Below, piece after piece: positions 1 through 36,361 of a DNA stretch of 36,361 bases. Made by a program: the position numbers and the translations under genes. Under the pieces are notes generated by a model. The model worked only from the letters and a program-made list of their open reading frames with translations. It had not been told where the DNA came from and did not search any database. Source of the stretch: Gammaproteobacteria bacterium (GTDB lineage: Bacteria; Pseudomonadota; Gammaproteobacteria; Eutrophobiales; Eutrophobiaceae); assembly GCA_026709915.1 (NCBI GenBank), contig JAPORZ010000058.1, positions 1-36,361 on the forward strand, written 5' to 3'. Position 1 is the stretch's first letter, and every line of letters starts with the position of its first letter.

Positions 1-207
1 TACCGGCAAAACCTATCATGAAGACCCGCTGCAGATCTCTAACGCGGGATTTGGGAAATTAGAGGCGGTTGTGCAGCATCACTTCCTCTACAGCCTAATT
101 TCCTTTCCTTAATACATCAATACCAGGCACTGGCAATGTTATACGATCAGGTATCTGCTCACGGGGAGACACACCATGCACATTGTCGCTGCACGAGGGG
201 AAATTCA
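1..207. other. Left-edge intergenic region upstream of the TonB receptor gene
   Basis: One plus-strand frame is open from the window edge (base 2) to a TAA at 110-112, giving about 36 codons. It could be the 3' end of a gene cut by the window, but I recognise no family and the coding signal is weak. Bases 57-79 hold a degenerate copy of the TTAGAGG repeat followed by GTGCAGCAT, the same arrangement as at 36241-36261. TAGAGG (60-65) and CCTCTA (85-90) could pair across a 19-base loop. No convincing promoter was found. Confidence 0.35.
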
Positions 208-2649
208 ATGAAACTCCAGTTAGATTTGCTGTCCTGCTATATCGTCATTACCATTCTGCTTTTTCCACTGACCGGCTACTCACAAATAGAGGAAATCGTC
301 GTGACCGCGCAGAAGCGGGAGCAATCATTGAGTGACGTCGGTATTGCGGTCACAGCATTTACCGGCGAGCAGGTCGATGCACTGGGCTTTGAAACCAGCA
401 CTGATATAGTCGGCATGTCCCCTGGGGTGTATGTCTCTGCAGCTGGCGGTGGTCAGAACCGGAAATTCACTATCCGCGGCGTAACACAGAACGACTTTCT
501 CGATTCCAGCGAGGCCCCGGTTGCAGTCTACATCGACGAAGGCTATATCTCCACACAACAGGGGCAAGTATTTGGCCTGTTTGATATGGAACGAGTGGAA
601 GTATTGAAAGGCCCGCAAGGAACACTTTTCGGGCGCAATGCCACCGGCGGTCTGGTTCACTATGTCACCCGCAAACCAAAATTTGATGAGGTTGACGGCT
701 ATACCGAGGCAAGCTACGGGAGCTACGACCAGATACGGCTGGAGGCTGGCCTGGGCGGCCCGGTTTCAGACAAATTCGCTGGCAGAGTGTCATTCATGTA
801 TAACTATCATGACGGCATTTTGGAAAACCATTTCCCTGATGAGGCGTTTACCCTGGATCCGAATCCTGGCCCGCGTGACGACATTGAAAATGACGACACT
901 TGGGGAGTGCGTATCCATACCTTGTTCGCCCCTTATGAAGACGTTGAATTGCTGCTGTCCGGCTATGCCTCCAGCAGCGCAGTAGGCTCTGGCGCTTATG
1001 AAGCGGGCGCGATTGTGGCAGTCCTTGATGAGCAGGGACGCCATGTCAATACCATAGAAGCATCTCCGACCGAAACAAGGGAAATGATCGGTCCGGGCGG
1101 GGTCCCAATACCCATCGTCGGGCTGGATGGGGAGCTGCCAGCGTCTTTCGGCTTGCCGGCGCCTCCTGAAGATGCCATGCGACCGGTGCCTGGTGGGGAT
1201 ATTTTCGGTTACAAAGACTATTCCGGTGATTTTAAGATAAGCAAAGACTGGTCATATAAGGATGTCAATGAATATGACACCTATGGCGTCACCGGCAAAC
1301 TGACTTGGGGCCTGACGGATTCCATGACATTGACCACAGTGACCGACTATAAGTCCTATAAAAAGTTTCTATCTCTGGATGTAGATGGCGGGCCTACCAG
1401 CCATTTCCTGTATATGGCTGATGCAAAAACGGATACCATTGCCCAGGAAATCCGCTTGAACGGGGAAGCATCCCGATTCCGATGGTTAGTGGGCGGGTAC
1501 TTTCTTGACATCGATAATGATACCCTGCAGGGGCTGCCGTTTCTGGACGATTCGATCCTGGCGTTCGGCGGGCCGCCGTTCGGATTGGATATGAACCCGT
1601 TTGACGGAGTGCCGGGACCCGGTGTGGATTTTATTACTGAAGTGGCGCTGGAGACCCGGTCATACTCCATTTTCGGCCAGATTGATTACGATTGGACTGA
1701 CTCGCTGACCATTATCGGAGGGATACGCGTAATATTTGAAGACAAGGAATATACCTTCGCACAGAACGCTTACGTCAATACCAATGACCGTACTCTGGAC
1801 AGAGATATTTTAGGTTTTCGCATTCCACAAGCGCCAGGCTCAAATCCGTTTGCCGATGAGACCTCCGATACGCTCTGGACCGGCAAAATTCAACTCGACT
1901 GGAAGCCAAACGATGAACTGCTACTTTACTTTGGCATAAACCGCGGTGTCAAAGCGGGCAATTTCAATGGCCCGTTGCCCGATCTCTCTGTGATCCCGGC
2001 CTCGGATATCCCCTATAAGGAAGAAGTGCTGTTGGCTTATGAAGGCGGGTTTAAATCAAACCTTTTCGACGGCAACATACACCTGAACGGTTCGGCCTAT
2101 TATTACGATTACTCGGACTATCAGGCATTTACCTTTTCAAACGTATCGGGGCAAATCAGTAACGAGGACGCAACAGTCAAGGGACTGGAAGTGGATGTCA
2201 CGGCGTCGCCTGTAACAGGCTTGGATGTGCTCTTGGGATTTTCCTTTGTGGATGCCGAGGTTGAGGACCTTGAGGTAGCGCCAGATATTTTCAAAGATGT
2301 TGAACCGACGTTTACACCTAAATACCAGTTTAACGGGCTGGTAAGGTACAGTTGGCCTTTATTCAATGGGAGCGAATTGGCTATACAACTGGATACAAAC
2401 TATATATCCCGGCGCTATGCAAACCTGAGAAACTTTGACGCACACACCATGGACGCCAACATTGTCGGCAACGCCCGGGTATTCTGGTATTCACCAGGCC
2501 GGAAATGGGAGGCATCGGTATTCGTCACGAATATCGGTGACGAAAGAACTTTGACCGAAAAATTCGATTTAGCGACTCTATGCGGATGCGAAAACCACCA
2601 TTACGCGAAGCCAAGGTGGGTGGACGGTTCAATCCGCTTCAATTATTAG
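208..2649 (+). CDS. TonB-dependent outer-membrane receptor
   Basis: Outer-membrane active importer, 813 residues from the chosen start. The ATG at 208 is preferred over the in-frame ATG at 136 because a GAGGGG ribosome-binding site lies just before it and the product then opens with a hydrophobic signal peptide ending near GYSQ. Right after cleavage comes a TonB-box/plug start of the type EEIVVTAQKREQSL. The plug domain covers roughly residues 25-150 (IRGV, VEVLKGPQG and FGRNATGG segments). The rest is a 22-strand-type barrel with the usual aromatic end (RFNY). It precedes the CoA-thioester aromatic-acid genes on the same strand, with the SDR start 21 bases after its stop, so it probably imports the substrate of that pathway. 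This substrate assignment is inference; siderophore-type receptors share the fold. The gene is visibly less GC-rich than those from 14.6 kb on. Confidence 0.93.
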   Translation: MKLQLDLLSCYIVITILLFPLTGYSQIEEIVVTAQKREQSLSDVGIAVTAFTGEQVDALGFETSTDIVGMSPGVYVSAAGGGQNRKFTIRGVTQNDFLDSSEAPVAVYIDEGYISTQQGQVFGLFDMERVEVLKGPQGTLFGRNATGGLVHYVTRKPKFDEVDGYTEASYGSYDQIRLEAGLGGPVSDKFAGRVSFMYNYHDGILENHFPDEAFTLDPNPGPRDDIENDDTWGVRIHTLFAPYEDVELLLSGYASSSAVGSGAYEAGAIVAVLDEQGRHVNTIEASPTETREMIGPGGVPIPIVGLDGELPASFGLPAPPEDAMRPVPGGDIFGYKDYSGDFKISKDWSYKDVNEYDTYGVTGKLTWGLTDSMTLTTVTDYKSYKKFLSLDVDGGPTSHFLYMADAKTDTIAQEIRLNGEASRFRWLVGGYFLDIDNDTLQGLPFLDDSILAFGGPPFGLDMNPFDGVPGPGVDFITEVALETRSYSIFGQIDYDWTDSLTIIGGIRVIFEDKEYTFAQNAYVNTNDRTLDRDILGFRIPQAPGSNPFADETSDTLWTGKIQLDWKPNDELLLYFGINRGVKAGNFNGPLPDLSVIPASDIPYKEEVLLAYEGGFKSNLFDGNIHLNGSAYYYDYSDYQAFTFSNVSGQISNEDATVKGLEVDVTASPVTGLDVLLGFSFVDAEVEDLEVAPDIFKDVEPTFTPKYQFNGLVRYSWPLFNGSELAIQLDTNYISRRYANLRNFDAHTMDANIVGNARVFWYSPGRKWEASVFVTNIGDERTLTEKFDLATLCGCENHHYAKPRWVDGSIRFNY

Positions 2650-2670
2650 GGCAGTGTCTTTCTCCTCGTT

Positions 2671-3471
2671 ATGGGAATGCAGAAAAATGCAAAAACTGTC
2701 CAGAAAATGACAATGCTCAGCGACAAGCATGTGGTGGTGACCGGCGGCGGGCGAGGCATAGGCGCTGCCATCGCCGCGGAGATGAACAGGCTGGGCGCCA
2801 AGGTCACCCTTATGGGGCGAACACTGAGCGCGTTACAGACCCGGGCGCAACAACTGGCGCGCGCCGGTGCAGTACAGGTAGATGTCACGGATGAAAAAAT
2901 TGTACAGGCCGGGTTTGACGAGGCAATAGCTCGCTTCGGCCCCGTGGACATCCTGATCAATAATGCCGGCACAGCCCACAGCAGTTCGTTTGCCCGAACA
3001 GACAGCGACAACTGGCAACAGACCCTGGCGGTCAACCTGAACGGCGTGTTTTATTGCAGCAGGCAAGTCCTGGACGGCATGCTGGAAGCAGACTGGGGCC
3101 GCATCATCAATATTGCCAGCACCGCGGGACTCACCGGGTATGCCTACGTTACGGCGTATTGCGCGGCCAAACATGGCGTGGTGGGCCTGACCCGTTCGCT
3201 GGCGCTGGAACTGGCCGGGACCGGCATCACCGTCAACGCCATCTGCCCGGGATACACCAACACCGACCTGATTGCCGGCGCCATTACCAGGATCGTGGAC
3301 AAGACCGGCATGACCAGGGAGGACGCAGAAGCGCGTCTTAAATCGACCAACCCACAGCGCCGTTTTATCGAACCGGAAGAAGTTGCCGGGGCAGTATCCT
3401 GGTTATGCCTGCCCGGCAGCGAATCGATTACCGGTCAATCTATCCCGATAGCCGGCGGCGAGGTGATGTAG
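2671..3471 (+). CDS. SDR-family dehydrogenase (3-hydroxyacyl-CoA dehydrogenase-like)
   Basis: NAD(P)-dependent short-chain dehydrogenase of 266 residues from the ATG at 2671. In-frame ATGs at 2707 and 2713 would give about 252-254 residues starting right before the Rossmann fold and are equally likely, since none has a strong ribosome-binding site. Visible motifs are TGGGRGIG (cofactor loop), NNAG, the serine of INIAS, the catalytic YCAAK, and the CPGYTNTD loop typical of classical SDRs. In its context it probably oxidises a 3-hydroxyacyl-CoA intermediate during beta-oxidation-like processing of the ring-reduced product. It sits between the TonB receptor and the enoyl-CoA hydratase homologue, all co-directional and closely spaced. 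Substrate specificity cannot be told from sequence. Confidence 0.9.
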   Translation: MGMQKNAKTVQKMTMLSDKHVVVTGGGRGIGAAIAAEMNRLGAKVTLMGRTLSALQTRAQQLARAGAVQVDVTDEKIVQAGFDEAIARFGPVDILINNAGTAHSSSFARTDSDNWQQTLAVNLNGVFYCSRQVLDGMLEADWGRIINIASTAGLTGYAYVTAYCAAKHGVVGLTRSLALELAGTGITVNAICPGYTNTDLIAGAITRIVDKTGMTREDAEARLKSTNPQRRFIEPEEVAGAVSWLCLPGSESITGQSIPIAGGEVM

Positions 3472-3513
3472 AGCTCACAGTCCTCACTGTAATGAGAAAA
3501 CCCCGCTGCAACC

Positions 3514-4323
3514 ATGAACATGCAAAACTATAACCCACAGCACTTTGCCTGGTCCTGCGCCGACGGTCTGGCTACGGTGACCCTGAACCGGCCCGAAAGG
3601 AAAAACCCCCTGACCTTTGCGTCGTATGCGGAACTGCGGGATACGTTCCGCCTTCTGGCCTCCGCTGAGGATGTCAAAGTCGTGATCATCACCGGCGCCG
3701 AGGGGAACTTCTGCTCTGGCGGCGATGTGCGCGATATCATAGGCCCGCTGATGCAAATGAACATGAAAGGATTGCTCGAATTTACCCGTATGACCGGCGC
3801 TCTCATCAAGGCGATGATACACTGCCCACAACCGATCATTGCCGCGGTGGACGGTATTTGCGTGGGCGCCGGTGCCTGCATTGCCATGGCCAGCGATTTA
3901 CGCATAGCCACTCCCCAGGCAACAACCGCGTTCTTATTCTCCCGTGTCGGATTAGCCGGGTGCGACATGGGGGCGTGCGCCATCCTGCCCAGGATTATCG
4001 GCCATGGCCGCGCCGCGGAACTGCTCTATACCGGCCGTAGCATGAGTGCGGAAGAAGGTCATCGCTGGGGGTTTTATAACCACCTGATAACAGCGGATCA
4101 ACTCCAAAATGAAGCGCGCAGGTCAGGTGAGCAACTTCTGCGCGGCCCGACATTCGCTCAAGGCGTCACCAAGACCATGCTGCGCCAGGAATGGGATATG
4201 GCCTTGGACCAAGCCCTTGAGGCAGAGGCTCAGGCCCAGGCGCTGTGTATGCAGACTGATGATTTTGGCCGGGCTTACACGGCTTTCATAAACAAGGAAA
4301 AACCTGAATTCAAAGGTGACTGA
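3514..4323 (+). CDS. Enoyl-CoA hydratase/isomerase-family protein
   Basis: Crotonase-fold protein of 269 residues. Oxyanion-hole segments are visible as NFCSGGDV and [11 protein letters not shown]. The region that normally carries the catalytic glutamates reads [20 protein letters not shown]. This GLAGCDMGA form differs from the fatty-acid beta-oxidation hydratases and, as I recall, is typical of hydratase homologues encoded beside 2-aminobenzoyl-CoA monooxygenase/reductase genes. The likely role is hydration or hydrolytic ring-opening chemistry on a CoA thioester. The stop overlaps the next start (TGATG at 4321-4325), so it is translationally coupled to the acyl-CoA dehydrogenase. ATGs at 3514 and 3520 are both possible starts; neither has a strong ribosome-binding site. 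Confidence 0.9.
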
Positions 4324-5537
4324 TGGTTGATAAGAGCTTTCTTGACTGGCCGTTTTTTACCGCTCGGCACCGGGAACTGGGCCGCACACTGGATGACTGG
4401 TGCGAAAAGTCCCTGCCTCGACAACACTCGAATGACGTCGACGAGGCCTGCAAGGAACTGGTTAAACTCCTTGCCGAAGCCGGCTGGCTCAACCATGCCG
4501 CGCCGGTGCCCGGTTTCGATGAACCCCCTGAGGTCAGGTCTTTATGTCTTATCCGCGAGACTCTTACGCGCCATTCGGGGCTGGCGGATTTCGTATTCGC
4601 CATGCAGGGACTAGGCAGCGGCGCCATCGCGCTGTTCGGTACACGGGAGCAACAAAATGATTACCTGCCCGCGGTGTGCAACGGCGACAGGATTGCCGCA
4701 TTTGCCCTGTCCGAGTCCGAGGCCGGCTCCGATGTCGCAGCGCTGACCACGACTGCAGTAACAGACGGCGCTGATTACATCATCAACGGCGAGAAGACCT
4801 GGATATCGAACGGCGGCATTGCTGATTTTTATACCGTATTCGTGCGCACTGGTGAGGAAGCCGGCGCGGCGGGCCTGAGCGCCTTCATCGTCGATGCCGG
4901 CACACCGGGGCTGGAAATAGCAGAACGGATTGAAGTCATTGCGCCACATCCGCTGGCGCGGCTTGAGTTCAGGGATTGCCGGGTACCGCGGGCGAACCTG
5001 CTTGGCAAGCCCGGTCAAGGGTTCAGTATTGCCATGACCACGCTGGATATGTTTCGCGCAACAGTGGGCGCGGCCGCGCTGGGCTTTGCGCGGCGGGCGC
5101 TGGAAGAAACACTGATGCACATCGGCGTGCGACAGCTGTTCGGCAGGACGCTTGCCGACATGCAGATGACCCGGAGTAGCATCGCAGACATGGCCGTGGC
5201 CATAGACGCCAGCGCCCTGCTCGTGTACCGCGCTGCGTGGACCAGGGACTGCTGCGCACAGAGTATCACCCGGGAGGCTGCCATGGCTAAATTACATGCT
5301 ACCGAAGCGGCGCAGCAGGTCATAGACCGCGCGGTGCAATTATTCGGCGCTCGTGGCGTGAAGCGCGGTGAAAAGGTCGAAGAATTGTACCGTGAAATCC
5401 GTGCGCTGCGTATCTATGAAGGCGCCTCAGAGGTTCAGAAGCTAATCATCGCGCGGGAGATAATCAGTGGCCAGGAACTACTGTCGCCCCGCATCCAGGC
5501 TGCAATGAAAGCCGCAGTTGCCACCTCAGCCGAATAA
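4323..5537 (+). CDS. Acyl-CoA dehydrogenase
   Basis: FAD-dependent acyl-CoA dehydrogenase of 404 residues, full length for the family. The middle domain shows the flavin-binding [14 protein letters not shown] and WISNGG segments. The C-terminal helical domain carries [10 protein letters not shown], placing the catalytic base at Glu366, the position used by medium- and short-chain dehydrogenases. The ATG overlaps the hydratase stop by one base, a sign of translational coupling. In this operon it presumably introduces a double bond into an alicyclic or open-chain CoA thioester downstream of the ring-reducing flavoprotein. Electrons would go to an electron-transfer flavoprotein not encoded here. 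Family assignment is secure; the substrate is inferred. Confidence 0.93.
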
Positions 5538-5660
5538 TTCCCGGGCAATTCCTCTGCTACCAAGTTTTGCTTCCGCCAGTGTCAAGACCCATCAGCAAAT
5601 TATCCTTACACTTGCCGTAGTATTTTAGAGGGGCCCTTAACTCAAGCGCGAGCGGCTTAA
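5538..5660. other. Intergenic gap with a TTAGAGG repeat copy
   Basis: This 123-base gap separates the acyl-CoA dehydrogenase from the two-domain flavoprotein. A TTTTAGAGGGGCCC segment at 5624-5637 matches the right arm of the dispersed palindromic repeat seen at 11026-11062 and 14416-14448, without an obvious left arm. No strong promoter is visible and the following ATG has a poor ribosome-binding site, so the two genes may or may not share a transcript. Confidence 0.4.
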
Positions 5661-8045
5661 ATGAACGGTCTGAAAATAATCTGTCTTGGCGGCGGGCCTG
5701 CTTCGCTGTATTTCTCCGTACTGATGAAAAAGGCTAATCCCGCACACGATATTACCGTGTTCGAGCGCGGTCCCCGTGATGCTACCTGGGGGTTCGGCGT
5801 GGTGTTTTCCGATGACACCTTACGCGGCTTCCTGGAGGCAGACGCCCCCAGTTACAAGCGCATAGTCGAGCAATTCGCCTACTGGGACAAGATCGAGACG
5901 CGCATACATGGTAAAAAAATTATCAGTGGCGGACACGGGTTCTGCGGCCTGTCGCGACTGAAGTTGCTGAACGCCCTCCACGACCGTTGTGATGATCTCG
6001 GCGTGAAGCTGGAGTTCAATACTGACATCACCGATCTGGCGCAACTGAAGACAGACAGGCAAGATCTTGTGGTCGCCGGCGACGGCATCACCTCGTTGCT
6101 GCGTACCAGGTACGCAACGGAGTTTGGTGCCGAAATGGACTGGCGCACCAACCGCTTCTGTTGGCTGGCCACGACCTTGCCCCTGGACAACTTTACCTTC
6201 ATTTTCCACAAGAACGAGCACGGCTGGTGGTGGGTGCACGGTTACCGCTATGAACAGGACAGGTCCACCTGGATTGTAGAATGCAGCCATCAGACCTGGC
6301 TGAACGCCGGCATGGATACGTTCTCCGAAGATGATACAAAACGTTACGTTGAAGAGGTCTTCCGTGACGACCTGCAAGGTCACCCCATCGTCACCAACCG
6401 CTCACTCTGGCGGGATTTCCCGGTGGTAAGGAATGCCAGCCTTTATTACAAAAACATCGTGCTGTTGGGCGATGCGGGACGTTCGGCGCATTTTACCATT
6501 GGTTCCGGCACCAAACTGGCCATGGAAGATGCCATTACCCTGGCGGATACTTTTCGAGAGCAGGGTAACCGAGTCGATGCCGTGCTGGAAACCTACCAGC
6601 AGGTACGCAAACCGGAGGCAGACCGGTTGCAACGGACTGCCGTCACCAGCCTGCACTGGTTTGAAAATATCGACCGTTACGTACAACAGGATGTGGAGCA
6701 GTTTACTTTCAACATGATGGTGCGGTCAAAGCGCGTCACCTACGAAAATCTGGGCTTGCGCGATCCCGCGTACATTCGGTCCATAGACAGGTGGTTCGCC
6801 GAATATGCCCGCAAGCAAACGGGCTTCGATGACATAGATACAGAGAACCCTGTGGCGCCGATGTTTCAACCGTTCAAAATAGGTCAGATGCGCGTCGAAA
6901 ACCGGGTGCAGTTATCCGCTATGTGCCAATATTGTGCAACCGATGGAGTGCCGGATGACTGGCATCTTGTTCATTACGGCGCGCGCGGCATAGGTGGCGT
7001 CGGCATCGTCAACACAGAGATGCTGTGCACCTCGGCGGACGGGCGGATTACCACCGGTTGCGCCGGTTTGTGGAATGGTGAGCAAACGGAACGCTGGCAT
7101 CGTATCGTCGCGTTCATCCATGCCAACAGCAAGGCGAAGGTATGCGCGCAAATCGGCCATGCGGGGCGCAAAGGCGCAACCTGCATACCCTGGCAAGGAG
7201 GCATAGACCAACCCCTTGCGGATGGGGGCTGGGAGATTATTGCCCCATCGCCGCTGCCTTACCTGCAACACAGCAGGATGCCGCGCATGATGTCCGAGGG
7301 TGATATGGACAGGGTGGAGACGGATTACCTGAACGCCACCAGCAATGCAGTAACCGCCGGGTTTGACATGGTCGAGATACACATGGCCCACGGCTATCTG
7401 TTGTCATCATTTATCAGCCCTTATACCAACCGGCGCAGTGACAGATTCGGTGGAAATATCGGCAACCGCGCTCGTTTTCCATTGCGCATTCTGAGTGCCG
7501 TGCGCGCGGCTTGGCCGTCGGCACGACCTGTATCGGTCAGGATTTCAGCAACAGACTGGATAGGCGATGGGTTGAGCGGGGAAGATATGCTGGCCCTGGT
7601 TGCCCTGTTAAGGAACAATGGCGCTGATATCATCAACGTCTCCACAGGGCAGGTCGTCAGCCATGAAGACCCGGTTTACGGACGCATGTACCAAGCGCCA
7701 TTTGCCGACCGGGTGCGCAATGAAACAGGAATCCCGACTATTGTTGCAGGGAATATCACCAGCGCGGATCAGGTCAATACTCTGATTGTCGCCGGACGGA
7801 CCGATCTGGCAGCCCTGGCCCGGCCGCTTATGAACGAACCACAGTTCGTGCTGAATGCCGCCGCCCGTTACAGTTACCGCGAACAGTACTGGCCCGACCA
7901 GTATGCTGCCGGGAAATTTGCGGCAGAACTGAATGCGGAAAGGAATAACCAGGAAGAAATTGAACTGAGAACCAATGCGAAGCCCTCGAGTCCGCAGGAT
8001 ATGCTGGCAGTTGCCCTGGCAAGAGGCGAGGTATTGCCAAATTGA
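5661..8045 (+). CDS. Two-domain FAD monooxygenase / OYE-like reductase (2-aminobenzoyl-CoA monooxygenase/reductase type)
   Basis: Fusion flavoprotein of 794 residues. Residues 1 to about 385 form a PHBH-like monooxygenase: an N-terminal FAD loop (LGGGPASLYFS), a DG motif (VAGDGITS) and a second FAD motif GDAGRSAHFTIGSGTKLAMEDA around residue 270. From about residue 405 an Old Yellow Enzyme-like FMN domain follows, with QLSAMCQY, QIGHAGRKG, the HMAHGYL segment and a VAGNI barrel strand. This architecture is that of 2-aminobenzoyl-CoA monooxygenase/reductase of Azoarcus evansii, which hydroxylates and then reduces the aromatic ring of the CoA thioester; homologues are often labelled salicylyl-CoA 5-hydroxylase. 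It is the defining enzyme of the cluster. Whether the substrate is anthraniloyl-CoA, salicylyl-CoA or another ortho-substituted benzoyl-CoA cannot be read directly. Confidence 0.9.
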   Translation: MNGLKIICLGGGPASLYFSVLMKKANPAHDITVFERGPRDATWGFGVVFSDDTLRGFLEADAPSYKRIVEQFAYWDKIETRIHGKKIISGGHGFCGLSRLKLLNALHDRCDDLGVKLEFNTDITDLAQLKTDRQDLVVAGDGITSLLRTRYATEFGAEMDWRTNRFCWLATTLPLDNFTFIFHKNEHGWWWVHGYRYEQDRSTWIVECSHQTWLNAGMDTFSEDDTKRYVEEVFRDDLQGHPIVTNRSLWRDFPVVRNASLYYKNIVLLGDAGRSAHFTIGSGTKLAMEDAITLADTFREQGNRVDAVLETYQQVRKPEADRLQRTAVTSLHWFENIDRYVQQDVEQFTFNMMVRSKRVTYENLGLRDPAYIRSIDRWFAEYARKQTGFDDIDTENPVAPMFQPFKIGQMRVENRVQLSAMCQYCATDGVPDDWHLVHYGARGIGGVGIVNTEMLCTSADGRITTGCAGLWNGEQTERWHRIVAFIHANSKAKVCAQIGHAGRKGATCIPWQGGIDQPLADGGWEIIAPSPLPYLQHSRMPRMMSEGDMDRVETDYLNATSNAVTAGFDMVEIHMAHGYLLSSFISPYTNRRSDRFGGNIGNRARFPLRILSAVRAAWPSARPVSVRISATDWIGDGLSGEDMLALVALLRNNGADIINVSTGQVVSHEDPVYGRMYQAPFADRVRNETGIPTIVAGNITSADQVNTLIVAGRTDLAALARPLMNEPQFVLNAAARYSYREQYWPDQYAAGKFAAELNAERNNQEEIELRTNAKPSSPQDMLAVALARGEVLPN

Positions 8046-8068
8046 TTTACCTCTCTTATGGTAACCTG

Positions 8069-8091
8069 AAAATGCCTTCTATGGCATTTTT
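8069..8091 (+). terminator. Terminator-like hairpin after the two-domain flavoprotein
   Basis: AAAATGCC (8069-8076) pairs with GGCATTTT (8083-8090) around a 6-base loop and is followed by another T, 23 bases after the stop codon. The stem is AT-rich and only moderately stable, so termination may be partial. Confidence 0.5.
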
Positions 8092-8268
8092 GCCATGTAA
8101 ATTTACGTCTCCGCCTGTTTACGTCCCTGTGACTGGATACCGGCCAATCCTTGGCCAGTATGACGAACAGGGGTCTTTCATACCGGCGGGGTGTGCGGCG
8201 CCTTGTCCATGAAGGTTTAGAGGCGCCCTGTTGTTCCAAATCAGAAAAATAACAGAGTACCAACTACC
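8092..8268. other. Intergenic region with a decayed TTAGAGG palindrome
   Basis: The rest of the 223-base gap before the thiolase. TTTAGAGGCGCCC at 8216-8228 matches the right arm of the hairpin at 14416-14448, and GGCGCC at 8197-8202 could pair with the GGCGCC inside it across an imperfect loop. I see a degenerate member of the dispersed palindromic repeat here and no gene. Confidence 0.4.
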
Positions 8269-9477
8269 TTGCCCGAAACTGACACCTGCATCCCCTACGG
8301 TGGCTACTGGACTACTCCGTTTGCCCGTTGGCAGGGCAGTCTGGCCCACTTGCACAGCCTGAAATATGCCGCTCATGTGACCCGGCAGTTCCTGGCCGAT
8401 CGGACGCCTGACATACAGCAGTTCGACTTTGGTGTGCTGGGCATGACCGTCCCACAGCAGGGTTGTTTTTACGGCCTGCCCTGGCTCGCGGCCATGGCCG
8501 GGATCGGTCATATCGGAGGGCCAACCGTCAGCCAGGCCTGCGCGACCGGCGCCCGGTCGATGGCGACTGCCAGCCGGGAAATCCAGGCCGGGCTGGCTGA
8601 ATGCGCGCTGGTCATCACAGCGGACCGCGTCTCAAATGGCCCACATATCTATTACCCTGACCCTTTCGGTCCCGGCGGGACCGGTGTCACGGAAGACTGG
8701 GTCCTGAGCAATTTTAACCAGGATCCATATACACAACGCGACATGACCCATACCGCGGAGAACTGCGCGGACAAGTGGCGCGTATCGACTGCCGAGCAGC
8801 ACGAGGTTGTCCAGTGCCGATATGGTCAGTACCGGCAGGCCTTGGAGCAGAACAGCGGCGAATCCTTTCAACAGAAATACATGATGCTACCCCTTGAAGT
8901 ACCAGACAAGAGATTTAATAAAACGCTCAACACTCTGACTGGTGATGAGGGAATAACTGCGGCCAACATGGAGAAAATGGCCCGGCTCGAACCGGTACAG
9001 GAGGGTGGCACGATTACGTTTGCAGGACAGACCCACCCGGCTGATGGTAATGCCGGTATGATTATCACCACCGCTGAAAAGGCTGGCGCACTCAGCCGCG
9101 ATCCGGCAATTAAAATCAGGATCGTCGCCTACGGCGAGGCGCGGGAGGAGCCAGCGTGGATGCCTGCCGCGCCCATTCCTGCAAGCCGGCGCGCCCTGAA
9201 CCAGGCGGGTATATCCATCAGCGATGTCAAGGCCATCAAATCACATAACCCGTTTGCGGTTAACGACATCATTTTTGCCAAGGAGATGGGTATCGACGTC
9301 ATGGCCATGAACAACTATGGCTGCTCTCTGATCTGGGGTCACCCACAGGGGCCCACGGGGCTGCGAGCCATTATCGAACTCATCGAAGAACTGGTGCTGG
9401 AAGGCGGCGGTTATGGCCTGTTTCACGGCTGTGCGGCCGGGGACACCGCCATGGCAGTAGTGATACGCGTTGATTAA
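8269..9477 (+). CDS. Thiolase-family protein (acyl-CoA acyltransferase)
   Basis: Thiolase of 402 residues. The start is a TTG at 8269: no in-frame ATG exists between the upstream stop at 8218 and an internal Met near residue 59, and starting there would remove conserved sequence. The active site is complete: nucleophile Cys91 in SQACATGARS, an HNPFAVND segment (residues 326-333), His358 in WGHPQGPTG and Cys388 in HGCAAGDTA. Thiolases cleave 3-ketoacyl-CoA with free CoA, so this would finish the beta-oxidation-like part of the aromatic-acid route. The stop lies two bases before the CoA ligase ATG, so these two are coupled. The sequence resembles the acetyl-CoA acetyltransferase / SCP2-like branch; its exact subfamily was not determined. 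Confidence 0.88.
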   Translation: MPETDTCIPYGGYWTTPFARWQGSLAHLHSLKYAAHVTRQFLADRTPDIQQFDFGVLGMTVPQQGCFYGLPWLAAMAGIGHIGGPTVSQACATGARSMATASREIQAGLAECALVITADRVSNGPHIYYPDPFGPGGTGVTEDWVLSNFNQDPYTQRDMTHTAENCADKWRVSTAEQHEVVQCRYGQYRQALEQNSGESFQQKYMMLPLEVPDKRFNKTLNTLTGDEGITAANMEKMARLEPVQEGGTITFAGQTHPADGNAGMIITTAEKAGALSRDPAIKIRIVAYGEAREEPAWMPAAPIPASRRALNQAGISISDVKAIKSHNPFAVNDIIFAKEMGIDVMAMNNYGCSLIWGHPQGPTGLRAIIELIEELVLEGGGYGLFHGCAAGDTAMAVVIRVD

Positions 9478-9479
9478 AT

Positions 9480-11042
9480 ATGCCTGGAACGGTCAGGAAT
9501 TTACCAAAAGTATTTCCCAGTGTCGTCCACGCGCTTGTGGATGCGGCTGCCAGGAGCCCGGAGCAGGAGGCCCTGACGTTCGGTATGGAGCGTCTCAATT
9601 ACCGGGAATATCTGCGTTGCGTGGCCGGCTTCAGACATGAACTGAAAGCGCTGGGACTGAGCGGCGGGCGCGTCGCCTTGCTGATGGGTAATTCCATAGA
9701 TATCTGCATCACCATGTTTGCCATTCATGCCGCGCGCGCCGAAGCGGTTCCGTTAAACCCGGCATACACGATACGCGAGCTGTTGCCCATGCTTGAAGAC
9801 GCTGAGCCCGCTGCCATCATTTACGACGAGACCCTCGACGACATGGTACGCACCCTGGCGGGCCGACTTGAGCTCAAACATCTCATATCCATAGGTGAAA
9901 ACCACGGCAGACGTCTGACTGTATGGCGTAATCGAGAGGATCTCAACACACTCGAAGAGCTCCCCGCAGATGCAGATCCAGCCACGCTACAGTTCACCGG
10001 CGGCACCACCGGCAGGGCGAAAGGCGCCTGTATCAATCATTATTCCACTTCCGTCAACCTGAGCCAGCGCGAGGCTGTTTTACCTGCCCGGGATGACATG
10101 GAGAGAATGCTGTGCGTTATGCCTCTGTTTCACTGCTACGCGGTAGCTATGTGCCTGCATGCCATGGTTTACCGGCGCGGCACCCTGCTTATCATGCCGC
10201 GTTACCACCCTCAGGCAGTTATTGACGCGCTGGCGCTGGAAAAGATTACGCTGTTTGCCGGCAGCCCCACCATTTTTACCGGATTGTTGAACTATCCGGG
10301 CTTTGCTGAAACGGATTTTTCCAACCTATATCTCTCTTCATCCGGTTCCGCGCCGTTGGCAGGCGAAGTCCTGAAAGAGTGGGAACGGATCACGGGAACG
10401 CCAATACTCGAAGGATACGGCCAGACAGAAGCAGGGCCGGTCATTTCGTTCAATCCTCTTCACGGGGTGAGGAAGCCGACCTCGGTCGGCATCCCGGTGC
10501 CGGGAACGGAAGTACAGGTGGTTGACCTGCAAGCCGGAACCAGAGTTCTTGATACCGGGCAGAAAGGAGAGATTCGCATTGCCGGCCCCCAGATTATGCA
10601 GGGTTACCACAACCGCCCGGATGAGACGAGACTGGCGCTACGTGACGGCTGGCTGTACACGGGCGATATAGGCGAACTGGATGAGGAAGGTTATCTGTAC
10701 ATTCGCGGCAGAAAGAAAGAGATGCTGATCGTTTCCGGTTATAACGTATTCCCCAGAGAGATTGAAGAAGTATTGCACCGAAACCCCTTTGTAGTGGAAG
10801 CGGCCGTGGTAGCGAGGAACGACTCATATCGTGGCGAGTTGCCGATCGCCTTTATTGTCCCAGGAACGCAACAAGGCCAGGATGAGGAAACGCTACGGCA
10901 GTATTGTGCTGAACATCTGGCGCCTTACAAGATACCCGCGGAATTTCACTTTGTGGAACACCTGCCAAAAACCGCAGTCGGCAAGGTGGACAAAATTTCG
11001 CTGACGCAGAAGGCAGGTAAAACAACGCACGGCCACCTCTGA
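9480..11042 (+). CDS. AMP-forming acyl/aryl-CoA ligase
   Basis: ANL-superfamily CoA synthetase of 520 residues. Visible signatures are the P-loop-like LQFTGGTTGRAKGA, the GYGQTEAGP adenylate-binding segment, the YTGDIGELDEEGYLYIRGR hinge region and a C-terminal PKTAVGKVDK with the catalytic lysine. It activates a carboxylic acid with ATP to the CoA thioester. Next to a 2-aminobenzoyl-CoA monooxygenase/reductase-type enzyme, the likely substrate is an aromatic acid such as 2-aminobenzoate, which would make this the entry step. A fatty-acid substrate cannot be excluded from sequence alone. It is the last gene of the plus-strand cluster, and the palindrome at 11026-11062 covers its stop codon. 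Confidence 0.9.
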   Translation: MPGTVRNLPKVFPSVVHALVDAAARSPEQEALTFGMERLNYREYLRCVAGFRHELKALGLSGGRVALLMGNSIDICITMFAIHAARAEAVPLNPAYTIRELLPMLEDAEPAAIIYDETLDDMVRTLAGRLELKHLISIGENHGRRLTVWRNREDLNTLEELPADADPATLQFTGGTTGRAKGACINHYSTSVNLSQREAVLPARDDMERMLCVMPLFHCYAVAMCLHAMVYRRGTLLIMPRYHPQAVIDALALEKITLFAGSPTIFTGLLNYPGFAETDFSNLYLSSSGSAPLAGEVLKEWERITGTPILEGYGQTEAGPVISFNPLHGVRKPTSVGIPVPGTEVQVVDLQAGTRVLDTGQKGEIRIAGPQIMQGYHNRPDETRLALRDGWLYTGDIGELDEEGYLYIRGRKKEMLIVSGYNVFPREIEEVLHRNPFVVEAAVVARNDSYRGELPIAFIVPGTQQGQDEETLRQYCAEHLAPYKIPAEFHFVEHLPKTAVGKVDKISLTQKAGKTTHGHL

Positions 11043-11062
11043 AAATTAGAGGTGGCCGTGCG
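11026..11062. repeat. Perfect 15-bp palindrome between convergent genes (TTAGAGG repeat copy)
   Basis: The left arm (11026-11040) and right arm (11048-11062, AGAGGTGGCCGTGCG) are exact reverse complements with a 7-base loop. The hairpin overlaps the 3' end of the CoA ligase and faces the convergent unknown gene ending at 11087, so it could act as a bidirectional terminator, although it lacks a long T tract. Its core is shared with the palindromes at 14416-14448 and 36226-36252, marking it as a member of a dispersed repeat family. Confidence 0.8.
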
Positions 11063-11086
11063 ACAGGTTACCGCAACCCAAGCCCC

Positions 11087-12274
11087 CTACGCCGTCAGGC
11101 GCTGGTCCAGTTCGGCGAGTTGTTGGGCCAGTTGTGAGACCTTTTGGCCTGCATCCTGGGCGAGTTTGCGGTAGGTGTCCACTTTCTTCTGTTCGGCAGG
11201 CGGAATTACTCCGTCGGTTTTCTTGCCTTCGGCCCTGCGCTTGGCGTCTGCATACATGGCCTTGCTGGCCTCATGATTCGTCTGCGCCTGATGATACCGG
11301 GATTCCACCTCATTGTATTCCTGTTGTAACAGCTGCGCTGCCGACGGCTCGGCCTGAGGTGGCGTAGCCTGAGGCGACGCGGCTGTTTGCGGGGGAGTGT
11401 GCGCTGGCGCGGTTGCCGGCGCCGCCTGTTGCGGCAGCAAACTCTGCAGGGCGTTGACGTAGCTCTGCCTGAAGTCGTTCACGCGCTGCAGCACGGCCGT
11501 CCTTGCTTCCTGCAAGTGAAAGTCACCGTTGGGACGGCCCTCCTGTTTCAGGGAATTGACTGTGTAGGTCTCTGCGGGCACCACCGGGGTATCATTCAGG
11601 CGTTCTCGCAGGCGCCGCGCCATGGTATTCAATTCCTTGTCCACGGCGTTGAATTTTTCCGGGCTGACGCCCTCGGGAAATTTGCTGACGCGGCGCTGAC
11701 CACCGTCATTGGCAGGCGCCAGAACATCGACCGCAAATCTCAGTTCCGCCGGATTCAGCGCCGTCATCCGGGCTGACGGCGCGCCATTTTGCACTGCGGC
11801 AATGGCCTCCTGGCGGGCCTGGTTTTGTTTGGCGATCAAGTCCTTCATCGTGTCTTGCAGGCCGACAAAATCCCGCGCCGCGAAGTTCGTTCCCTGTCGC
11901 TCGCGGCGGCTGGTTACCGTCCCGGAAAACGTCTGGCTGAAGTCTGCGTCCAACTGCCCCTGGGCCTGTCGCAGTATGGTGTTGAGCATATTGTGAACGC
12001 TGGTTTCCCTGCTTTGCTGCAGGGCGGATGAGACAGCCTCAAACTTCCCTGCGCCGAACAGGTTGACCAACGCCTTCACCGCACGGCCGGCGAGCGTACC
12101 CTCCCGCCCCGGGGTGGACGCGACCCAGGCCACCAGCTTACCTTTGACGCCGCCGGCGCCCGCGGTCTTGTGCAGCTCACCTTGCTGCCCCACCGTCTGT
12201 CGGAACTTGCCGGCCTCCGCAACGCGGAAAGCATCTATGGCTGCTTGAAAGTGTGAGGTTGACTGAACTCCCAT
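11087..12274 (-). CDS. Hypothetical cysteine-free, helix-rich protein
   Basis: I do not recognise a family. From the ATG at 12274 the product has 395 residues; a TTG at 12325 would add 17 residues but has no ribosome-binding site. The N-terminal third is rich in Ala, Gln and charged residues and looks helical. Residues of about 285-320 form a Pro/Ala/Gln-rich linker (PPQTAASPQATPPQAEPS). The last roughly 70 residues have heptad-like spacing typical of a coiled coil and end QLAELDQRL. No signal peptide or membrane segment is visible, and the 395-residue form contains no cysteine. It lies convergent to the CoA ligase and divergent from hipBA. Such a composition suits a scaffold, filament or secreted effector, but this is speculation. 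Confidence 0.6.
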   Translation of the reverse strand: MGVQSTSHFQAAIDAFRVAEAGKFRQTVGQQGELHKTAGAGGVKGKLVAWVASTPGREGTLAGRAVKALVNLFGAGKFEAVSSALQQSRETSVHNMLNTILRQAQGQLDADFSQTFSGTVTSRRERQGTNFAARDFVGLQDTMKDLIAKQNQARQEAIAAVQNGAPSARMTALNPAELRFAVDVLAPANDGGQRRVSKFPEGVSPEKFNAVDKELNTMARRLRERLNDTPVVPAETYTVNSLKQEGRPNGDFHLQEARTAVLQRVNDFRQSYVNALQSLLPQQAAPATAPAHTPPQTAASPQATPPQAEPSAAQLLQQEYNEVESRYHQAQTNHEASKAMYADAKRRAEGKKTDGVIPPAEQKKVDTYRKLAQDAGQKVSQLAQQLAELDQRLTA

Positions 12275-12325
12275 TGGTCCGCGCCCCGGCGTAATTGCTG
12301 TTAAAGTGCTGCTACTACACCACAA

Positions 12326-12526
12326 TGCCCGCGAAAATTCAATAGCAGGGGAAAGGTCTTCCCGGCCAACGCAATCTGTACCTGACCCTGCGCCACCCGT
12401 ACCTCATTAACCCAACTGATAAACGCCCGGTTGAAAAGTACGATCTTACCCTAAAATCCCGCGCGCGCGATCCGGGGGAGCTATTAGTTTGACATCACGA
12501 CTATAAACTGCTATTTATAGTGTATT
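12326..12526. other. Divergent intergenic region upstream of hipB
   Basis: Between the unknown minus-strand gene and hipB. On the minus strand one frame stays open for about 50 codons (roughly 12455 to 12300), reading segments such as FISWVNEVRVAQGQVQIAL, but has no usable start codon. It may be the remnant of an older gene or just chance. The hipBA promoter and operator occupy its right end. Confidence 0.35.
12489..12521 (+). promoter_or_regulatory. hipBA promoter with overlapping 22-bp inverted-repeat operator
   Basis: A perfect -35 box TTGACA (12489-12494) is followed after 17 bases by TATTTA (12512-12517). Across the -10 region lies an inverted repeat: ACTATAAA (12500-12507), a 6-base spacer, then TTTATAGT (12514-12521). 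This is the expected form of a HipB dimer site for autorepression. Transcription would begin around 12524, so the hipB ATG at 12527 would be nearly leaderless, consistent with the absence of a ribosome-binding site. Confidence 0.65.
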
Positions 12527-12862
12527 ATGAGAAATAATCCACAATCTATAGCAGTTAATAAAACGCTAACGCGATTAGGCAGAGATCTCAGCATCGCCCG
12601 TCGTAAACGGCGCATGACCCTTGCCGACCTGGCCGCCAGGATGCGCATGTCGGAAGGGACTGTCAGGCGCCTGGAAAAAGGTGACCCCGGTGTTTCAATT
12701 CAGGCACTGGCCATGGCGTTGCTGGCATTCGGCGAGCTCAGGCGTCTGCACGACTTGCTGGACATCGCCTCAGATGACACCGGCCTGATCATGGACCTTG
12801 AAGCGCTTCCGAAACGCATTCGTCGTTCAAGTAAAAATACGACCGTCAAAAGCACGCCATGA
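12527..12862 (+). CDS. hipB: HipB-like helix-turn-helix antitoxin
   Basis: XRE-family DNA-binding protein of 111 residues. The helix-turn-helix spans about residues 29-60, with MTLADLAARMRMSEGTVRRLE as the core, preceded by a basic stretch (RRKRR). HipB proteins bind their own operator and hold the HipA kinase inactive in a complex. The stop overlaps the hipA start (ATGA at 12859-12862), the usual antitoxin-toxin arrangement with translational coupling. The upstream inverted repeat fits autoregulation. With 111 residues it is somewhat longer than the 88-residue Escherichia coli HipB, with a basic tail at the C-terminus. The product name follows both from the fold and from its hipA partner. 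Confidence 0.85.
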   Translation: MRNNPQSIAVNKTLTRLGRDLSIARRKRRMTLADLAARMRMSEGTVRRLEKGDPGVSIQALAMALLAFGELRRLHDLLDIASDDTGLIMDLEALPKRIRRSSKNTTVKSTP

Positions 12863-14121
12863 ACAACAGGGTAGTTCGCCTTCAGGTTATGCTGGGCAAT
12901 GAGGCCGCCAAGGTGGGTGAACTCGTATTTGAAAAGGAAGGTGAGCGCCAGTTCAGCATGTTTCGCTATGCGCCGCTGTGGCTTGAACGAAAGGACGCCT
13001 TTGCGATTGCCCCGGCCATGCCCTTGCTTGATGCCCCGTTTTTCAGCGCTGGCGTCCAGGATAATGCCGCACTGGCGTTGCCGGATGCAATTGCCGATGC
13101 ATCGCCTGATTCCTGGGGACGCGCCCTGGTAAACGCAACCATGGCGCGCAGGGCGGATGAGATTGATTATCTCATCAGAACCAATGACCTGACCAGAACG
13201 GGGGCGTTACGCTTTCAGGACGAAAACGGTGTCTTCCTGTCAACGGTAAACCCACGAGTGCCGCGTCTTGTTGAGCTGTCGGACCTGCAGCAGCTGGCGC
13301 ATACCTGGGAGACAAATTCGAGCATGGACAAGGCGTTTCTTGATGAATTGCAGGGTTACGTCGGTTCACTGGGGGGGGCGCGACCAAAATCCGGTATGGA
13401 TGATAATGGGACGCTGTCCATCATCAAGTTTACCTCAACCCGTGACCGGGTTCCGGTTGAACGGGCCGAAGCAGCGACCCTGAAACTGGCCGGACTGGTC
13501 GGCATCAACGCCGCCGCGTCTCGACTAGAGCTTGGGAATACAGACTACCCTGTTGCGGTCATTGCCAGGTTTGACCGGAGAGGCCGGGCGCGTATCCCCT
13601 ACATCTCTGCCAGAACGTTCATGGGTCGGGATGCGCCCGAACCGGTTTACTACACCGATATTGTGGACATGATGGTTGCCCACTGCGAGGAGCCCAAAGA
13701 GCAAATGCATGAACTGTACCGTCGGATTCTGTTTTACATTCTGGTTTCCAACAATGACGACCACCTGCAAAACCACGGTTTTCTGTATGCGGGCAACAAT
13801 CGCTGGCAACTCTCACCTGCCTTCGATATCAATCCGCAACCGCTACGCCACCGTTCTCTCAAAACCGGGATCAGTGAACTCAGCGGCAACGAGGCCTCTA
13901 TTGAAGCAGCTCTTGAAGCTGCGCCTTATTTTGACCTGGCACAGGATGCGGCTGTCAAAATGCTCAGCAACATGACTGACGTGATAGCCGGGCGCTGGCG
14001 TGGCTTGTTCAAGGATGCCGGCATGACTGACAGAGACATCAACCATTACAGCCCCGCCTTTGACCATGTAGAGATGCAGACAGCCAGACAGATAACGGGA
14101 ACTTCTGCGAAACTTTTTTAG
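12859..14121 (+). CDS. hipA: HipA-like serine/threonine kinase toxin
   Basis: Toxin kinase of 420 residues, full length for HipA (N-terminal domain about 1-120, then the kinase fold). A glycine-rich loop SLGGARPKSG starts at residue 170, followed by the nucleotide lysine in SIIKF. The catalytic segment is NNDDHLQNHGF (Asp300/Asp301, His302, Asn305) and the metal-binding aspartate is Asp323 in SPAFDINP. HipA of E. coli phosphorylates glutamyl-tRNA synthetase and causes growth arrest; the target here is unknown. A run of eight G (13371-13378) encodes the glycine-rich loop and is a possible slippage site. The gene immediately precedes the bacteriocin-like peptide promoter. Confidence 0.9.
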   Translation: MNNRVVRLQVMLGNEAAKVGELVFEKEGERQFSMFRYAPLWLERKDAFAIAPAMPLLDAPFFSAGVQDNAALALPDAIADASPDSWGRALVNATMARRADEIDYLIRTNDLTRTGALRFQDENGVFLSTVNPRVPRLVELSDLQQLAHTWETNSSMDKAFLDELQGYVGSLGGARPKSGMDDNGTLSIIKFTSTRDRVPVERAEAATLKLAGLVGINAAASRLELGNTDYPVAVIARFDRRGRARIPYISARTFMGRDAPEPVYYTDIVDMMVAHCEEPKEQMHELYRRILFYILVSNNDDHLQNHGFLYAGNNRWQLSPAFDINPQPLRHRSLKTGISELSGNEASIEAALEAAPYFDLAQDAAVKMLSNMTDVIAGRWRGLFKDAGMTDRDINHYSPAFDHVEMQTARQITGTSAKLF

Positions 14122-14136
14122 GGAAAGTTTTTCAGG

Positions 14137-14165
14137 TTGCAACCGCTTGCCGAATATGTTACAAT
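14137..14165 (+). promoter_or_regulatory. Sigma70-like promoter of the double-glycine peptide gene
   Basis: TTGCAA (14137-14142) and TACAAT (14160-14165) are separated by exactly 17 bases. Transcription would start near 14172, leaving a leader of about 30 bases that includes the GGGAGAA ribosome-binding site. It lies just after the hipA stop, so the peptide gene is an independent transcription unit. Confidence 0.65.
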
Positions 14166-14200
14166 CCGCCCCGCAATTCGCTAAAACCTGGGAGAAAATC

Positions 14201-14380
14201 ATGAAAGACAAAACTACGGTAGTTAAGAACGATGTTGCAGAAGAACTGACTGAGGAAGAGGCAAAAGAAATCGCCGGCGGCAGGTCGGAGCCTCCCAGTG
14301 GCCAAGTCCATTCAAATTCGACTCTGGGCAGTAACCACGCGTACTATTCCACTGACGCCCCAGACCGGCCGTCGCGCTAG
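14201..14380 (+). CDS. Double-glycine leader peptide, putative exported bacteriocin/RiPP precursor
   Basis: Peptide of 59 residues. The ATG at 14201 follows a good GGGAGAAAATC ribosome-binding site; the longer frame from 14147 lacks one and would run into the promoter. Residues 1-27 form an acidic leader ending ELTEEEAKEIAGG, matching the double-glycine leaders cut by C39 peptidases. The predicted core (residues 28-59) is hydrophilic, with many Ser, Asn, Pro and His, a YY pair, and no cysteine, so lanthionine or disulfide bridges are impossible. Genes for an NHLM-type exporter with a C39 peptidase follow directly. I infer a bacteriocin-like or signalling peptide exported after cleavage at Gly27. 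No modifying enzyme is adjacent. Function is unproven. Confidence 0.75.
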   Translation: MKDKTTVVKNDVAEELTEEEAKEIAGGRSEPPSGQVHSNSTLGSNHAYYSTDAPDRPSR

Positions 14381-14608
14381 CAAGGGTGCTTTCGGCAGTT
14401 TGAGATACTTTGCTGCACGGGCGCCTCTAATTTTTAGAGGCGCCCGTGTATTGATGTCATCCAGATAGTTTCAGATACTCGTGCAGCATAGTAATATGCT
14501 GCCTTTTCATCATGGGGTTCATCCCGGACCCCGCCTTTGGGCAGCTTGGGTTGTGTCATGCGGCTGCCTTGCGGTTTGGCTACGCGTATAACCCGCCATG
14601 GCACAAGC
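14381..14608. other. Intergenic region between peptide and exporter genes
   Basis: This 228-base gap holds two hairpins: the 15-bp palindrome at 14416-14448, and GCAGCATA/TATGCTGC (14483-14490 with 14495-14502), whose sequence recurs at 36255-36274. No further gene is supported; the open frame running upstream of the fusion protein lacks a ribosome-binding site. Confidence 0.55.
14416..14448. repeat. Perfect 15-bp palindrome (TTAGAGG repeat copy), possible attenuator
   Basis: CACGGGCGCCTCTAA (14416-14430) pairs perfectly with TTAGAGGCGCCCGTG (14434-14448) around a 3-base loop. It lies 36 bases after the peptide stop and before the exporter genes. A stable hairpin here would limit read-through so that the peptide is made in excess of its exporter, a common arrangement in bacteriocin operons. 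It lacks a trailing T run, so factor-independent termination is uncertain. It belongs to the dispersed repeat family. Confidence 0.8.
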
Positions 14609-15856
14609 ATGAAAGACATCCCCCAAGACCAGCAGGTGACGCGCCTTGGCGCTCCCGAGCACCTGGATCGGGCCTTGTATGTCACCACGCCCAAGGGCTG
14701 GTTGGCGTTGCTGACCCTGCTCACTGTGCTGGCAGCGATTATAGCCTGGGCGCTGTTGGGCGAGGTATCCACCTACGTGGAGGCAGAGGGCCTCATCATC
14801 CGCCGCGGCGGCGCCATTGTTGATGTCACCGCACCCGCGTCCGGTACGCTGGCGCGTATCCTGCCGCAACCGGGCGCCGCTGTTGCCCAGGGCGATCCGG
14901 TGGCCGAATTGGTGGACGCGGAGATACTGGAACGTCACGCCGGCGCGCAGACCCTGCAACGGGAATGGGCCGCAGCGCTGCAACAGCGCACAGCCGAGGC
15001 GCGCCGGGAAGGCGTACTGTTAGATCGCAATCTGGCCGCGCGCCGGGCGCGCCTGGACGAGCTTGAACGCTCCGGTCGTGAGTTGCTGGAGACCACACAA
15101 ACGCGCCTGGACAAGGATCGGGCGCTGCTGGCGCGGGGCGTCGCCAACCAGACCCGGGTGGAACGGGGCGAGCAAGCCCTGGATGAGGCGCAACGCAACC
15201 TGACCGACGCCCTGCGCCGGCGTGATGAGATGGAAGCGGCAGACCTGCGCCGCCGCCACACGCTCGCGGCGCGGGCAAGTGAGGCCCGCACAGAACACGC
15301 CGAGGCGCAACGTCAGGTCAATGCCTTGAGCGCAGTCATACAGTCCTGGCGCGTGCTGGCGCCGGCTGCCGGACGGGTCACCGAACTCAAGGCGCAGGTC
15401 GGCGCCAGACTGACGCCGGGCGCGCCGCTACTCAGTCTGGAAACCGGCGCGCCCGACCTCGAAGCGCTGTTCTTTGCGCCACCGGCGGAAGGCAAGCGCA
15501 TTGCCGCGGGCATGACCGCGCTGGTGACGCTGGCCTCGGCGCCGCGCGCGGAATTCGGCTACCTGCTGGGAGAGGTGGAACAGCGCTCCGAGTTTCCCGT
15601 AAGCCTCGACGGCATGATGGCGACGTTGCGCAATGAGCAGCTGGCCCAGGCCTTCAGCCATCACGGCGCGCCCTACCAGGGCCGCATCCGACTGCTGCCG
15701 GACCCCGCCACGGCCAGCGGTTATGCCTGGACCTCGTCGCACGCGGCGCCGTTGCAACTGACGCCGGGCGCCCTGGCCCGGGTTGAAGTACGCGTGGCAA
15801 GTCGCCGTCCGGCGGCATTGCTGATGCCATGGCTCAAGGAGAAACTGGACTTTTGA
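14609..15856 (+). CDS. HlyD-like membrane fusion protein of an NHLM-type peptide exporter
   Basis: Periplasmic adaptor of 415 residues from the ATG at 14609; the longer frame from 14537 would place a non-conserved stretch before the cytoplasmic tail. After about 30 cytoplasmic residues comes one membrane helix (about residues 28-50), then a lipoyl-like half (GLIIRRGGAIVDVTAP). A long Arg/Glu/Ala-rich coiled coil follows (about residues 105-265), then the second lipoyl half and a beta-barrel domain (VLAPAAGRVTELKAQVG). It links the two ABC transporters downstream to the cell envelope. Order and sizes match the three-gene exporter found with NHLP/Nif11-type peptides. The 3' end overlaps the next gene. 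Confidence 0.85.
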   Translation: MKDIPQDQQVTRLGAPEHLDRALYVTTPKGWLALLTLLTVLAAIIAWALLGEVSTYVEAEGLIIRRGGAIVDVTAPASGTLARILPQPGAAVAQGDPVAELVDAEILERHAGAQTLQREWAAALQQRTAEARREGVLLDRNLAARRARLDELERSGRELLETTQTRLDKDRALLARGVANQTRVERGEQALDEAQRNLTDALRRRDEMEAADLRRRHTLAARASEARTEHAEAQRQVNALSAVIQSWRVLAPAAGRVTELKAQVGARLTPGAPLLSLETGAPDLEALFFAPPAEGKRIAAGMTALVTLASAPRAEFGYLLGEVEQRSEFPVSLDGMMATLRNEQLAQAFSHHGAPYQGRIRLLPDPATASGYAWTSSHAAPLQLTPGALARVEVRVASRRPAALLMPWLKEKLDF

Positions 15857-18036
15857 GCAAGTTTTTAACCCGTATCTCTACCAGGCGGCGACGCGCAGTG
15901 CCCACCGTGCTGCAGATGGAAACCACGGAATGCGCGGCCGCCTGCCTGGGGATGATACTGGCCTATTTTGATCGTTACACGCCACTGGAGCTGCTGCGCG
16001 TGCGCTGCGGCGTATCCCGGGACGGCAGCAACGCCGCCAACATGATGCGGGCGGCGCGCGAGTACGGCCTGGAGGCGCGCGGGTTTCGCTGCGCGCGGGA
16101 ACGCCTGACCGATTTTGCCTTGCCCATGGTGGTGTTCTGGGACTTCAACCACTTTGTCACGCTGGAGGGCATCCGCGGCGACAAGGTCTATATCAATGAC
16201 CCGAATGACGGCCGTCACCGTATCTCACTGGCTGAATTTGACGAACACTATTCAGGCGCGTGTTTCTGTTTCGAGCCGGGACCGCAATTCAAACCTGAAC
16301 CCGGGGGTCGGCCCTCGCTGGTGCGCGGGCTGACCCGCTACCTGGGACAGGTCAAACAGCCACTGTTTTTTATCATCCTGGCAACCCTGGGGCTGGCGCT
16401 GCCGGGCGTGGCAACGCCGACGCTGTTGAAAGCCTTTATCGACGATGTGCTGGTGCGGCAACACGGCGACTGGATGCTGCCTCTGCTGTTTGGGCTGTTG
16501 CTGGCCGCAGTCATACAAGCAGCCCTGACCTGGCTGCAACGCACCTTACTGGCGCGACTGGAAACCAAGCTGTCGATCGTGATGACTACGCGCTTTTTCT
16601 GGCACGTGGCCACCCTGCCCACGTTATTTTTCAGTCAACGCTACGCTGGCGATGTGGCCGATCGGGTCACATCCAACGACCGCGTGGCGCGCCTGCTGTC
16701 CGGTGAGCTGGCCGTGAACATGGTGAACCTGTTGACGATGGCGATCTACGCTGGCGTCATGCTCGCTTATGACCTGACCCTGACACTACTCACCTTCATC
16801 GTGGCCACGCTCAATCTGGCCGCGTTGCAACTGGCCGCGCAGGCCCGGGATAATGCCTACCGCAGGTTGTTAAAAGAAACCGGCAAGGTTGCCGGCGCGT
16901 CCATCAACGGCTTGCAGATCATGGAAACGCTCAAGGCCAACGGCGCCGAAGATGATTTTTTCTCGCGTTGGGCCGGCATCCACGCCAATGCCCTCAGTGC
17001 GCAACAACGCCTGGGACTGGTGAACGCACTGGCAAATGTGGTCCCGCCGCTGCTCACCGCAGTGAGCGTGGTTGCCATTCTCGGCGTGGGCGGGCTGCGC
17101 ATCATGGACGGCGCGCTGAGCATCGGCGCGCTGGTGGCGTTCCAAAGTCTGGCCCTGAGTTTCTCGGCGCCGGTGGCAGGGCTGGTCAATTTCGGCGCCA
17201 ACCTGCAACTGATCAGGGGCGATCTGGCGCGCATTGATGACGTGCTGAACTACCGCGCCGATACGCGCGCCGTGCGCGGCCTCAATGCCGAGCAACCGGA
17301 AACGACCGCGCCGGCGCCGCGCGGCGCCATTGAACTGGAGCAGGTGACCTTCGGCTTTAACGTGGCGGAAGCGCCGTTAATTGAGAATTTCAGCCTGTCC
17401 GTGCGCCCCGGCCAGCGCGTGGCGCTGGTGGGCGGTTCCGGCAGCGGCAAGTCAACTATTGCCAAACTGGTGTGCGGGTTGTTGCAACCCTGGTCAGGCG
17501 AAGTGCTTATCGACGGCGAGCGTCTGGAAACGATAGCGCCGCGCCGGTTCGCCGAAATGGTGGCCCATGTCGATCAGGAAATTGTGCTGTTTGAGGGTAG
17601 CGTGCGGGATAACGTAGGTTTATGGGATCGCACCATTGCCGAACGGGACATCGTGCGGGCATTGCGCGACGCCATGCTCCATGATGTGGTCGTGTCCCGA
17701 CCGTTGAAGTACGACGCGCCCGTGGAAGAGAACGGCCGCAACTTCAGCGGCGGCCAGCGCCAGCGCCTGGAACTGGCGCGGGCGCTGGCGCGCAATCCGG
17801 CCATACTGGCGCTGGACGAGGCAACCTCGGCGCTGGACCCGCTCACCGAGATGAGCATTGATGACAATCTGCGCCGGCGCGGCTGCACCTGCCTGATCGT
17901 CGCGCACCGGCTCAGCGCAGTGCGCGACGCAGATGAAATCATCGTACTTGAGCAGGGGCGCATCGTGCAACGCGGCGTGCACGAGGAACTCATTGCTCAG
18001 CCCGGTCTGTACCGGACCCTGGTCAGCTCGGACTGA
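15829..18036 (+). CDS. ABC transporter with N-terminal C39 leader peptidase (NHLM type, subunit 1)
   Basis: Peptidase-containing ABC transporter of 735 residues. The C39 domain (about 1-135) has a complete site: Gln29 and Cys35 in QMETTECAAAC, His108 in FNHFVTL, Asp124 in INDPNDG. Membrane helices follow (about 165-440), then the ATPase with GGSGSGKST, signature FSGGQRQRLELARAL and ILALDEATSALD. It should cut the peptide leader after the double glycine and export the core. Two starts are possible: ATG 15829, overlapping the previous gene by 28 bases, and TTG 15853, which overlaps the preceding stop as TTGA and has AAGGAG upstream. The longer form is given. The downstream gene starts four bases after its stop. 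Confidence 0.88.
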   Translation: MAQGETGLLSKFLTRISTRRRRAVPTVLQMETTECAAACLGMILAYFDRYTPLELLRVRCGVSRDGSNAANMMRAAREYGLEARGFRCARERLTDFALPMVVFWDFNHFVTLEGIRGDKVYINDPNDGRHRISLAEFDEHYSGACFCFEPGPQFKPEPGGRPSLVRGLTRYLGQVKQPLFFIILATLGLALPGVATPTLLKAFIDDVLVRQHGDWMLPLLFGLLLAAVIQAALTWLQRTLLARLETKLSIVMTTRFFWHVATLPTLFFSQRYAGDVADRVTSNDRVARLLSGELAVNMVNLLTMAIYAGVMLAYDLTLTLLTFIVATLNLAALQLAAQARDNAYRRLLKETGKVAGASINGLQIMETLKANGAEDDFFSRWAGIHANALSAQQRLGLVNALANVVPPLLTAVSVVAILGVGGLRIMDGALSIGALVAFQSLALSFSAPVAGLVNFGANLQLIRGDLARIDDVLNYRADTRAVRGLNAEQPETTAPAPRGAIELEQVTFGFNVAEAPLIENFSLSVRPGQRVALVGGSGSGKSTIAKLVCGLLQPWSGEVLIDGERLETIAPRRFAEMVAHVDQEIVLFEGSVRDNVGLWDRTIAERDIVRALRDAMLHDVVVSRPLKYDAPVEENGRNFSGGQRQRLELARALARNPAILALDEATSALDPLTEMSIDDNLRRRGCTCLIVAHRLSAVRDADEIIVLEQGRIVQRGVHEELIAQPGLYRTLVSSD

Positions 18037-18040
18037 ACCC

Positions 18041-20980
18041 ATGGCAACGCCGGATTTTCTTGACCGCTTGCAGGGCGCCCGCCTTAAAACCGGCGCCAAC
18101 CGCCCGTTCCCGTTGGATACTCCTGAGCAAGTATATCTGGTTGAACAAGGTTATCTGGATATCTTCGTGGCCGAGGTGACACAGCAAACAGTCACCGGGC
18201 GGCGGCGGTTTGTGGCGCGCATCAACGCCGGGGAGATGGCCTTCGGCAGCGTCCCGGCGCGCGTGCGCCAACGCAGCTTCGGATTGCTGGCCGTGCCGTC
18301 CTTGAGCGCCGTCATTATAACGGGGCAACGCGCCGGCATTGCCGCCGACGGGGTGGACGTGCATGCGCTGAACTGGATAGATGATTGGGTCTTCCACTTA
18401 GCTGCCGGTCTGGATCAAGACCTGGTCCAGACCGTGCACCCGCGCCTGCTGGAAGCAGATCCGGACGTTCTCTGCGCCGCCGGCGCCGCGCTCAGCGCTC
18501 AGCATAACGACGTAATCTGGGTCAAGGCGGACCAACCCCTGGCCGTGTTCGGGCGCGACGAACTGACCGTGACGCCGGGGCAGCCGTTGCTGCCGCTCAC
18601 CGAACGCACCTGGTGCGTACCGGTTGCCGACGCCGAGGTCACCGGCATGTACACCCCGGAAGCGCTGGCAAGAGGGGAACTCTGGGCCGGGTTCGACCGC
18701 TTCGGGGCGCTGCACCTGGAATACTCGGCGCTGGCCGCGCAAGCAGCCGACATTGATCTGCGCCGGCAACGGCAACGCGCGCATGTAGCGCAACGGCGCG
18801 CGGTGGCGGGCGCCATGCAGGGTTTCAGCCAAATCCTGGGACGCGGCGCGCGCGCCGGCCACGCACAGGAGCAGGCGCAGACCGCGCTGCAAACCGCAAC
18901 GAAACTGGTGGCCGAGCATATCGGCGCAACGTTGGCGATACCGGAACATTTCGAGGACTCCGACCCGGAAAAGACCGTCAACAACCTGGCCCGGCGTAAC
19001 GGCATCAAGACCCGTGAGTTGCAACTGGCGCCGGACTGGTGGCGTCGCGACGGACCCTCTTTTGTCGGCTTTAAGGCTGCTGACGGCGCTGCACCTGAGC
19101 CGCTGGCGATACTCGCCGGCGCCCGCGGCCGCTATCGCGTAACAGACCCGAAAACCGGCGCCAGCATCCCGCTCACGGCCGCCGGCGCCGCGCAGATTAC
19201 CGCGCGCGGCATCATGCTTTACGCACCGCTGCCCGACCGTATCGACGACAACAAGACGATTATCCGCTACGCCCTGCAAGGACGCAGTGAGGATGTGCGC
19301 GCCATGCTGGTGGTGGGCCTGTTGGGCGGATTACTGGCCCTGTTAACGCCGATTCTGACCGGCAGGCTCCTGGCCGATTTTATCCCGCGCGCGGAAACCG
19401 CATTGTGGGTCGCCTCCCTGGGCGCGCTGGCGCTGGCTGCCGTTGGCGGCGCGCTGTTCAGCATTGTGCAAGCGCTGGCGTTGCTGCGCCTGGAGGGGCG
19501 CGTGGATGAGCGCTTGCAGACTGCCGTATGGAACCGGCTGGTGTCCCTACCGCCGCCGTTTTTTCGCGACTATACCGCCGGTGACCTGGCCGATCGCGCC
19601 AACGGCATCAGTGAAGCGCGCCGCCTGCTGGCCGGGGCTGCGGCGCAAACGGCGTTCAGCGGCATCTTCTCTGTGTTCAGTCTGGCGTTGATGTTTTATT
19701 ACAGCTGGAGTCTGGCCCTGGTCACTTGTGCATTGCTGCTGGCGCTGGCCGGCGCCACCTGGTTTTTCTCCATGGGGCAACTGCGGCGCTATCGCACCAT
19801 GTTTCGTTGCCAGGGCGCGCTCGACGGTTTCATATTTCAGTTGCTCAGCGGCCTCGCCAAGCTGCGGGTGGCGCACGCGGAGAATTACGCGCTGGCGCAC
19901 TGGGCGCGGCGCTATGCCGAACAGCAACAGGAAAACCTCGCGGCGCTGCACTGGGGCGCGGGCCAACAGGTGGTCGGCAGCGCCTTCCAACCGCTGGCGC
20001 TGTTGCTGCTGCTGGCCTTCGTGCATTACCAGTTACTCGGCGCCGGCGCGCAGCCGGACTTCAATCTGGCCGATTTTTTATCATTTAACGCCGCCTTCGG
20101 CCAGCTCACCGGCGCCGTGCTCGGCCTGACCAGCGCCGCCAGCGCCCTGGCCGGCGCGCTGCCGCTGCTGGAACGGGTAAAACCGGCGCTGACGGCCGAA
20201 CCTGAGTTGACCACCGACGGCATCGACCCCGGCATCATCAAGGGCAACCTGGAATTTGCCAACGTCAGCTTCCGCTATGAACGGGACGGTCCCAAGGTAA
20301 TAGACAACCTGTCATTTGCCATTAACCAGGGTGACTATGTGGCGTTTGTCGGCCCGTCCGGTTGTGGCAAATCCACCCTCTATCGGTTACTGCTGGGGTT
20401 TGAGCAAGCGGATGCGGGCACTGTTTTCCTGGACGGACACAACCTGTCCAGCCTCAACCTGAACGAGGTGCGACGCAATCTGGGCGTGGTGCTGCAACAT
20501 GGCAGGATCATGGCCGGCAGCGTTTTTGAGAACATCGCCGGCATGTCGCCGTTGAGCCCGAACGACGCCTGGGCGGCGTTGCGCGCGGCGGCGCTGGAAG
20601 ACGATGTGCGCGCCATGCCCATGGACTTGCGCACCATCCTGCCGGAAGACGGCGCCGGGCTTTCCGTGGGGCAGAAACAGCGCCTGCTCATCGCCCGCGC
20701 GCTGGCGCGCAAACCGCGCATTTTATTGTTTGACGAAGCCACCAGCGCGCTGGACAATCGCGCGCAAGCGATTGTGCAGGCCTCGCTCAAACAGCTCAAC
20801 GTCACCCGCATCGTCATTGCCCATCGCCTGAGCTCCATTCGCGACGTTGAAAAGATTTATGTGCTCGACTCAGGCCGCATTGTCGAAAGCGGCGACTACG
20901 ACCAGCTCATGGCCCGGGACGGCGTGTTTGCCAAACTTTCACGCCGTCAGCTTGTCGCGGACACTGGCCCCAACTCTTAA
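18041..20980 (+). CDS. ABC transporter with long N-terminal extension (NHLM type, subunit 2)
   Basis: Transporter of 979 residues from the ATG at 18041, four bases after the previous stop; the longer frame from 17933 overlaps the first transporter's ATPase and is rejected. The first about 415 residues are cytoplasmic. Residues 15-90 resemble a cyclic-nucleotide-binding-like beta barrel (LVEQGYLDIF, RRRFVARINAGEMAFG). No C39 active site is present. Membrane helices span about 420-710, and the ATPase has GPSGCGKST (771-779), signature LSVGQKQRLLIARAL (from 874) and ILLFDEATSALD. The signature has Val where LSGGQ has Gly, unlike its partner. It probably forms a heteromeric exporter with the peptidase transporter. 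NHLM exporters with this two-ATPase layout are known from peptide clusters. Confidence 0.85.
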   Translation: MATPDFLDRLQGARLKTGANRPFPLDTPEQVYLVEQGYLDIFVAEVTQQTVTGRRRFVARINAGEMAFGSVPARVRQRSFGLLAVPSLSAVIITGQRAGIAADGVDVHALNWIDDWVFHLAAGLDQDLVQTVHPRLLEADPDVLCAAGAALSAQHNDVIWVKADQPLAVFGRDELTVTPGQPLLPLTERTWCVPVADAEVTGMYTPEALARGELWAGFDRFGALHLEYSALAAQAADIDLRRQRQRAHVAQRRAVAGAMQGFSQILGRGARAGHAQEQAQTALQTATKLVAEHIGATLAIPEHFEDSDPEKTVNNLARRNGIKTRELQLAPDWWRRDGPSFVGFKAADGAAPEPLAILAGARGRYRVTDPKTGASIPLTAAGAAQITARGIMLYAPLPDRIDDNKTIIRYALQGRSEDVRAMLVVGLLGGLLALLTPILTGRLLADFIPRAETALWVASLGALALAAVGGALFSIVQALALLRLEGRVDERLQTAVWNRLVSLPPPFFRDYTAGDLADRANGISEARRLLAGAAAQTAFSGIFSVFSLALMFYYSWSLALVTCALLLALAGATWFFSMGQLRRYRTMFRCQGALDGFIFQLLSGLAKLRVAHAENYALAHWARRYAEQQQENLAALHWGAGQQVVGSAFQPLALLLLLAFVHYQLLGAGAQPDFNLADFLSFNAAFGQLTGAVLGLTSAASALAGALPLLERVKPALTAEPELTTDGIDPGIIKGNLEFANVSFRYERDGPKVIDNLSFAINQGDYVAFVGPSGCGKSTLYRLLLGFEQADAGTVFLDGHNLSSLNLNEVRRNLGVVLQHGRIMAGSVFENIAGMSPLSPNDAWAALRAAALEDDVRAMPMDLRTILPEDGAGLSVGQKQRLLIARALARKPRILLFDEATSALDNRAQAIVQASLKQLNVTRIVIAHRLSSIRDVEKIYVLDSGRIVESGDYDQLMARDGVFAKLSRRQLVADTGPNS

Positions 20981-21023
20981 AGACAATCCCTTAGAAACGA
21001 CCCTTTATCCACCAGATTCTCGT

Positions 21024-21052
21024 TTGCACAGGAACGGCTTGTGCTGCATAAT
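21024..21052 (+). promoter_or_regulatory. Sigma70-like promoter of the IMP dehydrogenase-family gene
   Basis: TTGCAC (21024-21029) and CATAAT (21047-21052) are 17 bases apart. Transcription would begin near 21059, only about five bases before the ATG at 21064. The mRNA would be almost leaderless, which agrees with the lack of a ribosome-binding site. This makes the gene a unit separate from the exporter operon. Confidence 0.6.
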
Positions 21053-21063
21053 ACGCTCCAACC

Positions 21064-22530
21064 ATGACCAGCACTGACACCACCTTCTGGAGCGGTAAAA
21101 CCTTCGACGACTTTCTGTTCCGCCCGCAGAAAGGCATTACGGAGACGCGCCGGGACCTCAGCTTGCGTAGCGTATTGACCGGCTCGCTGTCCCTGGAGTT
21201 GCCCATCGTCTCCTCCAACATGGACAGCGTGACCGGCGCCGAGATGACTCAGGCCATGGCGACGGAGGGCGGTATCGGCGTCATCCACCGCGCCATGAGT
21301 ATCGAGCGGCAGGCGCGCAAAGTAGCCCAGATCAAACGCAGCCAGAGCGCAGTCATCAAACAACCCCTGTGCCTGCCGTTGGGCGCCACCATCCGACAGG
21401 CGCGGAAATTTGCCGCGCAACATGCCATCACCGGCATTCTTATCGAGACGGAGCCGGGCAGCAATATCCTGGCTGGCCTGCTGTCGCGGCGGGATATGCC
21501 CTGGAACCGCACGCATGACGAGCAGCCGGTGGAGCGTTTTATGACGCCTTTTGAGCGGTTGGTGGTCGATGCGCCCGGTATTTCCACCGAGCAGGCTTCC
21601 GAGGTTTTGTTTGAACACCGTATCGAACGCCTGCCGCTGGTCGATGCCGAACGGCGCATTCACGGCTTGATCACGCGCCGGGACATCTTTTCCCTGCGCG
21701 AACGGCCCTACTCCAGCAAGGACGACAAGGGCCGCTTGCTGGTGGGCGCCGCCATCGGCGCCCGCGGCGATTATCTGGAGCGCTCGGCAGCCCTGCTCGA
21801 AGCGGGCGCGGACTGCTTGTTCATTGACATCGCCCACGGCCATTCCACGGTGATGGAAATAGCCGTGAATGAGTTTCGCGGGCGTTTCGGCAACGTGCCG
21901 TTAGTGTGCGGCAACGTGGCGACGGCAGCGGGCGCCCGGTTCATGCGCGCCATCGGCGCCGATGCGGTCAAAGTCGGCGTCGGACCCGGACGCGGCTGCC
22001 GCACGCGCCTGGAGACCGCAGCCGGCGTGCCGCAACTGCAAGCTATACGGGAAGCCTGGCAGGCGCTGGAAGATTCCATCCCGATCATGGCCGACGGCGG
22101 CATCAATACCGACAAGGACATTTTTCTGGCGCTGGTCTGCGGCGCCACCACGGTGATGCTGGGCAGCGCCCTGTCCGGCACCGACGAAGCCCCCGGCCGG
22201 GTCATCGAAGACCCGGTCACCCACACCAAGAAAAAGATCTACCGCGGCATGACCTCGCCGGAAGCAGTGCTGGAATCGCATTACGACCCGGACAACGCCG
22301 AGGCGCTCGACGCCGCCCTCGACACCCCGCCGGAAGGCCAGGAGCTGCAAGTGCCCTACAAAGGCAGCGTCAAGGACATCCTGCACCGCATCCGCGGCCA
22401 CCTGCGCTCCTCCGTCAGCTACGCCGGCGAGGCCACCCTGCAAGCCGCCCGCGACAAAATCCTCAAACACCCACAACACTACCTGATCCCCCTCTCCCCC
22501 GCCGCCTACCGGGAGTCTTACGAGCGTTGA
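21064..22530 (+). CDS. IMP dehydrogenase-family protein with atypical flap
   Basis: TIM-barrel nucleotide oxidoreductase with two CBS domains (about residues 95-215), 488 residues. Conserved parts are SSNMDSVTG, the substrate cysteine Cys312 in GVGPGRGCRTR, MADGGINTDKD, and LGSALSGTDEAPG. Two features are unusual. The cysteine loop reads GRGC instead of the common GSIC. The segment after YRGM (residues 393-396) contains no arginine up to the PEG motif, so the catalytic Arg-Tyr pair of IMP dehydrogenases (DRYF in E. coli) is missing; the nearest match is His406-Tyr407. It could be a divergent IMP dehydrogenase, a GMP reductase-like enzyme or a resistant paralogue. Downstream lies a purine-oxidation operon, and upstream the peptide exporter; its role in either is unproven. 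Confidence 0.85.
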   Translation: MTSTDTTFWSGKTFDDFLFRPQKGITETRRDLSLRSVLTGSLSLELPIVSSNMDSVTGAEMTQAMATEGGIGVIHRAMSIERQARKVAQIKRSQSAVIKQPLCLPLGATIRQARKFAAQHAITGILIETEPGSNILAGLLSRRDMPWNRTHDEQPVERFMTPFERLVVDAPGISTEQASEVLFEHRIERLPLVDAERRIHGLITRRDIFSLRERPYSSKDDKGRLLVGAAIGARGDYLERSAALLEAGADCLFIDIAHGHSTVMEIAVNEFRGRFGNVPLVCGNVATAAGARFMRAIGADAVKVGVGPGRGCRTRLETAAGVPQLQAIREAWQALEDSIPIMADGGINTDKDIFLALVCGATTVMLGSALSGTDEAPGRVIEDPVTHTKKKIYRGMTSPEAVLESHYDPDNAEALDAALDTPPEGQELQVPYKGSVKDILHRIRGHLRSSVSYAGEATLQAARDKILKHPQHYLIPLSPAAYRESYER

Positions 22531-22546
22531 TATGTACAAAAAGTAC

Positions 22547-22575
22547 TTGCACTGATTCCGGTAATCACCTACACT
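22547..22575 (+). promoter_or_regulatory. Sigma70-like promoter of the small membrane protein gene
   Basis: TTGCAC (22547-22552) and TACACT (22570-22575) with a 17-base spacer, 17 bases after the IMP dehydrogenase-family stop. A short GTAC-N5-GTAC inverted repeat (22534-22546) lies directly upstream and could bind a regulator. Confidence 0.6.
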
Positions 22576-22604
22576 GACCGGACAATAAAACGAAGGAGGT
22601 TGTT

Positions 22605-22856
22605 ATGAACAAATTATCGGATGTTACCAGTATTATTATCAGCATCATCAGCGTAGGCGTCCTGCTGGCCGGATTGATCCTGAACGGACAGAGCGGCATA
22701 CGAGGTGAAATGACGGGAATAAAAGGCGAGATTGGCGTTATTAAGGAAGACGTGACCGACCTGCAACAACGCACCGCACGTATCGAAGGCCAACTGGCGC
22801 TGCTGATTGAGGCATGGAACGTCAACATGCCTCTTGCCCCTGAAGATGTGGAATAA
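22605..22856 (+). CDS. Small single-pass membrane protein with coiled coil
   Basis: Protein of 83 residues with a near-perfect ribosome-binding site (AAGGAGG, 7 bases before the ATG) and its own promoter, so expression is probably strong. Residues 8-27 form one hydrophobic helix (IIISIISVGVLLAGLIL). Residues 33-70 have heptad-like spacing with IRGEMTGIKGEIGVIKEDV and likely form a coiled coil, giving a membrane-anchored oligomer. It resembles small phage- and envelope-associated XhlA-like proteins only in layout; I recognise no family. It sits between the IMP dehydrogenase-family gene and the convergent purine-oxidation operon. A role as immunity protein for the upstream peptide locus is possible but purely positional. 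Confidence 0.75.
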   Translation: MNKLSDVTSIIISIISVGVLLAGLILNGQSGIRGEMTGIKGEIGVIKEDVTDLQQRTARIEGQLALLIEAWNVNMPLAPEDVE

Positions 22857-22946
22857 AACAGCCCTTATTGTACAACCAGGCGCTGACTTCGCCCGGGGTC
22901 GTGGCCGAAACCGTATCGCATACACAACGTCGGTAAATATCACAGC

Positions 22947-24212
22947 TTATTCAACAGGCGCGCCCGCCTGGTACCAGCGGGCTATGAGCTCGCGCTCTTC
23001 CTCCGTTATCTGTGTCAGGTTTGCCAGTGGCATGGTCTTGCTGGTGACGGTGCTGGCATGTATGCGTTTCGTCCATTGCCGGATTTGTTCGGGGGTGTCG
23101 AACATTATGCCTCTGGGCGCCACCGGGGCGGTGGGGTGGTTGGGGGTGGCGGAGTGGCAGATGTTACAGCGTTGCGTGATCACCTCCCGCACCTCTGCAA
23201 ACGATACGGGAGCCCGGGCCTGTGTGGTTGCTGCCTGCTGCGGGGCGTCCGCGGATGCAGAGATGGATTCGGGAGCGGGATTGGAGACGGATGTGGGAGT
23301 GGATTCAGAGGCAGATTTGGGGATGGCGATGAACGCGGCCAGACCGAGTAACAGCAGGGCGATGATGACCAAAACGGGCGCCGGGCGGCCCTGGTTTTTC
23401 AGGTTGAAAAAATGCCGGATCAGCGCCCCGGCGCTGAAGATGACAATGAGCAGCAACCAGTTGTATTCGTGTGCGTAAGTGATGGGGTAGTGCGGGCTGA
23501 GCATGACGAACAGCACCGGCAGAGTGAGGTAGTTATTATGCACCGAGCGTTGCTTGCCGCGCAGGCCCGGCAGCGGGTCCGGTTCCTCGCCGCGCTGTTT
23601 GGCGCGCACCAGTTCACGCTGTCCCGGAATGATGACGAAGAACACGTTGGCAACCATAATGGTGCCGAGCATGGCGCCGATCTGGATATAGGCGCCGCGC
23701 CCACTGAACAGGTGGGAGACAAGGTAAACCACGACCGCCAGCAACAGGAACCCGAGCAGCGCGATACGGCTGTCACTCAGGCCGCTCCGGCATAACAGGT
23801 CGTAGCCGATCCAGGACGCCAGCAGCAGGCCGATGCTGGTGGCAATCGCCATGAACGGCGTAATGTCAGCAACAGCTTTATCAATCAGATACACCTCTGC
23901 ATTGAGGTAATATATCAGCACCAGCAGGGCAAACCCGGTAAGCCAGGTGGTGTATGCCTCCCACTTGAACCAGTGCAACGGCTCAGGTAACTCGCCCGGG
24001 GCCACCCGGTACTTCTGCGCATGGTAAAACCCGCCGCCGTGCACCGCCCACAGGTCGCCGGCCACCGCCTCGTCCTCGGGATCCCGGGGCGGCACGTTGA
24101 GGTTCAAGTCGAGCCAGACGAAATAAAACGAAGACCCGATCCAGGCAATCCCCACGATCAGATGCGTCCAGCGCAGCAGCAGGTTCAACCATTCGAGAAT
24201 ATATGCTTCCAT
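22947..24212 (-). CDS. puuD: PuuD-type membrane urate oxidase/hydroxylase with cytochrome c domain
   Basis: Membrane urate-oxidising protein of 421 residues. The N-terminal part (about 1-300) has eight or so membrane helices and conserved segments such as GIAWIGSSFYFVWLD and GGGFYHAQKY. A Ser/Ala/Pro-rich linker (about 305-340) leads to a C-terminal c-type cytochrome domain with heme motif CNICH and a distal methionine candidate in SKTMPLANL. PuuD-type enzymes convert urate to 5-hydroxyisourate and pass electrons to the respiratory chain instead of oxygen. It is the last gene of the xdh operon, starting five bases after xdhC, and uraH in the same operon encodes the next enzyme. The linker is low-complexity and probably variable. 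Confidence 0.92.
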   Translation of the reverse strand: MEAYILEWLNLLLRWTHLIVGIAWIGSSFYFVWLDLNLNVPPRDPEDEAVAGDLWAVHGGGFYHAQKYRVAPGELPEPLHWFKWEAYTTWLTGFALLVLIYYLNAEVYLIDKAVADITPFMAIATSIGLLLASWIGYDLLCRSGLSDSRIALLGFLLLAVVVYLVSHLFSGRGAYIQIGAMLGTIMVANVFFVIIPGQRELVRAKQRGEEPDPLPGLRGKQRSVHNNYLTLPVLFVMLSPHYPITYAHEYNWLLLIVIFSAGALIRHFFNLKNQGRPAPVLVIIALLLLGLAAFIAIPKSASESTPTSVSNPAPESISASADAPQQAATTQARAPVSFAEVREVITQRCNICHSATPNHPTAPVAPRGIMFDTPEQIRQWTKRIHASTVTSKTMPLANLTQITEEERELIARWYQAGAPVE

Positions 24213-24217
24213 CTGTA

Positions 24218-25312
24218 TTAGTCTGCGCTATCTGCGGATTTTATTTCCAGCAACTGGGCGGCGACAGCAATGGCGATGGCGGCGGGGGCTTTTGCTGTTA
24301 TGCCGGGGATACCGATGGGACAGGTCAGGCGTTGCAGTTGTGCATCGCTGAGCCCTTGCTCGCGCAGTCTTTGCAGGAAACGGCGGCGCTTGGTGGCCGA
24401 GCCAATGAGGCCGAGGAAGGCGAGGTCCGCGCGGCGCAGCAGGGCGGCACACAAGTCCTGGTCGAGTTGATGGTCGTGGGTCATCACCAGGCAATACGCC
24501 CGTTCCGGCAGGGTTTCGACTTCTGCCGGCGGGTTTTCGGCACAGCGGGCCGATACGTTGGCCGGCAACTCTGACGGAAACTGTTCAGAACGGCTGTCCA
24601 CCCAGGTGATGCGGCAATCCGGAACGTTGGCCAGGACGTTTACCAGGGCCGTGCCAACATGGCCGGCGCCGAACAGGACGACCTGGAAACCGCTTGGCGC
24701 AATCACTTCAAAAAACAACGCATCGGTGGTGTCCGGCAGGGTTGATTGGGTCTCGACCAAAGAGTGCAATGAGGCTGTTTTCGGCGCTGTTTTTGCGGCT
24801 TTTGCAGCGCCCAGCAGCGCTTGCGCCTGGTCTGCCGCGAGTTCATCCAGTACCTTATCGCCCAGGCTGCCGCTAACGCCGGCTGCAGTAATAATGAGCT
24901 TTCCCGCAGTCTGTAGCCCATCCTCTGCGACCCTGCTGACCAGGATTGCCCGGGCGTTATCCTGTTCAAGCTGCGCCGCCGCTTGCAGCCAGTCGCACGG
25001 CGCCCTGACCACTTCAAAATGCAGGAACACGGCGCCACCGCAGCATTGTTGCAGCATGGGGCCGAGCGGGAACAACTCGAGAAAACGTGGAGCGCCCGCA
25101 GCTGCGGTGTCCTCCAGCCGGGAACGGGCGATACGCACCGCTTCAAATTCAAGATTGCCGCCGCCGATGGTGCCCGTCACCTGCGTCGCCGTGACCAGCA
25201 TACGCGCGCCGGGTTCGCGCGGCGCCGACCCGGCAATGTGCGCGACCGTTACCAGTACACAAGGCCGACCGTCGGCGACCAGCGCCTGTATGGCTGAAAA
25301 ACAATGCTTCAC
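24218..25312 (-). CDS. xdhC: XdhC-like molybdenum cofactor insertion chaperone
   Basis: Maturation factor of 364 residues for xanthine dehydrogenase. XdhC proteins bind the molybdenum cofactor, help add the terminal sulfur ligand and deliver it to the large subunit. Visible are the N-terminal SAPREPGARM and TGTIGGGNLEFEA segments, a CGGAVFLHFE motif, and a C-terminal Rossmann-type domain (VVLFGAGHVGTALVNVL). The C-terminal CPIGIPGI motif is also typical of the family. It starts 16 bases after the xdhB stop and ends five bases before puuD, so it is operonic. Length and motifs are normal. Confidence 0.92.
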   Translation of the reverse strand: MKHCFSAIQALVADGRPCVLVTVAHIAGSAPREPGARMLVTATQVTGTIGGGNLEFEAVRIARSRLEDTAAAGAPRFLELFPLGPMLQQCCGGAVFLHFEVVRAPCDWLQAAAQLEQDNARAILVSRVAEDGLQTAGKLIITAAGVSGSLGDKVLDELAADQAQALLGAAKAAKTAPKTASLHSLVETQSTLPDTTDALFFEVIAPSGFQVVLFGAGHVGTALVNVLANVPDCRITWVDSRSEQFPSELPANVSARCAENPPAEVETLPERAYCLVMTHDHQLDQDLCAALLRRADLAFLGLIGSATKRRRFLQRLREQGLSDAQLQRLTCPIGIPGITAKAPAAIAIAVAAQLLEIKSADSAD

Positions 25313-25328
25313 GGAAAAATTTTACTCG

Positions 25329-27695
25329 TCAGGAAGGAACTACACAATTCAACACCTGCTCCGGGGTCGCTGGCGCATTTAACACCGGCCTTGACTCAAA
25401 GCTGTTAACTGAGCCGTGAACCGGGCCATGCACTGAGGCGATGGCGTCTTTCAGGGCGTGAAAAACCGAAATGCCCAGCATGAAGGGCGGTTCACCCACT
25501 GCCTTGGAACGGTAGATGGTCTGTTCCCGGTTCCTGCCCCAGTCTATCAGTTCCACGTTAAATTCCTGTGGCCAGTCGCTGACGGTGGGGATTTTGTAGG
25601 TGGACGGGGCATGGGTCATTAACCGACCGGCGGCGTCCCACCATAATTCCTCGCCGGTGAGCCAGCCTGCGCCTTGCAGGAAGCCGCCTTCGACCTGCCC
25701 TAAGTCGATAGCCGGGTTCAGTGACGCGCCGGCGTCATGCAGGATATCCACCCGCACTATGCGGTGCTCGCCGGTGAGGGTGTCGAGCAACACTTCAGTG
25801 ACCGCGGCGCCGTAGGCAAAATAGAAAAACGGGCGACCGGTCAGGGTCTCCGGGTCGTAATTGAGCTTGGGCGTGCGGTAATAGCCGGTTGCGGACAGGG
25901 AAATACGCGCCAGGTAAGCCTGTTCGCACAACCCGGCAAAATCGACCAGTTGTTGCCCCACCCGCACCCCGGATGGCGTAAAACGCACCTGTGTACGCGG
26001 CACGCAGTAATGCTCCGCGGCAAACTTTGTCAGGCGACGCCTGATGGCAGCCGCGGCCGCCTTGGCGGCCATGCCGTTCAGGTCACTGCCGGAAGAGGCC
26101 GCCGTGGCGGAGGTGTTCGGCACCTTCCCGGTATTGGCCGCAGTGCACTTGATGCGACCCTGATCGACCTGGAACTCTGCGGCAATGACCTGGGCCACCT
26201 TGGTATATAACCCCTGCCCCATCTCAGTGCCGCCGTGGTTGAGCATGATGCTGCCGTCGCGGTAGATATGCAACAAGGCGCCGGCCTGGTTGTAGAAGGT
26301 GGCGGTAAACGAAATCCCGAACTTCAGCGGGGTCAGCGCGATACCCCGTCTGAGTACCCCGCCCTTGGCATTGTAAGCCTGCACCGTCTGGCGCCGCTCC
26401 CGGTAAGCGGATTTTTGTTCCAGCTCAGCCGTCAGTTCCCGGATGATATTGTCTTCCACCGTCATGTTGTACGGCGTGACATTCCGCTCCCGCTTACCGT
26501 AGAAGTTGATTTTGCGCACATCCAGCGCGTCCTTGTCAAGAAAGCGGGCAATGTCATCCATGACATTCTCAATCCCCATCATCCCCTGGGGGCCGCCGAA
26601 CCCGCGGAAGGCCACGTTGGAGGCCTTGTGGGTCTTGCAACGGTGGGAGATGATGCGCACATGTTCCAGGAAATAGCAGTTGTCGCTGTGGAACATGGCG
26701 CGTACGTTAATGGGGCCGGACAGGTCAGCCGAACGCCCGCAATCCGAAGCCAGTTCCAGGGTCAGGCCGCAGATGCGACCACTGGCGTCGAAGCCGACCT
26801 GGTAGTCAATACGAAAGGCGTGACGTTTGCCGGTGATGGTCATGTCGGCGTCGCGATCGACCCGCAGTTTCACGGCCCGCCCGGTCTTGTGCGCGCCCAC
26901 TGCGGCAATCACCGCGAACAGGGCCGGCGTGGTTTCCTTACCGCCGAAGCCGCCGCCCATACGCCGGCATTCCACCACCACATCCTTGGACGATTTGCCC
27001 AGCGCGTGCGCGACCAGATGTTGCACCTCAGTAGGATGCTGGGTGGAAGCCTGCACCAGCATGGCGCCGTCTTCGCGAGGATGGGCGACGGCGACCTGCC
27101 CTTCCAGGTAGAAGTGGTCCTGGCCGCCGATACGCAGGCGCCCTTGCAGTCGGTGCGGCGCGGCGGCTATGGCCTGATCCGGTTCGCCACGGACCAGGGT
27201 CTGTGACGGCAGCACGAAGGACTGCTGTGCCAGGGCCGTGTCGATATCGAGAATGGCCGGCAATTCTTCATAGTCAATGCGGGCGCGGCGCGCAGCCTGA
27301 CGCGCGTGGAGCACGCTGTCGGCCAGCACTGCGAACACAGACTGTCCCACGTATTCCACCAGACCATCGGCAAACACGGGGTCATCCGCCACCATCGGGC
27401 CGTGGTTATTGTCGCCGGGAATATCGGCGGCGCTGAGCACCTCCACGACGCCCGGCGCGGCGTACACTTCAGCGAGGTCGATATGCCGGATGCGGGCATG
27501 GGCTTTGGCGCTGCAACCGATGGCCGCGTACAACATCCCGCGCGGTTCCGGCTGGTCATCCGTGTACTCGGCAGCCCCGCTAACGTGCAGGCGCGCGCTC
27601 TCATGCGGCAACGCCTGACCGACGCCGGATGTTTTTTCCTTGTCAGTCATGGCAATATCAGTACGCGCGCCCTGGTCACTACTTACGACGCCCAT
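25329..27695 (-). CDS. xdhB: Xanthine dehydrogenase molybdopterin-binding subunit
   Basis: Large catalytic subunit of 788 residues, oxidising hypoxanthine and xanthine to urate. Molybdenum-cofactor segments GGFGGKE and FRGFGGPQG are present, as are GTEMGQGLYTKVAQV and the C-terminal AVGEPPFMLG that holds the catalytic glutamate. The chosen ATG at 27695 overlaps the xdhA 3' end by 13 bases and has GAGG seven bases upstream; an internal ATG at 27650 would shorten it by 15 residues. It pairs with the Fe-S/FAD subunit encoded directly upstream and with XdhC downstream. Nothing is truncated. Confidence 0.94.
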   Translation of the reverse strand: MGVVSSDQGARTDIAMTDKEKTSGVGQALPHESARLHVSGAAEYTDDQPEPRGMLYAAIGCSAKAHARIRHIDLAEVYAAPGVVEVLSAADIPGDNNHGPMVADDPVFADGLVEYVGQSVFAVLADSVLHARQAARRARIDYEELPAILDIDTALAQQSFVLPSQTLVRGEPDQAIAAAPHRLQGRLRIGGQDHFYLEGQVAVAHPREDGAMLVQASTQHPTEVQHLVAHALGKSSKDVVVECRRMGGGFGGKETTPALFAVIAAVGAHKTGRAVKLRVDRDADMTITGKRHAFRIDYQVGFDASGRICGLTLELASDCGRSADLSGPINVRAMFHSDNCYFLEHVRIISHRCKTHKASNVAFRGFGGPQGMMGIENVMDDIARFLDKDALDVRKINFYGKRERNVTPYNMTVEDNIIRELTAELEQKSAYRERRQTVQAYNAKGGVLRRGIALTPLKFGISFTATFYNQAGALLHIYRDGSIMLNHGGTEMGQGLYTKVAQVIAAEFQVDQGRIKCTAANTGKVPNTSATAASSGSDLNGMAAKAAAAAIRRRLTKFAAEHYCVPRTQVRFTPSGVRVGQQLVDFAGLCEQAYLARISLSATGYYRTPKLNYDPETLTGRPFFYFAYGAAVTEVLLDTLTGEHRIVRVDILHDAGASLNPAIDLGQVEGGFLQGAGWLTGEELWWDAAGRLMTHAPSTYKIPTVSDWPQEFNVELIDWGRNREQTIYRSKAVGEPPFMLGISVFHALKDAIASVHGPVHGSVNSFESRPVLNAPATPEQVLNCVVPS

Positions 27696-29188
27696 ATTGA
27701 AGCCTCAACGCCTGTGGTTTCCAGGTAAAACCGTTGCAGCAGGTTACCGGCCACGCACCGGCGGTAGCTGTCTGTGGCGCGCATATCGGTCAACGGTTGG
27801 TAATCCTCTGCCAGCGCCGCAATGGCCGTTGCCAGCGTGGTCTCATTCCAGGGCTGGCCGTGTAACGCCGCTTCGCAGCGCCGGGCCCGTTGCGGCACGG
27901 CCGCCATGCCGCCGTAGCAGATGCGCGCCTCGACCACCTCGTCCTGCTCCAGGCGCACGCAATACGCCCCGCAAACTGCGGAGATGTCCTGGTCGTAACG
28001 CTTGGCGACCTTAAAGGAACGAAAATGCCGGCCGGCGCCGGGGCGGCGCGGCACGCGCACCGCTTGCACAAACTCGGAAGGTTGCAGAGCGGTTTCACGG
28101 TAGCCCAGGTAAAACTCGTCCAGTGGCAGGGTGCGTGTCCACTCGCCGCGCCGCAGCGCCAGTTCTGCGTCCAGGCTGATCAGCGCCGGCATGGAATCGC
28201 CGATGGGCGAGCCATTGGCAATGTTGCCGCACAAGGTGCCGGCGTTGCGGATCGGCGGCGAGGCAAAGCGGCGCATGATTTCAAACAGTTCGGGATAGTG
28301 TTCAGCTAAGGCCGCAAACGCATCGGTAAGGCTGGTTGCGGCGCCGATTTCGATATATTCCCGGGTCGTTTTAATGTAGTCCAGCTCAGCCACGCCGCCC
28401 AGGTAGATAATCATGGGCAAGGTGCGGTGCTGCTTGGTCACCCACAAACCCACATCGGTGCCGCCGGCCAGGATAGTGGCTTGCGGGTGGCGCAACAACA
28501 GTTGCGTCAGTTCAGTCATGCTATGCGGCGCAAAATAGCGTTCTGCGGCGTTTTCCGGGAGGTCTTTTGCGGCCGGCAACTCCAGTGCGCCGTTGGGGCG
28601 CAGTTGCTCAAGTTGTCGTAACAAGTCCGGCTCATCGAGCAGGTCCGGGCCGTAGTCGTGCATTTTTTGCGCAGCGCTGATGATGGGGCGGTAGCCGGTA
28701 CAGCGACACAGGTTGCCGGACAGCGCATCCTCGACCTGTGCCCGCGTGGGGCTGGCATTATGCCGGTACAGGGCAAACAATGACATCACAAAACCGGGCG
28801 TGCAGAAACCGCACTGGGAGGCATGGCAGTCCACCATGGCCTGTTGCGCCGGATGCAGGTCGGCGCTGCTGAGCCGGGCCAGGCTCTCTACGGTGTACAA
28901 GGCCTTGCCGTCCAGGGTCGGGAGGAACTGTATGCAGGAATTGACGGCGCGAAACCGCACTTGCTGTGGCGCCCCCGACTTGCCCGGAACTTCAGCCAGA
29001 ACTACGGTACAGGCGCCGCAATCGCCCTCGGCGCAACCTTCCTTGGAGCCGGTGCGCTGCAATGTTTCCCTGAGGTAATTCAGGATGGTGGTGGTCGGCG
29101 CAACATCCGTCACTTCATGCACGCGCCCATCCAACAAAAAGTGTATCGCCCCGTGTTGTCCTGGTTTCAGGAATGGCTTAACCTGCAT
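27683..29188 (-). CDS. xdhA: Xanthine dehydrogenase small subunit (2Fe-2S/FAD)
   Basis: Electron-transfer subunit of 501 residues. The N-terminal half carries two 2Fe-2S clusters: the plant-type site in GCAEGDCGACTV and the helical-domain site with QCGFCTPGF and NLCRCTGYRP. The FAD-binding domain (about 195-370) has ATILAGGTDVGLWV and the GTLCGNIANGSPIGD segment. Electrons from the molybdenum site of XdhB pass through it to NAD. The product starts with a short extension before the ferredoxin fold. It follows uraH by 19 bases and overlaps xdhB, placing it in one purine-oxidation transcript. Confidence 0.94.
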   Translation of the reverse strand: MQVKPFLKPGQHGAIHFLLDGRVHEVTDVAPTTTILNYLRETLQRTGSKEGCAEGDCGACTVVLAEVPGKSGAPQQVRFRAVNSCIQFLPTLDGKALYTVESLARLSSADLHPAQQAMVDCHASQCGFCTPGFVMSLFALYRHNASPTRAQVEDALSGNLCRCTGYRPIISAAQKMHDYGPDLLDEPDLLRQLEQLRPNGALELPAAKDLPENAAERYFAPHSMTELTQLLLRHPQATILAGGTDVGLWVTKQHRTLPMIIYLGGVAELDYIKTTREYIEIGAATSLTDAFAALAEHYPELFEIMRRFASPPIRNAGTLCGNIANGSPIGDSMPALISLDAELALRRGEWTRTLPLDEFYLGYRETALQPSEFVQAVRVPRRPGAGRHFRSFKVAKRYDQDISAVCGAYCVRLEQDEVVEARICYGGMAAVPQRARRCEAALHGQPWNETTLATAIAALAEDYQPLTDMRATDSYRRCVAGNLLQRFYLETTGVEASIWAS

Positions 29189-29207
29189 ATCTCACCAAGT
29201 CGTCTGC

Positions 29208-29552
29208 TCAACTGCCGCGGTAAGTGCTGTAACTCCAGGGCGAGACCAGCAATGGCACATGGTAGCGCCCGGCGGCAGTCATGCCGAAGCGCAGGCTGAC
29301 CCGATCCAGAAAAGGCGGGTCCGGCAGTTCCACCCCCTGCGCGCGGAAATACTCAGCGGTATGGAACACCAGTTCCCACACGCCGGCCCGGCAATCCTGC
29401 GTCTTTAGCAACGGCTCATCGCAACGCCCGTCGTGGTTGGTGACAGCAGTTTTCACCAGGGTGCGTGTAGCCGCTGCGACGGCGTACAACTCAATACTCA
29501 TGCCCACGGCCGGCAAGCCGTGCGCGGTATCGAGTACATGTGTGGTTAACAT
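29208..29552 (-). CDS. uraH: 5-hydroxyisourate hydrolase
   Basis: Transthyretin-like hydrolase of 114 residues from the ATG at 29552; the frame remains open to 29651 but the extra 33 residues are not family-like. It hydrolyses 5-hydroxyisourate, the product of PuuD, to OHCU. The N-terminal [14 protein letters not shown] (catalytic His), the HDGR segment and the C-terminal signature YRGS are all intact. It is the first gene of the xdh-puuD operon. The next enzyme, OHCU decarboxylase, is not in the window. Confidence 0.93.
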
Positions 29553-29647
29553 CGGAGATCGGAGATTTGTGGTAACGGGTATCGGGTCGCATGATAGCAT
29601 TATTGGGCCAATTCCGTAACTGTTGCTCGCTCCCCTGCTTGCTCCCC

Positions 29648-30097
29648 TCACTTGCTCCAGCGCAACCTTACCCGCAGCCGCCGTAAAGTCTGCGCGTCCA
29701 GGTTGTCGTGGGTCAGGACACAGGAACGGGTGCGTCCGTCAGGTTCGCGGAAACACAGGACGACCACCCGGGGATGCACCAGGGCGCCGGGCAACAGGCG
29801 CAGCTCCACGGCCTCCTGCCCGGCTTGCAGCAGCAGCCAGCGCTCGTGCCGGTCCAACTGCAAACAGAGCTGTTGCGGACCCAGCACGCGCCTGAGGTAG
29901 CAACCGTAATGACCCAGGATAATTGCCGTGATCAGTACGCTGACAACGAGCGGCAGCTGTGCCAGGAACAGGCAGCACACAGCCCCGACATGGAGCACGG
30001 AATTAAATACGGCAACCTGCCTTGAAGGCCGGTAATGGATCAGGATCGGCAGTTCAAATGGAGAAATTTGGGGAGATTCCATTCCGTTATGGCTCAT
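29648..30097 (-). CDS. YgfX/CptA-like inner-membrane protein
   Basis: Protein of 149 residues with two adjacent membrane helices (about residues 28-65) and a cytoplasmic C-terminal domain ending [14 protein letters not shown], the layout of YgfX (CptA, DUF1434). In E. coli ygfX lies next to sdhE; here sdhE is about 4.7 kb away in the succinate dehydrogenase operon, so the link is loosened but the genes share the neighbourhood. YgfX has been described both as a toxin affecting cytoskeletal proteins and as an SdhE partner. Sequence identity in this family is low, so the assignment rests mainly on topology and context. It lies upstream of uraH in the same direction and may share its transcript. 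Confidence 0.6.
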
Positions 30098-30162
30098 GTA
30101 TACTTGATGATTATCCGCAGATAACGCAGCTGCACACAGATTAACACAGAGCAGGCCCTTAA

Positions 30163-30366
30163 ATGAAAATTCCTTCTGTCCGTCATTCCGTCCGTCCGCA
30201 TACGGGCGGCAGGGAAAATAAGCCCGAAGATACCAAGTCCCAAGAAAGTAAGCCCCAAGAAAGTAAGCCCCAAGAGCATAAGTCAGGAGAAACCGGCGGA
30301 CCCAAGGGCCCGGAGCCTACCCGTTACGGCGACTGGGAGCGGAACGGCCGTTGTGTGGATTTTTGA
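30163..30366 (+). CDS. DUF1674/SDHAF4-like succinate dehydrogenase assembly factor
   Basis: Protein of 67 residues. The C-terminus [20 protein letters not shown] followed by VDF is the signature of DUF1674, the family of mitochondrial SDHAF4, which binds flavinated SdhA and promotes complex II assembly. The first half is a polar Lys/Glu/Ser/Pro tail built from 15-base direct repeats (30241-30255, 30256-30270 and a degenerate copy to 30285). Location close to sdhCDAB supports the role. It is divergent from the YgfX-like gene, and its 3' end overlaps the next gene by 14 bases in another frame. Confidence 0.88.
30241..30285 (+). repeat. 15-base tandem repeats within the DUF1674 gene
   Basis: Two identical 15-base units (CAAGAAAGTAAGCCC at 30241 and 30256) are followed by a degenerate third, and a more diverged unit precedes them at 30226-30240. 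They encode the SKPQE-type repeats of the disordered N-terminal tail. The period is a multiple of three, so copy-number change would keep the frame. Confidence 0.85.
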
Positions 30367-31393
30367 ACATATAGCCCGGCGCTGGTGTATCCTCCTGGCG
30401 CTGGTTATAACACCCTTCCCGGTAGCCGCTGCCGACCGCACCTTCACCCTGGCAAGCTGGAATATCGAACACCTTGCGGCGGCGGACGGCCAGGGCTGCC
30501 GGGGGCGGGATGGCGCCGAGTACCAGGCCATCAGGCGTTATCTGGAACAAATCCGCGCCGATGTGATCGCCTTCCAGGAAGTGGAAAACCAGCAAGCGGC
30601 CGCACGTATTTTCCCGGCGGCGGACTACGACGTTTACATCTCTGCCCGGCCCACCCGGACCTTCTCGCAGTGCTACGACGGCCCCAACTACCGGCTGATG
30701 CAACGCACCGGGTTTGCCGTGCGCAAGGACATCGGCAACCGCCTGGGGCTGCGGGCAGTGCGCCAACCCGACGTCAAGGCGTTGCAAGGCGCTTATGCTT
30801 CCGGGCGCTGGGGGGTTTACCTGGTGCTGGAACCGAGCGGCCGGGAACGCGTCCGGCCAACCTCTGCCGGGTCAATGTCCACCGATTCAACCTCTGCTGG
30901 TTCAACATCTACCCGGGCAACAACTACTCCGGCGCGGCATATCCGCGCGCCGTTACACCTGCTCTCCATCCATCTCAAGTCAAGATGCACCTACCAGTCT
31001 GTCAACGGGCGTAAGGCCAACAACAGCTGCCGTCTGCTGTGGCAACAGGTCGAGGTATTGGCCGACTGGATCGGCGCCCGTGCCGACGCCGGTCAGGATT
31101 TTATTATCGCCGGAGATTTCAACCGTCAACTCGACCAGTTAAGCGATGAGGTCTGGCTGCGCCTGGAGGCCGGCGTCGGCAATGCCTACGTGGACCTGGA
31201 AAAAGCGCTGCATGGCATGAAACACCCGCAACCTTATATCCGCAAATACCCGTTTGCCATCGACCACATCATCTACAACCAGGCGCTGGACGCCCTGGCA
31301 ATCGAAGAGCAGACCTGTTTTGACGTGCGCGCGGCGCCCTATTCCGACCACCTGCCGCTCATCAGCGTGTTTGAGATGATGGCTTACGACTAG
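30353..31393 (+). CDS. Secreted endonuclease/exonuclease/phosphatase-family protein
   Basis: Protein of 346 residues starting with GTG at 30353, inside the end of the previous gene. An N-terminal signal peptide ends near PVAAADR, so it is exported. DNase I-like fold motifs are all visible: [14 protein letters not shown] (metal-binding Glu), SIHLKS, AGDFNRQ, AIDHIIY and YSDHLPLI. It may cleave nucleic acid or a phosphodiester outside the cytoplasm, or act on another phosphate ester; the family is broad. An insertion of about 25 Ser/Thr residues (near 170-194) comes from an imperfect 30-base tandem duplication. It precedes sdhC on the same strand but is functionally unrelated as far as can be seen. 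Confidence 0.85.
30860..30919 (+). repeat. Imperfect 30-base tandem duplication in the EEP-family gene
   Basis: Units 30860-30889 and 30890-30919 each begin ACCTCTGC and encode [10 protein letters not shown] and [10 protein letters not shown]. They create a low-complexity surface loop between two core strands of the nuclease-like fold. Confidence 0.75.
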
Positions 31394-31448
31394 CAGCTTT
31401 ACCTGGCGTAGCTGGCGGAAAAGAATCATTCAACCGGAACCAATTCTG

Positions 31449-31454
31449 TATAAT
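31449..31454 (+). promoter_or_regulatory. Consensus -10 box upstream of sdhC
   Basis: A perfect TATAAT lies 24 bases before the sdhC ATG. The -35 position is poor (TCATTC at 31426-31431 with a 17-base spacer), so an activator may be needed. It marks the probable start of the sdhCDAB-sdhE transcript. Confidence 0.5.
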
Positions 31455-31477
31455 ACGCCTTTTTCCGTGGGTAACTT

Positions 31478-31858
31478 ATGACTGGTTCGGCAACACCGCT
31501 GTCGCCGTTTTTGCAATATCGGCCACAGCTGACCTCGGTATTGTCCTTCCTGCACCGCATCACCGGCGTGGCGCTCAGCGTTGGCGCGTTGTTGTTGAGC
31601 GCGTGGCTGCTGGCAATCGCCGCGGGCGCGGGGGTGTATGATCTGGTCAACGCGCACGTGACTGCCTGGTACGGGCAAGGTGTCGTCGGCGCGTTCCTGT
31701 TTGCGCTGTATTACCATCTCTGCAACGGCATTCGCCACCTGTGCTGGGACCTGGGCTGGGGGCTGGAGCTCAGCGCCGCCTACCGCAGTGGTTACGCCGT
31801 GATCATCGTGACGTTGGCGCTGACGATTATCACCTTCTGCGTGGGCCGCGCCACGTGA
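31478..31858 (+). CDS. sdhC: Succinate dehydrogenase cytochrome b556 subunit
   Basis: Membrane anchor of 126 residues with three hydrophobic helices. The N-terminal SPFLQYRPQLTSVLSFLHR is the SdhC signature (quinone-side Ser and Arg), and the second helix carries HLCNGIRHLCWDLG with the heme-ligand histidine. It anchors the SdhAB dimer and helps bind heme b and ubiquinone. Its stop overlaps the GTG start of sdhD (GTGA at 31855-31858). First gene of the complex II operon. Confidence 0.93.
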   Translation: MTGSATPLSPFLQYRPQLTSVLSFLHRITGVALSVGALLLSAWLLAIAAGAGVYDLVNAHVTAWYGQGVVGAFLFALYYHLCNGIRHLCWDLGWGLELSAAYRSGYAVIIVTLALTIITFCVGRAT

Positions 31859-32202
31859 GCGGGCGCGCCGGCAGCAGTGTGCGACGCTGGTGGTATCAGC
31901 GCTTGTCGGCGGTGGCGCTACTGCCACTCAGCCTGTGGTTGATCTATGAGTGCTCCATGCTGACGTCGTTGGATTATGCGGTCGTGCGCGCCTGGCTGGC
32001 GACGCCGGCCACGACCATCCTGTTCATCCTGCTGCTACCGGCCCTGTATTACCATGCCCTGCTCGGGCTGGAGGAAGTACTCGAAGACTACATTGCAGAT
32101 ACCGGCAAGAAGCATACAGCCATTACCCTGACCCGGTTACTGGTAACCCTGGGCGCCGGCGCGGCGCTGCTGGCCGTGCTGCTGGTGAACCTGGGAGTAT
32201 AG
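31855..32202 (+). CDS. sdhD: Succinate dehydrogenase membrane anchor subunit
   Basis: Membrane anchor of 115 residues with a GTG start at 31855 that overlaps the sdhC stop; a longer ATG frame from 31741 lies inside sdhC and is rejected. The start VSGRAGSSVRRWWYQRLSA gives a short basic cytoplasmic end before three membrane helices. The YYHALLGLEEVLEDYI segment matches the SdhD heme/quinone helix. Together with SdhC it forms the membrane domain. The sdhA ATG is four bases after its stop. Confidence 0.9.
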   Translation: MSGRAGSSVRRWWYQRLSAVALLPLSLWLIYECSMLTSLDYAVVRAWLATPATTILFILLLPALYYHALLGLEEVLEDYIADTGKKHTAITLTRLLVTLGAGAALLAVLLVNLGV

Positions 32203-32205
32203 GCG

Positions 32206-33999
32206 ATGGCTGCGGCTTACCCGCTGGTCCGGCATGACTATGACGTGGTGGTGGTAGGCGCCGGCGGCGCCGGCCTGCGCGCCACCTTCGGCATGGCGGA
32301 AAAAGGCTTGAAAACCGCTTGTATCACCAAGGTGTTCCCCACCCGCAGCCATACTGTGGCGGCGCAGGGCGGCATGAGCGCGGCGCTGGGCAACATGGGC
32401 GCGGATGACTGGCGCTGGCACATGTACGACACCGTAAAGGGGTCGGACTGGCTCGGCGATCAGGACGCCATCGAGTACATGTGCAAGGAGGCCGCGGCCG
32501 CGGTGATTGAACTGGAACACTACGGCGTGCCGTTCTCGCGCACCACGGACGGCAAGATCTACCAGCGTCCGTTCGGCGGCATGACCACGAACTTCGGCGA
32601 GGGCATCGCGCAGCGCACCTGCGCCGCAGCCGACCGCACCGGCCACGCCATCCTGCATACCTTGTACCAGCAATCACTTAAACATGACGCCGAGTTCTTC
32701 ATCGAATATTTTGCCATCGACCTGATCCTGGACGAAGACGGCGCCTGCCGCGGCGTGCTGGCCTGGGACTTGGAGCAAGGCCAGTTGCACTGTTTTCGCG
32801 CCCATACCGTGGTGCTGGCCACCGGCGGCTACGGCCGAGCCTATTTTTCCTGCACCTCGGCGCATACCTGCACCGGGGACGGCAATGCCATGCTGCTGCG
32901 CGCCGGCCTGCCCCTGCAGGACATGGAGTTCATCCAGTTTCATCCCACCGGCATCTACGGCGCCGGCGTCCTGATTACCGAGGGGGTGCGCGGCGAAGGC
33001 GGTTACCTGACCAACTCCGCAGGCGAGCGTTTCATGGAACGCTATGCGCCGAATGCCAAGGACCTGGCATCCCGCGATGTGGTGAGCCGTTCCATGACCA
33101 TTGAGATCCGCGAGGGGCGCGGCCTCGGCGCGGAACGCGACCACCTGCACCTGCACCTGGAACACCTGGGGCCGGAAGTGATTCACGAGCGCCTGCCTGG
33201 CATCGCCGAATCGGCGCGTATCTTTGCCGGGGTGGACGTGAGCAAGGCGCCCATCCCGGTGCTGCCGACGGTGCACTACAACATGGGCGGCGTCCCCACC
33301 AATTACCACGGCCAGGTGGTCACGCTGCGCGACGGCAACCCCGACCATATCGTGCCCGGGCTGATGGCCATCGGTGAGGCTGCCTGCGTCTCGGTGCACG
33401 GCGCCAACCGCCTCGGCTCGAACAGCTTGCTGGACCTGATCGTCTTCGGTCGCGCCGCCGCCCTGTGCGCGGCGCGGGAGATTAAACCCGGCGCCGCACA
33501 CAAACCCTTGGCTAACAGTCTCTTCGAACCTGCCCTGGCGCGCTTTGACCGCCTGCGTCATGCGCACGGCGAGTTGCGCACGGCGGCGATCAGAAACGAC
33601 ATGCAGCGCACCATGCAGACCAATGCCTCGGTGTTCCGCAACGGGGAGATTCTGGCCGAGGGGGTAAGTAAAATGGATGCCATTTACCGCTCCTTCGAGC
33701 AGGTCAACGTCTCCGATCGATCGCTGATCTGGAACACCGACCTGGTGGAGACCCTGGAACTGGAAAACCTGCTGCAATGCGCCCAGGCCAGCATCCGCGC
33801 CGCCGCCAACCGCACCGAAAGCCGCGGCGCCCACGCCCGCGAGGACTACCCGGAACGTGACGATGACAACTGGATGAAACACACCCTGTCCTGGCTGCAC
33901 CCGGAGCGCGGCGAGGTAAGTTTTGACTACCGGCCGGTGCACCTGAATACTCTCACGGATGAGGTACAGACGATAGCCCCCAAAAAGCGGGTGTATTAA
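32206..33999 (+). CDS. sdhA: Succinate dehydrogenase flavoprotein subunit
   Basis: Catalytic subunit of 597 residues, normal length. Visible motifs are the FAD loop [12 protein letters not shown], the covalent-flavin histidine His49 in SHTVAAQGG, the HPTGIYGAG active-site segment, and the [11 protein letters not shown] and [13 protein letters not shown] segments that close the FAD site. It oxidises succinate to fumarate. Covalent FAD attachment and assembly would be assisted by SdhE (34810) and the DUF1674 protein (30163), both encoded nearby. A long open frame antisense to it is a composition artefact. Confidence 0.96.
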
Positions 34000-34027
34000 A
34001 CTGGCACTCTTTCAAGCTGATATTGCT

Positions 34028-34810
34028 ATGGCACAATTCACCTTACCGAAAAACTCAAAAGTCAAGCAAGGCAAGTCGTTTCCGCTGCGCGGGGCGAGCA
34101 CGCGCAAGAAGACCTTGCGCGTGTATCGCTGGGACCCGGATGCGGGGGAAAACCCGCGGCTGGACAGTTACGAAATCGATCCCGACCAGTGCGGACAAAT
34201 GGTGCTGGATGCGCTGATCCATATCAAAAATGAGATAGACCCGACCCTGACGTTCCGCCGTTCCTGCCGCGAGGGCATCTGTGGTTCCTGCGCCATGAAT
34301 ATTGACGGGGTGAATACCCTGGCCTGCACCCGGGCCCTCAGCGACATCAGGCAGGACATCAACGTCTATCCCCTGCCGCATACCCCCGTAGTGAAGGACC
34401 TGGTGCCGGACCTGAAGCATTTCTACGCGCAATATGCCCACATCAAACCCTGGATGCAGACCGACGCCCCGGCGCCAGCACAGGGTGAACGCCGGCAATC
34501 CCGTGCCGAACGGGAACAGCTGGATGGTCTGTACGAGTGCATCCTGTGCGCCTGCTGCTCCACATCCTGCCCCAGTTACTGGTGGAACAGCGAGCGCTAC
34601 CTGGGCCCGGCGGCCCTGTTGCAGGCTTACCGCTGGATCATCGACAGCCGGGACGAGAACACTGAGGCGCGCCTGGACGCGCTGCAAGACCCGTTCAGCA
34701 TGTATCGCTGCCACACCATTATGAACTGCACCAACACCTGCCCTAAGGGCCTGAACCCCGCCAAGGCCATCGCCAGGATTAAGCAGCGACTGGCGGCCAA
34801 GGCGTTTTGA
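34028..34810 (+). CDS. sdhB: Succinate dehydrogenase iron-sulfur subunit
   Basis: Electron-transfer subunit of 260 residues, somewhat longer than E. coli SdhB because of an extended basic N-terminus. The 2Fe-2S site is in [12 protein letters not shown] with a following cysteine in LACTR. The 4Fe-4S and 3Fe-4S sites are in [17 protein letters not shown] and [17 protein letters not shown]. It passes electrons from SdhA to the quinone site. The stop overlaps the ATG of sdhE (TGATG at 34808-34812). Confidence 0.95.
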
Positions 34811-35079
34811 TGGATTCCTGTCGGCATGACGCGCAAGAGAGTCTGAAACGGCTGTATTGGCGCTGCCGGCGCGGCACCCGGGAACTGGACCTGTTGCTGC
34901 TGCGCTTCCTGGAACGGGACTATCCGGGTTTGTCTGCGACAGAGCAATCCCTGTTCGGGGACCTGCTCGATGAGAGCGACCCTGACCTGTATGCCTGGCT
35001 CAGCGGACAGTGTGAACCGTCCAATCCGGACTACCTGCGTATTATCGGTAGAATTAAGGGAACCTCTAAGCGCTCATGA
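34810..35079 (+). CDS. sdhE: FAD assembly factor SdhE
   Basis: Protein of 89 residues from the ATG at 34810, which overlaps the sdhB stop by one base; a TTG three bases earlier is in frame but unnecessary. The RRGTRELDLLLLRF segment is the family signature (usually RRGMLELD) needed to promote covalent attachment of FAD to SdhA. The rest is the small helical bundle with DPDLYAWLSG. Direct coupling to sdhB makes this an uninterrupted complex II plus maturation operon. Confidence 0.92.
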   Translation: MDSCRHDAQESLKRLYWRCRRGTRELDLLLLRFLERDYPGLSATEQSLFGDLLDESDPDLYAWLSGQCEPSNPDYLRIIGRIKGTSKRS

Positions 35080-35095
35080 TCAGGCGACATAAAGT

Positions 35096-35112
35096 GTCCC
35101 TTCGGGACTTTT
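35096..35112 (+). terminator. Probable terminator of the sdh operon
   Basis: GTCCC (35096-35100), a 3-base loop and GGGAC (35104-35108) are followed by four T. It lies 16 bases after the sdhE stop. The stem is short but GC-rich. Confidence 0.55.
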
Positions 35113-35120
35113 CCCACTGC

Positions 35121-35140
35121 ATTCCCGCATTCGCGGGAAT
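35121..35140. repeat. Small ATTCCC...GGGAAT palindrome
   Basis: ATTCCC, eight bases, then GGGAAT; with flanking bases the stem is a perfect CATTCCCGC/GCGGGAATG around a 4-base loop (35120-35141). This is the form of a widespread REP-like palindrome in proteobacteria and matches the dRS3 pattern known from Neisseria. Only one copy is in the window. It lies between sdhE and ygfZ. Confidence 0.7.
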
Positions 35141-35169
35141 GACGACCAAGGGGCGAGTAGTTACCAAAA

Positions 35170-35883
35170 ATGAACACTGAACTGTCCGGCTTCCTCACCG
35201 CCATCAGCATCGCAGGCACAGACGCCGCGCCCTTCCTGCACGGGCAATTCACCACCGATGTCGCAGGGCTTGGCAACGGTCAGGCCGGTATCAGCGCCTG
35301 GTGCGACCCCAAGGGCCGGGCGCTGTTCACCTTCGTGCTGGCGCGGCAGGATGACGCATTTCTGTTACTGCTGTCGCCAGCGATGCGGGAGGCATTCAGC
35401 AAACGGTTGAGCCTGTACGTGCTGCGCGCCGACGTGGTCATCGGCGCGGCGACGACAGCGGCAGTCCCACCCCTGCCCTGGCTGTCCGCAACCGACACAA
35501 CCGCCCCGGCCGCGACCCTCATCAGGCACGGCATCCCCCTGCTCCACCCCCAAACCAGCGGCCACTTTCTGCCGCAGGAACTGAATCTGGATGACTTAGG
35601 CGCCTTGTCCTTCACCAAAGGCTGCTACCCCGGCCAGGAGATCATCGCCCGCCTGCGCTACCGCGGCGCCGTCAAACGCTGCTTGTGCCGGGCGACCACG
35701 GACAACCCAACCCCTCTGCAACCCGGCGCGGCCTTGCAGGCACATGGAGCTGACACGCAGGTCGGCACGGTAATAAACTCAGCAATCACCGACGCCGGTC
35801 AGGAATTGCTGGCCGTTCTGGAACGACCATTTATCGACGCCGGACGCGCAGCCGCAGACGGCTTTCCGGTTATCGTCAATTAA
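35170..35883 (+). CDS. ygfZ: YgfZ-like folate-binding Fe-S cluster/tRNA modification protein
   Basis: Protein of 237 residues with the GcvT-like fold. The diagnostic KGCYPGQEI motif sits near residue 155 with its conserved cysteine. The N-terminal segment FLHGQFTTDV is also typical. YgfZ takes part with tetrahydrofolate in Fe-S cluster repair and supports tRNA thio-modification enzymes. It is shorter than the E. coli protein (326 residues), with fewer residues in the middle domain, as in many other proteobacteria. The sdhE-ygfZ neighbourhood is conserved in gammaproteobacteria. It ends five bases from the convergent HigA-like gene. Confidence 0.9.
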   Translation: MNTELSGFLTAISIAGTDAAPFLHGQFTTDVAGLGNGQAGISAWCDPKGRALFTFVLARQDDAFLLLLSPAMREAFSKRLSLYVLRADVVIGAATTAAVPPLPWLSATDTTAPAATLIRHGIPLLHPQTSGHFLPQELNLDDLGALSFTKGCYPGQEIIARLRYRGAVKRCLCRATTDNPTPLQPGAALQAHGADTQVGTVINSAITDAGQELLAVLERPFIDAGRAAADGFPVIVN

Positions 35884-35888
35884 AGAGG

Positions 35889-36215
35889 TCAATTCGCCAC
35901 AGGCGCTTGAATTGGTTTTATTTTTTCCAGTTCGTAGCTCAAGCCCTGCTCTGCACGGCATAGATCATAGTTCTGTTGCAACCTCAACCAGACCCCTGGC
36001 CCGTTACCAACCAACCTGCCTATCCTCAACGCCATTTCCACCGTCACGGGATGAGTACAAGCCAGTACGCGATGAAGTTGCTGACGTGAGACGCCCAGCC
36101 GCCGAGCCATTTCACTGACTGATAAACCAAGCGCCGACAGCACATCTTCACGCAAGACTTCACCCGGATGCACCGACCGGCGCCTTAATGGACGTTTTAC
36201 AGTGTACTCAGTCAT
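35889..36215 (-). CDS. higA: HigA-family antitoxin-like helix-turn-helix protein
   Basis: XRE-type regulator of 108 residues. The start VHPGEVLREDVLSALGLS and the LGVSRQQLHRVLACTHPVTVEMALRIGRLV helix-turn-helix core are typical of HigA/VapI antitoxins, as is the GVWLRLQQNYDL segment. HigA represses its own promoter and neutralises the HigB mRNA interferase. In known loci higB lies directly upstream; here that side (36216-36361) holds only hairpins, so a toxin gene is absent within the window. It may be a solitary antitoxin or regulator. The ATG has a modest AGAGAA ribosome-binding site. Confidence 0.85.
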   Translation of the reverse strand: MTEYTVKRPLRRRSVHPGEVLREDVLSALGLSVSEMARRLGVSRQQLHRVLACTHPVTVEMALRIGRLVGNGPGVWLRLQQNYDLCRAEQGLSYELEKIKPIQAPVAN

Positions 36216-36225
36216 TTCTCTATAT

Positions 36226-36252
36226 GGTCACCTCTAAAAATTAGAGGTGACC
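36226..36252. repeat. 12-bp palindrome of the TTAGAGG repeat family
   Basis: GGTCACCTCTAA (36226-36237) and TTAGAGGTGACC (36241-36252) are exact reverse complements with a 3-base loop. It lies 10 bases upstream of the HigA-like start, where it could also influence that gene's leader or serve as an operator. It shares its core with the palindromes at 11026 and 14416. Confidence 0.8.
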
Positions 36253-36254
36253 GT

Positions 36255-36297
36255 GCAGCATAGGGATATGCTGCCATTTTTAGTCACGTAAGTGACT
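36255..36297. repeat. Two further small palindromes
   Basis: GCAGCATA (36255-36262) pairs with TATGCTGC (36267-36274); the same hairpin with a different loop occurs at 14483-14502. AGTCAC (36282-36287) pairs with GTGACT (36292-36297). Confidence 0.7.
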
Positions 36298-36303
36298 GAA
36301 AAT

Positions 36304-36339
36304 GAAGGAAATGAAAAATCACACTTTTTCATTTCCTTC
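36304..36339. repeat. Perfect 15-bp AG/CT-rich palindrome at the right edge
   Basis: GAAGGAAATGAAAAA (36304-36318) and TTTTTCATTTCCTTC (36325-36339) pair perfectly around TCACAC. The stem is AT-rich with purine and pyrimidine arms. It could be a terminator for a gene entering from the right, or part of the composite repeat. Confidence 0.7.
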
Positions 36340-36361
36340 TCTAAAAATGCCACGGAGGGCA

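Follow-up and report, generated by a model that had tools for sequence, protein, structure and literature searches.

Introduction

The NHLM exporter was defined by Haft, Basu and Mitchell in 2010 through the families TIGR03794, TIGR03796 and TIGR03797, and the same authors reported that it is distributed more widely than the NHLP precursors, in which a conserved leader is joined to a hypervariable core, and that ABC export cassettes carry modified and unmodified peptides alike (PMC2887384). Among cyanobacteria, Wang, Fewer and Sivonen (2011) described a group V of clusters in which a HlyD protein and a short-type C39 ABC transporter are accompanied by an additional, peptidase-less ABC transporter with a CAP_ED domain; clusters coding for LanM form a group separate from group V, and of the 37 precursors predicted, 16 fell outside the NHLP and N11P classes (PMC3140520). 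NHLP-type secretion systems, LB2SS and LB3SS, have been published for Legionella (PMC6959600). In Synechococcus elongatus the peptides EbfG1-4 are trimmed at a double glycine (GG), and the C39 transporter PteB is needed for their efficient secretion (PMC4997328).

The present study analyzes a peptide-export locus in a 36,361-nucleotide stretch of gammaproteobacterial DNA, referred to as the window, from a draft genome of 258 contigs that is 95% complete. Peptide-export loci of this kind are already known; the locus adds a new example and does not found a new kind of system. Our preferred reading, to which we assign a probability of roughly 0.6, is that of a self-contained NHLM-type module in which the first ABC transporter (ABC1) cuts the precursor after Gly27 and an unmodified, hydrophilic 32-residue peptide is exported. 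The observations beneath it are the gene content, the family membership of the proteins, the catalytic residues, the leader motif, a promoter-like site and the GG peptides of sister loci.

Table 1. Features of the peptide-export locus, in window coordinates.
Feature	Position	Strand	Evidence
Sigma-70-like promoter of the peptide gene (TTGCAA, 17-nt spacer, TACAAT)	14137..14165	+	promoter scan
Precursor peptide, 59 aa	14201..14380	+	ORF list, sequence, motif scan
Perfect inverted repeat in the gap between peptide and exporter; possible terminator, attenuator or mRNA end	14416..14448	.	fold
Second hairpin followed by CTTTT, terminator-like	14483..14507	+	promoter/hairpin scan
HlyD-like membrane fusion protein, TIGR03794, 415 aa	14609..15856	+	204 bits, cut-off 156.2
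ABC1, C39 peptidase-permease-ATPase, TIGR03796, 735 aa	15829..18036	+	993 bits, cut-off 853.3
ABC2, permease-ATPase, TIGR03797, 979 aa from 18041	18041..20980	+	799 bits, cut-off 709.4

The exporter

Searched against the NHLM profiles, the HlyD-like protein and both ABC transporters scored above the family cut-offs (Table 1), which bears out the initial annotation of a complete NHLM exporter. Two of the gene starts listed are the likely ones: that of HlyD, which corrects the ORF list and is supported by alignment with a relative from the same genus, and that of ABC2, which is placed just past the ABC1 stop instead of at the first ATG (17933). ABC1 contains a Pfam Peptidase_C39 domain and matches PCAT1 (4ry2) over its full length; its C39 residues Gln29, Cys35, His108 and Asp124 are invariant in an alignment of nine proteins, in agreement with the intact peptidase site originally described.

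The long N-terminal extension noted earlier for the second transporter (ABC2) amounts to about 400 residues ahead of the permease-ATPase. Structure prediction of the first 420 residues with 17 relatives (mean pLDDT 84.5, pTM 0.59) placed a domain at residues 1-123 that matches CAP/CooA/CprK-type sensor domains with Z of about 8-9, a middling range, and another at residues 277-398 whose best matches are C39 peptidase domains (ComA 3k8u, Z 11.9 over 120 residues at 3.2 A; PCAT1 8vp5, Z 11.4). The extension is thus predicted to be a CAP-like barrel plus a C39-like domain, the latter probably inactive. Cysteine is absent from the C39-like domain, which would therefore probably hold the substrate or gate the pump and not cut; in this ABC2 agrees with the NHLM system, whose second permease-ATPase (TIGR03797) has no active peptidase.

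As in the NHLM system, all three parts are present, adjacent and above their cut-offs, and a C39 domain predicted to be active occurs in ABC1 only; the window differs in that its precursor is of neither NHLP nor Nif11 type and in the lack of a neighboring TOMM or LanM enzyme. The composition is also that of group V, i.e. HlyD, a short C39 transporter and an extra ABC transporter with a predicted CAP-like domain, with no LanM, although the cyanobacterial clusters also encode proteins with two CAP_ED domains and average about three precursors each, compared with one in the window. The Legionella LB2SS and LB3SS are likewise gammaproteobacterial and have a C39 ABC transporter and another ABC transporter encoded together; unlike for the window, the portion of that publication considered here names no short-leader precursor (PMC6959600). 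The expectation that such exporters normally go with long leaders and neighboring enzymes was thus too strong, given group V (PMC3140520), LB2SS and LB3SS (PMC6959600), and a further NHLM exporter among the loci compared (L049) that is paired with short GG peptides.

The larger ORFs of the window matched, by Pfam, a TonB receptor, SDR, enoyl-CoA hydratase, acyl-CoA dehydrogenase, FMN oxidoreductase, thiolase, AMP-ligase, HipA, xanthine dehydrogenase subunits, XdhC, a urate oxidase N-terminal domain, succinate dehydrogenase subunits and others, and an IMP dehydrogenase-like gene comes after the exporter. ORFs 11087-12325(-) and 31430-31927(-) had no Pfam match. Among these larger ORFs there was no Pfam match to RiPP-modifying families (YcaO, LanM, radical SAM), consistent with the earlier statement that no modification enzyme is adjacent.

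The precursor peptide

The peptide ORF, from its ATG to its stop, encodes MKDKTTVVKNDVAEELTEEEAKEIAGG followed by RSEPPSGQVHSNSTLGSNHAYYSTDAPDRPSR, that is, an acidic 27-residue leader ending in Gly-Gly and a 32-residue core free of cysteine. The leader terminus, LTEEEAKEIAGG, follows the double-glycine consensus (hydrophobic at -12, acidic at -8, hydrophobic at -7 and -4, glycine at -2 and -1), so the label of a short, class-II-like leader was apt. GGGAG immediately 5' of the ATG serves as ribosome-binding site, and the promoter-like site in front of it is the only one between 13900 and 14900, against a shuffle mean of 0.4. Scanning short ORFs of the whole window for the double-glycine motif returned this ORF as the sole match. 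Shuffled whole windows gave 0.55 matches on average, and a shuffled intergenic stretch around the ORF gave a match in 0.23% of cases, so that a chance occurrence of the motif is conceivable over the 36 kb as a whole but would be unusual at this very place. Promoter-like site, ribosome-binding site and motif together substantiate the 59-residue GG-leader peptide of the initial annotation.

The precursor was recognized by none of the curated libraries. It had no Pfam or PDB match and only a weak PHROG match (E 0.048), and the 77-aa ORF that holds it matched neither TIGR03793 nor TIGR03798 in NCBIfam, its one match there being to a plantaricin family at 18.4 bits, under the cut-off of 29. Homology searches with the peptide alone found no match besides itself in its own genome and matches at chance level only in 95 related genomes.

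The intergenic region between the peptide and HlyD, with its two hairpins, folds with z = -5.2. The palindrome forming the first hairpin occurs once in the window and has 63 matches in the genome at about 40 places, which marks it as a dispersed element; here it may act as mRNA end or attenuator. A role as a locus-specific regulator was considered and dropped because the same palindrome is found genome-wide.

Related loci and leader types

The order GG peptide, HlyD, ABC1, ABC2 recurs in a genome of the same genus (G005; locus L038, JAPOQU010000060.1, APA_bin_93), where HlyD is 62% and ABC1 71% identical to the window proteins and where, as in the window, the HlyD and ABC1 genes overlap by 28 nt. 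The G005 peptide consists of MSEQEQTVPAEEQAKSEAATRIEDTEAEAIVGG and a 32-residue core. An acidobacterial MAG (L054) encodes a GG peptide, MSDETATSSNATAGGLDPLNDDEATTIVGG followed by 33 residues, about 160 nt downstream of ABC2 and with AGGAGG ahead of the ATG. The leaders of both peptides are short and acidic. A small ORF beside related exporters, for which the initial annotation had suggested looking, was thus found upstream of HlyD in the first case and just past ABC2 in the second. Genome G587 has two exporters, one (L096) with a short-leader GG peptide containing two cysteines 3' of ABC2, the other (L097) with no GG peptide 5' of HlyD and with its downstream side beyond the contig. In three Gemmatimonadota MAGs (L051-L053) a 104-aa peptide lies 3' of ABC2, and the copy scanned, that of L053, scored 64 bits against TIGR03793. 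Unlike the window, these three loci have an NHLP leader on that precursor, one cysteine in the core and an adjoining uncharacterized protein of about 390 aa.

Phylogenetic analysis of ABC1 united these eight exporters with support of 100/100. The window and G005 formed a pair (98/94), sister to the Gemmatimonadota loci (100/98), such that the nearest exporter relatives beyond the genus have the long NHLP leader. Short leaders recur within the exporter clade, yet are not fixed there. By parsimony they are ancestral and the NHLP leader is a switch, in a sample that is small and in which L097 is uninformative. The suggestion that the locus defines a subtype consequently stands in part: short leaders do recur (G005, L054, L096), but the Gemmatimonadota sisters use an NHLP leader. 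The occurrence of two leader types in one exporter clade suggests that the C39 domain reads little beyond the last dozen residues before Gly-Gly, and these natural pairs of leader and exporter make leader recognition by NHLM peptidases testable.

Similarity among the peptides was assessed by shuffling leader and core separately, in 12 tests for which raw P values are given. Leaders were similar between the window and L054 (P=0.0005) and between G005 and L054 (P=0.0025) but not significantly between the window and G005 (P=0.15). Cores were similar between L054 and L096 (P=0.001) and marginally between G005 and L054 (P=0.04), and the window core did not significantly resemble any of the others compared, which counts against the preferred reading. 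This pattern agrees with a leader that is conserved and a core that is hypervariable, which is how Haft and colleagues characterized NHLP (PMC2887384), with the window core possibly little constrained. The cores of the window, G005 and L054 are alike in being 32-33 residues long, free of cysteine and hydrophilic, with net charges of 0, -5 and -6.

Cargo of the exporter

In the mechanism we propose, the promoter would drive production of the 59-aa peptide, the acidic double-glycine leader would dock onto the C39 domain of ABC1, and cleavage between Gly27 and Arg28 would accompany transport of the core. The exit route of the 32-residue core would consist of the ABC1/ABC2 pair, HlyD as adaptor and, to complete the path, an outer-membrane TolC-type channel encoded elsewhere, with ABC2 probably in a holding or gating role. 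The core is presumed to be unmodified before export because it has no cysteine and no modifying enzyme adjoins it; with no such enzyme nearby, the likely product of trimming and secretion is a hydrophilic peptide of 32 residues that carries no modification. A modifying enzyme from a family other than those scanned, or one acting in trans, is nonetheless conceivable.

An alternative explanation, possible though less probable, is that the peptide is an unmodified microcin or class II bacteriocin, toxic to competitors, with self-protection by an unrecognized gene. The leader does match the class II consensus, the exporter families carry bacteriocin names, and the weak plantaricin match points in the same direction. 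The core itself argues otherwise, being strongly hydrophilic (GRAVY -1.44), of net charge 0 and free of cysteine, with sister cores at -5 to -6, and no obvious immunity ORF adjoins the peptide between 14121 and 21064. Hydrophilic, net-neutral or acidic, cysteine-free cores and the lack of an obvious immunity ORF were counted in favor of the unmodified-export module. As the extracellular role we lean slightly toward a hydrophilic signaling, surface or matrix peptide over a pore-forming bacteriocin, the least certain part of the reading. The Synechococcus EbfG peptides offer a parallel in that both are small GG-motif peptides and secreted EbfG1, which starts TTYNPPSYPYPSYPK, is rich in Pro, Tyr and Ser like the window core; the biofilm role is demonstrated in Synechococcus, and PteB is likened here by function and not as a member of the same subfamily.

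Modification elsewhere in the genome followed by export here was also considered. Contig C89 carries a second NHLM ABC pair, a fusion of SagD/YcaO with a leader-binding domain and a methyltransferase-like protein, and contig C180 carries the only NHLP precursor found in the genome (71.9 bits, ending GRCCC). The first 55 bases of C180 are the reverse complement of the end of C89, so both are probably one azole-peptide cluster with its own ABC pair. That enzyme set, together with the 9 Ser/Thr of the window core, would allow a RiPP modified in trans, e.g. by the SagD-type YcaO, but the C89/C180 cluster, the one modification cluster found in the genome, comes with a precursor and an exporter of its own, the leader in the window is of a type other than NHLP, the window core lacks cysteine, and the same-genus and acidobacterial peptides are likewise cysteine-free. 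We regard this explanation as improbable, and the initial proposal of a remotely modified peptide is accordingly weakly disfavored; the window exporter looks like a second, dedicated pump. For the lanthipeptide route, the genome gave no LANC-like match; a DUF4135 search also gave none, though its control likewise matched nowhere, so that this second negative carries little weight. Equally doubtful is that the small ORF is no cognate substrate and that the exporter has a different peptide as its cargo, e.g. the C180 precursor: the nearest exporters outside the genus adjoin NHLP precursors and the window and G005 cores are dissimilar, but the ORF has a promoter-like site, ribosome-binding site and motif, G005 has a GG ORF at the same position, and the C180 precursor sits in a cluster with its own exporter.

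Returning to the unmodified-export module, its implication is that these exporters, which annotators are led by the family name to associate with modified peptides only, probably carry unmodified ones as well. A broader and more speculative proposal, which we hold only tentatively, is a cross-phylum NHLM branch (Gammaproteobacteria, Acidobacteriota and relatives) that has abandoned RiPP chemistry and secretes unmodified, cysteine-free, hydrophilic peptides of 32-33 residues by way of a conserved short acidic leader, with the Gemmatimonadota having switched to NHLP. If true, this would make the peptides a novel class of secreted bacterial signals or matrix peptides.

Distribution

Within the family, 2 of 53 genomes have a TIGR03794 HlyD, and among the genomes sampled from the class 12 of 369 do, which makes the distribution of the module patchy. 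HlyD matches in the plasmid collection were only 33% identical. The bin codes APA and RHO hint at a sponge origin of the MAGs.

Peptides and exporters of the NHLM type

Short double-glycine (GG) peptides were also found near NHLM exporters at two other loci (L047 and L049). The five in L049, a locus from another genome of the same class, lie downstream of a distant NHLM exporter with no modification enzyme evident at the locus, and the one of the five that was scanned matched TIGR01847. The L047 pair consists of hardly more than a GG leader, with C-terminal ends GGEAG and GGAEAG, and these leader-only products are possibly scaffold peptides. In the window, the N-terminus of the second transporter (ABC2) is predicted to combine a CAP-like barrel with a C39-like domain that has no Cys.

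Contigs C89 and C180 of the window's genome share a 55-base overlap and seem to form one azole-peptide (NHLP/YcaO) cluster, comprising a precursor whose last residues are GRCCC, a methyltransferase-like protein, a SagD-type YcaO fusion, a fatty-acid-desaturase-like protein and an NHLM ABC pair. NHLP precursors adjoin members of an uncharacterised protein family both in this genome (L114, on C180) and in Gemmatimonadota (L102). The two copies share 31% identity (E 9e-33); neither had a match in Pfam, nor the Gemmatimonadota copy in NCBIfam, and the family is a candidate new RiPP-associated protein.

Repeats and neighboring genes

The inverted repeat in the window is a dispersed element, with 63 matches in about 40 places across the 2.6-Mb genome, many copies being >90% identical, on contigs including C178, C41, C246, C172 and others. 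In the same-genus genome G005, tandem copies of another repeat stand just upstream of the GG peptide (L038). The toxin-antitoxin-like pair of the window, an HTH protein and a HipA-like gene, directly adjoins the peptide promoter on its upstream side, and the 412-aa Gln/Ala-rich ORF had no match in Pfam or PHROG. The purine breakdown set, accompanied by an IMP dehydrogenase-like gene, encodes two subunits of xanthine dehydrogenase together with XdhC and a membrane protein of the urate oxidase N-terminal type.

Features of the window and of other loci, with positions
Feature	Locus	Position	Strand
Gln/Ala-rich ORF	window	11087-12325	-
HTH protein and HipA-like gene	window	12527-14121	
Perfect inverted repeat CACGGGCGCCTCTAATTTTTAGAGGCGCCCGTG	window	14416-14448	
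ABC2 N-terminus	window	18041-19300	
IMP dehydrogenase-like gene	window	at 21064	
Purine breakdown genes	window	22947-29188	
Contig end, head-to-tail GCAGGCAGTTGCCGTA copies	L038	1-120	
Two divergent peptides	L047	1291-1455; 1657-1797	-; +
Five GG peptides, leader MKFTNISENELKTISGG	L049	13686-15000	
Roughly 360-aa family	L114	3318-4394	
Roughly 360-aa family	L102	1093-2181
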